Source: Burkholderiaceae bacterium
GTDB lineage: Bacteria > Pseudomonadota > Gammaproteobacteria > Burkholderiales > Burkholderiaceae
Length of the DNA stretch: 64,000 nt
Reading direction: 5' to 3'
Assembly (NCBI GenBank): GCA_021166835.1
Contig: JAJPEN010000034.1
Location: 23,985 to 87,984, forward strand
Part shown: positions 1 to 64,000 of the stretch, in pieces
Layout: each line of letters begins with the position of its first letter
Numbering within the stretch: position 1 is the first letter of the stretch
The notes under the pieces: model-generated
Seen by the model: only the letters and a program-made list of their open reading frames with translations
What the model was told of the DNA's origin: nothing
Databases searched by the model: none
Program-made: the position numbers and the translations under genes

Positions 1-416
1 TACATCGAGACGATCGGCGTCTCGAAGAACATGCGCGCCCCGCCCGCGTCGCAGCCGACGAAATGCGGCGCGAGCAGGATCACCGGCCGGCCGCGGTGCT
101 TCTCGTAATGCTCGGCGCCTTCGAGGCGGCACAGCGCGCGCACGCGGCCCACCGGTGCGTACCAGAGGATGAAGCGATCGAGCAGGCTGCGCACGAAGTA
201 GCGGAAATGCGCGCGCGCGACCGCTTCGCGCCGCGCCCGGCTCCATTGCGGAAAGCACAGTTCCAGGTTGCGCAGCGTGACGCGGCGCCGATCGCGCGCG
301 AAGCGCCAGGCGACGGCGCCGCCCGCCTGCCCCAGGCGGCGCAGCACCGGATACGGCAATTTCGAGACCGCGCGCAGCAGCGCGAGCGCCAGGTGCGTGA
401 GCGCGTCAACTAGCAC
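1..416 (-). CDS. LpxL/HtrB-type lysophospholipid acyltransferase, partial (C-terminus outside window)
   Basis: The first 138 codons read in minus-strand frame to the window edge. The protein belongs to the Kdo-lipid A / lysophospholipid acyltransferase family, which adds a secondary acyl chain to lipid A at the inner membrane. The catalytic HX4D motif is HFVGCD at residues 118-123. The N-terminal stretch up to about residue 25 is hydrophobic, as in membrane-anchored family members. The start is a GTG at 416-414 that overlaps the last 11 bases of the upstream acyltransferase gene, so the two are translationally coupled. The rest of the protein lies beyond position 1. Which acyl chain it transfers cannot be told from sequence. 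Confidence 0.85.
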   Translation of the reverse strand, partial: MLVDALTHLALALLRAVSKLPYPVLRRLGQAGGAVAWRFARDRRRVTLRNLELCFPQWSRARREAVARAHFRYFVRSLLDRFILWYAPVGRVRALCRLEGAEHYEKHRGRPVILLAPHFVGCDAGGARMFFETPIVSM

Positions 417-1320
417 CGCGGCTCCCGCTGTCGGAGGCCGTGCCGGCCTCCTCGCGTCGCGGCGCGCCCGCCGGCCTGCGATAGCGGTTGTATCCCCACA
501 GGTACTGCTCGGGGCTGCGCAGGATCGTCTGCTGCAGCCGCGCGTTCAACGCCTCGGCACTGGGCGCCTCGCGCATCGGCTCGACGCGCAGCCGCCATCC
601 GGGCGGGCGTGCGACGCGCTCGCAGACGGCAACGACCACGCTCGCGCCGGTCTGCTGCACCAGCCGCTCCGGCAAGGTCATCGTGTAGGCCGGTTCGCCG
701 AAGAACGGCGCCCAGCGTCCCTCGCCCGCGCTCGGAACCTGATCGGGCAGCAGGCCGACCGCCTGGCGCGCGCGCAACGCGCGCAGCAGCGTGCGCAGGC
801 CACCGAGCGTCGGCGGCACCGCCCGCATCGCCTCGCGATCGCGCGCGAAGGCGACCAGCGGGCGCAACCAGGGCTTGCGCGGCGGCTTGAACAGCACGGT
901 GATCGGCGCACGCGTCGCGTACCAGCGCGCGGCGACGTCGAAAGCGCCCAGGTGCGGCGTGACGAACAGCACGCCGCGCCCGGCGCGCTCGGCGTCGTCC
1001 AGCACGGCGAGATCGCCGGCCGAGCACTCGACGCGCGCGGCGACCTGCGCCAGCGGACGCGTCCACACCCATGGCAGTTCGCCGATCGTTCGGCCGGCCT
1101 CGCCCGCCGCGCGCCAGCGCAGGCGCGGCGCATCCAGGCCGGCGCGGCGCAGGTTCGAGCGGATCTTCCGGCGGTAGCCGGGCGACGCCGCGTACGCGAT
1201 CCAGCCGAGCAGCGCGCCGAACGCACGCGACGCGCGAAGGGGCAATCGGCCGATGCCGCGCAGCACGAGCAGCGCCACGCCGCCGCGCTGGGCGCCGGAG
1301 GGCATCGGCAATGTCGTCAT
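406..1320 (-). CDS. LpxL/HtrB-type lipid A acyltransferase
   Basis: A protein of 304 aa, close to the usual 290-310 aa of lauroyl/myristoyl lipid A acyltransferases. It has the HX4D catalytic motif (HLGAFD, residues 123-128), a YRRKIRSNL stretch typical of the family's N-terminal part, and the WGYNRYRRP C-terminal signature. The ATG at 1320 is chosen over an upstream in-frame start at 1443 because family homology begins just after it and the extra residues are low-complexity. It is the first gene of a two-gene unit with the acyltransferase downstream. Tandem paralogues adding the two secondary chains are common in Burkholderiales. It is divergent from metK. Confidence 0.9.
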   Translation of the reverse strand: MTTLPMPSGAQRGGVALLVLRGIGRLPLRASRAFGALLGWIAYAASPGYRRKIRSNLRRAGLDAPRLRWRAAGEAGRTIGELPWVWTRPLAQVAARVECSAGDLAVLDDAERAGRGVLFVTPHLGAFDVAARWYATRAPITVLFKPPRKPWLRPLVAFARDREAMRAVPPTLGGLRTLLRALRARQAVGLLPDQVPSAGEGRWAPFFGEPAYTMTLPERLVQQTGASVVVAVCERVARPPGWRLRVEPMREAPSAEALNARLQQTILRSPEQYLWGYNRYRRPAGAPRREEAGTASDSGSRGAS

Positions 1321-1388
1321 CGAGTCAGCATGAGCGCGGCCGTTGGGGGCCGCATGGGCGCGGCCGTCGGCGAGGCGCGAGCCTACCC

Positions 1389-1394
1389 TATAAT
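1389..1394 (+). promoter_or_regulatory. -10 box of the metK promoter
   Basis: A perfect TATAAT lies 126 bases before the metK start and just outside the divergent acyltransferase gene. No good -35 match is visible 16-18 bases upstream. Transcription would begin near 1401, exactly at the first strand of the leader hairpin described below. Confidence 0.55.
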
Positions 1395-1400
1395 CGACAT

Positions 1401-1453
1401 GCCGCCGAGTTAACGACAACTTGCGGGGCGGCAGACGGCGCATGGGGCGCCGT
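1401..1453 (+). ncRNA. Structured metK 5' leader (two hairpins), candidate regulatory RNA
   Basis: The 119-base leader of metK contains two compact stem-loops. In the first, GCCGCC 1401-1406 pairs with GGCGGC 1427-1432 and encloses an inner AGTT/AACT helix (1408-1411 with 1418-1421). The second is a perfect 7-bp stem, ACGGCGC 1435-1441 with GCGCCGT 1447-1453. Position and structure suggest feedback control of SAM synthesis, but it does not match the core of any SAM or SAH riboswitch class I can recall. The pairing is seen; the function is inferred. Confidence 0.35.
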
Positions 1454-1519
1454 GAGCAAATCCGCTAAAGCGTCGCTGCTTCTCGAAGGTCGGCAGCGCG
1501 CCCGACCAGGAGAGAAGCC

Positions 1520-2686
1520 TTGACCAGCGAATATCTGTTCACCTCGGAATCGGTCTCCGAAGGCCACCCCGACAAGGTCGCCGACCAGATCTCCGATGCC
1601 GTCCTCGACGCCCTGCTCGAGCAGGACCGCCTCTCGCGCGTGGCCGCCGAAACGCTGTGCACCACCGGCCTGGTCGTGCTCGCCGGCGAGATCACCTCGA
1701 AAGCCAACATCGACTACGTCCAGGTCGCGCGCGACACGCTGAAGTCGATCGGCTACGACAACACCGAGTTCGGCATCGACTACCGCGGCTGCGGCGTGAT
1801 GGTCGCCTACGACAAGCAGTCGCCCGACATCGCGCAGGGCGTCGACCGCGCCGGCGACGACAATCTCGACCAGGGCGCAGGCGACCAGGGACTGATGTTC
1901 GGCTACGCCTGCGACGAAACACCCGAATACATGCCGGCGGCCATCTACTACGCGCACCGCCTGGTCGAACGCCAGTCGCAGTTGCGCAAGAGCGGCAAGC
2001 TCGCGTGGCTGCGTCCGGACGCGAAGTCGCAGGTCACGCTGCGCTACGCCGACGGACGTCCGCAGGCGGTCGACACCGTCGTCATCTCCACGCAGCACTC
2101 GCCCGACATCAGCCAGGCGCTGATCCGCGAGGCGGTCATCGAGGAGCTGATCAAGCCGGTGATTCCGGAGTCGATGCGCCGCAACGAGGTGCGCTACCTG
2201 GTGAACCCCACCGGGCGCTTCGTCGTGGGCGGGCCGCAGGGCGACTGCGGGCTCACCGGCCGCAAGATCATCGTCGACACCTACGGCGGCTCGGCGCCGC
2301 ACGGGGGCGGCGCGTTCTCCGGGAAGGATCCGTCGAAGGTCGACCGTTCCGCCGCCTACGCGGCGCGCTACGTGGCGAAGAACATCGTGGCCGCCGGCCT
2401 GGCGCGCCGCTGCCTGGTGCAGCTGTCGTACGCGATCGGCATCGCCCGGCCGACGTCGATCATGGTCACCACGCAGGGCACCGGAGCGGTGTCCGACGAG
2501 CGGCTGTCCGAACTCGTCGCCCGCCACTTCGACCTGCGCCCGCGCGGCATCGTCCAGATGCTCGACCTGCTGCGTCCGGTCTACCGGAAAACGGCCGCCT
2601 ACGGCCACTTCGGCCGCGACGAGCCCGAGTTCTCCTGGGAGCGCACCGACAAGGCCGAGGTGCTGCGCGCCGAAGCGGGCGTCTGA
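1520..2686 (+). CDS. metK: S-adenosylmethionine synthase
   Basis: A protein of 388 aa (family about 384) that makes SAM from methionine and ATP in the cytoplasm. The ATP-binding GHPDK is at residues 15-19, with GAGDQG near residue 118 and the glycine-rich GGGAFSGKD loop near residue 260. All three domains are complete. The start codon is TTG, supported by the Shine-Dalgarno sequence AGGAGAG at 1509-1515 and by the family N-terminus beginning directly there. It stands alone behind its own promoter and structured leader, divergent from the lipid A acyltransferases. It supplies the SAM whose product SAH is handled by ahcY downstream. Confidence 0.97.
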
Positions 2687-2845
2687 CGGCGGCGCGCGGC
2701 CGGTTCCGTACTACCGGCGCCGTACTACCGTCGGCGCACGGCCGGCAGCCGCCGTGCCGGCGGTGGCGGCGCCGGCCCGCGCCGCATCGCCCCCATCGTG
2801 ACGTCGATCAAGCCTGCGGCTCGCCGGCTCTGCTCCAATGAGCGC

Positions 2846-3214
2846 ATGTCTGCCGCATTGCACGACGTCGCCCGCCTGATCGAGTGCCCGAGCGCCCGCC
2901 CGGGGCTCGCCGCGCGTCTGAGCGAAGCGCTCGCCGACGAAACCGAGCTGCCGATCGCCACCCGGCTGCGTCTGGTCGCGCTCGCCGCCCGGCTCGAAGC
3001 GGGCGATCGTTGCGAATGCGGCCAGCCCGAGCCAGCGTCCGACAGCTGGGTGGCCACACTCGCGCAGGCCTTCCTGAACGACGAGTCGAGCGGGCTCGAA
3101 GCGCTGATCGCGCACGCGCCGCGCCTGCGCGCGGTCGTCGCGCACGACGGCAACCGCCCCTGCCGCCTGCCGGCGGCGGCGCTGCTGGAAGTGCTGGAGC
3201 GCAGGTTGCATTGA
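2846..3214 (+). CDS. Hypothetical protein of unknown function
   Basis: I do not recognise this protein. From the ATG at 2846 it is 122 aa; an in-frame upstream start at 2798 would add 16 residues. It is rich in alanine, leucine and arginine, predicted helical, with one Cys-Glu-Cys (CEC) motif and no membrane segment or signal peptide. GC-rich third positions support coding. It lies between metK and the convergent pdxH, 8 bases from the latter's end. The 159 bases between metK and this start carry only short GC-rich repeats (CCGTACTACCG twice) and no clear promoter. Confidence 0.5.
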   Translation: MSAALHDVARLIECPSARPGLAARLSEALADETELPIATRLRLVALAARLEAGDRCECGQPEPASDSWVATLAQAFLNDESSGLEALIAHAPRLRAVVAHDGNRPCRLPAAALLEVLERRLH

Positions 3215-3221
3215 CGGGAAG

Positions 3222-3863
3222 TCACGGCGCCAGCCGCTGCCTCCGCCACCCCTCCTCGCCCGGCACGCGCCGGTACGCCAGCCGATCGTGCAGCCGCGAC
3301 GGCCTTCCCTGCCAGAACTCCCAGTAATCGGGCGCCAGCCGGAAGCCGCCCCAGTGCGGCGGCCTCGGCGGGTGCAGGCCGAACTTCAGTCCGAACTCGG
3401 CCGCGCGCGCGACCAGCGCGGCACGTGAGGCGAGCGGCCGGCTCTGCTCGGAGGCCCAGGCGCCGATGCGCGAGGCCAGCGGCCGCGACGCGTAATACGC
3501 GTCGGATTCGGCCGCGCCGACCCGCGACACGAGCCCCTCGATGCGCACGACCCGCTCCAGCTCCACCCAGTGGAACTGCAGCGCCGCATGCGGGTTGCCG
3601 GCCAGCTCGCGGCCCTTGCGGCTTTCGTAGTTCGTGTACCAGACGACGCCGCGCTCGTCGAAATCCTTGATCAGCACGACCCGCGTCGACGGCCGGCCGC
3701 CCTCGCCGACGGTGGCGACCGTCATCGCGTTCGGCTCGGGCACGTTCGCGCCGACCGCCTCGCCGAGCCACTTGCGGAACTGATCGAAGGGATCACGGCA
3801 GGCGTGGTCCTCGTCCAGCTCGCCCCGCTCGTAGCTCTTGCGCAGATCGGACAGTCTCGTCAT
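3222..3863 (-). CDS. pdxH: Pyridoxamine 5'-phosphate oxidase
   Basis: A protein of 213 aa (E. coli 218). It oxidises pyridoxine or pyridoxamine 5'-phosphate to pyridoxal 5'-phosphate with FMN and oxygen. Visible family blocks are the N-terminal [10 protein letters not shown], the FMN-binding [19 protein letters not shown] region, [13 protein letters not shown], and the C-terminal [17 protein letters not shown] signature. The ATG at 3863 is chosen because the conserved N-terminus begins there; a longer frame upstream is non-homologous. It is divergent from the HD-GYP gene, with 133 bases between starts. Confidence 0.95.
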
Positions 3864-3996
3864 CGCTGCGAGTGTAGCGCGGCGCCATCCATCGACCGAC
3901 GCCTTCCGGCCGTCCGTCGGTCGGCGGCGAAAAGCGCCGTTGCTGCCCCTCTCATCCCCTTGGTCGGCGCCGCAGGCCGCCGCTATGCTCGGGACG

Positions 3997-5664
3997 ATGT
4001 CCACCGGCTGCCCCGCGTCCATGACCACGACCTTCGTTGCCGATCTCGAGGAAATCGTCTACCCGGCGTCGTTCGACGTGCACGACGAGGCCGGGCTGCC
4101 GCGCATCGAGGCGCGCCGCGTGCTTGCCGGCATGTTCGTCGCCGAACTGGATCGCCCGTGGAGCGATACGCCGCTGCCGCAAGGCGGACTGCTGGTGACG
4201 GACGACGACGAACTCGCGGCGATTCGCGCGCATTGCCGCCAGGTGCGTGTAGACCCGGCGCGCTCCAGACCGGAAATGCGCGACGCGATCCGGGCGGCCG
4301 CGGTTCTGTCGAGCGAGCAGGGGCTGGCGCTGGTCGAGCCGCTGGACGGGGGCGAAGCGGCAGCGCCGGAGGCCGGCTCCGGCGAGGACAAGGGCGAGTC
4401 GCCGGGCCGCGATGGTCGCCGCAGCGCGATCCGCGACACGGCAGGCCTGGACAAGCCCGCCGAACGGCGCGACGACGTGCATCCGAGCGAAGCCGCACGC
4501 CTGCGGCTGCGCGCGCTGTTGCGCGCGAACGAAGGCCGTGAAATGCGGGAACCGGGTGGAGCCATCGCCCGGCTGCGCAGTTGGTTCTTCGCCGAACCGG
4601 GGAGCGCGGGCCCGCGCGAGCGCCCCTGTGCGCTCGACGAGTTGCGCGCGCGCTACGGCGAGCGCATCGGCGCGGTCGAAGCGGCCGAGTCGGCGCCGAT
4701 CCGCGAGCACTTCGCGCAGGCGCGCATCGCGCACGCCCGCCTGGTCGGCGCGGCCGATGCGCTCGTCGCGCAGGTGCGCCAGGGAGGCGCTCCGAACCTT
4801 GCGTCGCTCGAAACGCCGATAGCAGGCTTCGTCGCCGTGCTGCAGCAGGCGCCCGAGGCGATGCGCTGGGCCGAGGCACTCTACGCGCAGAACGCTCCGC
4901 GGCCGAACGCGGCTACGGCGGTCGCGCTGAATCTCGCCGTCTTCGGCCGTGCGCTCGGCATGTCGGCGCAATCGCTGCGCGAGCTGGCGCTCGTCGGACT
5001 GCTGCTCGACCTCGGCAAGGCGCTGCTGCCGCGCGAACTGCTCGAGCATCCCGGCGTGCTCGCTCCGCACGACTATGCGCTGATGCAGCAGCACGTGACG
5101 ATCGGCCGCGACCTGCTCGAGCGCGCCGCGGCGCTCGAGCCCGAAGTGCTGCGCGCGATCGCCGAACACCACGAGCGGCTCGACGGCTCCGGCTATCCGC
5201 GTCGCCTGCGCGGCAACGACATCGGGCTGCTCGGACGGATGGCGGCGATCGTCGACACCTTCAGCGGACTGACCGCGGTACGCGCCTATGCGAACCCGTT
5301 GTCGGTCGAGGACGCGCTCGCGGCGCTCAACGAATGGGCGAAGTCGCTGTTCTGCCGCGACCTGGTCCAGCATTTCGTGCTGTCGATCGGCGTGTTCCCG
5401 GTCGGCACGCTCGTCGAACTGCGCGGCGGCGAGGTGGCGGCGGTGGTGGATCGTCCGCGAGGCGAGCGCGTGCTGCCCAAGCTGGTCGTCCTGACCGCCG
5501 CCGACAAGGGGCCGCTGCGCGCGGTGCGCGACCGAACCGGCCGCCAGGAGCCCGACGAGGTCTACAGCGGAGCCCAGGTGCGCATCGCGCGCGGCCTGCC
5601 CGCCGGAGCGTACGGGCTGCGCCTGCCCGACTACTACGGGCGGGCGCGCCCGGCCGACTTATAA
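3997..5664 (+). CDS. DUF3391 / degenerate HD-GYP domain protein
   Basis: A protein of 555 aa with an N-terminal DUF3391 domain (about residues 35-115), a variable linker, and a C-terminal HD-GYP domain of the cyclic di-GMP phosphodiesterase family. The [11 protein letters not shown] signature is intact (residues 391-401) and the middle ligand histidine is present (His366). The HD motif reads LLDLGK, so its histidine is Leu337, and the earlier metal-ligand histidine is an alanine (about residue 306). Loss of these ligands suggests a weak or inactive enzyme acting as a sensor or scaffold. The start at 3997 parallels the paralogue at 9055; ATGs at 3985 and 4021 are alternatives. Its stop codon overlaps the ahcY -10 box. 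Confidence 0.85.
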
Positions 5665-5665
5665 T
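5660..5665 (+). promoter_or_regulatory. -10 box of the ahcY promoter
   Basis: A perfect TATAAT overlaps the TAA stop codon (5662-5664) of the HD-GYP gene. It lies 8 bases before the riboswitch, so transcription would start at or just before its first helix. The -35 region is weak. Confidence 0.6.
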
Positions 5666-5672
5666 CCCGCGA

Positions 5673-5736
5673 TCCCGAGGAGCGCTGCAACGGCCGGGAG
5701 GGCCGCCAGGCTCGGGAACCGATTCAACGGCGCTCG
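5673..5736 (+). promoter_or_regulatory. SAH riboswitch upstream of ahcY
   Basis: This matches the S-adenosylhomocysteine riboswitch class. P1 pairs CCCGAG 5674-5679 with CTCGGG 5711-5716. The conserved GAGGAGCGCTGC segment follows. A P2 hairpin pairs CGGCC 5691-5695 with GGCCG 5701-5705, and the CCAGGCTCGG segment closes the core. The pseudoknot pairs GAGCGC 5680-5685 with GCGCTC 5730-5735. In this family SAH binding turns on expression of SAH recycling genes, which fits the gene directly downstream. About 110 bases separate the aptamer from the ahcY start; that stretch also holds a GC-rich hairpin around 5770-5790 (CGATCGCGCTTCGCGCGATC) that could belong to the switch. Confidence 0.92.
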
Positions 5737-5844
5737 TCGAACCGTGATCCGTCACGGCAGACGGGCGCACCTCGATCGCGCTTCGCGCGATCCGTCTCCC
5801 GCCTCTGTCGCGTCGGCGCCCCTTTCGCATTTCGAGGAGTGACG

Positions 5845-7266
<1,422 letters not shown>

Positions 7267-7302
7267 CGCCCGCTGCGGCTTCCTTCGCGAGTCCCGACCG
7301 GC

Positions 7303-8058
7303 ATGATCCGCGCCGACCAGCTTCTCGTCGCCCGGGGCCTCGCGCCCACGCGATCGACCGCGCAGCGTCTGATCGACCGCGGCGCGGTGCGCTGGCTCGG
7401 TCCGGACGGCTGGATCGCTCCGCGCAAGGCCGGTGAGCGCGTTCCCGAGAGCTGCGAGATCGAGGTGGCGGACGACGCCGAGCTGCGCTACGTCTCGCGC
7501 GGCGGCCTGAAGCTCGAGGGCGCGCTCGCGCGCGGCGGATTCGACGTGCGCGGCCTCGTCTGCCTCGATCTCGGGCAGAGCACGGGCGGCTTCACCGATT
7601 GCCTGCTGCGCGCGGGCGCCGCGCGCGTCGTCGGCGCCGACGTCGGCCACGGACAACTGCACGAATCGCTGCGCAGCGATGCGCGCGTGCGCGCCCTGGA
7701 GGGGCTGAACGTGCGCACGCTCGACGCCGCCGCACTGGGCGACGCGTATCCGCCGGGCGGCTTCGACCTGGTCGTCGCCGACCTGTCGTTCATTCCGCTC
7801 GCCCATGCGTTCGCGCCGGCGCATGCGCTCGCGCGACCCGGGGCCCGGCTGCTCGCGCTCGTCAAGCCGCAGTTCGAGCTGGGCCCGGGCGCGGTCGATA
7901 GTCGCGGCATCGTCCGCGACGACGCACTCCACGCGGGCCTGCGCGAGCGGATCGAGCGGCAGGCGCACGAGAGCGGATGGATTCCCGCGGACTGGTTCGA
8001 CAGCCCGGTGACCGGCGGCGACGGCAACCGCGAGTTCTTTCTGATGGCACGCAGATGA
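7303..8058 (+). CDS. tlyA: TlyA-family rRNA 2'-O-methyltransferase
   Basis: A protein of 251 aa with an N-terminal S4 RNA-binding domain (about residues 1-60) and a FtsJ-like Rossmann methyltransferase domain. It is annotated as haemolysin TlyA in many genomes. The K-D-K-E catalytic set can be placed as Lys in SRGGLKL, Asp in VVADLSF, Lys in LVKPQFE and Glu in NREFF. The SAM-binding motif is LDLGQSTGGFTD. The known TlyA enzymes methylate cytidines of 16S and/or 23S rRNA. Its stop codon overlaps the metF ATG by 4 bases, and it lies 36 bases after ahcY, so it shares their transcript. Confidence 0.9.
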   Translation: MIRADQLLVARGLAPTRSTAQRLIDRGAVRWLGPDGWIAPRKAGERVPESCEIEVADDAELRYVSRGGLKLEGALARGGFDVRGLVCLDLGQSTGGFTDCLLRAGAARVVGADVGHGQLHESLRSDARVRALEGLNVRTLDAAALGDAYPPGGFDLVVADLSFIPLAHAFAPAHALARPGARLLALVKPQFELGPGAVDSRGIVRDDALHAGLRERIERQAHESGWIPADWFDSPVTGGDGNREFFLMARR

Positions 8059-8894
8059 AGACGCCGGGAACGATCAGCTTCGAGTTCTTTCCGCCGAACA
8101 CGCCGCCCGGCATCGAGAAGCTGCGCGGCGTGCGCGAAGCGCTCGCGCGCTTCGATCCGGCGTTCTACAGCGTCACCTACGGCGCGGGCGGCGTTACGCG
8201 CGACAAGACGCTGTCGACGGTGCTCGAGATCGTCGGCGAGGGCCGGCCGGTCGCGCCGCACCTGTCGTGCATCGGCGCCTCGCGCGAGTCGGTGCGCGAG
8301 CTGCTGGCGCTGTACCGCGCGCACGGCATCCGCCGCCTCGTCCTGCTGCGCGGAGACCTGCCGTCGGGCATGCGCGGCAGCGGCGACTTCCGCTACGCGA
8401 GCGACCTCGTCGCCTTCGTGCGCGCTGAAACCGGCGATTCTTTCCACATCGAAGTCGCCGCGTATCCGGAGACGCATCCGCAGGCGCGCACCCCGCGCGA
8501 CGATCTGCAGGCTTTCGCAGCGAAGATGCGCGCAGGCGCCGACTCGGCGATCACGCAGTATTTCTTCAATGCCGACGCGTATCTGCGCTTTCGCGATGCC
8601 GCTGCGCGCATCGGCATCGACGCGCCGATCGTGCCCGGCATCATGCCGATCTCGAACTTCTCGCAGCTGGCGCGATTCTCCGACGCCTGCGGCGCCGAGA
8701 TCCCGCGCTGGATCCGGCTCGAGCTGGCGGCCTGCGGCGACGACGTCGAGGCGATTCGCGCCTTCGGCGCCGAAGTCGTCGCCGCGATGTGCCGGCGACT
8801 GCTCGCCGAAGGCGCGCCGGGCCTGCATTTCTACACGCTGAACCAGGCCGGACCCACCGCCGCCGTCCTCGACGCGCTCGTTGCGCCCCGCTGA
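8055..8894 (+). CDS. metF: 5,10-methylenetetrahydrofolate reductase
   Basis: A protein of 279 aa (family about 280-300) that reduces methylene-THF to methyl-THF with FAD, feeding methionine synthesis. The N-terminal ISFEFFPP motif with its catalytic glutamate starts at residue 7; SVTYGAGG and the FAD-contact HLSCIG region follow. The C-terminal part matches the TIM barrel of MetF. The ATG at 8055 overlaps the tlyA stop (ATGA). Together with metK and ahcY it completes a local methyl-cycle set; the methionine synthase itself is not in the window. Confidence 0.96.
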   Translation: MKTPGTISFEFFPPNTPPGIEKLRGVREALARFDPAFYSVTYGAGGVTRDKTLSTVLEIVGEGRPVAPHLSCIGASRESVRELLALYRAHGIRRLVLLRGDLPSGMRGSGDFRYASDLVAFVRAETGDSFHIEVAAYPETHPQARTPRDDLQAFAAKMRAGADSAITQYFFNADAYLRFRDAAARIGIDAPIVPGIMPISNFSQLARFSDACGAEIPRWIRLELAACGDDVEAIRAFGAEVVAAMCRRLLAEGAPGLHFYTLNQAGPTAAVLDALVAPR

Positions 8895-9054
8895 CGCGGC
8901 GGGCGCTTCCCGTCCGCCGGCGCCCGCAACCTTGCCGTTCGTCGGCGCTGTCGCCGATGACCCGACCGGCGGCGGGGCGCGCGTGAACGCCGGGGGCAGC
9001 CCTCGTTACCATCGGCTCACCACGAACCAGAATCGAGCCGCTCCGCTCCGTCCG

Positions 9055-10644
9055 ATGTCGACCACGCTGTCCGAACCGGGGCTCGCCTCGGTCAAGCGCT
9101 ATCAGATCCCGGTCGAGAGGCTGCAGGAGGGCATGTTCGTCGTCGAACTGGACCGGCCCTGGCTCGACACGCCGTTCCTGCTGCAGGGCTTCCTCGTCGA
9201 CAGCCGGATCGAGCTGGAGACGCTGCGCCGCTATTGCCGCTACGTATACGTCGACCTCGATCTTTCGCACTCGGCGCTCGCCGACGCGATTCGCGACGCC
9301 GAACTGCGCGACGAAGCGGCTGCACCGGCGGCGCCCTCGCCCGCGCCGCTGCATTTCGACACCGTGCTCGACGAGAAGCCCGCCGCGCGCCCGGCCGCGA
9401 TGCGCCCGGTGCGCATTCGCGCCGACGTCAAGATCAGCCGCCAGACGCGCGAGCGCTTCCGCGACTTCATCCGCGCCACGGCGATCGCGCCGGCCGAAGC
9501 GCCGAACCACTCGGCGCTGCGCCGCGCGCTCGACTGGCTGCGCCCCGCCGGTCGCTCGCGCGCCGCGCCCCGCACGCGCAGGCTCTCGGCCGGCGGACAC
9601 GCGGCGCCCGACATCCGGCTGCCCGACGGCATCGAGCTGCGCCGCTACGCCGACCGTACGCCGATCGAAGCCGAGCTGCCGCGGGCGCGCGAAGCCTTCG
9701 GCATCGGCTCGCGCGCGCTCGATGCATTGGTCGCCGACGTACGCCAGGGCCGCGTGCCCGACGTGCAACAGGTCAGCGGAGCGGTCGACCAGATCGTCGA
9801 CAGCATGGTCGAGAACCCCGACGCGCTGATGTGGATCGCCCGCCTGCGCGAGGAGAGCGTCCATGTCTACCAGCACGGCGTGAAGGTCGCGCTGTACCTG
9901 GTCGCGCTCGGCCGTCACCTGGGCTTTCCGCGCGCCGAGCTGGCCAATCTCGGGATGATCGGCATGCTGGCCGACGTCGGCAAGACGCGGCTGCCGACCG
10001 CGCTGCTCGAGAAGCCGGGCATGCTCGCGCCGGCCGAATACAACATCGTCAAGGAACACGTGCGCCTCGGCCTCGACGCGCTGGCCTCGAGCGTGCGTCT
10101 GGCCCCGGCGATCGTCGAGGGCATCGCGCAGCATCACGAGCGGCTCGACGGTTCCGGCTATCCGAAGGGGCTGCGCGGCGACGAGATCGGCATCTACGGC
10201 CGCATGTCGGCGATCGCCGACAGCTTCGCCGCGCTGATCACCGCGCGCGCCTACGCGAACGCCTGCGCGCCGCAGGATGCGCTGATGAACCTCTACGAAT
10301 GGACGGGCACCTCGTTCCACGAGCCGCTGGTCGAGCAGTTCGTGCAGGCGGTCGGCATCTTTCCGGTCGGCAGCTTCGTCGAGCTGTCCAGCGGTGAAGT
10401 CGCCGCCGTGCTCGCGCACAACCGCGTGCGACGGCTCGAGCCGCGCGTGCTCGTGCTCACCGCGCCCGACAAGACGCCGCTGGCCGAGCCTTTCGAACGC
10501 AACCTGCTGCAGCGGCCGAAGACGGCGGAAAACGTCCGCGTGCGCATCGTTCGCGGGCTGGCGGCCGGCGCCTACGGACTGCGCCTGCGCGACTACTACG
10601 GGCAGCAGGAAGCGGCGCTGGCGTCCGCGCCGGTGACCGGGTAG
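9055..10644 (+). CDS. DUF3391 / degenerate HD-GYP domain protein (paralogue)
   Basis: A protein of 529 aa, clearly a paralogue of the protein at 3997-5664, with the same DUF3391 start (block EGMFVVELDRPW), linker and HD-GYP domain. The [11 protein letters not shown] signature (360-370), the first ligand His274 and the middle His335 are kept. The HD motif reads LADVGK, so its histidine is Ala306. It is therefore less eroded than its partner but still lacks one expected metal ligand. The ATG at 9055 opens the recognisable domain. It is followed after 10 bases by an EAL protein, suggesting a joint role in cyclic di-GMP signalling. The 160 bases upstream show no clear promoter. Confidence 0.85.
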   Translation: MSTTLSEPGLASVKRYQIPVERLQEGMFVVELDRPWLDTPFLLQGFLVDSRIELETLRRYCRYVYVDLDLSHSALADAIRDAELRDEAAAPAAPSPAPLHFDTVLDEKPAARPAAMRPVRIRADVKISRQTRERFRDFIRATAIAPAEAPNHSALRRALDWLRPAGRSRAAPRTRRLSAGGHAAPDIRLPDGIELRRYADRTPIEAELPRAREAFGIGSRALDALVADVRQGRVPDVQQVSGAVDQIVDSMVENPDALMWIARLREESVHVYQHGVKVALYLVALGRHLGFPRAELANLGMIGMLADVGKTRLPTALLEKPGMLAPAEYNIVKEHVRLGLDALASSVRLAPAIVEGIAQHHERLDGSGYPKGLRGDEIGIYGRMSAIADSFAALITARAYANACAPQDALMNLYEWTGTSFHEPLVEQFVQAVGIFPVGSFVELSSGEVAAVLAHNRVRRLEPRVLVLTAPDKTPLAEPFERNLLQRPKTAENVRVRIVRGLAAGAYGLRLRDYYGQQEAALASAPVTG

Positions 10645-10654
10645 GGACGGCCGC

Positions 10655-12001
10655 GTGTCGAGCTGCTGCGAGGAGCCTGCGATCGCCGCCCGCGGCAAGC
10701 GCGAGCGCAGCGCCGCGCAACTGCTGCGCGACGTCGACGCGGCCGCGCCGGGCGACGGCGCGCGAACCGTCGTGCTCGTCGTGGCGCTGAACCGCTCCGA
10801 TCGCATCGACGCGCTCGCCCGCGCAGCGCACGACCGCCCGGTGCTCGACGAGATCGGACGACGGATGGAATCGGTCCTGCGACCCGCCGACCGCTACGCC
10901 TTCGCGTCGCGCGAGGAAGCGTGGGTACTGCTGCCCGGCCTGGCGAGCGAGGCGCTCGCCGAACTGGCCAGTCATTCGCTGCTCCAGACGCTGTCGGCGC
11001 CGGTGAAGCTCGCGGCGCAGGCGCAGCCGATTCGGCTGCGTCCGTCGATCGGCGGCGCCTGGGCGCCCCCGGGGTCGAATCCGGGTGCCGGAAAGCTGAT
11101 CGCCGTCGCATCGGAGGCGGCCGCGCAATCGCTCGGCCGCGAAGATCACGTTCGCATCCTGCGGGTGAACGACGACCACGACTCGGGGCTGCGCCGTCAC
11201 GAGATCGAACGCGATCTGCATGAGGCGCTCGGACGCAACGAGCTGGAGGTGCATTTCCAGCCGCAGATCGACCTGCGCAGCGGCCGCTGCCGCTCGGCCG
11301 AAGCGCTGATCCGCTGGCGGCGTGCCGACGGGCGCGCGGTCGCGGCCGGGACGATCGCCTCGATCGCCGAGGAACGCGGGCTGATCGCCGAGCTGACGCG
11401 CTTCACGATGAACACCACGCTGCGCCACATGGCGCAGTGGAAAGCCGGCGGACTCGACCTGTCGGTCGCCATCAACCTGTCGGCGATCACCTTCGGCGAC
11501 GCGACGCTGCCCGAGCTGGTCGCGCAGTCGCTGCAGATCTGGGGAGTGGACGCCCGCCGGCTGACGCTCGAGCTGACCGAGAGCACGCTGATCCGCAACG
11601 AGCACGCGGCGATCGAGCTGGCCGGCGAGCTGCGCGCGCTCGGCTGCCGGCTGTCGATCGACGATTTCGGCACCGGCTACTCGTCGCTCAGCTACCTGCC
11701 GCGCTTCCCGCTCGACGAGCTGAAGATCGACCGCAGCTTCGTGCAGACGATCGCCGCCGGACGCAACGATCACCGCATCGTTCGCGCGCTCGTCGAGCTG
11801 GCGCACGCCTTCGAGCTGGACACGGTCGCCGAAGGCGTCGAGAACGCCTTCGTCGAGACGCGGCTGCGCGAGCTGGGCTGCGATTTCGCGCAGGGATTCC
11901 ATCTGTCGCCCGCGCTGCCGCCGGACGATTTCGTCGAATGGTGCACGAACCGCAATGCCGCCCTTCGCTTCACCGGGCCCGGATCACGCGCGATTCCGTG
12001 A
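10655..12001 (+). CDS. EAL-domain cyclic di-GMP phosphodiesterase with GGDEF-like N-terminus
   Basis: A protein of 448 aa from a GTG start. Residues 1-175 look like a GGDEF-type fold but contain no GGDEF motif, so this half is probably regulatory. The EAL domain begins near residue 183 and keeps the hallmark motifs: EAL (216-218), NLSA, ELTES, DDFGTGYSS, LKIDRSFV, EGVE and QGF. It is therefore predicted to hydrolyse cyclic di-GMP. There is no membrane segment. It follows the HD-GYP paralogue closely and ends tail-to-tail with the next gene, overlapping it by 32 bases. Confidence 0.9.
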   Translation: MSSCCEEPAIAARGKRERSAAQLLRDVDAAAPGDGARTVVLVVALNRSDRIDALARAAHDRPVLDEIGRRMESVLRPADRYAFASREEAWVLLPGLASEALAELASHSLLQTLSAPVKLAAQAQPIRLRPSIGGAWAPPGSNPGAGKLIAVASEAAAQSLGREDHVRILRVNDDHDSGLRRHEIERDLHEALGRNELEVHFQPQIDLRSGRCRSAEALIRWRRADGRAVAAGTIASIAEERGLIAELTRFTMNTTLRHMAQWKAGGLDLSVAINLSAITFGDATLPELVAQSLQIWGVDARRLTLELTESTLIRNEHAAIELAGELRALGCRLSIDDFGTGYSSLSYLPRFPLDELKIDRSFVQTIAAGRNDHRIVRALVELAHAFELDTVAEGVENAFVETRLRELGCDFAQGFHLSPALPPDDFVEWCTNRNAALRFTGPGSRAIP

Positions 12002-12542
12002 CGATCGCCGGCAGCGGACGATCGTGCGCCTCGGCGTCGAAGCGTTCCAGCTCGCACGCGTCGTAGCCCACGCCGATCGCGGCGATCGGCCGTTGCGCGA
12101 GCGTGCGGTCGTAGTGTCCGCCGCCATAGCCGAGCCTATAGCCGCGCGCGTCGAAGCCGACGCAGGGCACGAGCAGCAGATCGGGCTCGACCGTCTCGAA
12201 AGGGTGCGGCACGGGAATCGCGAAGCGGTCCGCGCGCACTGCGCCGTCGCGCCGCCATCGTCCGAACTCGAGCGCGCCGCCCTCGCCGATGCGCGGCAGC
12301 GCGAGCGTTCTTCCCCCGGATTCCCAATGCTCGTAGCACGGCGCCAGCTGCGGTTCGCCGCGGATCGGCCAGTACACGCCGAGCACGCGGGCGCGCACGA
12401 AAGGCTGCTCGCGCAGCAGCGCCTCGAGCCGCTCGCGCAGCGCCTCGTCGGCCTGTTCGCTCAGCGCGGCGCTGCGCTCGCAACGCCAGCGAATCAAGGC
12501 GTTGCGCGCACGAGTTCGAGTGATTTCATCGACGACGCGCAT
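11970..12542 (-). CDS. 5-formyltetrahydrofolate cyclo-ligase
   Basis: A protein of 190 aa of the YgfA/MTHFS family, which converts 5-formyl-THF to methenyl-THF using ATP. The signature region LLVPCVGFDARGYRLGYGGGHYDR is complete in the C-terminal half (given here by its blocks VPCVGFD and GYGGGHYDR), and the N-terminal part has the basic Arg-rich nucleotide-binding helix. The ATG at 12542 gives the normal family length. It is divergent from slt with 60 bases between starts. In many proteobacteria this gene sits near 6S RNA; no such RNA is visible here. Confidence 0.93.
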   Translation of the reverse strand: MRVVDEITRTRARNALIRWRCERSAALSEQADEALRERLEALLREQPFVRARVLGVYWPIRGEPQLAPCYEHWESGGRTLALPRIGEGGALEFGRWRRDGAVRADRFAIPVPHPFETVEPDLLLVPCVGFDARGYRLGYGGGHYDRTLAQRPIAAIGVGYDACELERFDAEAHDRPLPAIVTESRVIRAR

Positions 12543-12602
12543 GGTATGCTCGGGCCCGGTGCCAGCGGGCACCGAGCGGCGTTTCAGCAGGGCAGAGCGA
12601 AG

Positions 12603-14588
12603 ATGACGTACCGGATCGCGATCGCGGCGATTGTAGGGCTGATCGGTCTTTCGGTTCTTTCGCCTGCCGAAGCTTCGAAGCGTCGCCCTGAAGGCCACCC
12701 TGAAGCGCCGAAGGCCGCAGCGGTCGCACCGCTCGCCGTCGACGACGCCTTCCTCGCGGCACACCAGGCGTTCACGAAGAACGATCCGGCGCGCTTCGAA
12801 GCGATGGCCGCGCAGGCGCAGGCCCATCCGCTCGCTATCTACCTCGATTACTGGCGACTTCGCCTGCGCCTGCAACGGCCGGCGAGCGAAACGCCGCCCG
12901 GCAGCGCCGACGCCGACGTGCAGCGCTTCCTCGCGCGGCACGAGGGCACGCTCGTCGCCGATCTGCTCGGCCGCGACTGGATGCTCGACCTCGGGCGGCG
13001 GCGCGAATGGACGGCCTTCGACGCCGTCTACGCGCGCTGGATCCTGCGCGACGACGACGAAGTGCACTGCTATGCGTCGCTCGGCGACATCGAGCGTGCC
13101 CGACCGGCCCCGCGCGCGCGCGCGGCGGTCTTCTCCGTGCGCAATTTCGGTCCGGGCTGCGCTGCGCTGCTCGACGCCCAGCTGCGCACGGGCGCGCTCA
13201 ACCGCGACGACCTGCACGCCCGGCTGCTGGTCGCGCTCGAGACGAACGCGCCCGATGCGGTGCGCCTGCTCGGCGAGCGCCTCGCACTCGATTCGAAAGC
13301 GGTCGATCTCGCGTTGTCGAATCCGTCGAAGGCGCTGGCCGGTAAGCGCACGCGCGAGACGCTGCTGATCGCGCTGTCGCGGCTCGCCCGCAAGGATCCG
13401 TCGGAAGCGAACGAGCGCCTCGACGCGATCGCGCCGGCGCTGCGCGAAGCGGACCTCGCGTTCGCGCGCTCGCAGATCGCCGCCGCTGCCATGCGCCGGC
13501 TCGACCCGCGCGCGCTCGAATGGACGCGCGCCTCGCTCGATGCGCCCGCCACCGACGAGACCTGGAACTGGCTCGCACGCGCGGCGCTGCGCGAGCAGGA
13601 CTGGCCGACGCTGCGCAAGGTCGTCGCGCGGATGAGCGAAGCCGGACGCAACGAGCCGGCATGGATCTACTGGAGCGCGCGCGCCGAGCGCGAAGCCGGC
13701 AACACGGCGAAAGCCGACGAGATGCTGCGTCCGATCGCCGGCCAGTTCACGTTCTACGGCCGGCTGGCCGCCGAGGATCTGGGCTCGCTCACCTCGCCGC
13801 CGCCCGCTGCACTCGCCACCACCGAGGAGGAACTGGCGCAGGCGGCGCGCAACGCCGGCTTCGACCGCGCATTGCGCTTCTATGCGCTCGGCCTGCGCTT
13901 CGAGGGCAATCGCGAGTGGAACTTCCAGCTGCGCGGCATGAGCGACCGGCAACTGCTCGCCGCCGCGCGCTGGGCCTGCGCCGAACAGGTGCTCGACCGC
14001 TGCGTGAACACCGCCGACCGCACGCGCGAGGAACACGATTTCGCGCTGCGCTTCGTCTCGCCCTTCCTCGATCGGATGAAGCCGGTGGCCGCCGGCGCCG
14101 ACCTCGATCCGGCCTGGGTCTACGGGCTGATCCGGCAGGAGTCACGCTTCGTGCGCGATGCGCGTTCGTGGGCGGGAGCGCAGGGCCTGATGCAGATCAT
14201 GCCGGCCACCGCCCGCTGGATCGCGAAGAAGCTCGGCGAGCGCAACTTCCGCGTCGAGCAGCTGCACGACCTCGACACGAACCTGCGCTTCGGCACCTTC
14301 TACCTGCGCAGCGTGCTCGACGATCTCGAAGGCTCGCCGCTGCTCGCCTCGGCCGCCTACAACGCGGGGCCGGGTCGCCCGCGCAGCTGGCGCTCGACGC
14401 TGTCGGCGCCGGTGGAGGGCGCGATCTTCGCCGAGATCATTCCGTTCAACGAAACGCGCGACTACGTCAAGAAGGTGCTCACCAACGCCGTCTACTACGC
14501 GGCGCTGTTCACCGGTCAGCCGCAGTCGCTGAAGGCGCGCCTGGGCAAGGTCGCGCCGGCGTTGTCGATGCCCACCGACATTCCGTAG
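12603..14588 (+). CDS. slt: Soluble lytic murein transglycosylase
   Basis: A protein of 661 aa, the normal length of Slt70. It cleaves the MurNAc-GlcNAc bond in the periplasm, forming 1,6-anhydroMurNAc. A signal peptide is present (charged MTYR, a hydrophobic core, then a site near LSPAEA). A long helical superhelix domain (about 35-480) precedes the catalytic domain. Catalytic Glu513 is in RQESRF, followed by GLMQIMPATA and AYNAGPGR, all family hallmarks. A TATGCT -10-like hexamer lies at 12545-12550. It is divergent from the cyclo-ligase and followed by the NDUFA9-like gene after 9 bases. Confidence 0.95.
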   Translation: MTYRIAIAAIVGLIGLSVLSPAEASKRRPEGHPEAPKAAAVAPLAVDDAFLAAHQAFTKNDPARFEAMAAQAQAHPLAIYLDYWRLRLRLQRPASETPPGSADADVQRFLARHEGTLVADLLGRDWMLDLGRRREWTAFDAVYARWILRDDDEVHCYASLGDIERARPAPRARAAVFSVRNFGPGCAALLDAQLRTGALNRDDLHARLLVALETNAPDAVRLLGERLALDSKAVDLALSNPSKALAGKRTRETLLIALSRLARKDPSEANERLDAIAPALREADLAFARSQIAAAAMRRLDPRALEWTRASLDAPATDETWNWLARAALREQDWPTLRKVVARMSEAGRNEPAWIYWSARAEREAGNTAKADEMLRPIAGQFTFYGRLAAEDLGSLTSPPPAALATTEEELAQAARNAGFDRALRFYALGLRFEGNREWNFQLRGMSDRQLLAAARWACAEQVLDRCVNTADRTREEHDFALRFVSPFLDRMKPVAAGADLDPAWVYGLIRQESRFVRDARSWAGAQGLMQIMPATARWIAKKLGERNFRVEQLHDLDTNLRFGTFYLRSVLDDLEGSPLLASAAYNAGPGRPRSWRSTLSAPVEGAIFAEIIPFNETRDYVKKVLTNAVYYAALFTGQPQSLKARLGKVAPALSMPTDIP

Positions 14589-14597
14589 GAACCCGTC

Positions 14598-15563
14598 ATG
14601 GCAGGCCGACCCGTTCTCCTGCTCGGCGGCAGCGGATTCATCGGCCGCCACGTCGCGGCGCGGCTGGGCGCGCAGGCGCGCGACGTGATCGTTCCCACGC
14701 GCAACCGCGAGCGCGCCCGCGCCCTGCTCACGCTGCCCACCGTCCAGGTCTTCGAGGCCGACGTGCACGACGACGCGCAGCTCGCCTCGCTGATGCGCAG
14801 CACCGACGCCGTGATCAACCTGGTCGGCGTGCTCGACGGCGGACGCGGCTCTCCGTGGGGGCCGGGCTTCGAGCGCGCGCACGTGCAGCTCGTCTCGCGC
14901 ATCGTCGAGGCCGCGCGCGCCGCCCGTGTGCGACGCCTGCTGCACGTCTCGGCGCTGGGCGTGCGCGAAGGCGGCGAGCAGACGCTGCCGTCGATGTACC
15001 TGCGCTCGAAGGCGGCGGGCGAACGCATCGTGCGCGAGGCCGCCGACCTGCAGTGGACGGTGTTCCGCCCGTCGGTCGTCTTCGGTCCCGGCGACTCGCT
15101 GATCGAGCGCTTCATGAGGCTGCAGCGATGGCTGCCGGTGATTCCGCTCGGTCGCGCCGACGTGCGCCTTCAGCCGGTGTGGGTCGGCGACGTGGCACGC
15201 GCGATCGCCGACTCGCTCGATGCGCAGATCACCGTGCACCGCTGCTACGAGCTGGCCGGCCCCGAGGTCTGGTCGCTGCGCGAGCTGATCCGCTTCGCCG
15301 GCGAGCTGTCCGGATACCGGCGCCGCGTGATCGGACTGCCCGATTCCCTCGGCCGGCTGCAGGCGATGCTGCTCGAGTTCGCGCCGGCCGCGCTGCGCAT
15401 GTCGCGCGACAACTTCGCGACGCTGTCGATCGACAATGTCGCCGGCGGCCCGATCGCCCCGGAGCTGCGCATCGAGCCGACGCCGCTCGCCGCCGTCGCG
15501 CCGTCGTACCTGGACGAACACGAACTGCGGCTGGCCGAGGAGCGACGCCGGGCCGGGCACTGA
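14598..15563 (+). CDS. NDUFA9-like NAD(P)-dependent epimerase/dehydratase family protein
   Basis: A protein of 321 aa with an N-terminal Rossmann motif GGSGFIG (residues 10-16) and the atypical short-chain reductase layout of the complex I NDUFA9 subfamily. It lacks a clear YxxxK catalytic pair, as in other members. The nucleotide fold is seen; a structural or assembly role linked to respiration is inferred from the family. It sits between slt and cca in the same direction with short gaps, an arrangement I recall from other betaproteobacteria. Confidence 0.85.
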
Positions 15564-15570
15564 GCCGCCG

Positions 15571-16794
15571 ATGAAGATCTACCGGGTCGGCGGGTCGGTG
15601 CGCGACGAGCTGCTCGGCGTGCCGGTCAAGGATCGCGACTGGGTCGTCGTCGGCGCCACGCCGGAAGAGCTGATCGCGCGCGGCTTTCGGCCGGTCGGCC
15701 GCGACTTCCCGGTGTTCCTGCATCCGGATACGCAAGAGGAATACGCGCTCGCGCGCACCGAGCGCAAGACCGCGCCCGGCTATCGCGGCTTCGTCGTGCA
15801 GGCCGATCCGGACGTGACGCTCGAGGACGACCTGCAGCGCCGCGACCTGACGATCAACGCGATGGCGATCGCCGAGGACGGCACGCTGGTCGACCCCTAT
15901 GACGGCCTGGCCGATCTCCGCGCGGGCGTGCTGCGCCACGTGGGCAGCGCTTTCGCCGAGGACCCGGTGCGCATCCTGCGCGTCGCCCGCTTCGCCGCGC
16001 GCTTCGACGACTTCACGGTCGCCGACGAAACGATGGAATTGATGCGCGAGATGGTGCGCGCGGGCGAAGCCGATGCGCTGGTCGCCGAGCGCGTCTGGCA
16101 GGAGCTGTCGCGCGGCCTGATGGAGCGGCGCCCGTCGCGGATGTTCGACGTGCTGCGCGCCTGCGGCGCGCTCGCCCGCGTGATCCCCGAGCTGGACCGG
16201 CTGTGGGGCGTGCCGCAACCGCCGGCCCCGCATCCCGAGGTGGATACCGGCGTGCACGTGATGATGGTCGTCGACCATGCGGCCGCTGCCGGCGCGCCGC
16301 TGCCCGTACGCTTCGCGGCGCTCGTGCACGACCTGGGCAAGGGAACGACACCGCCCGAGCAGTGGCCGCGTCACATCGCGCACGAGCAGCGCTCGCTGCG
16401 CCTGGTCGACGAACTGTGCGAGCGGCTGCGCGTGCCCACCGAATGCCGCGACCTCGCGCGCATCGTCGCCCGCGAGCACGGCATCGTGCATCGTGCGCTC
16501 GAGCTGCGCCCGGAAACGATCACGAAGCTGCTCGAACGCATCGACGTCGCCCGCCGGCCGCAACGGCTCGAGTCGGTGCTCGCCGCCTGCGAAGCCGACT
16601 ACCTCGGGCGGCTCGGGCTGGAATCGCGCCCCTATCCGCAGGCGCAGCGCCTGCGCGAGGCGGCGCGCGCCTTCACGTCGGTGGACACCGCGGCTGTCGC
16701 GCGCGCGCACGCCGACGCGCCACAGAAGATCCGCGAGGCGCTGCACGAGGCGCGCACGCGCGCGGTGGCCGAAGCGCTCGGCTCCACTCGATGA
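15571..16794 (+). CDS. cca: CCA-adding tRNA nucleotidyltransferase with HD domain
   Basis: A protein of 407 aa that builds and repairs the CCA end of tRNA from CTP and ATP. The nucleotidyltransferase core has GGSVRD (residues 7-12) and the catalytic DRD (21-23), then [10 protein letters not shown] and the [16 protein letters not shown] helix. The C-terminal HD domain is intact ([10 protein letters not shown]), as in the E. coli multifunctional enzyme with phosphatase and phosphodiesterase activity. The ATG at 15571 follows the upstream stop by 7 bases. It ends 14 bases before the convergent DUF2905 gene. Confidence 0.96.
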
Positions 16795-16807
16795 CCGCAC
16801 GCTGAAT

Positions 16808-17002
16808 TCACAGCAGGCGCGACAGCAGCGCGGCCAGCAGCGAGAGCAGCACGGTCGACGTGATCGGAATCGACCACTCGCGACCGAAGGCGCGGAACTC
16901 GAAGTCGCCGGGCAGCCGCCCGATGCCGAAGCGGCGCAGCAGCGGCATCAGGCCCGAGAACAGCACGAGCGCGACGACGACGACGAGCAGCCACTTGATC
17001 AT
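16808..17002 (-). CDS. DUF2905-family small membrane protein
   Basis: A protein of 64 aa with two predicted membrane helices (about 4-18 and 46-62) joined by a loop containing GRLPGDFEF, the hallmark of the DUF2905 family. Function is unknown in the family. The ATG at 17002 overlaps the stop codon of the cytochrome c gene upstream by 4 bases, so it is the last gene of a four-gene minus-strand unit. Confidence 0.85.
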   Translation of the reverse strand: MIKWLLVVVVALVLFSGLMPLLRRFGIGRLPGDFEFRAFGREWSIPITSTVLLSLLAALLSRLL

Positions 17003-17910
17003 CGCGCCGGCCGCCTCGCGTGCTCCTGCAGGAAGCCGACGATTTCGGGCACCGAAAGCTGCGGCTCGCGCGGGTCCGCACGGCTCTGCACCCGGTTCAT
17101 CCAGTCGAGGTTGTCGCGCATGCGGTCGACCACCTTCGGCCATTCCTCGGGAGTGTGCTGCGACGGATCGGGCAGCGCGTGGCACTGGCTGCAGGCTTCG
17201 GCGAACATGCGCCCCGCCCCATTGCCGAGCGCCTGCGCCAACTCGGGGTCGGCCTTCGGATCGAGGCTGCGCTGCGCGTGTCGCCGCAGGTAGGCGACGA
17301 TCTCGCGCTCCTCGTCGGCGCTCGGCGCGGACATCGCGCGCTCGCCGGCGCCGGGCGCCCGCATCAGGTCGGCCATCAGCGGCCCGAGATTTCCGCGGCC
17401 CTGCATGCGCGGCACCATGCGTCGCACCACTTCGGGCCAGCGGTTCGCATCGTGCATCGCGGGATCGGGCAGGTTGTGGCATTGCACGCAATACAGGGCA
17501 AGCAGCCGCGCGCCGCGCGAGCCGGCCTGCGGCAACTGCGACGGTCGCAGGCGATCGGGGAGGATGCGCAGCAGCATCGCGCCGTGGCTACTTCGCTCCC
17601 ATCGCTCGCGCGACGCCCGCGCCAGGTCCTCGAGCTGGTCCGCCGACAACGAGCGCTCGTCGACGCGACCCGCCTCGGAAAGCGGACGCGCCGGCGGGCG
17701 CTGCTCGATCGAACGGGTGACGACTTCGGACGACGCTGCCGGCGTCGTCGCCGACCTCGCGCCCGCCGGCGACGCAACGAGCACGACGATGCCGGCAACG
17801 ATCGCGGCCGGCAGCCCGAGCCCGAGGCCGAGGCTGAAGCCGGCAAGGATCGGCGTACCGCGGACGATCGCCGCGACCCGACGAAGGGGCGAAACCCGCC
17901 GCCCGGACAT
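16999..17910 (-). CDS. Two-haem cytochrome c domain protein, membrane-anchored
   Basis: A protein of 303 aa with one N-terminal hydrophobic segment (about residues 16-48, uncleaved anchor or signal) and two c-type haem sites, CVQCH and CSQCH. Each is followed by a similar PDP...W..VV.RM block, so the protein looks like an internal duplication of one cytochrome module. It should face the periplasm and carry electrons; the partner is not evident. The ATG at 17910 lies 11 bases after the methyltransferase gene ends. Confidence 0.85.
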   Translation of the reverse strand: MSGRRVSPLRRVAAIVRGTPILAGFSLGLGLGLPAAIVAGIVVLVASPAGARSATTPAASSEVVTRSIEQRPPARPLSEAGRVDERSLSADQLEDLARASRERWERSSHGAMLLRILPDRLRPSQLPQAGSRGARLLALYCVQCHNLPDPAMHDANRWPEVVRRMVPRMQGRGNLGPLMADLMRAPGAGERAMSAPSADEEREIVAYLRRHAQRSLDPKADPELAQALGNGAGRMFAEACSQCHALPDPSQHTPEEWPKVVDRMRDNLDWMNRVQSRADPREPQLSVPEIVGFLQEHARRPAR

Positions 17911-17921
17911 CGCGCCGCCTC

Positions 17922-19145
17922 CTACAGTGAAGCCCGCCGGTCGCGCATGCGGAATCCGATCGCGTCGTCGGGCACGCCGCGGCCGAAAGCGATCGCCTTG
18001 AACAGTTCGCCCATTTCCGCCTCCGAAAGCAGCCGCTGCACCGCCTGCGTCTCCAGCGTCCACGCGCGAAGATCGTCGCGCGGAATCGCGGCGCAGGCGT
18101 CGAGCAGGCCGCAGTCGAGCAGGAATCGGGCCTGGGAGGCGAAGCCCAGCACGTCGAGCCCGACGCGCGCCGCGGCCTGCGCGATGCCGGTGAAATCGAC
18201 GTGCGCGGTGATGTCCTGCAGCCCCGGCCAGAGGAAAGGGTCGTCGTGCGCCCGGTGGCGGAAATGGCAGCGCAGCGTGCCGAGATCGCGCTGCGGGTGG
18301 TAGAACTCGCGGCGCGGGAAACCGTAGTCGATGAGCAGCATCGCGCCGCGCGCCAGTCGCGAGCCGACGGTGGCAACCCACGCTTCGGCCTGCTCGCCGA
18401 GTTCCGAAACGTAGTTTTCCGGCACCGCGCTCGCCCCGTCGGACGGCAGGCCGGCGCATTCGTCCCACGCTTCGCGCAACCGGTCGAGAACCTGCGAAGC
18501 GAGGCGCTCGTCGGCCGCGCGCTCGGCCCAGCCGAGCGCGTCGTCTCCCGGCCGCTCTCCCGGCCGCCGCTGTTCCAGCCGCACTACGCCGCGCTCGAAG
18601 ACCTCGCCGCCGGCCCGGCGGAAGACGCGCACCGGCATCGCATCGAGCACCTCGTTGGCGAGCACCACGCCCTCGATCCGCTCGGGCAACTCGTCGACCC
18701 AGCGCACGCGCGCGAGCAGTTCCGCGCCGGCGGCTGCGATCGTTCTGCGCTGGCGCTCGCGCAGCGTCGCCGACAGCTCGACGATGGCGTAGCTTCGCGG
18801 CAAGGCGTCGGCGTCGCGCAGCGCCGAGAGAACCTGCGCAGCCAGCGTGCCCGAGCCGGCGCCGAACTCGACGATCTCGCCCGTCCCTTCCAGCCACTGC
18901 GCGCACTGCGCGGCGATGCAGCGGCCGAACAGCGACGACATCTCGGGCGCCGTGACGAAATCGCCTTCGGCGCCGAACACGCGGTTCGGGCCCGTGTAGT
19001 AGCCGATCCCGGGCTCGTAGAGCGCGCGCTGCATGTAGCGGTCGAAGCCGATCCAGCCGCCGGCCGCGTCGATCTCCGCCCCGATGCGTCGCACCAGCTC
19101 GCGCGAATCGGCGAGCGCCGGGCCGGAGGGCGTATCGAGGCTCAC
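17922..19145 (-). CDS. SAM-dependent methyltransferase, MidA/NDUFAF7 family
   Basis: A protein of 407 aa of the COG1565 family, whose mitochondrial member NDUFAF7 methylates an arginine of a complex I subunit. Visible blocks are GYYTGPNRVFGAEGDFVTAPE (split here as GYYTG and FVTAPE), VEFGAGSG (SAM-binding), and LLIDYGFPRREFYHP. The start is GTG at 19145, overlapping the upstream acyltransferase stop by 4 bases; homology begins about 20 residues later. A role in complex I assembly is an inference from the family, in line with the NDUFA9-like gene nearby. Confidence 0.88.
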   Translation of the reverse strand: MSLDTPSGPALADSRELVRRIGAEIDAAGGWIGFDRYMQRALYEPGIGYYTGPNRVFGAEGDFVTAPEMSSLFGRCIAAQCAQWLEGTGEIVEFGAGSGTLAAQVLSALRDADALPRSYAIVELSATLRERQRRTIAAAGAELLARVRWVDELPERIEGVVLANEVLDAMPVRVFRRAGGEVFERGVVRLEQRRPGERPGDDALGWAERAADERLASQVLDRLREAWDECAGLPSDGASAVPENYVSELGEQAEAWVATVGSRLARGAMLLIDYGFPRREFYHPQRDLGTLRCHFRHRAHDDPFLWPGLQDITAHVDFTGIAQAAARVGLDVLGFASQARFLLDCGLLDACAAIPRDDLRAWTLETQAVQRLLSEAEMGELFKAIAFGRGVPDDAIGFRMRDRRASL

Positions 19146-20074
19146 GCGACGACCGCTTCGCGCTGCGGCGCCTGCAGCAGCGCGTCGATCCGGCGGTCCT
19201 TCTCCTGCCAGATCTCGTGCAGCCAGGCCTGCACGCGCTTGCGCGCGCGCGAATCGGTCATCGCGTCGGCGTGGAAGAACTCGACCGGAATCGGCCGTCG
19301 CGTCATGCGAACGACGATGCGTTCGACGTCGCCGCGCAGGAACTGCCAGAAAGTGGGCACTCCGCCCGGGTAGACGATCGTCACGTCGATCAGCGACTCG
19401 AAGCGCTCGCCCAGCGCATTGAGCGTGAGCGCGAGCGCCCCCGATTTCGGCTTGAGCAGGTGCCGATACGGCGAACGCTGCGCGTCGCGCTTCTGCGGCG
19501 TGAAGCGCGTTCCCTCGACGAAGTTCATCACGCTGGTCGGCAGCCGCGCGAACTTCTCGCAGGCGCGCCGGGTGGTTTCGAGATCCTCGAGGCGCTTCTC
19601 GGGGTGCTTGCGCAGGTATCGATCCGAGTGACGGCGCATGAACGGGAAGTCGAGCGCCCACCAGGCCAGGCCCATGACCGGCACGTAGATCAGCTCGTAC
19701 TTCAGGAAGAACTTCATCAGCGGAATGCGCCGGTTCAGCAGGCGCTGCAGCACGAAGATGTCGACCCACGACTGGTGATTGCAGCTCACCAGGTACCAGC
19801 CGCGCGGATCGATTCCCTCGAGGCCTTCGACGTCCCACACGGTGGGCTGCGTCAGCCGCATCCACGCGTTGTTGCCGGCGATCCAGCGGGTGGCGATCGA
19901 ATTGAGCAGCGGATCGATGGCGGCGCGCACGCGCTCGAAAGGCAGCAGCAGCTTCGCCAGCGCGAACAGGAACAGCAGCCCGCACCAGAACAGCGTGTTG
20001 GCGGCAAGCAGCGACACGGCGACCGCTGCGCGAACGACCGGTGGCAGGAAGGCGAGCATGAAGGCAGGCGGCAT
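19142..20074 (-). CDS. PlsC-type acyltransferase, YihG/LCLAT1-like subfamily
   Basis: A protein of 310 aa in the lysophospholipid acyltransferase superfamily. Motif I is NHQSWVD (HX4D) and motif III is FVEGTRFT. The N-terminus has one or two membrane helices (about 10-45). The long middle insert and the FPFMRRHSD block place it with YihG-type enzymes that acylate lysophosphatidate. The ATG at 20074 gives the normal length; a second ATG at 20059 is possible. It is the first gene of the minus-strand unit running to DUF2905 and is divergent from the SDR gene. Confidence 0.88.
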
Positions 20075-20133
20075 GCAGCGGAAGCGTCGATCGTACCAGC
20101 CGCCCCGGGCGGATGCCGTACACTCGATGCTCC

Positions 20134-20877
20134 ATGCACCCGAATCGCGTCGTCCTGGTCACCGGCGCGGCGCGCCGCATCGGCGCGCGGATCGCAACGC
20201 ACCTGCACGCGCGCGGCGCCGACGTCGCGATCCATTGCCGGCATTCGGTCGAGCAGGCCCAGGCGCTCGCCGCCCGGCTGAACGCCGTGCGCGCCGATTC
20301 GGCGCGCGCCTTCGAGGCCGACCTCTCCCGGGCGAGCGCCGGAGAGCGCCTCGTCCAGTCGGCCGGCGACTGGCACGGGCGCATCGACGCGCTGGTGAAC
20401 AACGCATCGACCTTCCTGCGCACGCCCCTCGGTTCGGTGGACGAATCGCTGTGGGCGTCGATCGTCGACGGCAACCTGAAGGCGGCGTTCTTCACCAGCC
20501 AGGCGGCGGCGCCATGGCTGCGCGCCGCCCGGGGGGCGATCGTCAACGTCACCGACGCGCGCGCCGAGCGCCCGCTCGCCGGCTTCTCGGCCTACGCCGC
20601 GGCGAAGGCGGGCCTGGTCGCGCTCACCCGCGCGCTCGCGCTCGAACTGGCCCCCGAGGTGCGCGTGAACGCCGTCGCGCCCGGCTCGCTCGACTGGCCC
20701 GAGCACGACGTGTTCACCGAAGCCGAGCAGCGCGCGATCGAAGCGGCGATTCCGCTGCAGCGCATCGGCACCGGCGAGGACGTCGCGCGCGCGGTCGCCT
20801 TCCTGCTCGACGACGCCGACTACGTGACCGGCCACATCCTGCACGTAGACGGCGGCGCCTCGCTCGTCTCGCGCTGA
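20134..20877 (+). CDS. Pteridine reductase-like short-chain dehydrogenase (FolM-like)
   Basis: A protein of 247 aa from the ATG at 20134 (an in-frame ATG at 20113 would add 7 residues). The NADPH-binding motif reads TGAARRIG; the TGx3RxG form marks pteridine/dihydrofolate reductases rather than most SDRs. NNAS and the catalytic YAAAK are present, and the C-terminus [11 protein letters not shown] is typical. It probably reduces dihydropteridines or dihydrofolate. It is followed after 9 bases by folB, which supports a folate or pterin role. A TACACT -10-like box at 20117-20122 favours the downstream start. Confidence 0.85.
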
Positions 20878-20886
20878 ACGAACACG

Positions 20887-21273
20887 ATGACCACCGACAT
20901 CACCGCCTTCCCCGACTGCTACCGCGTCCTCGTGCAGGACATCGAGATCGACTGCTTCCTCGGCGTCTACGAGCGCGAGCAGGCCAAACGCCGCCCGATC
21001 GTCGTCGACGTCGAGCTCTACGTGCCCGACGTCACGCGCCAGCGGCGGCGCGACCTGCTCTCGGAGACGGTCAACTACGAACGCGTGGTCGAGGCGGTCG
21101 AGCGACTGGTGGGCGGCGACCGACGCTTCCGGCTGGTCGAGACGATCTGCGGCGAGCTGGCCGACGAACTGGCGAAGCTGCCCGGGCTGCGCGCGCTGAA
21201 GGTGTCGGTGACCAAGCCGCAGCCGCTGCCGCGCGCGCGCTCGGTGCGCGTCGAAGTGTGGAGGCACGCGTGA
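20887..21273 (+). CDS. folB: Dihydroneopterin aldolase
   Basis: A protein of 128 aa (family 115-130) that converts dihydroneopterin to hydroxymethyl-dihydropterin and glycolaldehyde in folate synthesis. The N-terminal [20 protein letters not shown] block, the ETVNYERVV segment and the [10 protein letters not shown] helix are the conserved elements (listed in parts). It sits between the pteridine reductase-like gene and ttcA; its TGA overlaps the ttcA GTG. Confidence 0.93.
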
Positions 21274-22148
21274 ACGGGAGCGGCGCGCAGATGCGCAAGC
21301 TCGACTACGAGCGCAACAAGCTGCACAAGCGCCTGCTGCGCCTGACGGGCGAGGCGATCGTCGACTTCGGCATGATCGAGGCGGGCGACCGCGTCATGGT
21401 CTGCCTGTCGGGCGGCAAGGACAGCTATGCGCTGCTCGACCTGCTGCGCACGCTGCGCTCGCGCGCGCCGATCCACTTCGAACTGGTCGCCGTGAACCTC
21501 GACCAGAAGCAGCCGGGCTTCCCCGGGCACGTGCTGCCCGATTACCTGCGATCGCTCGACGTCCCCTTCCACATCGAGACGCAGGACACCTACTCGATCG
21601 TCACCCGCGTGATCCCGCAGGGCCGCACGATGTGCTCGCTGTGCTCGCGGCTGCGCCGCGGCATCCTCTACCGCGTTGCCGACGAACTCGGCGCGACGAA
21701 GATCGCGCTCGGCCACCATCGCGACGACATCCTGGAGACCTTCTTCCTGAACCTGTTCTTCGGCGGCAGGCTCAAGTCGATGCCGCCGAAGCTCGTCTCC
21801 GACGACGGACGGCATATGGTGATCCGCCCGCTCGCCTACGTGAAGGAGGAAGATCTCGCCGCCTACGCCGAGTGGCGCGCGTTCCCGATCATCCCGTGCA
21901 ACCTGTGCGGCTCGCAGGAGAACCTGAAGCGGCGCGAGATCAAGCAGATGCTGCGCGAATGGGAGCGGCGCCACCCGGGGCGCGTAGAGAACGTCTTCGC
22001 GTCGCTCGGGCGGGTCGTTCCGTCGCACCTGCTCGATCGCTCCGCCTGGGATTTCGCCGCGCTGCGCGCAGACGGCGAGCCTTTTGCCGACGGCGATCGC
22101 GCGTTCGACCCCGATCCCGAGTTCGAACGGCCTTCCGGCACAGGGTAA
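21270..22148 (+). CDS. ttcA: tRNA 2-thiocytidine(32) synthetase TtcA
   Basis: A protein of 292 aa that thiolates C32 of certain tRNAs, using ATP and an iron-sulfur cluster. The PP-loop SGGKDS is at residues 47-52. The cluster cysteines are C122/C125 (CSLC) and C210/C213 (CNLC), as in the family. The GTG at 21270 overlaps the folB stop by 4 bases and gives a normal N-terminus; an internal ATG at 21291 is an alternative. It is the last gene before a 494-bp intergenic region. Confidence 0.95.
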
Positions 22149-22334
22149 ACGGCTGGTACGGTGACCCTCCAGGCCGGCGCGGAACTCGCGCGTTCCTGCC
22201 GAAGCAACCGGCATCGCCCCGCGAAATGCGCGAGAAACGAACAACGTCGTCCACGCCGATCGGCTGGCCGCGTAGAACGCGCGGCAAGCGCGCATTCTTC
22301 CCCGCGTCGGCACCGGCCGAGTGCCTGTCTGCGA

Positions 22335-22386
22335 TATGCAGCGTTTCCTCTTGCGTAATCGATTACGCAGCGAAAAACGCTGCATA
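22335..22386. repeat. Nested palindrome (12-bp inverted repeat around an 18-bp perfect palindrome)
   Basis: TATGCAGCGTTT (22335-22346) is the exact reverse complement of AAACGCTGCATA (22375-22386). Centred between them is the perfect palindrome TGCGTAATCGATTACGCA (22352-22369). The local AT content is higher than in the surroundings. It could be a protein-binding site, a bidirectional terminator or a recombination site; nothing in the sequence decides which. Confidence 0.8.
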
Positions 22387-22421
22387 GTGCAGCGCCTCAG
22401 CGCGGCGGCGGGTGCAGAGGC

Positions 22422-22465
22422 GGCCGAGGATAGGCGCCGAAGCGGCCGAGGATGGGCGCCGAAGC
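22422..22465. repeat. 22-bp tandem direct repeat, two copies
   Basis: Two adjacent 22-base copies (22422-22443 and 22444-22465) differ at one base. Each contains GGCGCC and begins GGCCGAGGAT. Two copies only, no spacers, so this is not a CRISPR array. Confidence 0.75.
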
Positions 22466-22557
22466 GACCTGGAACGCGCCAGGCGCCGCTTGGATGCGCC
22501 CGGCGCAACCTCGGATGCGGGGGGTGTCCGAATTTCTGCGAGGCTCTCGGATGATAT

Positions 22558-22615
22558 GAGTTGTCCACGGCGGCGGGCGTCGCTTGCGACGAACGACCGC
22601 CGCGGTGGACAACTC
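22558..22615. repeat. REP-like inverted repeat with inner hairpin
   Basis: The 19-base arms 22558-22576 and 22597-22615 (outer sequence GAGTTGTCCAC) are inverted repeats with a single mismatch. Inside, CGTCGC 22578-22583 and GCGACG 22586-22591 form a second perfect stem. The shape resembles repetitive extragenic palindromes placed at gene ends. Only one copy is in the window, so repetitiveness is not shown. Confidence 0.65.
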
Positions 22616-22642
22616 GCGGCATGGCACTCGAGCCTCGCGCCC

Positions 22643-23053
22643 TCACCGCCCCCCATCCCCGCTCGCCGAACCCTCCGTGCGCACCGGCGCGCTGTCGCCC
22701 GCGGCCGCCGCGCCCTTGTGCCCGGCTCGCCGCAGCCGGAACAGCGCCGCGCGCGCAAGGAACACGACCGCCACCGGCGCTCCGATCGGCAGCAGCACGA
22801 CCACCGTCCACGGCTGGATCGACAGCACCCCCTGCGTCGCGCTGAACCAGACGACCGAAGCCGCCGCGATCGACCACGTCCCCATCGTGTACGGCAGCGC
22901 CGCCGGATGCGCGCGCAGGAAGAAATGCGGAAAGCGCAGCAGCCCGGTCGCGCCGATCACGCAGAACACGGCGCCGTTGAGCAGCAGCAGCGAGACGAGC
23001 GCGTCGACCCACAGCGGCACGAGCGCATGCGGAACAAGCGCCTCGGCGCTCAT
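22643..23053 (-). CDS. mnhG: Na+/H+ antiporter subunit G (Mrp/Mnh/Pha)
   Basis: A protein of 136 aa with three predicted membrane helices, matching the small MrpG subunit of the multisubunit Na+/H+ antiporter of the inner membrane. The FCVIGATGLLRFPHFFLRAH region is typical (RFP-F-RAH core). The charged C-terminal tail of about 25 residues is an extension. The ATG overlaps the mnhF stop by 4 bases. It is the last gene of the operon. Confidence 0.9.
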   Translation of the reverse strand: MSAEALVPHALVPLWVDALVSLLLLNGAVFCVIGATGLLRFPHFFLRAHPAALPYTMGTWSIAAASVVWFSATQGVLSIQPWTVVVLLPIGAPVAVVFLARAALFRLRRAGHKGAAAAGDSAPVRTEGSASGDGGR

Positions 23054-23328
23054 TCGATGATCTCCCCGCGCAGCAGGAACTTGCCTAGCACCGCGGTGCT
23101 CACGTAACCGAACAGCGCGATGATCAGCGCGGCCTCGAAATACATCGTCCCGCCCGAGCGCAGGCCGAGCACCAGCATCACGAGCATCGCGACGACGTAC
23201 AGATAGTCGAGCGCGAGGACGCGGTCCTGCGCGCTCGGGCCGCGCAACACGCGCGCGAGGGCCAGCGCCATCGCGACCACGAGCAGGATCAGCGTTGCGA
23301 GCGAAGCCAGTTGCAGCAGCGGGCTCAT
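23050..23328 (-). CDS. mnhF: Na+/H+ antiporter subunit F
   Basis: A protein of 92 aa with three membrane helices, the expected size of MrpF. The conserved ARVLRGPSAQDRVLALD motif between helices 1 and 2 identifies the family (core GPSAQDRVLALD). The start at 23328 overlaps the mnhE stop (ATGA), and its own stop overlaps mnhG. An upstream extension of the frame is antisense-like and non-homologous. Confidence 0.92.
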   Translation of the reverse strand: MSPLLQLASLATLILLVVAMALALARVLRGPSAQDRVLALDYLYVVAMLVMLVLGLRSGGTMYFEAALIIALFGYVSTAVLGKFLLRGEIIE

Positions 23329-23819
23329 TCGAAGATCTCCTTCAGCGGGTGCTCGTAGCGCGCCTTGTAGCGCGCGACGAAGGCATCGACCTGGTCTTCG
23401 TGCAGGTCGAACACGTGCAGCACGTACCAGCTGCGGTCGCCGGCCAGCTCGGTCCAGACCGTACCGGGGATCACCGTCGTGATCGTCGCCAGCGCGGCGA
23501 TGGCGTGCGGATCGCGCAGCTCCAGCGGCATGCGCACGAAGCGTCCGCCGGGCAGCCGGTCGCTGCGGCGCAGCGCACCGCGCGCGACGATGAAGCTGGA
23601 AACGACGACGTCGCCGCCCACGCGCAGGATCAGCCGCGCGAGCGTCCCGGGGCGCCGGATGCGGGGGCGCAGCGGCAGCAGCGGCGCGGCCAGCAGCGGC
23701 ATCGCCACCGCGACGATCGTCGCGATGATCAGCTGCCCGACGCTCGCCGAGCGCGCGAGCACGAGCCACAGCACGAACAGCGCGAGGCTGAGCAGCGGGG
23801 CGGGAAGGACGCGCCTCAT
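23325..23819 (-). CDS. mnhE: Na+/H+ antiporter subunit E
   Basis: A protein of 164 aa with two or three N-terminal membrane helices and a soluble C-terminal domain containing TTVIPGTVWTEL and HVFDLHEDQ, the MrpE signature. The ATG at 23819 lies in the second copy of an 11-bp tandem duplication (23814-23824 and 23825-23835). The first copy carries an ATGA that overlaps the mnhD stop but leads only to a 4-codon frame. Confidence 0.9.
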   Translation of the reverse strand: MRRVLPAPLLSLALFVLWLVLARSASVGQLIIATIVAVAMPLLAAPLLPLRPRIRRPGTLARLILRVGGDVVVSSFIVARGALRRSDRLPGGRFVRMPLELRDPHAIAALATITTVIPGTVWTELAGDRSWYVLHVFDLHEDQVDAFVARYKARYEHPLKEIFE

Positions 23820-23835
23820 TGCCGCCTCATTGCCG
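23814..23835. repeat. 11-bp tandem duplication at the mnhD/mnhE junction
   Basis: CCTCATTGCCG occurs twice in direct succession (23814-23824, 23825-23835). On the minus strand each copy contains ATGA. One is the mnhD stop with an unused ATG, the other is the mnhE start. This suggests that a single overlapping stop/start was duplicated. Confidence 0.8.
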
Positions 23836-25487
23836 CTCCACCGGCCGCGCGGTGAGCACGGCATCGACGTACGCCGCCGGCTGGTGCAGCGCCCGCGCCG
23901 TGTCTGCGGCATAGCGCATCACCGGTTCCGCACGGATGGTCAGCAGCGCGCACAGCGCGAGCAGCGCCGCGATCGGCAGCGTCTCGATCACGCGCAGGCG
24001 CGGGGCCGCGCGCTCCTGCGGCGCCCAGAAATAGCGGATACCGGCTCGCGACAGGCCGACGAGCGACAGGAACCCGGACCCGATCAGCACGAGGACCATC
24101 GCCAGCGCCGCAATGCCGGGCGCCGACAACGGATCGGACGCCAGTTCGGGCTGCGGAGCGAGCGCCGACGAGAGCATCGCGAACTTGCCCAGGAAGCCCG
24201 ACAGCGGCGGCATTCCGGCGATCATCAGCGCGCACACGATGAACGCCAGCCCGAGGAAGGCGAGCGCGCCGGGGATCGTGCGGCCGATCAGCACCGACTC
24301 GTCCTCGTCGAGGTTCGAGTCCGGCCGCTCGATGTACTCGACCGAGAACGGCAACGGATCGACGTCGTCGAGCGGCACCTTCGGCTCGACCTCGCGCGCG
24401 CGGTCGATCAGTTCGACGAGCAGGACCAGCGCGGCGAGCGCGAAGGTCGACCCGATCAGGTAGAAGAGCGCACCGGCGGTGAGCGACGGCCGCGCGAAGC
24501 CGATCGCGGCGACCAGCGTCGCCGACGAGATCACGACGCCCCACGCAGCGAGTCGCCCCGGATGATGCGAGGCGAGCATGCCGATCGAGGCCACCGCCAG
24601 GCTCGTCATGCCGATCCAGGTGAGCGCCGCCCCGCCGAAGTGCGCCGACTCGCCGGCATCGACGCCGAAGAACAGCGTCCAGATGCGCAGGATCGCGTAG
24701 ACGCCGACCTTGGTCAGGATCGCGAACAGCGCGGCCACCGGAGCGCCGGCGGCCGAATAGGCCGGAACCAGCCAGAAGTTCAGCGGCCACATCGCCGCCT
24801 TGGCCAGGAACGCGACGGCGAGGATGGCAGCGCCGGCGTGCAGCAGCGGGCGGTCGGCCGCCGCCACCTGCGGGATGCGCGCGGCGAAGTCCGCCAGGTT
24901 CAGCGTTCCGGCGGCGCCGTAGAGCACGGCCACGCCGACCAGGAACAGCGACGAGGCGAACAGGTTCACCGCGATGTAGTGCAGCCCCGCACGCACACGC
25001 GAGGCGCCCGAGCCGTGCAGCAGCAACCCGTACGACGCGGCAAGCAGGATCTCGAAGAAGACGAACAGGTTGAAGACGTCGACGGTGAGGAAAGCGCCGT
25101 TCACCCCCATCAGCTGCAGCTGGAACAACGGATGGAAGTTCACGCCGGCGCGGTCCCAGCGCGCCACCGAATAGACCACCGCCGCGAACGCGATGACGCC
25201 GGTGACGACGAGCATCATCGCTGACAGCCGGTCCAGGGCGAGCACGATGCCGAAGGGCGCGGGCCAGTTCGCCGGCAGATACACGCCGACGGCGGCCGCA
25301 CTGCGCTCGTCGACGACGAGGAGCAGCGCGATGGCGACGGCGAGCGCCGCTGCGCACGAGAGCACGTTCAGCGACGCGCGCAGGCGACGTCGCCGCTCGG
25401 AGGCGAACAGCATCAGCGCTGCAGTGGCCAGCGGCAGCACGATCGGCGCGACGATCAGGTGCGGCATCGCCGCCTTGGCCCAGCCGA

Positions 25488-25491
<4 letters not shown>
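23827..25491 (-). CDS. mnhD: Na+/H+ antiporter subunit D
   Basis: A protein of 554 aa of the NuoN/NuoM-like proton-translocating family, with about 14 membrane helices. Family features are the RWDRAGVNFHPLFQLQLMG region, the LFVFFEI motif in helix 5, and AAMWPLNFWL with the conserved lysine before it. A charged cytoplasmic loop (about residues 345-390, many Asp/Glu) precedes the last helices. The ATG at 25491 gives the usual start; an internal ATG at 25467 is possible. The start overlaps the mnhC stop by 4 bases. Confidence 0.93.
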
Positions 25492-30638
<5,147 letters not shown>

Positions 30639-30642
<4 letters not shown>

Positions 30643-30935
30643 CGATACGGAGCAAGCGCGACGACCTCCTCGGCATCGTGACGCGCAAGCAGGCCGACAA
30701 GCTGCGCTCGCGCCGCGAGGGTCGGCCCAACATCGAACGGGGCCTGGGGACGAGCGGCATCGTCGGGTGGTCGATCGCGGTGCCGACGCTGCTGGGGGTT
30801 GCGGCGGGCATCTGGGTGGACCGTCGCTCGGGCAGCGAGCTATCGTGGACGCTCAGCCTGCTCGCCGTCGGCCTGCTGGTTGGCTGTCTGACGGCATGGT
30901 ACTGGGTCGGCCGGGAACTGGGCCGTGACCGTTGA
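30639..30935 (+). CDS. atpQ: N-ATPase subunit AtpQ
   Basis: A protein of 98 aa with a charged N-terminus (about 1-40) and two membrane helices, the second ending in WYWVGREL. It matches the AtpI/AtpZ-like small protein that occupies the third position of N-ATPase operons. Its role is thought to be assembly of the c-ring or cation import, by family. The ATG overlaps the atpC stop by 4 bases. Confidence 0.85.
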
Positions 30936-30962
30936 CGGCGCCCTCGTGCACGGGTCGGCGGA

Positions 30963-31241
30963 ATGACGCAGGCAGGCGCGGGCCTGCTGCTCGGCGCGCT
31001 GGCCGGTCTCGCGATGGGCTCGGCGTTCTACGCCGCGCTGTGGGCAACCCTGCGCCGCGCCAGTCGCGCCCGGCGGCCGTGGGTGTGGATCGTCGGCAGC
31101 TTCGCGTTGCGCCTCGTCCTCGCGGGCGCCGGTTTCCTGCTGCTGGCACGCGCAGGCCCGTGGACGCTCGCGGGCGCGCTCGTTGCATTCGTCGCCGCCC
31201 GGCCACTGGTCACCTACGCGCTGCTCGGACGGGAGAAGTGA
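30963..31241 (+). CDS. atpR: N-ATPase subunit AtpR
   Basis: A protein of 92 aa with three membrane helices and arginines between them (LRRASRARRPW; the buried FALRLVLAGAGF). AtpR is specific to N-ATPase operons and is thought to interact with the c-subunit carboxylate through its intramembrane arginine. It lies 27 bases after atpQ and 4 bases before atpB. Confidence 0.85.
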   Translation: MTQAGAGLLLGALAGLAMGSAFYAALWATLRRASRARRPWVWIVGSFALRLVLAGAGFLLLARAGPWTLAGALVAFVAARPLVTYALLGREK

Positions 31242-31245
31242 AGCG

Positions 31246-31941
31246 ATGAACCTGTCGCCGGACGCGATCGTCTACTTCCGCATCGGCCCGCTGGACATCG
31301 GCGCCACGCTCGTGTTCACCTGGATCGTCATGGCGCTGCTGGTGGGCGCCGCGCTGCTCGTTCGGCGCAGCCTGCGCGTCGAGCCCCCGATCGGCAGGGC
31401 GCAGCTGCTGTTCGAGGCGCTCATCGAGTTCGTGCTCGACCAGATCCGCGACATCGCGCGGCAGGAGCCACGACGCTACCTGCCGTTCGTCGGCACGCTC
31501 TTTCTCTTCATCCTGGCCTCCAACGTGCTCGGCGTCGTGCCCGGCTTCCGCTCCCCCACCGGCTCGCTGACGACGACAGCAGCGCTCGCCCTGGCGGTGT
31601 TCCTCGCGGTCCCCGCGTTCGGCATCTCGCAGGTCGGTCCGCGCCGCTATCTACGCACCTATCTCGAGCCGGTGCCGATCATGCTGCCCTTCACCATCCT
31701 CGGCGAAGTCACCCGCACGCTGGCCCTTGCCGTACGCCTGTTCGGCAACGTGATGAGCAGTTCGCTGGTGATCGCGGTTCTGCTCGTCGTCGCGCCGCTG
31801 GTGTTCCCCGTTCTCATGCAGGTCCTGGGACTGCTGATGGGCGTACTGCAAGCCTATATCTTCACCGTACTCGCGCTCGTCTACATCGGCGCCGGGATGT
31901 CCGAGTCCGGCAAGCGTTTGTCGAAAGGAGAATCCGTGTGA
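31246..31941 (+). CDS. atpB: N-type ATP synthase subunit a
   Basis: A protein of 231 aa with five or six membrane helices. The essential stator arginine is Arg164 in LAVRLFGN. FLFILASNVLGVVPGF earlier marks helix 3 of the a subunit. It forms the ion half-channels of Fo. The ATG at 31246 follows atpR closely; the stop overlaps the GTG of atpE. Confidence 0.94.
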   Translation: MNLSPDAIVYFRIGPLDIGATLVFTWIVMALLVGAALLVRRSLRVEPPIGRAQLLFEALIEFVLDQIRDIARQEPRRYLPFVGTLFLFILASNVLGVVPGFRSPTGSLTTTAALALAVFLAVPAFGISQVGPRRYLRTYLEPVPIMLPFTILGEVTRTLALAVRLFGNVMSSSLVIAVLLVVAPLVFPVLMQVLGLLMGVLQAYIFTVLALVYIGAGMSESGKRLSKGESV

Positions 31942-32201
31942 CCGACATGTCCCTCATCGCCGTCGTCTCGGTGCTCACCGCCGGCCTCACGGTCGCCATC
32001 GGCGCCGGCCTGGCCGCCCTTGCCGAGGGCCGTGCGGTGGCCGAAGGGCTGAGGAGCATCGCGCAGCAGCCCGACGAGACCGCCTCGATCTCGCGCGCGA
32101 TGTTCGTCGGCCTCGCCATGATCGAGACGAGCGGCATCTACTGCTTCGTGGTCTCGCTGATCCTGATCTTCGCCAACCCGTTCTGGCGCGCCGCCGGTTG
32201 A
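31938..32201 (+). CDS. atpE: N-type ATP synthase subunit c (predicted Na+-binding)
   Basis: A protein of 87 aa forming two membrane helices joined by the polar loop QQPDE. The ion-binding carboxylate of helix 2 is Glu63 within IETSGIY, and helix 1 carries Glu30 at the position equivalent to Gln32 of the Ilyobacter Na+ c-subunit. The Glu63-Thr64-Ser65 plus Tyr68 arrangement mirrors the Na+-ligand set ES/T...Y, so Na+ coupling is likely but not proven. The GTG at 31938 overlaps the atpB stop; an ATG at 31947 is an alternative. Confidence 0.94.
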   Translation: MTDMSLIAVVSVLTAGLTVAIGAGLAALAEGRAVAEGLRSIAQQPDETASISRAMFVGLAMIETSGIYCFVVSLILIFANPFWRAAG

Positions 32202-32217
32202 TTTCGGTACGGGTGCC

Positions 32218-33012
32218 ATGACGATCGACTGGTTCACGCTCGCAGCGCAGCTCGTCAACTTCGCGCTGCTGCTGATCCTGCTGCGCGTGTTCCTGTACCG
32301 TCCGATCCTGCGCGTGATGGCCGAGCGCGAGAAGCGCACGGCGGCGCCGCTGAACGAGGCGCGACGCCTCGCCGACGAGGCGGCCGCCGAGCGCGAGGCG
32401 CTGCGGCAGGAGCGGGAAGCGTTCGAGCGCGAGCGCACCGAGCGCCTCGAAGCCGCGACGCGCGAGGCCGACGAGAAACGCCAGCAGCAGCTCGCCGACA
32501 TCGAGCGCGAAACGGCCGAACTTCGCGTCGCCGCTGCCGAAGCCGTGGAGCGCGACCTCGGGCGCGTGGCCGGCGGCCTGATGACGCGCGTCTCGAAGCT
32601 CGTCGTCGACGAGGTGCGGGCGACGGTCGCCTCGGTCGCCGGCGTCGAGCTCGACCACCCGGCGTGGGCGAGGTTCGAGGAGCACCTGCGTGCTCTGCCG
32701 GCCGAGCAGCGCCGCAGTTTCGCCGAAGCGGCGCGAGGCGCGGTGCGGGTCGTGACTCCCCGACCGCTCGCGTCCGTCACGGCCGACACGGCCCGCTCGG
32801 CGCTGCGCGAGCTGCTCGACGCGCGAAGCGTGAGCTTCGACACCGAGCCCGACCTGCTGCTCGGCGTGGCGCTCGAGGCAGGGGGATTGCGCCTGGACGG
32901 CAGCGCCGCCGCCCGGCTGGAGTCGCTGGAGCGTTCGTTCGCGACGGCGCTCGGCACCGTGCGCGAGATCGCCCCGTCGGGCGGCGCGCCCATGATGGCC
33001 GAAGAGCGATGA
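32218..33012 (+). CDS. atpF: N-type ATP synthase subunit b with delta-like C-terminus
   Basis: A protein of 264 aa, about 100 longer than a standard b subunit. One N-terminal membrane helix (about 5-28) is followed by a long charged coiled coil (about 35-120). The last 70 residues contain PDLLLGVALEAG and LRLDGSAAARLESL, closely like the conserved end of the delta subunit. No separate atpH is present, so this protein probably provides the whole peripheral stalk including the delta contact with alpha. Confidence 0.9.
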   Translation: MTIDWFTLAAQLVNFALLLILLRVFLYRPILRVMAEREKRTAAPLNEARRLADEAAAEREALRQEREAFERERTERLEAATREADEKRQQQLADIERETAELRVAAAEAVERDLGRVAGGLMTRVSKLVVDEVRATVASVAGVELDHPAWARFEEHLRALPAEQRRSFAEAARGAVRVVTPRPLASVTADTARSALRELLDARSVSFDTEPDLLLGVALEAGGLRLDGSAAARLESLERSFATALGTVREIAPSGGAPMMAEER

Positions 33013-34547
33013 CCGGGCGGGGCGAGGAGGAAGTCGCCGCCGCGCTGCTGTCGGGCCTCGATGCGCTCGACGCCGCCCGCCGCGACGTCGCCGGCGAACC
33101 GGCCCTGGACGAAGTCGGACAGGTAACGGGGGTGGCGCGCGGGGTGGCGACGGTGACCGGGCTGCCGGGCGCCTTCGCCGACGAGACCGTCACCCTGGGC
33201 CGCGGCGCCATCGGCCTCGTCGCCGACCTGCGCGAGAAGTCGATCGGCGTCGTGCTGCTCGCCGGATCGCGCGAGGTGCACGCGGGCGCTCCGGTCCGGC
33301 GCACGGGGCGCGTTCTCGACGTGCCGGTCGGCGACGCGCTGCTGGGCCGCGTGATCGACCCGCTGGGCAGCCCGCTCGACGGCGCCGCCCCGGTCGAGTC
33401 GCGCGAGCGCCTTCCGATCGAGCGCCCCGCCACGCCGATCAACGACCGCGCTCCGGTCCGCGTGCCGCTGCAAACCGGCGTGAAGGTCGTCGATGCCCTC
33501 TTTCCGATCGGTCGCGGCCAACGCGAGCTGATCGTGGGAGATCGCCAGACGGGCAAGACCTCGGTTGCGCTCAGCGCGATCCTCGCGCAGCGCGAGACCG
33601 GAGTGTTGTGCGTGTACTGCTCGGTGGGGCGGCGGGGCGCCGAGGTGGCGCGAACCGTCGCCACCCTGCGGCGCAACGGCTCGCTCGCGTACACGACCGT
33701 CGTCGTGGCCTCCTCGGAGGCCGAGCCGGGATTGCGGCAGATCGCGCCCTTCGCGGCGATGAGCGTCGCCGAGGCCTGGATGCAGGCCGGCAGGGATGTA
33801 CTGGTGATCCTCGACGACCTCGTTCAGCACGCCCGCGCTCATCGCGAGGTCTCGCTGCTGCTGCGCAGGCCGCCCGGCCGCGAGGCCTACCCGGGCGACA
33901 TCTTCTACCTGCACTCGCGCCTGCTCGAACGCGCCACCCAGCTAAAGGACGCGCGGGGCGGCGGCTCGCTGACCGCGCTGCCGATCGTCGAGACCCAGGA
34001 ACGCGACCTCGCCGCCTACGTTCCGACCAATCTGATCTCGATCACCGACGGCCAGATCGTGCTGTCGTCCGAGCTGTTCCGGCTCGGCCAGTTGCCCGCC
34101 GTCGATATCGGGCTGTCGGTGTCCCGCGTCGGCGGCAAGGCGCAGCGCCCCGCCTATCGCGCGGTGGCCGGCGGCCTGCGCCTGTCGCATGCGCAGTTCC
34201 AGGAGCTGGAGACCTTCGCGCGCCTTGGCGCCGAGCTGGACGAGAGCACGCGCGAAACGCTGACCCGCGGCAGGCGCGTGCGCGAGGTGCTGCGGCAGGG
34301 CGCGCTCGAGCCGATTCCCGTCGCCGAGCAGATCGCGGTCCTGCTGGGGGCGGACGCAGGAGTGTTCGACGAGGTGCCGACGACGCGGGTCGGGGCGATC
34401 GAGCGCATCGTGCGCAGCGAGGTCCGCCGCGAACTCCCGAACGTGTGCGCGCGAATCGAGGGTGGCGAGTCGCTCGACGAGGACGACCGCGACGCCCTGC
34501 TCGGGTTCGCCCGCAAGATCGTCGCATCGGCCGCAGCCCGCGCATGA
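33009..34547 (+). CDS. atpA: N-type ATP synthase subunit alpha
   Basis: A protein of 512 aa (family about 500-515). The non-catalytic nucleotide site has Walker A GDRQTGKT (177-184), and the arginine finger is in SVSRVGGKAQ. The region PGDIFYLHSRLLERA is the classical alpha signature (PGDIFYLHSRLLER). The ATG overlaps the atpF stop (ATGA), and its own stop overlaps atpG by 4 bases. Confidence 0.96.
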   Translation: MTGRGEEEVAAALLSGLDALDAARRDVAGEPALDEVGQVTGVARGVATVTGLPGAFADETVTLGRGAIGLVADLREKSIGVVLLAGSREVHAGAPVRRTGRVLDVPVGDALLGRVIDPLGSPLDGAAPVESRERLPIERPATPINDRAPVRVPLQTGVKVVDALFPIGRGQRELIVGDRQTGKTSVALSAILAQRETGVLCVYCSVGRRGAEVARTVATLRRNGSLAYTTVVVASSEAEPGLRQIAPFAAMSVAEAWMQAGRDVLVILDDLVQHARAHREVSLLLRRPPGREAYPGDIFYLHSRLLERATQLKDARGGGSLTALPIVETQERDLAAYVPTNLISITDGQIVLSSELFRLGQLPAVDIGLSVSRVGGKAQRPAYRAVAGGLRLSHAQFQELETFARLGAELDESTRETLTRGRRVREVLRQGALEPIPVAEQIAVLLGADAGVFDEVPTTRVGAIERIVRSEVRRELPNVCARIEGGESLDEDDRDALLGFARKIVASAAARA

Positions 34548-35449
34548 TCTCGCGCGAGACGGTGCGCAGGAAGCTGGAGACGGCAACCAGCCTCGGCGAC
34601 CTCGTCACGACGATGAAGGGACTCGCATCGGTGCGCGTGCACCAGTACCGCCGGACGATGCGCGCGCTCGATGCCTCCACGCTGACCCTCGACCTCGCCG
34701 CTCGCGCCCTGCTGTACCTGCACCCCGAGGCGGCAGCGTCGCAGCCGGGCCTTGCGCCGAGCGCGATCACTGTCGTGTTCGGCTCCGATCGCGGGCTGTG
34801 CGGTGCGTTCAACGACCGGATGGCCCGCTTCACCGGCCAGGAGCTGGCCGGGCGTGGCGTCGAGGGTGTCTCCGTGCGCGTCGTGGCGATCGGTCGCAGG
34901 GTGGCCCGTCGGCTGCGCCGCGCGGGCCGGGCGCCCGACGCGCTGCTCTCGGCGCCGAGCAGCCTCGAGGCGATCGAAGCCGCCGTTGCCGATCTCCTCG
35001 ACTTCCTCGACGCGGATCGCCGTGCCGGGCGCGAGAGCCGGGTGCGGCTCGTCTACGCGCGCCCGATCGGCTCGACGCGCTTCGAGCCGTGCAGCGAGCA
35101 GGTACTGCCGGTCGATACCGGCTGGATGCGCCAGCTGAGCGGCCTGCCCTGGGTGACCCGAAAGCTGCCGATGGAGCTTTCCGATCCGCTGGAGCTGCTG
35201 CGCGGACTGATCCGGCATCGCATGGCGCTCGCGATCGTCAAGGCGTTCGGATCTTCATTGGCGGCCGAGAACGCCGCGCGGCTCGCGGCGATGGAGGCAG
35301 CCTCGCACAACGTGGCGGAGCGCCTCGCCAGCCTGCGCGCACGGCACCAGACGGCACGGCAGGCGGCGATCACCGCCGAACTGCTCGACATCCAGAGCGC
35401 CGCTGCCGCACTGGAGGAACCCGACGCCGATCCGGAAGACGCCGGGTGA
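34544..35449 (+). CDS. atpG: N-type ATP synthase subunit gamma
   Basis: A protein of 301 aa. The N-terminal helix is divergent from ordinary gamma (RRKLETATSLGDLVTTMKGLA; core TTMKGLA), and the SDRGLCGAFN motif is intact. The C-terminal helix (AMEAASHNVAERL) is the rotor shaft partner inside alpha3beta3. It is the last gene of the operon and ends 32 bases before the convergent AraC-type regulator; no hairpin terminator with a U-tract is visible there. Confidence 0.93.
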   Translation: MISRETVRRKLETATSLGDLVTTMKGLASVRVHQYRRTMRALDASTLTLDLAARALLYLHPEAAASQPGLAPSAITVVFGSDRGLCGAFNDRMARFTGQELAGRGVEGVSVRVVAIGRRVARRLRRAGRAPDALLSAPSSLEAIEAAVADLLDFLDADRRAGRESRVRLVYARPIGSTRFEPCSEQVLPVDTGWMRQLSGLPWVTRKLPMELSDPLELLRGLIRHRMALAIVKAFGSSLAAENAARLAAMEAASHNVAERLASLRARHQTARQAAITAELLDIQSAAAALEEPDADPEDAG

Positions 35450-35481
35450 GTCGGTGCCGATGAGCGCCGAGGCTGCCGGCT

Positions 35482-36477
35482 TCAGGCACCAGCGGCGCGG
35501 TGCAGCGTCTCCGAAGGCAGCTCGCCGAACATCCGACGGTAATCGCAGGCGAAGTGGCTCAGATGCCAGAAGCCCCAGCGTGCGGCGACGTCCTGCACGC
35601 TGGTTCCCGCCGCTGGCGCCCGCAGCGCGCGCCGCACGCCATTGAGCCGCAGCGCCCGCAGGTAGGCCACCGGATTGAGCCGCAGCACCTCGTGAAAGCC
35701 GTACTGCAGCGTGCGCCGGCTCACCCGCAGTTCGCGGCACAGGTCTTCGACGCTCAGCGGCTCGTCGACGTGCTCGCGCATGTATTCCTGCGCGCGGCTG
35801 ACCAGCGCGTGGCTGCGCGTGGGTCCCGTCGCCGGTACGCTCTCGTCGCCCACCACCGTGAAGGTATCTACGACGCTGCGATAGACCGCCTGCTCGAGCG
35901 CGCGCCGCGTGACCGGATGCTGCAGCTTCTGCGGATGTCCGCAAATCGATTCGAGCGCCAGCAGCAGGAACGCGCGCAGCCGCCGCACCCGATCCGGTGC
36001 CGGCGAAGCCACTGACACGCCGCGCAGGTCTTCATCGACGTCGCGCTGGTCGATCTCCAGCGCGTAGCCGCGCAGCGCGTCGATCGGCATCGACAGGCCG
36101 ACCAGGTCCAACGGCGCCGGCGCGCGGAAATCGAGCCCGCGTCGATCGCGCAGCACAAGCACGGAATCGAGGCCGACCGGCCGGCCGTCGAAGCAGCCCT
36201 CGCCCTGCAACGCGATCGGCACGCCGAACATGTAGGCGCCGGCGCGGCCCGAGCCAAGTTCGTGCACCGATTGATTCGTCGTTTCGCGAAACAGCTGGAT
36301 GTCGGCGAACAGCGCTTCGCACAGGAAGCCCTCGAAGGGGCCCGGGGTGAGCTGCTCGTAGGTCTGGTCCCAGCCGCTCAAGTAAGCGGCGTGCTCGTCC
36401 GCATCGTGCGAGCGCATCCGGGCGAACGAATAATCGTCGCGCTGGGATTGCGTCGGGGGCCGCTCGCCGATGCACAT
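35482..36477 (-). CDS. AraC/FeaR-like transcriptional regulator
   Basis: A protein of 331 aa. The N-terminal two thirds resembles the AraC-binding-like domain of regulators such as FeaR, and the C-terminal part (about 228-325) is a double helix-turn-helix of the AraC family (SVEDLCRELRVSRRTLQ and GFWHLSHFACDYRRMFGE; shown by their cores SRRTLQ and HFACDYRRMFGE). FeaR controls phenylethylamine and tyramine oxidation genes, which matches the divergent aromatic amine dehydrogenase operon here. The ATG at 36477 is the best start; 288 bases separate it from aauB. Control of that operon is an inference from position and family. Confidence 0.88.
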   Translation of the reverse strand: MCIGERPPTQSQRDDYSFARMRSHDADEHAAYLSGWDQTYEQLTPGPFEGFLCEALFADIQLFRETTNQSVHELGSGRAGAYMFGVPIALQGEGCFDGRPVGLDSVLVLRDRRGLDFRAPAPLDLVGLSMPIDALRGYALEIDQRDVDEDLRGVSVASPAPDRVRRLRAFLLLALESICGHPQKLQHPVTRRALEQAVYRSVVDTFTVVGDESVPATGPTRSHALVSRAQEYMREHVDEPLSVEDLCRELRVSRRTLQYGFHEVLRLNPVAYLRALRLNGVRRALRAPAAGTSVQDVAARWGFWHLSHFACDYRRMFGELPSETLHRAAGA

Positions 36478-36765
36478 CGTCGTCGCTCTCCGCGGTTGCC
36501 GGCCGATGGAGAAGACGCTCGACGGCCGCAACTGTCCGGAACGGGGTCGGGAAACGACCACGGGGAGCAGATTGGATCCCGTTTCGGCGCGCTTGGCAAG
36601 CAGGAAATCGCCAACTCGTTGCATTCTGCAACCGATTTTCGACGGCGAAAGAAAGGTCGGATCCGCGGCCCCCGATTGCCGATTTCGGCTAACGCATCGG
36701 CGAAAGCGTCTCCTAGAATCGCTGCGAGTCGACGAAGAATCGACCGAACGAGGAGTCTTCCCGTG
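36478..36765. promoter_or_regulatory. Regulatory region between the AraC-type regulator and the amine dehydrogenase operon
   Basis: A 288-bp divergent intergenic region without a gene. TAGAAT at 36714-36719 is a good -10 candidate for aauB, but no -35 box is found at the proper distance, as expected for an activator-dependent promoter. AGGAG at 36751-36755 is the aauB ribosome-binding site. An operator was not identified by eye. Confidence 0.5.
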
Positions 36766-37914
36766 ATGAATCGATTCGCCGCACGCGTGCTCCAGGCGTC
36801 GCTGCTGGCCCTTGGGATCACCGGCGCATCGGCGCAATCGTTGCCCGAGAAACAAACGGTGGTCACGCCGCCGCCGGCCGGCCCGACGCGTGCGTACGTG
36901 TCCGATATCGCGATCCAGCACATCGTCGACGGACGCCTGCACGTGGTCGACGTCGATGCCGCCCGCTACGTCGGCCAGATCCCGCTCGGCTACGCCGGGC
37001 AGGCCGTGCTGTCGCCCGACCGCAAGCACATCTACGTCTCCACCACCTATTACCCGCGGTTGTGGCGGGGCACGCGCGCCGACGTCATCGACATCTGGGA
37101 CGCGGAAACGCTGTCGTTCACCGGCGAAATCCCGATCCCCGAGCGGCGCGCGCAGGCGCTGAACTACAAGGGGCTGATCAGCGTCTCGTCGGATTCGCGC
37201 TGGCTGTACGTGCAGAACGCCACGCCGGCGAGTTCGATCAGCATCGTCGACCTGCGCGAGCGCAGGCTGGCGAGCGAGGTGGCCAACTCCGGCTGCTGGC
37301 TCGCGCTGCCGGTGCCGAGCGCACCGAACCGCTTCGCCACGCTGTGCGGCGACGGCACGATGGAAACGATCACGCTCGACGAGCGCGGCGCGCTCGCCTC
37401 GCGCGCGCGCAGCGATCGCTTCTTCGATGCCGACGTCGATCCGATCTTCGTGCATGCCGAGACGATCGGCGACCGCTTCTTCTTCGTCTCGTACCTGGGC
37501 AAGGTGCACGAAGTCGATCTCTCCGCGGAGAAGCCGCGCGCGGTCGGCAGCTGGTCGATGGTCGGCGCCGCCGACGCGAAGAAGAACTGGCGCCCCGGCG
37601 GCTACGAGCTGTTCGCCATTCATGCGAAGAGCGGCCGGATGTACGTGCTGATGCACCCCGACGGCCAGGAAGGCTCGCACAAGAACCCCGCCGCCGAGAT
37701 CTGGGCCTTCGACCTCGCCGCGAAGAAGCGCGTCGCGCGCATTCCGGGCAACAACGCGATCTCGGTCACGGCGATCCAGGGCGGGGCGCCGCGCCTGGTG
37801 GCGCTGGACGCGATGACGATGGGACTCGTGCTGATCGACGCCGGCGACAAGCCGCGCGTCGTGCAGCGGATGGACGGCGTCGCCGAGGCCGGCACGCTGA
37901 TCGAGATGCAGTGA
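36766..37914 (+). CDS. aauB: Aromatic amine dehydrogenase / methylamine dehydrogenase large subunit
   Basis: A protein of 382 aa with a signal peptide (MNRFAARVLQ..., site near ASAQS) and a seven-bladed beta-propeller fold. It matches the heavy subunit (AauB/MauB) of the periplasmic TTQ-containing amine dehydrogenases that oxidise primary amines to aldehydes plus ammonia. Conserved blocks are HVVDVDAARYVGQIPLGY, YPRLWRGTRADVIDIWD and FATLCGDGTM (cores given). The start may be the ATG at 36766 or the GTG at 36763; both sit at acceptable distance from AGGAG at 36751. It opens the operon and its stop overlaps mauE (TGATG). Confidence 0.93.
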   Translation: MNRFAARVLQASLLALGITGASAQSLPEKQTVVTPPPAGPTRAYVSDIAIQHIVDGRLHVVDVDAARYVGQIPLGYAGQAVLSPDRKHIYVSTTYYPRLWRGTRADVIDIWDAETLSFTGEIPIPERRAQALNYKGLISVSSDSRWLYVQNATPASSISIVDLRERRLASEVANSGCWLALPVPSAPNRFATLCGDGTMETITLDERGALASRARSDRFFDADVDPIFVHAETIGDRFFFVSYLGKVHEVDLSAEKPRAVGSWSMVGAADAKKNWRPGGYELFAIHAKSGRMYVLMHPDGQEGSHKNPAAEIWAFDLAAKKRVARIPGNNAISVTAIQGGAPRLVALDAMTMGLVLIDAGDKPRVVQRMDGVAEAGTLIEMQ

Positions 37915-38486
37915 TGGCGCTGCCCGCGCTCGATCCCGTGCTCGGCCACGCGGTCGCCGGCGCACTCGCGCTGGTGCTCGCCGTCGGCGCGTGGCCCAAG
38001 CTCGCCGACCTCGAAAGCTTCGCGTTCGCCGTCGAGCGCTACCGGCTGCTTCCGCTGCCTGCCGCGCGCGCCGTCGGCTTCGTGCTGCCCTTCGCCGAGG
38101 CCGCCGCGGCGGCGCTGCTCGTCGTGCCGGCCACTCGCCTGCCCGGCGCGCTGCTCGCCGCCGCGCTGGTCGCGCTCGTCACCGGCGCCGTCGTCGTCAA
38201 CCTGCTGCGCGGCCGCACCGACATCGACTGCGGCTGCGGCGGCCCCGGACAGCGGCAGACGCTGTCCTGGCGCCTGCCCGCGCGCAACGCCGTGCTCCTT
38301 GCCGGATGCGCGCTGGCCGCGGCGCCCGTCGCGTCACGCCCGCTCGTCTGGCTCGACGCCTTCACCGCCACCTTCGCCGCGGCAGCGTTGTGGTTCGTCT
38401 ACGCCGCCGCCGACGAGCTGCTGTCCGATCCGCATCACCTGACGCAGCAAGCCAATCGACTGCCCTCGCCGGGGACCCGCCGATGA
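37914..38486 (+). CDS. mauE: Amine dehydrogenase maturation protein MauE
   Basis: An integral membrane protein of 190 aa with four or five helices, of the MauE/DoxX-like family. The motif DCGCGG (105-110) is the recognisable cysteine pair. MauE is needed together with MauD for export or disulfide formation of the small subunit. It overlaps mauD by 4 bases. The extended hydrophilic C-terminus (about 170-190) is not conserved. Confidence 0.9.
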   Translation: MALPALDPVLGHAVAGALALVLAVGAWPKLADLESFAFAVERYRLLPLPAARAVGFVLPFAEAAAAALLVVPATRLPGALLAAALVALVTGAVVVNLLRGRTDIDCGCGGPGQRQTLSWRLPARNAVLLAGCALAAAPVASRPLVWLDAFTATFAAAALWFVYAAADELLSDPHHLTQQANRLPSPGTRR

Positions 38487-39106
38487 CCGAAGCCCTGATC
38501 GTCTCGAACCTCGTCCTGTGGGTGGCCGTGCTGGCGCTGCTCGCCACCGTGTATGCGCTGGCGCGCCAGATCGGCGTGCTCTACGAGCGCATCGCGCCGA
38601 TGGGCGCACTGATGCTCGACGCCGGTCCGAAGGTCGGCGACGCCGCGCCTGCGCTCGAGCTGCAGACCCTCGACGGGCGGGCCTTCGCCACCGGCGGCGC
38701 GCGCGAGAAGAGCCTGCTGATCTTCTTCCTGTCGCCCACCTGCCCGGTCTGCAAGAAGCTGCTGCCGATCCTGCAGCGCGTCGCCGCCGACGAGCACGGC
38801 TGGCTCGAGCTGGCCTTCGCCAGCGACGGCGAACGCGACGAGCACGAGGCGTTCCGTGCGCGCGCCGGCCTCGGCGCCTTCCCGTACGTGCTGTCCACCG
38901 AGCTGGGCATGTCCTACCGGATCGGCAAGCTGCCCTACGCGGTGCTCGTCGACGAGACCGGGCGCGTGCGCGCCAAGGGGCTGGTCAACTCGCGCGAGCA
39001 GCTCGAGAGCCTGTTCACGGCGCGCGAGCTGGGCGTCGCCTCGGTGCAGGAGTTCCTCGGCGACCGCGGCGAAACGATGCAGACGATGGAGGCGAGCAGG
39101 ACATGA
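38483..39106 (+). CDS. mauD: Amine dehydrogenase accessory thioredoxin-like protein MauD
   Basis: A protein of 207 aa with one N-terminal membrane anchor (about 7-27) and a periplasmic thioredoxin-like domain. The redox motif is CPVC at residues 87-90 within SPTCPVCKKLLP. MauD acts in forming or proofreading the six disulfides of the TTQ subunit. Overlaps at both ends (mauE and aauA, 4 bases each) indicate tight coupling. Confidence 0.93.
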   Translation: MTEALIVSNLVLWVAVLALLATVYALARQIGVLYERIAPMGALMLDAGPKVGDAAPALELQTLDGRAFATGGAREKSLLIFFLSPTCPVCKKLLPILQRVAADEHGWLELAFASDGERDEHEAFRARAGLGAFPYVLSTELGMSYRIGKLPYAVLVDETGRVRAKGLVNSREQLESLFTARELGVASVQEFLGDRGETMQTMEASRT

Positions 39107-39642
39107 ACTGGTTCGATGCGGCATTCGAGCGATCGACGCGCGCCGCCGCGCAGCGCACGTCGCGCCGCTCGGCGATCGCGCGCCTGGGGCGATTGCTGCT
39201 CGGCGCTTCGGTCGCGCTGCCCGTGCTGCCCTTCGATCGCAGCGCGCACGCGGCCAAGGGCCACGGCGGCGGCGCGAAAGGCGGCAAGGCGGTGCAGACC
39301 GACGACAAGCAGTGCGACTACTGGAAATACTGCGGCGTCGACGGCTTCCTCTGCTCGTGCTGCGGCGGCGCCGTGAACTCGTGCCCGCCCGGCACCGAGC
39401 CGTCGAAGGTGTCGTGGATCGGCACCTGCCGCAATCCGGCCGACGGCAAGGACTACCTCGTCAGCTACTTCGACTGCTGCGGCAAGAGTGCCTGCGGACG
39501 CTGCCTGTGCAACACGAACATCGGCGAGCGACCGGCGTACCGCATCACGCTGCACAACGACATCAACTGGTGCATGGGCAGCACCAGCACGATGTTCCAT
39601 TGCACCACGTCGCTGATCGTCGGCGTGGCAGAAAAATCCTGA
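39103..39642 (+). CDS. aauA: Aromatic amine dehydrogenase small (TTQ) subunit
   Basis: A protein of 179 aa. A long twin-arginine-type leader (SRRSAIARLG at 20-29, hydrophobic core, site near SAHA) is as expected for this subunit. The mature part has 14 cysteines. The two tryptophans that cross-link into tryptophan tryptophylquinone are Trp105 (VSWIGTC) and Trp156 (INWCMG), 51 residues apart, as Trp57 and Trp108 in methylamine dehydrogenase. The aspartates needed for TTQ formation and catalysis are at 80 and 124. The blocks CDYWKYCGVDGFLCSCCGG and NDINWCMG are closer to aromatic amine dehydrogenase than to the methylamine enzyme as I recall them, hence the name. Confidence 0.93.
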   Translation: MNWFDAAFERSTRAAAQRTSRRSAIARLGRLLLGASVALPVLPFDRSAHAAKGHGGGAKGGKAVQTDDKQCDYWKYCGVDGFLCSCCGGAVNSCPPGTEPSKVSWIGTCRNPADGKDYLVSYFDCCGKSACGRCLCNTNIGERPAYRITLHNDINWCMGSTSTMFHCTTSLIVGVAEKS

Positions 39643-39656
39643 GACAGGGAGGAGAG

Positions 39657-41021
39657 ATGAAGGCCAGGACCAATCTTTGCGCGGCACTCGCGCTCGCGTT
39701 CGCCTGCGGGAGCGCCGCGGCGGCCGTTTCGGAGGCCGAGGCCGCTCGCCTCGGCAAGGACCTCACGCCGGTAGGCGCCGAGAAGGCCGGCAACAAGGAA
39801 GGCACCATCCCGGCCTGGGCCGGCGGCATCACGAAGGCGCCCGCCGGCTGGAAGCTGTCCGACCCGCGCCTCGATCCTTACAAGGACGAAAAGCCGCTCT
39901 TCTCGATCGACGCCTCGAACGTCGACAAGTACAAGGACAAGCTCTCCGAGGGCCAGCAGACGCTGATCCGCACGCTGCCCGGCTACCGGATGGACGTCTA
40001 CCCCACGCATCGCTCGTGCGGGTATTCCGACGAGGTCTACCAGCGCACGGCGGAGAACGCGCGCGTGGCGAAGCTCGCCGACGGCGGCTGGCAGCTCGAG
40101 AACGCCGTCGGCCGCGGCGTGCTGTTTCCGATTCCGAAGAACGGCGCCGAGGCGGTGTGGAACCACAAGCTGCGCTTCCAGGGCGAAGGCCGCATCGAGC
40201 ACTACTCGACGCTCTTCTCGAGCAAGAGCGGCGACTTCTCCCAGCTCGCGCAGAACCAGTGGGTCGTCTACCCGCTGCACGAGCAGTCGACGAAGAACTT
40301 CGACGACGTGAAGAAGTCGGAGGCGAAGATCCTCAACGAGGTGGTCAGCCCGGCGGCGCGCGCCGGCGAGATGATCCTCGTGCACTGGTTCATGGATCGC
40401 GGCTCGGATGCCTGGCTGTATTTCCCCGGCCAGCGCCGCGTGCGCCGCGCGCCGTCCTTCGCCTACGACAACCCGGTGCCCGGCTACGAGAACCTCGAGA
40501 CGGTCGACCAGTACCCGATGTACGCCGGCGCGATGGACCGCTACGACTGGAAGCTGGTCGGCAAGAAGGAGCTCTACGTCCCGTACAACAGCTGGAAGCT
40601 GATCGACAAGAGCCGCAAGTACAAGGACATCTACCTGCCCGACTACGTCAACCGCGACCTGATGCGCTACGAGCTGCATCGCGTCTGGGTGGTCGAGGCG
40701 ACGCTGAAGGAAGGCATGCGCCACATCTTCCCGCGCCGCGTAATGTTCATCGACGAGGACAGCTGGACGCTGCTGCTCACCGACCTGTACGACGCGCAGG
40801 GCAAGGTCTGGCGCGTGCAGGAAGCCAGCCTCTGGGTCGCGCCCGAGATTCCCGCCTGCGTGAGCCAGGAGTTCGTCGGCTACGACCTGAACGTCGGCCG
40901 CTACATCGCCGAGACCGCGACGCAGGAGCACCCGCCCACCGACTGGCTCGCCGGTCGCGAAGGCCGCATCAACCCGAACATGTTCAGTCCGGACGAACTG
41001 CGCCGCCGCGGCGAGCGTTGA
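39657..41021 (+). CDS. DUF1329-family periplasmic/outer membrane-associated protein
   Basis: A protein of 454 aa with a signal peptide (site near GSAAAA). The family has a LolA/LolB-like fold and is named for outer-membrane lipoprotein-sorting similarity; function is not settled. Conserved stretches include DLTPVGAEKAGN, LPGYRMDVYPTHRSC and FPRRVMFIDEDSW. It regularly travels with DUF1302 and an RND protein, as here. A strong ribosome-binding site (GGGAGGAGAG) precedes the ATG. It starts 14 bases after aauA, so it is probably in the same operon. Confidence 0.9.
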   Translation: MKARTNLCAALALAFACGSAAAAVSEAEAARLGKDLTPVGAEKAGNKEGTIPAWAGGITKAPAGWKLSDPRLDPYKDEKPLFSIDASNVDKYKDKLSEGQQTLIRTLPGYRMDVYPTHRSCGYSDEVYQRTAENARVAKLADGGWQLENAVGRGVLFPIPKNGAEAVWNHKLRFQGEGRIEHYSTLFSSKSGDFSQLAQNQWVVYPLHEQSTKNFDDVKKSEAKILNEVVSPAARAGEMILVHWFMDRGSDAWLYFPGQRRVRRAPSFAYDNPVPGYENLETVDQYPMYAGAMDRYDWKLVGKKELYVPYNSWKLIDKSRKYKDIYLPDYVNRDLMRYELHRVWVVEATLKEGMRHIFPRRVMFIDEDSWTLLLTDLYDAQGKVWRVQEASLWVAPEIPACVSQEFVGYDLNVGRYIAETATQEHPPTDWLAGREGRINPNMFSPDELRRRGER

Positions 41022-41108
41022 GCGCGAGCGACCGGACGGAACCTTCACGCGGATGACATCAACGCCGGCAGCGCCGGCAGCAGAACGAAGAACGGGGAGA
41101 ACGCTGCG

Positions 41109-43004
41109 ATGACGAAGAAGAACGCAGGAGCCGCGACGAAGCGGCCCGCAATGGCGAAGCGCGCCGCGCTCCGGCCGACGGCCGCCGCGCATGCAGTGAC
41201 GTTCGCGCTGGCGGCGCTGGCGGCCGGACTGGCCGGAGCGCCGGCACACGCCTTCAAGTTCGAGAACGAGTGGGTGAAGGGAAGCCTGGACTCGACCGTC
41301 TCGCTCGGCTTCATCAGGCGGATGCAGAAGACCGACCGAAGCATCATCGGCAACGACAACGGAGGAGACACGCCGGTAACGAGCGAGCTGGGACGACGGG
41401 GCGATGCGTTCTACGGACTCGCTCCGGGCAGCACGGTCGCGGTTCCGGACTTCAACTACCTGCAGGCCGACGATGGCGACCTGAACTACAAGAAGGGCGA
41501 CATCGTCTCGGCGGCGTTGAAGGGTACGCACGAACTCGTGCTGCACTTCCCGAACCAGTGGAGCGGCATGCTGCGCGCCACCTGGTTCAAGGACTGGAGG
41601 ACCGACGAAACCCGGCGCATGCCGCTCGACCCCGATGCGCGCTCCGCCGCGGTCGACCAGATCACCCTGCTCGACGCGTGGGTCGCCAAGGAGTTCGAGA
41701 TCGCCGGCAGGCCTGCGAAGATCAAGGTCGGCAACCAGGTGATCAGCTGGGGCGAGGACATCTTCATCTACGGCGGGGTGAACGTCACCAACGCGATCAA
41801 CCTGCAAAGCGCGCATGCCCCCGGCATGCAGCTGAAGGAGATCTTCCGGCCCGCGCCGATGGTCTCGATCAACGCGAACGTCGCCGAGGGATTGAGCGTC
41901 GAGGGCTACTACCAGTTCCGCTGGAACGCATTCAAGTTCGACCCGGTCGGCACCTTCTTCTCGGTGACCGACGTCATCGGAAAAGGCGGACACAACGCGT
42001 TCATGAGCTCGTCGCTGCTCGGCCTGCCGCCGGGCACGGTAGGCGACCTCGGCACGATCAATCCGACCACGGGCCAGCGTTTCACGCGTGCCGAGCTGGC
42101 CGCGGGCACCGCGACGATTCCGCTCGCCGGCGTCCCGCTGCCGACGCTGGTGGAGCAGATGCCGACCAACGAGCCGAGGGACTCCGGACAGTTCGGTCTG
42201 GCGACGCGCTGGCTGCCCGAGGGCTCCGAGACCGAGTACGGGCTGTACTGGATCCGCTATCACGACAAGCTGCCCACCGTCGGGTTCCAGTTCGACCCCG
42301 CCCTCTACACGACGAACGTCGCGGCGCTGGGCTACTTCGTCGACTACGGCGAGAGCCGCAACGTATTCGGCATCTCGGCGAACACGCGGCTCGGAGACTG
42401 GGCGGTCGGCATGGAACTGTCGTACCGGCCGAAGGACTCCGTAGGCATCGATGCCACCGTCCTGCCTCCGCAGGCCGGCAAGTACTCGGTCTTCGAATTC
42501 CCGGGCAAGAAGATGCGCGGATTCGTCGACGAGAAGAAGTGGCAGGCCCACCTCACCGGCTTCAAGCTGCTGGCGCCCGCCGACATGGGCGGCGCGATCG
42601 GCGCAGTGGGCGCCGAGGAAGGCTACTTCCTCGGCGAAGTCGCGGTCGCGCACTACCCGGGCCTCGATCGTTCCGGGCGCATTCCCTACCTGCTCACCGA
42701 CTACACGCTGCCCGACAAGACCTCCGCCGGCATGGTCTTCTCCACCGGCCTCACCTACGCCAATGTCGGCAACAGCGGCTGGAACGTGCTGCCGCAGCTC
42801 GACGTCGCCTGGGACTTCCACGGCACCTCGCCGAACGCCGCTCCCTTCATCGAAGGCCGCAAGGCGACGACGATCTCGCTGAACTTCAACCGCTCCGACA
42901 AATGGAAGGCCGGCATCGGCTACACGCGGTTCTGGGGCGGCGGCGGCAACAACCTGATGAAGGACCGCGACTTCCTGTCGCTGGTCACCTCGGTGTCGTT
43001 CTGA
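41109..43004 (+). CDS. DUF1302-family outer membrane protein
   Basis: A protein of 631 aa with a signal peptide after a long charged N-terminus (hydrophobic core about 35-50, site near APAHAF). The repeated alternation of aromatic and polar residues and the C-terminal VTSVSF (terminal Phe) indicate an outer-membrane beta-barrel. DUF1302 proteins are paired with DUF1329 in operons for hydrophobic substrates such as steroids and aromatic compounds. The next gene is an RND transporter. Function as a substrate or ligand channel is an inference. Confidence 0.9.
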   Translation: MTKKNAGAATKRPAMAKRAALRPTAAAHAVTFALAALAAGLAGAPAHAFKFENEWVKGSLDSTVSLGFIRRMQKTDRSIIGNDNGGDTPVTSELGRRGDAFYGLAPGSTVAVPDFNYLQADDGDLNYKKGDIVSAALKGTHELVLHFPNQWSGMLRATWFKDWRTDETRRMPLDPDARSAAVDQITLLDAWVAKEFEIAGRPAKIKVGNQVISWGEDIFIYGGVNVTNAINLQSAHAPGMQLKEIFRPAPMVSINANVAEGLSVEGYYQFRWNAFKFDPVGTFFSVTDVIGKGGHNAFMSSSLLGLPPGTVGDLGTINPTTGQRFTRAELAAGTATIPLAGVPLPTLVEQMPTNEPRDSGQFGLATRWLPEGSETEYGLYWIRYHDKLPTVGFQFDPALYTTNVAALGYFVDYGESRNVFGISANTRLGDWAVGMELSYRPKDSVGIDATVLPPQAGKYSVFEFPGKKMRGFVDEKKWQAHLTGFKLLAPADMGGAIGAVGAEEGYFLGEVAVAHYPGLDRSGRIPYLLTDYTLPDKTSAGMVFSTGLTYANVGNSGWNVLPQLDVAWDFHGTSPNAAPFIEGRKATTISLNFNRSDKWKAGIGYTRFWGGGGNNLMKDRDFLSLVTSVSF

Positions 43005-43047
43005 TTCCCTCTGCCCGGCAACAACTCCCGTCTCACGGTGGCACCCG

Positions 43048-45408
43048 ATGATCGCCCGCAGCGTAGAACGTCTCCAGCGCCTGCTGTTCGGTCATCGGGC
43101 GCTGGTGCTCGCGCTGCTGGCGGTCTTCACCGCGGTGATGGGCGTGTTCGCGAGCCGGCTGCACATGGACGCCGGCTTCGACAAGCAGCTGCCGCAGCAC
43201 CACGAGTACATCCGCACCTTCTTCGAGTTCCGTGACGAGGTCTTCGGCGCGAACCGGATCATCGTCGTCGTACGCGCGCGCGACGGCGAGATCTGGACGG
43301 CGCCCGGCCTGCGCAAGCTCTACGACGTCACGCAGTCGGTGATGTTCCTGCCGGGCATCGACCGGCGCACCGTCACCTCGCTGTGGACGCCGAACACGCG
43401 CGTGCTCGGCGTCACCGAGGAAGGCTTCAAGGCCGAGGACGTCATCGGCGGCGACATCACGCCCGACCGGCTCGACGACGGCCGCATCGAGCGCATCCGG
43501 CACAACGCCCTGGTCGGCGGCTACATCGGCACGCTGGTGTCCACCGACAACGCCGGCGCGATGGTCGTCGCCGACCTGCTCGAGACCGACCGCGCCACCG
43601 GGAAGAAGCTCGACTACCTCGACTTCGCCTCGCGCATCGAGCAGGAAGTGCGCGGCCGGCACGAGGACGCCGGCTACGAGATCCAGATCATCGGCTTCGC
43701 CAAGCAGGTGGGCGACATCGCCGACGGCGCGACCAGCGTCGTGCACTTCTTCGCGCTCGCCTTCGTGCTCACGGCGCTCTCGGTATGGCTGTACTGCCGC
43801 TCGTGGCGCCTCACGCTGCTCACGCTCGGCTGCTCGCTCGTCTCGGTCGTCTGGCAGTTCGGCTCACTGCGCCTGCTCGGCTACGGGCTGGACCCGCTCG
43901 CCGTGCTCGTGCCTTTCCTCGTCTTCGCGATCGGCGTCTCGCACGGCGTGCAGCAGATCAACTACATCGTCAAGGAAACCTGCGCCGGCGCCGACAGCGG
44001 CACCGCGGCGCGGCGCGCCTTCACCGGGCTGCTGATTCCCGGGTCGATGGCGCTCGTTACCGCCTTCGTCGGCTTCGCCACGCTCACGCTGATCCCGATC
44101 CCGATGATCCGCGAGCTGGGCATCACGGCATCGATCGGCGTGGCCTACAAGATCGTCACCAACCTCGTGATGCTGCCGGTCTCCGCTTCGTACCTGGGCT
44201 TCGACGATGCGTACGTGGCGCGGATGAAGCGGCTGCGCGCGCGCCGCGAACAGGTCATGGCCTGGCTCGGCGGAATCGCGAGCACGCGCAACGCCATCAT
44301 CGGCACGCTGGCCGGCGCGCTGCTGTTCGCCGTCGCCTTCCAGCAGAGCCAGCACCGGCACGTCGGCCACCTCGCTTCGGGCGCGCCCGAACTGCGCGCC
44401 GATTCGCGCTTCAACCGCGACGCGGCGTCGATCGTCGCCAGCTTCGACCTCGGCCTGGACGTGCTCACGGTGGTCTTCGAGGCGCCCAAGGACGGCTGCT
44501 ACCAGCAGCCGGTGATGGCCTACATCGACCAGTTCGCCTGGCAGATGCAGAACACGCCGGGCGTCATCTCGGTGGCTTCGGTCGCGCAGCTCGCCAAGCA
44601 GGCGTATGCCGGCACGAACGAAGGCCACCCGAAGTGGACCGCGCTCGCCGCCGACGAACGCTCGCTCGCCAACTCGGTGGGCCTCATCCCCGAAGGCACC
44701 GGGCTCTTCAATCCGGGCTGCACCGTGCTGCCGGTGAACGTCTTCCTCACCGACCACAAGGCCACCACCGTCAAGGACGTGATCGCCGCCGTGCGCGCGT
44801 TTCGCGACGCCGAGCACATGAGCGGGGTGAAGCTGCGGCTGGCCAGCGGCAACGTCGGCGTGCAGGCGGCGACCAACGAAGTGCTCGAGACCACCGAATT
44901 GCCGATGATGCTGTACGTCTACCTGACGATCGTCGCGCTCGTGTTCTTCACCTACCGCGACTGGCGCGCGATGCTCGCCTGCTGCATGCCGCTCACGCTC
45001 GCCACCTTCCTCGGCTACTGGTTCATGAAGGAACTCGACATCGGACTCACCGTGGCCACGCTGCCGGTGATGGTGCTGGCGGTGGGCATCGGCGTCGACT
45101 ACGCGTTCTACATCTACAACCGCCTGCAGCTGTACCTGGCGCAGGGCGCGAACATCGCGGTGGCGTTCCGCCAGGCGCTGATGGAAACCGGCAACGCCAC
45201 GGTGTTCACCGCGATCACGCTGTCGGTGGGCGTTGCCACCTGGTCGTTCTCGGAGCTGAAGTTCCAGGCCGACATGGGCATGCTGCTCACGTTCATGTTC
45301 ATGGTGAACATGCTGATGGCGATCACGCTGCTGCCGGCGATCGCCGTCACGCTCGACGTGCTGATTCCGCGCCGCCGGCCGGTGCGCGCGCCCTTCCTCG
45401 TCCACTGA
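43048..45408 (+). CDS. RND/MMPL-family transporter
   Basis: A protein of 786 aa with the MMPL/SSD layout: helix 1 (about 15-35), a periplasmic loop, five helices (about 230-390), helix 7 (about 415-430), a second loop, and five more helices (about 610-775). Motifs include FVLTALSVWLYCRSWRL and LAVGIGVDYAFYIYNRL (core GIGVDYAFYIYNR). The conserved aspartate and tyrosine of the proton relay are in the latter. It lacks the usual adaptor protein of tripartite pumps; the DUF1329/DUF1302 pair may replace it. It might move lipids or hydrophobic compounds between membranes. Confidence 0.9.
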   Translation: MIARSVERLQRLLFGHRALVLALLAVFTAVMGVFASRLHMDAGFDKQLPQHHEYIRTFFEFRDEVFGANRIIVVVRARDGEIWTAPGLRKLYDVTQSVMFLPGIDRRTVTSLWTPNTRVLGVTEEGFKAEDVIGGDITPDRLDDGRIERIRHNALVGGYIGTLVSTDNAGAMVVADLLETDRATGKKLDYLDFASRIEQEVRGRHEDAGYEIQIIGFAKQVGDIADGATSVVHFFALAFVLTALSVWLYCRSWRLTLLTLGCSLVSVVWQFGSLRLLGYGLDPLAVLVPFLVFAIGVSHGVQQINYIVKETCAGADSGTAARRAFTGLLIPGSMALVTAFVGFATLTLIPIPMIRELGITASIGVAYKIVTNLVMLPVSASYLGFDDAYVARMKRLRARREQVMAWLGGIASTRNAIIGTLAGALLFAVAFQQSQHRHVGHLASGAPELRADSRFNRDAASIVASFDLGLDVLTVVFEAPKDGCYQQPVMAYIDQFAWQMQNTPGVISVASVAQLAKQAYAGTNEGHPKWTALAADERSLANSVGLIPEGTGLFNPGCTVLPVNVFLTDHKATTVKDVIAAVRAFRDAEHMSGVKLRLASGNVGVQAATNEVLETTELPMMLYVYLTIVALVFFTYRDWRAMLACCMPLTLATFLGYWFMKELDIGLTVATLPVMVLAVGIGVDYAFYIYNRLQLYLAQGANIAVAFRQALMETGNATVFTAITLSVGVATWSFSELKFQADMGMLLTFMFMVNMLMAITLLPAIAVTLDVLIPRRRPVRAPFLVH

Positions 45409-45421
45409 AGCGCGAATCATC

Positions 45422-45907
45422 GTGTTCGATAGCCTGATCCGCCGACTGTCGCTCGAGCCCAGCGCACCGCCCATTGCGCAGGCGGCGTTCGAGCGCCGCC
45501 AGCTCGCCGTCGCGGCGCTCCTCGTCGAGGCCGCGCACATCGACCGCCACGCCGGGCCCGACGAGCGCGGCGCGGTCGCTCGACTGCTGCGCGGGCACTT
45601 CGGCCTTTCCGAACGCGACGCGCAAAGGCTGGTCGAAGAGGCCGAAAAGCGCTACGCGACCAGCCTCGACGACTGGATCTTCGCCCGCGCCGTGCGCGAC
45701 GGCTTCGATCCCGCCGAGCGCGTCGAGGTGCTGCGCATGCTGTGGGAGGTCGTCTACAGCGACGGCCGGCTCGCCGCCTTCGAGCTGGATCTGCTGCAGC
45801 GTATGTGCGCCGCGCTGGGCATCGACGACGAAGCCGCCGAGGGCGCCCGCGTCCTCGCCTTCGCCAGCGCGAACCCGCACGATCCCGAGCAGGCGGGCGA
45901 GACATGA
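45422..45907 (+). CDS. TerB-family protein
   Basis: A protein of 161 aa, all-helical, of the TerB/tellurite-resistance family (COG4103-like). The blocks LLVEAAHIDRHAGPDERGAV and YSDGRLAAFELDLL carry the paired metal-binding Asp/Glu residues expected for the fold (shown by IDRHAGPDE and DGRLAAFE). No signal peptide. The GTG start overlaps no gene but lies 13 bases after the RND stop, and its end overlaps the YCF48 gene by 4 bases. Its role in this operon is unknown. Confidence 0.8.
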   Translation: MFDSLIRRLSLEPSAPPIAQAAFERRQLAVAALLVEAAHIDRHAGPDERGAVARLLRGHFGLSERDAQRLVEEAEKRYATSLDDWIFARAVRDGFDPAERVEVLRMLWEVVYSDGRLAAFELDLLQRMCAALGIDDEAAEGARVLAFASANPHDPEQAGET

Positions 45908-46935
45908 AGCGACCCCTCCTTCGGCTCGCCGCGGCGCTGTGCGCGGCGCAGCTTCTCGCCGCCTCGGGTATCGCCGGCGACGATCCTGCCGACGGCGCGG
46001 CCCGGGCGGCGACCGCCGCGGACGCGGCCGCAGGTACGGCCGCGAAAGCCGGACCGGCGGGCGCGGGCAAGCCCGCCGCCGTGCAGGCGCAGAAAGTGCA
46101 GCATCCCGAACATGCGCCGCTGCTCGCCGCGGCGCGCGCCGGCGCGCGACTCGTCGTCGTCGGCGACTACGGAACGATCCTGCTGTCCGACGACGACGGG
46201 AAAGGCTGGCGCCAGGCGCAATCGGTGCCCACGCGGGTGACGCTCACCGCGCTCGAGTTCGTCGACGACCGGCACGGCTGGGCCGTCGGCCACGGAGGCG
46301 TCATCCTCTCCACCGACGACGCCGGCGAGCACTGGAGTCTGCGCCACGAGGCCGGAAGCGACGTCGCGCTGTTCTCGGTGCACTTCGACGACCTGCGCCG
46401 CGGGCTGGTCGTCGGCTCCTTCGGCTTCGCCTCGCGCACCGACGACGGTGGCGCCACCTGGCGTCGTGTGCAGCTCGGCGACCAGGACGTGCACCTGTAC
46501 CAGATCTTCCCCGATTCGCGCGGCGCCACCTGGATCGCCGCCGAGATGGGCACCGTGTACCGCTCGCACGACGGCGAACGCTTCGAGCGCGTCGAGGTGC
46601 CATACAGCGGCTCGCTGTGGGGCGGCATGGCCACGCCGGACGGATCGATCCTGCTGTGGGGCATGGGCGGCACGCTGCTGCGCAGCGTCGACGACGGACA
46701 CTCGTGGCACCAGACGTCCACCGACACGCAGAACCCGATCACCGCCGCCTGCCGCCTGCCCGACGGCCGGCTCGTCTTCGTCGGGCTCGGCGGCACCGTG
46801 CTGGCGAGCAGCGACGGCGGCGCCACCGTCAGCACCGAAATCCGTCCTGCCCGGCATGCCTACACCGCGGCGATCCTCGCGCATGGCAAGCCGCTGCTGT
46901 TCAGCCTGGCCGGCGTCGAACCACCGCAACCTTGA
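45904..46935 (+). CDS. YCF48/BNR-repeat periplasmic protein
   Basis: A protein of 343 aa with a signal peptide (about 1-26) and a low-complexity Ala/Gly linker (27-62), followed by a beta-propeller of BNR/YCF48 repeats (repeating W-aromatic blocks such as HGWAVGHGGVILSTDDAGEHW, given here as GWAVGHGG and STDDAGEHW). Related proteins sit in DUF1329/DUF1302/RND operons and in photosystem II assembly. It probably scaffolds the outer-membrane or RND complex. The gene continues directly toward the aldehyde dehydrogenase. Confidence 0.85.
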   Translation: MKRPLLRLAAALCAAQLLAASGIAGDDPADGAARAATAADAAAGTAAKAGPAGAGKPAAVQAQKVQHPEHAPLLAAARAGARLVVVGDYGTILLSDDDGKGWRQAQSVPTRVTLTALEFVDDRHGWAVGHGGVILSTDDAGEHWSLRHEAGSDVALFSVHFDDLRRGLVVGSFGFASRTDDGGATWRRVQLGDQDVHLYQIFPDSRGATWIAAEMGTVYRSHDGERFERVEVPYSGSLWGGMATPDGSILLWGMGGTLLRSVDDGHSWHQTSTDTQNPITAACRLPDGRLVFVGLGGTVLASSDGGATVSTEIRPARHAYTAAILAHGKPLLFSLAGVEPPQP

Positions 46936-46989
46936 GTGGCACGCGCCCTTTCCCTTCCCTTCGCACCGAACGCACAACCGGAGACAAGC

Positions 46990-48477
46990 ATGAACACCGA
47001 CACCGCCCGCCCCGAGCTCGCCGCGATCCGCCGCAAGATGTTCGTCGGCGGTCAATGGGTGGAAGCCCGCTCGGGCAAGACGCTGCCCGTCTATGACCCG
47101 GCCACCGGCCAGGAGATCGCCCGCGTGCCCGATGCGCAGGCCGAGGACGTCGACGCCGCCGTGCGCTCGGCGCGCGCGACCTTCGAGTCTTCCGCCTGGC
47201 AGGACATGCTGCCGGCGCAGCGCGAGCTGCTGATGCTGCGGCTGGCCGACCTCGTCGAGAAGAACGGCGAGGAGCTGGCGCGCCTGGAGACGCTGAACAA
47301 CGGCAAGCTGCTGATGTTCTCGCGCATGCTCGAGGTCGGCGCGAACGCGCAGTGGATCCGCTACATGGCCGGCTGGGCCACGAAGATCGAAGGCTCGACG
47401 CTCGACGTCTCGATTCCGTTCCCGCCCGGGGTCAAGTACACGGCGATGACGCGCCGCGAGGCGGTCGGCGTGGTCGGCGCGATCGTGCCGTGGAACTTCC
47501 CGCTGCTGATGGCGATGTGGAAGATCGCGCCGGCGCTCGCCTGCGGCTGCACGGTGGTGCTCAAGCCGGCGGAGGAGACGCCGCTCACCGCGCTGCGGCT
47601 GGCCGAACTCGTGATGGAAGCGGGCTTCCCCGCCGGCACGGTGAACGTCGTCACCGGCTACGGCGAAAGCGCGGGCGCCGCGCTGGTCAGGCATCCCGGC
47701 ATCGACAAGATCACGTTCACCGGGTCCACCGAAGTCGGCAAGACGATCGGCCGCAGCTGCATGGACGAGATGAAGCGCGTCACGCTCGAACTGGGCGGCA
47801 AGAGCCCGGTGATCGTGCTCGAAGACTGCGATCCGAACACCGCGATCGCCGGCGCGGCCGGCGCGATCTTCTTCAACCACGGGCAGGTGTGCACGGCCGG
47901 CTCGCGGCTCTTCGTGCACAAGAGCCGCTACGACGAAGTGGTCGCCGGCCTCGCCGCGGCGGCGAACGCGACGAAGCTCGGCGGCGGCTTCGACGAAACG
48001 GCGCAGATGGGGCCGATGGTCTCGGCGCATCACCGCGACCGCGTGGTCCGCTACATCGACAGCGGCAAGAGCGAGGGAGCCGAGTGCCTGGCCGGCGGTG
48101 GAGCGGCGGCGGGCGCGGGCTACTTCGTCAAGCCGACGGTTTTCTCGAATCCCACCGGCAAGGAGCTGACGATCTCGCGCGAGGAGATCTTCGGGCCGGT
48201 CGTGGTGGCGTCGCCCTACGACGATCTCGAAGAGGTCGCGCGGCGCGCCAACGACTCGCGCTACGGCCTGGGCGCGAGCATCTGGACGAACGACCTCACG
48301 AAGGCATACCGGCTGATCCCGAAGATCAAGGCGGGCACCGTCTGGCTCAATTGCCACAACATGGTCGACCCGAACCTGCCCTTCGGCGGCTACAAGGAAT
48401 CGGGCACCGGACGCGAGCACGGCCGCGCGATGATCGACGCCTATACCGAGACGAAATCGGTGTGCGTGGCGTACTGA
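46990..48477 (+). CDS. Aldehyde dehydrogenase (phenylacetaldehyde dehydrogenase-like)
   Basis: A protein of 495 aa of the NAD-dependent aldehyde dehydrogenase superfamily, with no signal peptide. The catalytic cysteine is in GQVCTAGSR and the glutamate in LELGGKSP. The NAD site has FTGSTEVGK, and PWNFPLLMAMWK is typical. It most resembles phenylacetaldehyde dehydrogenases (FeaB/PadA type), which would oxidise the aldehyde made by aromatic amine dehydrogenase. The ATG at 46990 gives the normal start. Confidence 0.92.
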   Translation: MNTDTARPELAAIRRKMFVGGQWVEARSGKTLPVYDPATGQEIARVPDAQAEDVDAAVRSARATFESSAWQDMLPAQRELLMLRLADLVEKNGEELARLETLNNGKLLMFSRMLEVGANAQWIRYMAGWATKIEGSTLDVSIPFPPGVKYTAMTRREAVGVVGAIVPWNFPLLMAMWKIAPALACGCTVVLKPAEETPLTALRLAELVMEAGFPAGTVNVVTGYGESAGAALVRHPGIDKITFTGSTEVGKTIGRSCMDEMKRVTLELGGKSPVIVLEDCDPNTAIAGAAGAIFFNHGQVCTAGSRLFVHKSRYDEVVAGLAAAANATKLGGGFDETAQMGPMVSAHHRDRVVRYIDSGKSEGAECLAGGGAAAGAGYFVKPTVFSNPTGKELTISREEIFGPVVVASPYDDLEEVARRANDSRYGLGASIWTNDLTKAYRLIPKIKAGTVWLNCHNMVDPNLPFGGYKESGTGREHGRAMIDAYTETKSVCVAY

Positions 48478-48540
48478 GTGCTCGAACCGAATGCTTCGAA
48501 CCGAGGCTTCGACCCGCCGGGGGCTCCCGAGCCTCTCGAT

Positions 48541-48918
48541 GTGCGTGACTTGCTGAGCGCGATCGGGGCGGCTGCCGTCACGGCGGCCGCTCTCGCCTGC
48601 TTCGCCGGCGCGGGCCCGTCCTTCGCGCAGTCGCGCGACGTGGCGTCGTCGGCGGCGACGCTGTACGCGCTGAACTGCATGGGGTGCCATCCGGCGCCGA
48701 AGACGCGCGAGCACGACGCGGGTCCGCTGCGCGGCGAGTTCTTCCACACCGACAAGGGACGCAGTTTCTTCATCCGGATGCCGGTCGACGGCCGCCGCCT
48801 GACGGCGGCCGAGGAAGCCCGCCTGCTCGACGAAGTGTTCACGTGGAAACGCGCCTGCGCGGCGATCCGGCAGGACGCGCCGATGGTCGACTACCGCGGC
48901 GAACACTTCGTTCGCTGA
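48541..48918 (+). CDS. Small mono-haem c-type cytochrome
   Basis: The frame is open from a GTG at 48478, but the signal peptide starts near a GTG at 48541 (125 aa), so the shorter form is preferred. One haem site is CMGCH. The short mature protein contains RGEFFHTDKGRSFFIRMPVDG and a C-terminal WKRAC. An unassigned small cytochrome follows the structural genes in known aau clusters, so this is a plausible electron carrier for the dehydrogenase or for the peroxidase-like proteins downstream. It is not an amicyanin or azurin. Confidence 0.75.
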   Translation: MRDLLSAIGAAAVTAAALACFAGAGPSFAQSRDVASSAATLYALNCMGCHPAPKTREHDAGPLRGEFFHTDKGRSFFIRMPVDGRRLTAAEEARLLDEVFTWKRACAAIRQDAPMVDYRGEHFVR

Positions 48919-48922
48919 AGCC

Positions 48923-50077
48923 GTGCCGGAACCGAAGCCCCGTCGCGCGCAGGGGCCGCGGGTGAAGCTGCCCGCAGGCCTTCCGGCGGCGCTGTTCGCG
49001 GCGCTGTTCGCCGTACTGTGTACGGCCGGCGCCGCGACGTCGGCGCCCTCGCACGCGCCCTCGCACGCACCTTCGCCGACGGCTTCCCCCGCCGCGCGGA
49101 TCGCGGAACGCATCGCGCTCGGTCGCGAGCTGTTCTTCGAATCGCGCCTGTCGGGCGACGGCAGCCGCAGCTGCGCGAGCTGCCATGCGCCGGACAAGGG
49201 CTACGCCGACGGCGAGGCGCTCTCGCGCGGCTACAACCACGCCGGGCACTTCCGCAACACGCCTTCGCTGATCGCGCTCGCCTCGAAGCCGCGCCTGATG
49301 TGGGACGGCCGCTACCCGGCGGAACGGCTGGCCGACGTCGTCGTCGACATGATCCGATCGCCGGTGACGATGAACGGCGACCTGCAGATCGTCGTCGAGC
49401 GCGTGCGGCAGCTCCCGACGCTGCTGCAGGCGTGGCAGCGCGCGTACGGCGCGCGCGAAGCGCCGACCGCCGAAGGGCTGGTGGACGCGATCGCCGCGTA
49501 CGCCAGCTCGCGCGGCAACGCCGAGACGGCGGTCGATCGGGCGTTGCGCGGCGACGAACCGGCGCTGTCGGCAGCGGCGCTCGAAGGCATGCGCCTGTTC
49601 CAGGGCAAGGCGGGCTGCGCACGCTGCCATTCGGGCGCCGCATTCACCGACGGCGGCCTGCATCGCCTGGGCGTGCCCGAGAACCCCGAGATCCTGCGCG
49701 ACCCGGAGCGAACGATCAGCCTGCTGCGCCATTACGCGGTGCACGGCGCGCGCGACCCGATGTCCGAACGCAGCGACACGGGTGCTGCGGCGTGGACGCA
49801 GCGCGCAGCGGACCGCGGCCGCTTCGCCACGCCTTCGCTGCGCGGCGTGGCGCTCACCGCCCCCTACATGCACAACGGCGTCTTCGCGACGCTCGCGCAG
49901 GTCGTCGAGTTCTACGACCGCGGCGGCGGGCGCGCGAGCGAGCTGCAGCCGCTCGGGCTGAACGCGCGCGAGCGCGCGGCGCTCGTCGCCTTCCTCGAGG
50001 CGCTGTCGCCGCCGCTGGCGCCGGAGAGCGCACCGCCGGCGGACAACTACGCGACCACCGCCGGAGCGGGCCGATGA
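48923..50077 (+). CDS. Di-haem cytochrome c peroxidase / MauG-like protein 1
   Basis: A protein of 384 aa from a GTG start, with a signal peptide (hydrophobic core about 18-35). The haem sites are CASCH (84-88) and CARCH (232-236). The C-terminal haem region FATPSLRGVALTAPYMHNGVFATL (core TAPYMHNGVFATL) resembles bacterial di-haem peroxidases. MauG, required to form TTQ, belongs to this family, so this gene or the next could supply TTQ maturation. Which one cannot be decided by eye. An in-frame APSH APSH repeat lies in the mature N-terminus (49043-49066). It overlaps the next gene by 4 bases. Confidence 0.88.
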   Translation: MPEPKPRRAQGPRVKLPAGLPAALFAALFAVLCTAGAATSAPSHAPSHAPSPTASPAARIAERIALGRELFFESRLSGDGSRSCASCHAPDKGYADGEALSRGYNHAGHFRNTPSLIALASKPRLMWDGRYPAERLADVVVDMIRSPVTMNGDLQIVVERVRQLPTLLQAWQRAYGAREAPTAEGLVDAIAAYASSRGNAETAVDRALRGDEPALSAAALEGMRLFQGKAGCARCHSGAAFTDGGLHRLGVPENPEILRDPERTISLLRHYAVHGARDPMSERSDTGAAAWTQRAADRGRFATPSLRGVALTAPYMHNGVFATLAQVVEFYDRGGGRASELQPLGLNARERAALVAFLEALSPPLAPESAPPADNYATTAGAGR

Positions 50078-51399
50078 ATCGTCGCCGCTTCGCCGCGGGC
50101 GGCGCCGCACTCGTCGTCGGCACCGCGTCCGCGATCATCGGCGCGCTGGCCGTCTCGGCCGTACTCGCGTCCGCATTCCCCGACGCAGCGGGTACCGATC
50201 CAGCCTCGCCCAGCCAAGGTCTTTCCCCTTCTCCCTTCTCCCTTCTCCCTTCTCTTTCCGCAACCCCGCCCCCCCTCGCCCCGCTCCCCCCGGTGCCGAT
50301 CCCCGCCGACAACCCGATGTCGGCGCAGAAGATCGAACTGGGCAAGCTGCTGTTCTTCGATGCGCGGCTGTCGGGCGATGCGTCGACCTCGTGCGCCTCC
50401 TGTCACGTCGCGCAGCACGGCTGGGCGCACCACGAGCCGCTCGCGCCCGGCTATCCGGGCCACCGGCTGTGGCGCAACAACCCGACCGTGCTCAATGCCG
50501 CGCACTTCCGGCGGCTGATGTGGGACGGCACGATCGACCGCCTCGAAGTGCAGGCTCGCTCGGCGATGCAGGCGCCGGTCGAAGGCAACGGAAAAGCCGA
50601 ACTCGTCGAGATGCGGCTGCGGCTCGTGCCCGAATACGTCGATCGCTTCCGCGAGGTCTTCGGCACCGACTGGCCGCAGCTCGAAGACGCCTGGCGCGCG
50701 ATCGCCGCCTTCGAGCGCACGATCGTCTCCGACCCGCGGCGCGTGCCCTTCGATCGCTTCGCCGCAGGCGACGCGCGCGCGATGACGCCGGCCGCGCAGC
50801 GCGGCTATGCGCTCTTCACCGGCAAGGCGCGCTGCATCGCCTGTCACAACGGGCCGCTGGCGAGCGACCAGCAATACCACGCGCTCGGCGTTCCGCGCCA
50901 GACGCTGTTCGACTCGAGCCCGCTCGTGCAGATCGCCGTGCGTTGGCAGAACGCGCAGCGCGACGCGCCGCGCGCGCTATACCGGGATGCCGAAGAAGAC
51001 CTCGGCCGCTGGTACCGCACGCGCGACCCTGCCGATATCGGGCGCTTTCGCACGCCGTCGCTGCGCGAACTGCGCTACACGGCGCCCTACATGCACAACG
51101 GCGTCTTCGCGACGCTCGCCGAGGTGGTCGACTTCTTCGATCGCGGCGGCGGCGACGCGCCGAACAGGTCGCCGCTGCTGCAGCCGCTGGGCCTGAGCGC
51201 CGCGGAGAAGAGCGATCTCGTCGCCTTCCTCGAGGCGCTGAGCATGGACGAGCCGCTCGTCGTCGCGACGCCGGCGTTGCCGCCGATGATGCCGCTGGTC
51301 GACACGGCGCAGGCGGCCTGCACGATCGACGCGAGCCTGGCGAGTGAAGCGGGCGCGGCGAACGGAACGGGCGCGACAGGCGCAACGCGCGGGAGATGA
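50074..51399 (+). CDS. Di-haem cytochrome c peroxidase / MauG-like protein 2
   Basis: A protein of 441 aa with a twin-arginine-like start (MNRRRFAAGG) and a hydrophobic segment (about 10-35). A Pro/Ser-rich linker (about 40-80) is encoded in part by four copies of a 7-bp repeat. The haem sites are CASCH (107-111) and CIACH (254-258). The C-terminal haem region RYTAPYMHNGVFATL matches its neighbour. A role as MauG for TTQ biogenesis, or in peroxide removal next to the NO-reductase-like protein, is possible. The stop overlaps the start of that gene by 4 bases (ATGA). Confidence 0.88.
   Translation: MNRRRFAAGGAALVVGTASAIIGALAVSAVLASAFPDAAGTDPASPSQGLSPSPFSLLPSLSATPPPLAPLPPVPIPADNPMSAQKIELGKLLFFDARLSGDASTSCASCHVAQHGWAHHEPLAPGYPGHRLWRNNPTVLNAAHFRRLMWDGTIDRLEVQARSAMQAPVEGNGKAELVEMRLRLVPEYVDRFREVFGTDWPQLEDAWRAIAAFERTIVSDPRRVPFDRFAAGDARAMTPAAQRGYALFTGKARCIACHNGPLASDQQYHALGVPRQTLFDSSPLVQIAVRWQNAQRDAPRALYRDAEEDLGRWYRTRDPADIGRFRTPSLRELRYTAPYMHNGVFATLAEVVDFFDRGGGDAPNRSPLLQPLGLSAAEKSDLVAFLEALSMDEPLVVATPALPPMMPLVDTAQAACTIDASLASEAGAANGTGATGATRGR
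50226..50253. repeat. Heptanucleotide simple-sequence repeat, four copies of CCCTTCT, inside a CDS
   Basis: Four perfect tandem copies of the 7-mer CCCTTCT run from 50226 to 50253, encoding about residues 51-60 of the second di-haem peroxidase. Loss or gain of one copy shifts the reading frame. The flanking sequence is also a pyrimidine-rich run (to about 50280), unlike the rest of the window. Confidence 0.85.
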
Positions 51400-53738
51400 G
51401 GAGCATGGGTCGCCTGTGGAACCGTTACGTGATGCACCGGCGACGCTGGTGGATCCCGCTCACCGCGGTGCTCGCGATCGGCGTGCTGAGCATGCTGTAC
51501 ATGGGCGCGCGCACCTACGCCGATGCGCCGCCCGTGCCCGACTTCGTCGACGAGCGGGGAACCACGCAGGTGGCCGCCGACGCGATCCGGCGCGGACAGG
51601 CCGTGTTCCTGAAATACGGGCTGATGAACTACGGCAGCTTCTTCGGCGACGGCGCCGGCCGCGGCCCCGATTTCACGGCCGACGCGCTGCATCGCGTGGC
51701 GCTCGCGATGCGCGACTGGCATGCATCGCGCGAGGGCGTCGACGACGATTCGGCGCTCGCCGCCGCGCAGCGGGCGATCCGCCGCAACCGCTACGACGAA
51801 GCGACGAATATCGTGCGCATCGGCGAAGCGCAGGCCTACGCCGCGCGCGACCTCGAGCGGCAGGTTGCCGCGCGCTTTCGCGGCGAAGGCAACGAGCCCT
51901 TCCATCCGGCCGGCTGGATTTCCGACGAGGCGGAGTTGCGCGACCTCGCCGCGTTCTTCTTCTGGGGCGCGTGGGTGTGCGGCGCCGAGCGTCCGGGCGA
52001 GAGCTATTCGTACACGCACAACTGGCCCTACGACGAGCTGGCGGGCAACCGTCCGAGTGCGCAGGTCGTGCTGTGGAGCGCCGTTGCCGTGCTCGCGCTC
52101 GTCGCCGCGCTGGGCGTGGTCCTGTTCGCCTACGGGCGCTATTCGAGGATCGCCGGCTGGCGCTCGTCGGAGCGGCAAGCGCGGCCGGCGCAGGCGCAGG
52201 CGCAACGACGACGACGCATCGAATTCCCCGGCGAAGCGAGCGTGCACTCGCCGCTCGAAGCCGCGCCGTCGGCGCTGCAGCGCGCGACCTGGAAGTTCTT
52301 CGTCGTCGCCGCGCTGCTCTTCGTGCTGCAGATCGTCGCCGGCATCCTCACCGTGCACGACTTCCTCGGCGTCACGCGCGTGTTCGGCATCGACCTTGCC
52401 GAGACGCTGCCGATCCCGATCGTGCGCGGCTGGCACCTGCAACTCGCGCTGCTGTGGATCACCGCGTGCTGGATCGGCTCGTCGATCTTCGTGATCTCCA
52501 CCGCCAGCCCGCACGCGATCGCCGGCCAGCGCCGTCTCGTCGACGCGATGTTCGTGCTGCTCGTCGTCACCGCGGCCGGCGGCCTGGCCGGCGTGGCCCT
52601 CGGCCCGCACGGCGTCCTCGGCGAGCACTGGCATTGGCTGGGCAGCCAGGGCTGGGAGTTCGTCGAACAGGGGCGCCTGTGGCAGGCGATGCTCTTCGTC
52701 GTGATCGCGCTGTGGGCAATCGTGCTCGCGCGCGCCGTCGTCCCGACCTGGCGCACGGGCGATGCGTGGACGCTGCCCAAATGGCTCGTCTGGTGCGTCG
52801 CGTGCGTGCTGCTGCTGTTCCTTTCGGGCTTCGTCTCCGGTCCCGAGACGAACTTCGTCGTCGCCGACTTCTGGCGCTGGGCAGTGATCCACATGTGGGT
52901 CGAAGCCTTCTTCGAGGTGTTCGCCACCGCGCTGCTGGCCTACTGCATGGTGCTGATGCGGCTCGTGAGCCACCCGGCGGCCTCGCGCATCGTCTATCTG
53001 GCAACGCTGCTCTTCCTCGGCTCGGGGCTGCTCGGCATCTCGCACAACTTCTACTGGAACGCCAAGCCGGTGGTCACGCTGGCGATCGGCAGCGTGTTCT
53101 CGACGCTGCAGGTGGTGCCGCTGATCCTGCTCACGCTCGAGGCCTGGCAGTTCCGCAACGCGCCGCAGCGCGCAGGCAACTCGTTCGCGCACGGCGAGGC
53201 CTTCATCTTCCTGCTCGGCGTGAATTTCTGGAACTTCCTCGGCGCCGGAATGTTCGGCTTTCTCGTCAACCTGCCGATCGTCAACTACTACGAGCACGGC
53301 ACCTATCTCACCGTGAACCACGGCCACGCCGCGCTGATGGGCGTCTACGGCAACCTCGCGATCGCGATGATCGTGTTCTGCGCGCGCAGCCTGGTCGAGC
53401 CGGCGCGCTGGAACGCGCGGCTGTTGCGCTGCGTGTTCTGGTCGATCAACGTCGGGCTGATGGGGATGGTCGTGCTCGACCTCTTCCCGGTGGGCGTCGC
53501 GCAACTGATGGACGTGCTCGAGAACGGCCTGTGGCACGCACGCTCGCAGGTCTTCGTGCAGGGAGCGCTCTTCCAGGCGCTCACCTGGGCGCGCATCGTC
53601 GGCGGCGCGATCTTCGTGCTCGGCGGCGTGCTGCCGCTCGCCTGGTTCGTGCTGACGCGCTCGGCGTCGCTGAAGGCCGCGCAGCCGGAGCCGTCGTTGC
53701 CGCCGGCTACGCGATCAGTGCCCGAAGCTTCGCTTTGA
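51396..53738 (+). CDS. nod: Putative nitric oxide dismutase (qNOR-family haem-copper oxidase with altered FeB site)
   Basis: A protein of 780 aa with the quinol-type NO reductase layout: an N-terminal helix, a periplasmic domain related to cytochrome c but lacking haem (GRGPDFTADALH), then about 13 helices. FeB-site residues are His499 and Glu503 (HMWVE) and His550, but the second histidine of the usual HH pair is Asn551 (SHNFYW). The conserved Glu of SALEVVPL is Gln572 (STLQVVPL). With a constant offset of 9, these correspond to His508, Glu512, His559, His560 and Glu581 of Geobacillus qNOR. H560N and E581Q are the substitutions I recall for putative NO dismutases. The haem ligands His642/His644 are present (NHGHAALMGVYG). 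It is the last gene of the amine dehydrogenase cluster, overlapping the peroxidase 2 stop. An ordinary qNOR is the alternative. Confidence 0.8.
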   Translation: MRSMGRLWNRYVMHRRRWWIPLTAVLAIGVLSMLYMGARTYADAPPVPDFVDERGTTQVAADAIRRGQAVFLKYGLMNYGSFFGDGAGRGPDFTADALHRVALAMRDWHASREGVDDDSALAAAQRAIRRNRYDEATNIVRIGEAQAYAARDLERQVAARFRGEGNEPFHPAGWISDEAELRDLAAFFFWGAWVCGAERPGESYSYTHNWPYDELAGNRPSAQVVLWSAVAVLALVAALGVVLFAYGRYSRIAGWRSSERQARPAQAQAQRRRRIEFPGEASVHSPLEAAPSALQRATWKFFVVAALLFVLQIVAGILTVHDFLGVTRVFGIDLAETLPIPIVRGWHLQLALLWITACWIGSSIFVISTASPHAIAGQRRLVDAMFVLLVVTAAGGLAGVALGPHGVLGEHWHWLGSQGWEFVEQGRLWQAMLFVVIALWAIVLARAVVPTWRTGDAWTLPKWLVWCVACVLLLFLSGFVSGPETNFVVADFWRWAVIHMWVEAFFEVFATALLAYCMVLMRLVSHPAASRIVYLATLLFLGSGLLGISHNFYWNAKPVVTLAIGSVFSTLQVVPLILLTLEAWQFRNAPQRAGNSFAHGEAFIFLLGVNFWNFLGAGMFGFLVNLPIVNYYEHGTYLTVNHGHAALMGVYGNLAIAMIVFCARSLVEPARWNARLLRCVFWSINVGLMGMVVLDLFPVGVAQLMDVLENGLWHARSQVFVQGALFQALTWARIVGGAIFVLGGVLPLAWFVLTRSASLKAAQPEPSLPPATRSVPEASL

Positions 53739-53740
53739 CT

Positions 53741-54487
53741 TCAGCGAGTTTCGACCCCGAGAAGGCCGCGCACCGCCGCGAAACAGGCGTCGGCCGCAGC
53801 GACGTCGAAGTGCACCGTGGTGATCCCCATGCGGCGTGCGCCTTCCACGTTGCGCAACTGGTCGTCGACGAACAATATGCGCTCGGCGCTGATGTCGAGC
53901 GCCTCCAGCGCCAGCCGGTAGGCTCGCGGATCGGGCTTCAGGATTCCGGTGTGCGTGGCGTCGACCAGCGCGTCCACGTCGCGCAGGATCTCGAGCCGAT
54001 CCATGAACGGACGCCCCCAGAACAGCTCCAGCTCGTTCGACAGGATGCCCACGCGCAGGCCTGCCGCCCGCGCCGCGCGCACCGTCCGATGCGCCGACTC
54101 GCGCACCGAACGGTTCGGATCTTCGCCGCGGATCGCCTGGAAGAAATCGAGCGGAGTCCACGCCGGCCGCCCGAGCATCGAGCCGACCTCGCCGGCCCGC
54201 CGCGCCCAGTAGTCGCGTTCGCTGATCTCGCCGCGCTCCATGCTGCGCCACAACGGGTCGGTGGCGGGATCGACTGGCCCCAGCCAGCCGAGCGTGCCCT
54301 GCGCCAGGCCGAGCAGGCGCTCCGACTCGCGGTGCCGCTCGAAGGCGGTGTAGGTGACGACGCTGCCGAAGTCGAGCAGCAATGCGTCGAATCGGCGCGC
54401 ACCGGCAGCGCCCGCATCCACGCAGGACGCCAACCCGCTCGCCGGTCTCGTTTCGGCCGCCTCTGCCACTCCTTCGCTCTCGCTCAC
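53741..54487 (-). CDS. HAD-family hydrolase
   Basis: A haloacid dehalogenase-like hydrolase of 248 aa from a GTG at 54487. The nucleophile motif is LLLDFGSVV (DxG form), motif II is ILSNE, and motifs III/IV are GILKPDPRAY and FVDDQLRNVEGA. Note that the second nucleophile-motif residue is glycine (DFG) rather than the usual acid (DxD), as in several HAD-IA dehalogenase-like proteins. Another GTG at 54601 is in frame, but a TTGACA-like box inside 54560-54565 supports the shorter form. It is convergent with the nod gene, with a 2-base gap. Confidence 0.85.
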   Translation of the reverse strand: MSESEGVAEAAETRPASGLASCVDAGAAGARRFDALLLDFGSVVTYTAFERHRESERLLGLAQGTLGWLGPVDPATDPLWRSMERGEISERDYWARRAGEVGSMLGRPAWTPLDFFQAIRGEDPNRSVRESAHRTVRAARAAGLRVGILSNELELFWGRPFMDRLEILRDVDALVDATHTGILKPDPRAYRLALEALDISAERILFVDDQLRNVEGARRMGITTVHFDVAAADACFAAVRGLLGVETR

Positions 54488-54535
54488 GTCGTCCTCGCTC
54501 CCTGCGGCAGTGCATCTGCCCGCGACCGGCGACCG

Positions 54536-54565
54536 AGTGTGCCGCAACGGGAGATTGGTTGTCAA
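54536..54565 (-). promoter_or_regulatory. Candidate promoter of the HAD gene
   Basis: Read on the minus strand, a perfect TTGACA at 54565-54560 is followed after 18 bases by CACACT (54541-54536), a fair -10 box. The GTG at 54487 lies about 45 bases downstream of the predicted start. The rest of the 54488-54744 gap shows no other motif. Confidence 0.4.
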
Positions 54566-54744
54566 CGAAACGAATTCCCAAAAGAGACGACGATCGGACA
54601 CGCATGGGACGGCGTCCGCTACTCGGTCCGGTTCCCGCCATGGGTCTTCCGCCCAGTGGCGAAATTGGTTGCGATGACAACGACCCAGTGGTAGAACGGC
54701 GTCGAAGCGCCAGCCCGAAGACGCCTCGCCGCACAGGAGACCCG

Positions 54745-56145
54745 ATGACCACCGAATCCCCCACCGCGCCGCGCGGCGGCCTGCGACTGCCCGCGCTCGT
54801 CGCCACCGCCGTCGGCGTGGTCGTCGTGCAAAGCACGATGATCAGCATGCTCAACGGCGCCGGCCTGGGTGCGCTGAACTACCTCGTCGCCATCGGGCTC
54901 GCCGCGCTGCTCGCCGCCAGCTACGTGCTGTCCTTCGCCGAACTGTCGCTGATGCTGCCGCGCGCCGGATCGGTCAGCGCCTACACGCAGGCGGCGATCG
55001 GGCCCGGCCCGGCGATCATCGCGGCACTGTCGGGATACGTGGCGGTCGCGATGCTCGGCATTCCGGCGGAACTCATCCTCGTCGATGCGCTCGCGGCGCA
55101 ACTCGCGCCCGGCCTGACGAACGCGGTGGGCCAGCCGAGCCTGCTGCTGCTCGCGGCGTTCTGCCTGCTGAACCTGCGCGGCATCGACGCTTTCGCGCGG
55201 CTGCAAAGCGTGCTCGTCACGGTGATGTTCGTCGGCATTCTCGTGATCGGCCTCTCGGGCGCGCTCAACGGAAACGTCGGCGCCGTGGTCGCCGCACAGC
55301 CCTTCGAGCCGGCAGCGGCACTGTCGCTGGTCGCACTTGCGATCTGGGGTCTCGTCGGACTGGAGTTCGTCTGTCCGATGATCGGAGAGGCGCACAACCC
55401 GAAGCGCGACGTGCCGCGCGCGATGTTCATCGGTCTCGTACTGATCGTCGTCGCCTACGGCATGTACTGCGTGGCCGGGCTCGCCATGCTCGGCCCCGAA
55501 GCGCTGGGCTCGGCCACGCCGCACGTGGAGCTGGCGCTGGCGATCTTCGGCGAGCCGGCGCGCATCGGCTTCGCGCTGCTGGCGATCCTGGGCAGCGCCA
55601 CGCTGCTGAACACCGTTCTGGCGAGCGTCTCGCGGATGGTGCAGGGCATGGCGCAGAGCGGTCAGTTGCCCGCGCTGTTCGCGCGCGAGAACCGCGCAGG
55701 CGCGCCCGCGCCGGCGCTCGTCGCGCTGGCGCTGGGGATCGGCGCGGTTCGCGTGCCGCTCGGCATGGACGCCGGGTCGATCCTGTCGCTCACCGTGGCG
55801 GCGGCCGGGTGCTGGCTGATCGCGTATATCATCGTCCACGTCGATCACATCGTCCTGCGCCGCCGCTTGCCTCATACACCGCGCCCCTTCCGCTCGCCAT
55901 GGTTCCCGCTTCCGCAGTTGCTCGGCATCGTCGGCATGGCATACGTCTTCCTGAACATCTCGCCCACGCCCGAACTCTCCGGACCGATCTACCGAAACGT
56001 CGCCTGGATGCTCGGCATCACCTGCGCGTTCGCCTTGTTCTGGACGCTCGCCGTGCAGCGGCGCAATCCGTTCCGCGCGCTCCCGTTGGAACAGGCCGCG
56101 CCGGTCGTGGCGTCGCCGATCGCTGCCGCGAGCGCCACCGAATGA
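54745..56145 (+). CDS. APC-family amino acid/amine permease
   Basis: A protein of 466 aa with 12 predicted membrane helices and the APC-family start GAGLGALNYL (helix 1 unwound region) plus the PRAGSVSAYTQAAIGP block in helix 3. It is a secondary transporter of amino acids, polyamines or amines; the substrate is not deducible. A CAGGAGA ribosome-binding site precedes the ATG. It overlaps the MarR gene by 4 bases. Its position 1 kb from the amine dehydrogenase cluster suggests, but does not show, amine uptake. Confidence 0.88.
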   Translation: MTTESPTAPRGGLRLPALVATAVGVVVVQSTMISMLNGAGLGALNYLVAIGLAALLAASYVLSFAELSLMLPRAGSVSAYTQAAIGPGPAIIAALSGYVAVAMLGIPAELILVDALAAQLAPGLTNAVGQPSLLLLAAFCLLNLRGIDAFARLQSVLVTVMFVGILVIGLSGALNGNVGAVVAAQPFEPAAALSLVALAIWGLVGLEFVCPMIGEAHNPKRDVPRAMFIGLVLIVVAYGMYCVAGLAMLGPEALGSATPHVELALAIFGEPARIGFALLAILGSATLLNTVLASVSRMVQGMAQSGQLPALFARENRAGAPAPALVALALGIGAVRVPLGMDAGSILSLTVAAAGCWLIAYIIVHVDHIVLRRRLPHTPRPFRSPWFPLPQLLGIVGMAYVFLNISPTPELSGPIYRNVAWMLGITCAFALFWTLAVQRRNPFRALPLEQAAPVVASPIAAASATE

Positions 56146-56711
56146 GCGCAAGCCCCAGCGGGCGCAGGCCCGCCCCCGCGCGCACGCGACGCAAGGTCGC
56201 GCAGCCGATGCCCAACGGCGGCGACGCGCTGTGGCTGCACGAATTCATCCCGTACAAGCTGGCGGTGGTCGCCAACCGCCTGAGCCAGTCGATCGGCGCG
56301 CTGTTCGAGGAGCGCTTCGGCATCCAGATCCCGGAATGGCGCATCCTGATGGCGCTGCACGCGCACGGCCCCACTGCGCCGAACGAGGTGGTCGAACGGA
56401 CGAGCATGGACAAGGCGCGCGTGAGTCGCGCGCAACGCCGGCTCGTCGAACTCGATCTCGTCGCCGCCAGCGAAGACCCGCGCGATCGGCGCCGGCTCGT
56501 GCTGTTCCTCACCAAGAAGGGAACGGCGCTGTGCCGCTCGATCATTCCGGAAGTGCGGCAGAGGGAAGCCTGGTTCCTCGACGTGCTCGATGCGCGCGAG
56601 CGCGAGACGCTCGACCGCGCGCTCACGCGGCTCTTCGAACGCAGCCAGGAACTGCGCGAGGCAGGCAGGCTTCCTCCCGGCGAAGACGAAGCGCGCGGCC
56701 GGGCGGGCTGA
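56142..56711 (+). CDS. MarR-family transcriptional regulator
   Basis: A protein of 189 aa with a winged helix-turn-helix. The recognition helix is in SMDKARVSRAQRRL and the wing in DPRDRRRLVLFLT. An extended basic N-terminus (1-25) and an acidic C-terminal tail are present. Translation is coupled to the APC permease (ATGA overlap), so it probably controls that gene in response to a small aromatic or amine ligand. Confidence 0.88.
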   Translation: MSASPSGRRPAPARTRRKVAQPMPNGGDALWLHEFIPYKLAVVANRLSQSIGALFEERFGIQIPEWRILMALHAHGPTAPNEVVERTSMDKARVSRAQRRLVELDLVAASEDPRDRRRLVLFLTKKGTALCRSIIPEVRQREAWFLDVLDARERETLDRALTRLFERSQELREAGRLPPGEDEARGRAG

Positions 56712-56741
56712 GGCGAACCGTACCGGAACCCCCCGCCCGCC

Positions 56742-58298
56742 TTGCGCATCACCCGACTCATCCGGATCCTCTTCGTCGCCTGGCGCTACGGACTCGACGA
56801 GATCGCTGTCTCGGGCGCCGCCGCGACGACCGGATCGCGCTGGGCGCTCGCCGGCGGCCGTGTGCTGCGCTTCGGCCGCCGGCTCGATGCGCCCGCCGGC
56901 GCGCGCCTGCGCCAGGCGCTCGAGAGCCTCGGCCCGATCTTCGTCAAGTTCGGCCAGGTGCTGTCCACCCGCCGGGACCTGCTGAGCGCGGAGATCGCCG
57001 ACGAACTGGCGCTGCTGCAGGACCGCGTGCCGCCTTTCCCCGGCGCGCTCGCCGTTCGCGAGATCGAGCGTGGCCTGCGTCGCCCGATCGATGCGCTGTT
57101 CGACTTCTTCGAGCGCGAGCCGATCGCGTCGGCCTCGATCGCGCAGGTGCACCTGGCGCGGCTGAAGGACGGCCGCGAGGTCGCGGTCAAGGTCGTGCGA
57201 CCGGGAATGGCCGGAGTCATCGATCGCGACCTCGAGCTGCTGCGCACCGCCGGCAGCCTCCTCGTGCGCGTTTCGGCCGACGCGCGCCGGCTGCGCCCGC
57301 TCGACGTGATCGACGAGTTCGACACCTACCTGCACGACGAGCTGGACCTGATCCGCGAGGGCGCCAACGCCAACCAGCTGCGCCGCAACTTCGAGGGCTC
57401 GCGGCTGTTGCGCGTGCCGGAGATCCACTGGGACTGGTGCGCCTCGAACGTGCTGACGATGGAGCGCATGCGCGGCATCCCGATCAGCCAGATCGAACGC
57501 ATGCGCGAGGCGGGCATCGACCTGAAGCGGCTGTCGCGCGAAGGCGTGGAGATCTTCTTCACGCAGGTGTTCCGCCACGGCTTCTTCCACGCGGACATGC
57601 ACCCGGGCAACATCCTCGTCGGCGCCGAAGGCGAAGACTTCAACCGCTACATCGCGCTCGACTTCGGCATCGTCGGCACGCTCTCCGAGTTCGACAAGGA
57701 CTACCTCGCGCAGAACTTCCTCGCCTTCTTCCGCCGCGACTACCGGCGCGTGGCCGAGCTGCACGTCGAGTCGGGATGGGTGCCGCCCGACACGCGCGTC
57801 GAGGAACTGGCCGGCGCCGTGCGCGCCTGCTGCGAGCCGTTCTTCGACCGGCCTCTGAAGGAGATCTCGCTCGGCCTGGTGCTGCTGCGCCTGTTCCAGG
57901 CGTCGCGCCGCTTCAACGTCGAGATCCAGCCGCAGCTCGTGCTGCTGCAGAAGACGCTGCTGAACATCGAAGGGCTCGGCCGGCAGCTCGACCCCGAGCT
58001 GGACCTGTGGGTCACCGCCAAGCCGATCCTCGAGCGCTGGATGCAGGAGCAGATCGGGGTGGCCGGGCTGCTCGAGCGGATTCGCATCGAGGCGACGCAC
58101 TGGAGCCGGATGCTGCCGGAGCTGCCGCGCCTGGCGCACCAGGCGCTGGAACGCCAGGCACATCCGAAGACCGATCCGCTCACGCGCGCCCTCGAAACGC
58201 TGACGCGCGAGCAGCGCGACATGCGCCGCTGGATCGCCGCGCTCGCGCTGCTGGTCGTCGCGCTGGTCGCCGTCCAGGCGCTCCGCTGGCTCGTATAG
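56742..58298 (+). CDS. ubiB: ABC1/UbiB-family atypical kinase for ubiquinone synthesis
   Basis: A protein of 518 aa with the UbiB/ADCK layout: N-terminal helices, the KxGQ motif ([13 protein letters not shown]), an ADP-binding domain (AVKVVRPGM), catalytic HADMHPGN and DFG (LDFGIVG), and one or two C-terminal membrane helices (about 490-515). It supports ubiquinone biosynthesis at the inner membrane by ATPase-coupled lipid handling. The start is TTG at 56742 with no clear ribosome-binding site; family homology begins at that residue. It stands 30 bases after the MarR gene. Confidence 0.95.
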
Positions 58299-58366
58299 CT
58301 TCCGAGCCACACCGCCGCCTCCAAAAATCGGGTAAGGTTTCGCGCCATTTTTCGGATCAGCGACCG

Positions 58367-59824
58367 ATGTTGACCACGCTGGTGATGATCTACCTGGCCG
58401 TGACGGTCGGGATCGGCCTGTACGCGGCGCAACGCGTCAAGAGCTCGAAGGACTATCTCGTCGCCGGCCGCAGCCTGCCGCTGTACATGAACGTCGCCAC
58501 GGTGTTCGCCACCTGGTTCGGTGCGGAGACCGTGCTCGGCGTCTCGTCGACCTTCCTGCGCGAAGGCCTCGGCGGCGTCGTCGCCGACCCCTTCGGCGCG
58601 TCCTTCTGCCTGATCATCGTCGCGCTCGTCTTCGCGCGTCCGTTCTACCGGATGGAACTGCTGACGATCGGCGACTTCTACCGCAAGCGCTACAACCGCA
58701 CGGTGGAGATCGGCGCGGGCCTGGCGATCACGCTGTCCTACCTCGGCTGGACCTCCGCCCAGATGGTCGCGCTGGGCATCGTCTTCAACACGCTGTCGGG
58801 CGGGACGATCCCGCTGTCGCAGGGCATCGTGCTCGGCGCAATGGTGGTGCTCGTCTACACGCTGTTCGGCGGCATGTGGTCGGTGGCGTTCACCGACCTC
58901 TTCCAGACGGTGATCATCATCGTCGGGCTGCTCTACATCGCCTTCCTGCTCGGCGGCATGGCAGGCGGCTTCGGCGCCGTCTGGGATGCCGCCGTTCGCG
59001 AGAACAAGCTGCGGTTCTGGCCGAGCGCGAACCTGCGGGACTGGATCGCTTTCGTCGCCGCCTGGGGGACGATGGCGATCGGCTCGATCGCGCAGCAGGA
59101 CGTCTTCCAGCGGGTCACCTCGGCGAAGACCGAGGACACCGCCGTACGCGGCACGCTGCTGGGCGGCGCCATCTACTTCGTCTTCGCGTTCGTGCCGATG
59201 TTCATCGCGGTGTCGGCGCTGCTGATCGAGCCCGACAAGGTGCGCTCGATCCTCTCCGACGGCTCGCTCGACTTCCAGCTGATCCTGCCGCAGCTGATCC
59301 TGGACCAGACGCCGCTGTTCGCGCAGGTGATGTTCTTCGGCGCGCTGCTGTCGGCGATCCTGTCGACGGCCAGCGGCGCACTGCTCGCGCCCACGGCGGT
59401 GTTCACCGAGAACGTGCTGCGCCCGCTGCTCGGCGGACGCATCGGCGACAAGCAGATGCTCGTCATGCTGCGCATGGTGCTGGTGATCTTCGCGTTGTGC
59501 GTGATGCTGTTCGCGCTGAACAGCGAATCGTCGATGTTCCAGATGGTGCAGAACGCCTACAAGGTGACGCTGGTCGCGGCGTTCACGCCGCTCGCCTTCG
59601 GGCTGTTCTGGCGCCGCGCCACTCCGCAGGGCGCGATGATGTCGGTCATCTTCGGGCTGGTCGCCTGGGGAATCTCGGAGCTGAGCGCACCCGATGCGCT
59701 GATCCCGCCGCAGTTCGTCGGCCTGGGCGCGTCGATCTTCGGCATGGTCTTCGGCTCGATCGCGCCGCGCATCGCCGGCGGTGCCGGCCATCCGGATGCG
59801 GTGCGCGGAAAGATCGCGCATTGA
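58367..59824 (+). CDS. Sodium:solute symporter family protein
   Basis: A protein of 485 aa with about 13 membrane helices of the SSS family (COG0591). Family signatures are LVAGRSLPLYMNVATVFATWFGAETVLGVSS in helices 1-2 (core ATWFGAETVLG) and GGMWSVAFTDLFQTVIII (core WSVAFTDLFQ). Na+-coupled import of an organic anion, amino acid or osmolyte is likely; the substrate is unknown. It follows ubiB after 68 bases and fits the sodium theme of the Mrp and N-ATPase genes. Confidence 0.9.
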   Translation: MLTTLVMIYLAVTVGIGLYAAQRVKSSKDYLVAGRSLPLYMNVATVFATWFGAETVLGVSSTFLREGLGGVVADPFGASFCLIIVALVFARPFYRMELLTIGDFYRKRYNRTVEIGAGLAITLSYLGWTSAQMVALGIVFNTLSGGTIPLSQGIVLGAMVVLVYTLFGGMWSVAFTDLFQTVIIIVGLLYIAFLLGGMAGGFGAVWDAAVRENKLRFWPSANLRDWIAFVAAWGTMAIGSIAQQDVFQRVTSAKTEDTAVRGTLLGGAIYFVFAFVPMFIAVSALLIEPDKVRSILSDGSLDFQLILPQLILDQTPLFAQVMFFGALLSAILSTASGALLAPTAVFTENVLRPLLGGRIGDKQMLVMLRMVLVIFALCVMLFALNSESSMFQMVQNAYKVTLVAAFTPLAFGLFWRRATPQGAMMSVIFGLVAWGISELSAPDALIPPQFVGLGASIFGMVFGSIAPRIAGGAGHPDAVRGKIAH

Positions 59825-59958
59825 CCTGCGGAGCCGCTTCGCGGCGGCGCGTTGCTTTTCCGCGGCAGGGCGGATCGGGGGACCGCGTACGCCTGCGTGT
59901 TAAGCTTTCCGACAAGTGCTTCTCGAGCGCTGCAAGTAGCTGATAACAAAAGGGAAAC

Positions 59959-61329
59959 GTGAACATCGTCATCCTCGCCGCCGGCCTGGGGAAGCGGATG
60001 CGCTCGGCGCTTCCGAAAGTCCTGCATCCGCTGGCCGGCAAACCGCTGCTGCAGCACGTCGTCGACGAAGCGCGCGCCCTCGATCCGGACACTATCGTCG
60101 TCGTCTACGGGCACGGCGGCGAAGCGGTCTCGCAGGCGATCCCCGGAGACGACCTGCGCTGGGTGCTGCAGCAACCGCAACTGGGCACCGGCCACGCGGT
60201 GCAGCAGGCGGCGCCGCTGCTCGCCGACGGCGTCCCCACGCTGGTGCTGTACGGCGACGTGCCGCTCATCCGCGCCGCGACGCTCGATCGGCTTCTGCAG
60301 GCGGGCGGCCAGGACGCGCTCGCGCTGCTCACCGTCGAACTGGACGACCCCACCGGTTACGGGCGGATCGTGCGGCACGACGGGCGGATCGTACGCATCG
60401 TCGAGCACCGCGACGCCGACGAGGCGCAGCGCGCGATCCGCGAAATCAACACCGGAATCCTCGCTGCACCGACACCGGCGCTGAAGCGCTGGCTGGCGGC
60501 GCTGGGCAACGACAACGCGCAGGGCGAGTATTACCTCACCGACATCGTCGCCTTCGCGGTCCAGGATGGCGTGCGCGTCGAATCCGCGCAGCCTGGGCAG
60601 GCGTCGGAGACGCTCGGCGTGAACAGCAAGCTGCAACTGGCACAACTCGAACGGCTCCTCCAGGCGCGGATCGCCGCGCGGCTGATGGAGGAAGACGGCG
60701 TTCGGCTGGCCGATCCGGCCCGGCTCGACGTGCGCGGCCGCCTGCGCTGCGGGCGCGACGTCTTCATCGACGTCGGCTGCGTGTTCGAGGGCGAGGTCGA
60801 ACTGGGCGACGACGTCGAGATCGGCCCGTACTGCACGATCCGCTCGGCGCGCATCGGTGCCGGCACCCGCGTCCTGCCGTACTCGAACATCGACGACGCG
60901 GTGGTCGGGGCAAATGCGCGCATCGGCCCGTTCGCGCGGCTGCGCCCCGGCACCGAGCTGGGCGACGGAACGCACGTGGGCAATTTCGTCGAAATGAAGA
61001 ACACGAAGATGCGTGCCGGATCCAAGGCGAACCACCTTGCCTACATCGGCGACGCCTCGATCGGCGAGCGCGTGAACGTCGGCGCCGGTACGATCACCTG
61101 CAACTACGACGGCGTGAACAAGCACGAGACGGTGATCGGCGACGACGCCTTCATCGGCAGCGACACGCAGCTCGTCGCGCCGGTGAAGGTCGGCCGCGGC
61201 GCCACGATCGGCGCAGGCACGACGCTCACGCACGATGCGCCGGAAGGTCGCCTGACGTTGTCGCGCGCGAAGCAGGCGACGATCGATTCCTGGAAACGAC
61301 CGGCCCCGAAGAACACCCGGACCGGATAG
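59959..61329 (+). CDS. glmU: Bifunctional GlcNAc-1-P uridyltransferase / GlcN-1-P acetyltransferase
   Basis: A protein of 456 aa (E. coli 456). The N-terminal pyrophosphorylase has AAGLGKRM (7-14) and the UTP-binding [10 protein letters not shown] region. The C-terminal half is a left-handed beta-helix of hexapeptide repeats with the acetyl-CoA site ([10 protein letters not shown] and the catalytic-site NYDGVNKH). It makes UDP-GlcNAc for peptidoglycan and lipopolysaccharide. The start is GTG at 59959 after AAGGG. It is followed by glmS after 81 bases. The 134-base gap upstream holds a possible TGATAAC -10 region but no clear -35 box. Confidence 0.97.
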
Positions 61330-61410
61330 CGTGACAACCCGCGCCGCGGAGCGCGCCCGCCGCCCACGAGCGGCCGGCGAACGCCGCAGCGCACAGGAGC
61401 AGTCTGCAAC

Positions 61411-63264
61411 ATGTGTGGAATCGTCGGGGCGGTCGCCCAGCGCAACGTCGTACCGATCCTCATCGAGGGTCTGCGCAGGCTCGAATACCGGGGCTACGAC
61501 TCGGCCGGCATCGCCATCCTGAACGGCGCGATGGAGCGCGTGCGCTCGGTGGGCCGGGTTTCCGACCTTGAGGCGCGCACCCGCGAGATGCGAGCGATTG
61601 CGCCCACCGGCATCGCGCATACGCGCTGGGCCACGCACGGCGGTGTCTCGGAGAAGAACGCGCATCCGCATTTCTCTTCGCGCGACGGCGTCGAGGTCTC
61701 GGTCGTGCACAACGGCATCATCGAGAACCACGAGGCGCTGCGCGCACGGCTCCTCGAGGCCGGCTACCAGTTCGTCAGCGACACCGACACCGAGGTCATC
61801 GCGCACCTGCTGCACAGCCACGTCGCGTCCGGGTTGAAACTCTTCGAGGCGATGCAGCGGACCGTTCGCGAGCTGTCGGGCGCCTACGCGATCGCCGCGA
61901 TCCACGTCGGCGAGCCGCACACCGTCGTCGGCTCGCGCCGCGGCTCGCCGCTGCTGCTCGGCGTGGGCGAATCGAACGCCGAGGGCAGCGAGAACTTCCT
62001 CGCTTCCGACACGTCGGCGCTGCTGCAGGTCACGCGCCGCGTCGCGTACCTCGAGGACGGCGACGTCGTGCGCATCGGCACCGACGGCTACTCGATCGTC
62101 GATCTCGAAGGCAGGCCCGTGCACCGGCCGATCGTCGAGAGCCAGCTGTCGGCCGACTCGATCGAGCTGGGCCAGTACCAGCACTACATGCAGAAGGAAA
62201 TCTTCGAGCAGCCGGGCGCCATCGCCAACACGCTCGAGATGGTGACGAACGCATCGTCGGTGTCGGCGGGCCTGTTCGGCGCCGAAGCCGAGGAGGTGTT
62301 CGCACGCACGAAGCACATCCTGATCCTCGCCTGCGGAACGAGCTGGCACGCCGGACTGGTCGCGAAATACTGGCTCGAGGCGATCGCCGGCATTCCGGTG
62401 TCGGTGGAGATCGCCAGCGAATACCGCTACCGCGACTCGGTCGCGCTACCGAAGACGCTGGTGATCACCGTCTCGCAATCGGGCGAGACGGCCGACACGC
62501 TGGCCGCGCTGCAGCACGCGACGACGATCGGCCTGCGCGATTCGCTGTCGATCTGCAACGTGCCCGAATCGGCGCTGGTGCGCCAGAGCCGGCTGCGCTT
62601 CCTCACGCGCGCAGGCCCCGAGATCGGCGTCGCGTCGACCAAGGCGTTCACCACGCAGCTCACCGTGCTGTTCGTGCTCACGCTCGTGCTCGCGCGCCAG
62701 CGCAGGCGCCTGTCGGCGGCGAAGGAGAAGGAGCTGCTCGCGCAGCTGCGTCACCTGCCGGCGGCGATGAACCACGTGCTGGAATGCGAGGGGGCGGTGC
62801 GCCACTGGGCGAACCGCTTCGCGCCGAAGCAGCACGCGCTGTTCCTCGGCCGCGGCGTGCACTACCCGATCGCGCAGGAGGGCGCCCTCAAGCTCAAGGA
62901 GATCACCTACATCCACGCCGAGGCCTACGCGGCGGGCGAACTGAAGCACGGCCCGCTCGCGCTGGTCGACCGCGACATGCCGGTGGTCGTCGTCGCCCCC
63001 AACGACTCGCTGATCGAGAAGCTGAAGTCGAACCTGCAGGAAGTGCGCGCGCGCGGCGGCGAGCTCTTCGTGTTCGCCGACCGCGACACGCTGATCGAGC
63101 CGAGCGACGGGGTGAACATCATCAACCTCGGGGATCACGCCGGGTTGCTGTCGCCGATCCTGCACGTGGTGCCGCTGCAGCTGCTGGCGTATCACGTGGC
63201 GCTGGTGCGGGGGACGGATGTGGACAAGCCCAGGAACCTAGCCAAGAGCGTGACGGTCGAGTGA
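61411..63264 (+). CDS. glmS: Glutamine--fructose-6-phosphate aminotransferase (GlcN-6-P synthase)
   Basis: A protein of 617 aa (E. coli 609) that makes glucosamine-6-phosphate from fructose-6-phosphate and glutamine. Cys2 of MCGIVGAV is the glutaminase nucleophile, and EYRGYDSAG and the two SIS domains ([11 protein letters not shown]) follow. The C-terminus [13 protein letters not shown] is fully conserved; the 3' end is the classical recognition site of Tn7 (attTn7), so sequence downstream is a common insertion site. No glmS ribozyme is visible in the 81-base upstream gap. Confidence 0.98.
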
Positions 63265-63295
63265 GAAGGTCTTGACGGCCAGGTTCCTGGGCTTG
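63225..63295. repeat. 19-bp inverted repeat spanning the glmS stop codon
   Basis: CAAGCCCAGGAACCTAGCC (63225-63243, inside glmS) is the reverse complement, with one mismatch, of 63277-63295 just after the stop codon. The loop of 33 bases contains the glmS TGA. It could be a terminator-like structure or an inverted partial copy of the glmS 3' end left by an insertion. Confidence 0.7.
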
Positions 63296-63307
63296 CGACG
63301 AAGGCTG

Positions 63308-63346
63308 ACTTTCGCCGCAGGCGAAAGTTAAGGCCGCGCAGCGGCC
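63308..63346 (+). terminator. Two adjacent GC-rich hairpins downstream of glmS
   Basis: ACTTTCGCC (63308-63316) pairs perfectly with GGCGAAAGT (63320-63328) around a GCA loop. GGCCGC (63332-63337) pairs with GCGGCC (63341-63346), again around a GCA loop. There is no U-tract, so intrinsic termination is uncertain; the pair could also protect the 3' end of the glmUS transcript. The rest of 63265-63520 shows no other feature. Confidence 0.45.
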
Positions 63347-63520
63347 GGCCGGAGTCACAAACCGCGCCGCCGCTCGCCTCCAGGTCCGGGACACCGACGG
63401 TAGCGTTTGCACCCGCGGAATCGATTCCACGAGCGGCAACGCTACGCTTCGTAGCACCGCCGCGTGGTCGCGCGCGGGCGGTCCGCGGAATACAGCATTT
63501 CCAGGCCCGAAACGGTTTGC

Positions 63521-63973
63521 ATGGCCAAAAGTGCTGCAAACCGCAGCGCGGAAAAGCTGAGCGATCCTGCCGCAGTGCTGCGGGCGAGCACGGAGATCAA
63601 GGCTTGCCCCGACGATCGGGTAGCCTTCACTGTCGACCCTGGATTCACGTTACCGGTGCGTGCCATGAGCCTGTTCGAATCGATGAAGGGAGTGCAGATC
63701 CCCACAACGGAAGCCGAGAGGAACGAACTCGTCGTCACCGAGAGCTCCCATGGGATCTGGGACTACCATCTTTCACGTCGTGCCAACATCATGCGTTCCC
63801 TGTGCGGCACGCCAACCATGCCGACGGCGATTCCCGTTTCGGCGTGGGGTGAACAGTTGGACGAGAAGCTGCCAAGGCGCCCCACTTACTGTGAGACGTG
63901 CGCACGTCTCGCCTGGCCGCAAGGCGGAGCCGATGACGGCACGACACGGCAGGAATCCGGGCGCGACGGCTGA
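63521..63973 (+). CDS. Hypothetical protein downstream of glmS, unknown function
   Basis: I do not recognise this protein. From the ATG at 63521 it is 150 aa (a GTG-type start at 63464 would add 19). It is hydrophilic, without a signal peptide or membrane segment, with one CxxC motif (YCETC) near the C-terminus and no conserved enzyme motif. Codon usage is less GC-biased than in the neighbours, which together with its position after glmS suggests acquisition. A TTACCG-like stretch precedes a possible internal ATG at 63665. Only 27 bases follow to the window edge. Confidence 0.45.
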   Translation: MAKSAANRSAEKLSDPAAVLRASTEIKACPDDRVAFTVDPGFTLPVRAMSLFESMKGVQIPTTEAERNELVVTESSHGIWDYHLSRRANIMRSLCGTPTMPTAIPVSAWGEQLDEKLPRRPTYCETCARLAWPQGGADDGTTRQESGRDG

Positions 63974-64000
63974 CGTTCGGCTGCCCTTGGCTAGTGGCGA

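Follow-up and report, generated by a model that had tools for sequence, protein, structure and literature searches.

A putative nitric oxide dismutase gene at the end of an aromatic amine dehydrogenase operon in a Burkholderiaceae bacterium

Described relatives of the locus

Putative nitric oxide dismutases (NODs) carry asparagine in place of one coordinating histidine, and glutamine where a glutamate would stand close to the catalytic centre (PMC3413370; this and the other papers are cited here for individual passages). NODs occur in several phyla, and membership in the family is in itself not new. According to the cited parts of PMC13386854, no NOD has been isolated yet, some results oppose NO dismutation, and the use of NOD-made oxygen outside methanotrophs is an open question. 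The protein described here shares with the NOD of Candidatus Methylomirabilis (P0250, norZ) both replacements, the motifs SHNFYW and FST(L/M)Q, a glycine at the place of D746 of quinol NO reductase (qNOR), and the clade. However, the two proteins are 40% identical and belong to different sub-clades, with FYWNAKP there and FYWIAKP here. The genomic context differs as well, being methane monooxygenase for the Methylomirabilis NOD (PMC13386854) and amine dehydrogenase with MauG-like genes here. For nod genes of Burkholderiales, the same paper (mSystems, June 2026) reports "two cytochrome C-peroxidases" and "mauABED" as neighbours and, in the parts cited, no clear oxygen-consuming system. These loci are very likely of the same kind as ours. 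In contrast to that description, we resolve the dehydrogenase as the aromatic-amine type and propose maturation of its cofactor TTQ as the oxygen sink; the terms "maug", "tryptophylquinone" and "aromatic amine" gave no matches in the main text of PMC13386854, where the passages cited name no oxygen-consuming partner. Among the open-literature matches listed for NOD joined with amine dehydrogenase or MauG, it was the only relevant one, PMC8115048 being matched through a surname and PMC8489226 through unrelated sections.

Two clusters without a known NOD are similar in their dehydrogenase genes. The mau cluster of Paracoccus denitrificans (mauF-B-E-D-A-amicyanin-J-G) has the B-E-D-A order, the TTQ residues and a downstream MauG gene, but it is of the methylamine type, with amicyanin, one true MauG and no NOD. 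The aromatic amine dehydrogenase (AADH) cluster on plasmid p1 of Cupriavidus pinatubonensis shares aauBEDA, cytochromes c, an aldehyde dehydrogenase and DUF1302-MMPL-YCF48, but within the 24.5 kb examined it has no MauG-like pair and no annotated NOD.

Organization of the operon

The window, i.e., the whole analysed stretch of 64,000 nucleotides, holds nod as the last of 14 tightly packed genes of one strand, separated by gaps of -4 to 87 bases (Table 1). Four-base overlaps join mauG1 to mauG2 and mauG2 to nod. By Pfam, no oxygenase is encoded within the 14-gene block, and the genes scanned between 30.2 and 56.7 kb of the window include none of the Rrf2 type. A MarR-type regulator (Pfam) is encoded downstream of the operon. 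Control of the FNR/DNR type was considered and rejected: ten boxes with two mismatches were found in the window against 4.1 expected, none of them in the gap of 36.46-36.77 kb before aauB.

Table 1. Features of the nod operon and its surroundings (positions are those of the window; ORF limits are given where the search used a different frame length).
Feature	Position	Strand	Basis
AraC-family regulator, divergent to operon	35482..36459, start not fixed	-	Pfam HTH_18 81.6 bits
aauB, aromatic amine dehydrogenase heavy chain	36766..37914	+	PDB 2h3x E 2e-94, 320 bits (ORF 36262-37911); Pfam Me-amine-dh_H
mauE-type membrane protein	37914..38486	+	Pfam MauE 103 bits
mauD, disulfide accessory protein	38483..39106	+	NCBIfam TIGR02661 196.7 bits, cut-off 188.6 (ORF 37991-39103)
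aauA, TTQ light chain	39103..39642	+	PDB 2i0r 188 bits; Pfam Me-amine-dh_L 176 bits
DUF1329 protein	39657..41021	+	Pfam 457 bits
DUF1302 protein	41109..43004	+	Pfam 475.6 bits
MMPL/RND-type transporter	43048..45408	+	Pfam MMPL 72.4 bits
TerB-family protein	45422..45907	+	Pfam 104.5 bits
YCF48/BNR protein	45904..46935	+	Pfam PSII_BNR 65.4 bits (ORF 45742-46932)
Aldehyde dehydrogenase, phenylacetaldehyde dehydrogenase (StyD) type	46990..48477	+	NCBIfam NF045735 882.9 bits, cut-off 850 (ORF 46936-48474); Pfam Aldedh
Small c-type protein, one CxxCH	48478..48918	+	motif count; no Pfam match
mauG1, di-heme MauG-like, two CxxCH	48923..50077	+	Pfam CCP_MauG; TTQ_mauG 186.7 bits, cut-off 443.85
mauG2, di-heme MauG-like, two CxxCH	50074..51399	+	Pfam CCP_MauG; TTQ_mauG 210.9 bits, cut-off 443.85
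nod, putative NO dismutase	51396..53738	+	4-base overlap with mauG2; alignment, trees, motif counts
nod684Fv2 general nod primer site (YTHNWP motif)	52010..52027	+	one mismatch; primer sequence from PMC10286720

The dismutase-like protein and its family

The nod frame starts with ATG and encodes 780 amino acids with the Pfam domains COX1 and NorB_cytochrome_c-like, the latter at 140 bits; no NCBIfam model matched. The N-terminal cytochrome c-like domain is present without heme c, as no CxxCH was seen by eye in the translation. The closest solved relative is the qNOR of Geobacillus stearothermophilus (3ayf, E 7e-148), homologous over 720 residues. In the catalytic region the two align at a constant offset of 9, with H499, E503, H550, N551 and Q572 opposite H508, E512, H559, H560 and E581, so that the FeB ligand His560 has become asparagine and the catalytic-site Glu581 glutamine. 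The remaining heme and FeB histidines are kept (GWHLQ, H499, H550 and NHGHAA are present). A qNOR is recognized by three FeB histidines and the catalytic glutamate; HN and Q are found here instead. At the quinol site, G325, V329 and G737 stand for E332, F336 and D746 of 3ayf, but H328 is retained as H321, as it is in 73 of 89 NOD-type loci. The preliminary description had seen a qNOR homologue with these two replacements and had named them as marks of putative NODs. Alignment and a check of the codons bore out the former, and PMC3413370 states both replacements.

In a tree of 84 chosen sequences, from which partial or duplicate loci were excluded, all 52 HN/Q proteins, including the Methylomirabilis norZ, formed one clade (ultrafast bootstrap 90) containing none of the 32 HH/E reductases. 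A FastTree run made without Methylomirabilis, and without the partial or duplicate loci L028, L047, L076, L081, L100 and L118, again placed the NOD-type sequences together (85/85, support 0.88). Both trees rule out an ordinary qNOR with two chance changes. HN was found in 89/89 NOD-type loci, eight of which are second copies from genomes sampled twice, and in 0/32 reductases; Q followed in all 87 loci reaching that position (the other two end earlier), and HHE stood in 32/32 qNOR/cNOR loci. For the 80 genome-contig loci, which cover 80 of 255 relatives, the HN count is biased, because retrieval relied partly on a pattern holding HNFYWNAK. A less biased sample of the class gave matches in 120 of 369 genomes, and its best 30 loci comprised five with HN and Q (L081, L168-L171) and 25 with HH and E, though with only two candidates scored in many genomes a NOD could be missed there. 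NOD as a plasmid gene was rejected: 319 of 72,556 plasmid records matched in tblastn, all below 60% identity, and the 11 inspected were HH/E.

The product of nod is thus a member of the putative NOD family. The preliminary description, which did not take in the operon, had named it a candidate NO dismutase, to be abandoned if it fell inside ordinary qNOR; it falls in the HN/Q clade apart from the reductases, with both replacements as given in PMC3413370, and the candidate reading is strengthened. The protein is predicted to convert 2 NO to N2 and O2.

Amine dehydrogenase, MauG-like pair and the use of oxygen

TTQ is made from two light-chain tryptophans by added oxygen plus a cross-link, and MauG performs the final six-electron oxidation, using H2O2 (or O2 plus electrons). 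Both chains of our dehydrogenase score nearer AADH than methylamine dehydrogenase (MADH), the heavy chain with 320 against at most 110.5 bits and the light chain with 188 against at most 168.6. Aligned with Paracoccus MauA, aauA has the TTQ tryptophans W105 (codon 39415) and W156 (codon 39568) and the active-site aspartates D80 and D124. Judged by these comparisons, the dehydrogenase is of the aromatic-amine type with all four key TTQ and active-site residues intact. Neither di-heme protein reaches the cut-off of the curated MauG model (Table 1), and the best PDB matches of mauG2 are other di-heme enzymes, MauG itself giving 75 bits. In alignment with Paracoccus MauG, Tyr331 of mauG1 sits where MauG has its distal heme tyrosine, and mauG2 has Phe355 there. 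We take this tyrosine of MauG to be number 294; an offset of 20 fits Asn66, Thr275 and Pro277. The latter three are named in PMC6405878, where Tyr-His ligation of the six-coordinate heme is described.

AADH clusters without NOD exist, and the idea that the MauG pair generally belongs to AADH clusters was rejected. A homologue was found in none of 13 NOD-less AADH regions (12 genomes), which extend up to about 10 kb to each side of aauA; these are short stretches, as mauG1 here starts 9.3 kb past the end of aauA. In eight of the 12 genomes a distant homologue lies on a different contig, and four have none.

In the nearest genus (g1), aauA was present in 9/9 NOD genomes and 0/9 NOD-less ones (Fisher 4e-5, ignoring kinship); the latter are 65 to 99% complete, and the absences in G060 and G074 are weak owing to completeness of 68% and 65%. 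In eight of the nine, aauA and nod lie on the same contig about 10-14 kb apart, and in the ninth (G062) the dehydrogenase and MauG pair share a contig from which NOD is separate, lying on a different one. The 14-gene block was also found in a Rhodocyclaceae MAG, with an aldehyde dehydrogenase only 37% identical. Two Sulfuritalea loci (L009, L011) have aldehyde dehydrogenase, cytochrome c, mauG1, mauG2 and nod in this order with aauBEDA divergent, and a third (L016) agrees until its contig ends in mauE. In gammaproteobacterial L020/L215, nod is divergent to aauB with about 0.2 kb between the matches. TTQ light chains were found in 17/23 proteobacterial NOD genomes (labelled by record titles) against 11/369 genomes of the class, a comparison of genomes chosen for likeness to this NOD with a class sample; all Fisher tests ignore kinship. 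This count covered 50 of the 80 NOD genomes, the 30 excluded being mostly Bacteroidota by record title. The remaining 6/23 proteobacterial and all 27 other NOD genomes had no TTQ light chain, and in the class sample TTQ occurred in only 2/5 NOD genomes. With so many NOD genomes free of TTQ genes, TTQ cannot be the general purpose of NOD. Moreover, a close MauG pair is absent from three genomes with both NOD and TTQ, those of L020, L013 and L014: at 1e-30 two of them gave no homologue, and that of L014 has a single distant one. The 20-kb stretch around the TTQ gene of L043 (L160) showed none either. Shared descent alone may account for the linkage of these genes.

MauG-type maturation of TTQ needs an oxidant at the level of oxygen, and NOD may therefore supply the O2 with which denitrifying cells make the cofactor. 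Our main reading, to which we give a probability of roughly 0.4, is that this O2 serves the two MauG-like proteins encoded upstream, which would finish the TTQ of the AADH without outside oxygen. NO made by NirS would enter NOD in the membrane and would be dismutated there, and O2 would reach the periplasmic MauG-like pair, which would complete TTQ when outside oxygen is absent. The mature enzyme would form aldehydes by oxidising aromatic amines, the aldehyde dehydrogenase would turn these into acids, and the electrons would exit via cytochrome c to denitrification. Since the oxidant of MauG in the cited passages is H2O2, a step from O2 is missing in this proposal. NirS was found in 7/9 NOD genomes of g1 and also in 6/9 NOD-less ones. 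NirK was rejected as the NO source, with 0/26 genomes above the cut-off and two at about 193 bits. Somewhat more tentative is the broader claim of a dedicated oxygen supply for a protein cofactor, in which a NOD placed in the amine dehydrogenase operon of a denitrifier would direct O2 to biosynthesis and not to hydrocarbon attack.

It is unlikely that the protein is instead a NOD-family scavenger of toxic NO from denitrification, tied to the amine operon by shared control or as a hitch-hiking cassette. Among the 80 NOD loci, two ORF clusters do recur, mostly in Bacteroidota; one is represented by an Rrf2 regulator and occurs at 30 loci, the other by a ScdA/hemerythrin repair protein and occurs at 14. 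In PMC13386854, NsrR and OxyR are reported beside other nods and NO detoxification is suggested as a role. However, this operon lacks both the Rrf2-type gene and the FNR/DNR-like box in the stretches given above, and its flanking regulators are of the AraC and MarR types. In addition, NosZ in 9/9 NOD genomes of g1, with distant 29% homologues, perhaps cNOR, in three of them, suggests ordinary NO handling, and the NOD-TTQ gene tie is complete in the genus. Equally improbable, in our view, is that the O2 feeds respiration or another oxygenase, with the MauG-like pair acting as ordinary peroxidases that protect the periplasm. In Methylomirabilis, methane monooxygenase is the proposed user of the O2 from NOD (PMC3413370, PMC13386854), and full-length PaaA/PaaC of the O2-dependent phenylacetyl-CoA epoxidase is kept in 4/8 NOD-AADH genomes tested outside g1 (G084, G085, G087, G088). 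Against this, it was found in 0/9 NOD genomes of g1 (G062, at 28.9 bits barely over the cut-off of 28.5, was counted as not full-length) and in 6/9 NOD-less ones, and the block itself encodes no oxygenase. The aerobic phenylacetate pathway was accordingly rejected as the sink in g1, its presence in the four other genomes notwithstanding. Benzoyl-CoA-reductase-like genes (homologues of 86% or more in 7/9 NOD genomes of g1, also in 2/9 NOD-less ones) were rejected as proof of anaerobic aromatic use, of which they are only a hint; the query reached 228 of the 486.6 bits of the model cut-off. Least probable is a reductase turning NO into N2O or N2 at the altered FeB site with TTQ electrons passed on by the operon's c-type proteins, which would couple amine oxidation to NO respiration with no quinol: the adjacent genes for one mono-heme and two di-heme c-type proteins and the changes at E332, F336 and D746 of the quinol site look as if another donor took over, but c-type proteins also follow aauA in the NOD-less Cupriavidus cluster and so are not partners of NOD in particular, the di-heme pair is peroxidase/MauG-like, and PMC3413370 argues that NOD-type proteins are apparently unable to take up electrons from outside.

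Under the main reading, in which NOD-made O2 serves TTQ maturation, TTQ would come to contain 18O supplied in labelled NO, and it would be explained how denitrifiers use a cofactor that needs oxidation at the level of O2. TTQ is recognisable by its mass and colour; if a TTQ enzyme matured under strict anoxia with NO, it would act as a sink and report NOD activity at the same time. The locus thereby names a testable candidate sink for NOD-made oxygen.

Family assignment of the nod product

The reading frame of nod is uninterrupted and encodes a protein of 780 aa with Pfam domains COX1 and NorB cytochrome c-like, while none of the NCBIfam models matched it. The closest solved relative was the quinol NO reductase of Geobacillus (3ayf), to which residues 33-752 were aligned. 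In this alignment H499, E503, H550, N551 and Q572 face H508, E512, H559, H560 and E581; residues, coordinates and offset had been read correctly in the preliminary description. The same description named the two FeB-site changes, His to Asn and Glu to Gln (HN/Q), as marks of putative NO dismutases (NOD). PMC3413370 gives these replacements, of one coordinating His and of the catalytic-site Glu, and also describes the quinol site as spoiled and the proteins as forming a cluster of their own. In the quinol site E332 is replaced by G325, F336 by V329 and D746 by G737. H328 is retained as H321, as it is in 73 of 89 NOD-type loci, so the alteration of this site holds in part and not fully.

HN was present in all 89 NOD-type loci, eight of which are second copies, and Q in all 87 that extend to this position; the 32 reductase loci all carried HH and E. 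Two protein searches, with the best 120 of 2072 and the best 120 of 1778 matches listed, gave 239 HNQ proteins and one HNH. The tree proposed earlier as a check was built from 84 sequences (LG+F+G4, 1000 ultrafast bootstraps). It placed the nod product outside ordinary qNOR, in a single clade of 52 HN/Q proteins (support 90) with no intruder, neighboured by 23 qNORs (83). The clade includes a Methylomirabilis protein, P0250, 40% identical to the window protein and labelled "nitric oxide-like (norZ) [Candidatus Methylo..." in its source, a record which we take to be the M. oxyfera genome. Membership of the nod product in the putative NO dismutase family is well supported; NO dismutation itself is a putative activity throughout the family.

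The nearest genome, G001, carries this NOD at 98%. The nearest named record is the MAG "Burkholderiales bacterium isolate PRO4" (97%), followed by MAGs whose titles read Burkholderiaceae and Lautropia sp. SCN 69-89. In three genomes of a class sample of 369 the HN/Q proteins (L169, L170, L171) carry FYWIA, the motif seen in the Methylomirabilis sub-clade.

Features by coordinates in the window and in two fetched loci
Sequence	Coordinates	Strand	Feature
Window	5671-5742		SAH riboswitch (Rfam RF01057, 63.3 bits)
Window	5839-7266		ORF following the riboswitch
Window	30249-35449		ATP synthase genes, including one for an ATPase_gene1 protein, presumably an N-type ATPase; directly upstream of the amine operon regulator
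Window	51396-53738	+	nod
Window	52010-52027		Match to the published general nod primer nod684Fv2, one mismatch
L213 (genome G062)	9018-11426		MauG-like proteins joined in a single ORF of 802 aa, apparently a fusion, in which CCP_MauG matches two stretches
L212 (genome G086, with NOD)	12712-14960		Tandem MauG-like pair (46 and 58%)

The amine dehydrogenase block preceding nod

Thirteen genes precede nod on the same strand, with spacing from -4 to 87 bases, in the order aauB, mauE, mauD, aauA, DUF1329, DUF1302, MMPL, TerB, YCF48, aldehyde dehydrogenase, cytochrome c, mauG1 and mauG2. We infer that the 14 genes from aauB to nod form one transcript. The heavy chain scored 320 bits to aromatic amine dehydrogenase (AADH) versus at most 110.5 to methylamine dehydrogenase, and the light chain 188 versus at most 168.6, which assigns the enzyme to the aromatic type. 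The aldehyde dehydrogenase exceeded the cut-off of the NCBI phenylacetaldehyde dehydrogenase model (882.9 versus 850). W105, W156, D80 and D124 of aauA align with W114, W165, D89 and D133 of the Paracoccus MauA precursor. Subtraction of an offset of 57 turns these tryptophans into 57 and 108, the pair that forms tryptophan tryptophylquinone (TTQ), and the aspartates into 32 and 76, in what we take to be the Paracoccus numbering. The second tryptophan is numbered 107 in the text of PMC6405878.

The products of mauG1 and mauG2 have two CxxCH motifs each and are di-heme proteins; at the place of the distal tyrosine of MauG, MauG1 has Tyr and MauG2 has Phe. Both scored under the cut-off of the MauG model, so the pair is MauG-like and not MauG by that criterion. 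No TTQ light chain was found in G086 despite its NOD and MauG-like pair. Its pair is preceded by a 258-aa ORF and followed by a large ORF resembling, by eye, a molybdopterin oxidoreductase; could these be another target of the pair?

Occurrence of NOD and TTQ genes across genomes

NOD was found in 9 of 74 genomes of the family of G001, all nine within its genus g1 and at 77-98% identity; one was split into two fragments, and all nine loci read HN. The next matches in the family were qNORs at 34-37%. The light chain gene aauA was present in 16 of the 74 genomes (one by a 47-residue match only), including all nine with NOD. Within g1 it occurred in 9/9 genomes with NOD and in 0/9 without. NOD and aauA shared a contig in eight of the nine, some 10-14 kb apart; in G062 the dehydrogenase and MauG pair lie on a common contig and NOD on another.

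The block of 14 genes recurs in a Burkholderiaceae MAG (L167), and beyond this family it was seen in a MAG of the Rhodocyclaceae (L165). Sulfuritalea loci (L009, L011, L016) retain the run from aldehyde dehydrogenase through cytochrome c, mauG1 and mauG2 to nod, with divergent aau genes; L016 stops within mauE. At locus L020/L215 nod and aauB are transcribed divergently, their matches lie about 0.2 kb apart and MauG genes are missing, so that the same two genes stand in a different arrangement.

Among 50 NOD genomes drawn from 80 relatives, a TTQ light chain was present in 17: 17 of the 23 that are proteobacterial by record titles and none of the 27 others. In the class sample it occurred in 11 of 369 genomes; five genomes of the whole sample had an HN/Q NOD (best 30 of 120 matched), two of them with the light chain (Fisher 0.008, kinship ignored). 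NOD and TTQ are thus closely tied in one branch, while most of the family tree lacks this tie.

Other contents were noted as well. G088, a gammaproteobacterium with NOD, carries three TTQ light chains, spread over the contigs C76, C92 and C112 (L161-L163), and none was seen in its NOD stretch L209. Genes for DUF1800 and DUF1501 near nod are common to L017, L018, L019, L021, L025, L027, L045, L047 and L069, by title eight Planctomycetota and one Acidobacteria, and stand directly before nod in L018. Among 80 loci covered out of 255 relatives, an Rrf2-type regulator cluster (30/80) and ScdA-type proteins (14/80) were found in the mostly Bacteroidota loci L024-L080, which would fit control by NO stress.

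A possible oxygen source for TTQ maturation

The g1 genomes with NOD encode NirS in 7/9 and NosZ in 9/9 cases, those without in 6/9 and 5/9. PaaA and PaaC require O2; full-length copies were found in 0/9 genomes with NOD (one match of 28.9 bits, cut-off 28.5) and in 6/9 without. A gene resembling benzoyl-CoA reductase B (at least 86%), the query for which is below the model cut-off, occurred in 7/9 with NOD, in 2/9 without, and in none of the six AADH genomes without NOD in the family of G001. The NOD genomes look like denitrifiers that may process aromatics without oxygenases.

This type of Burkholderiales nod locus is already in print (PMC13386854), in a paper whose main text makes no mention of MauG, tryptophylquinone or aromatic amine. 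Among the papers listed by our literature search, which covered work outside subscription journals, none read the locus as an oxygen-needing TTQ system; two others that matched the terms, PMC8115048 and PMC8489226, did so by chance. According to PMC7876137, the first hydroxyl is already present on the MauG substrate and the second comes with the cross-link; these hydroxyl additions imply that an oxygen-level oxidant is required. In the proposed route NirS would provide NO, which NOD would turn into O2 in the membrane, and this O2 would be consumed by the MauG-like pair as it acts on the light chain in the periplasm. The route would also call for a conversion of O2 to the peroxide level. More speculatively, the two MauG-like genes might match two oxidation stages of TTQ. 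In such denitrifiers O2 for TTQ would probably be scarce, and we put forward the coupling of NOD to TTQ maturation as a specific, testable and still tentative proposal, with a probability of about 0.4.
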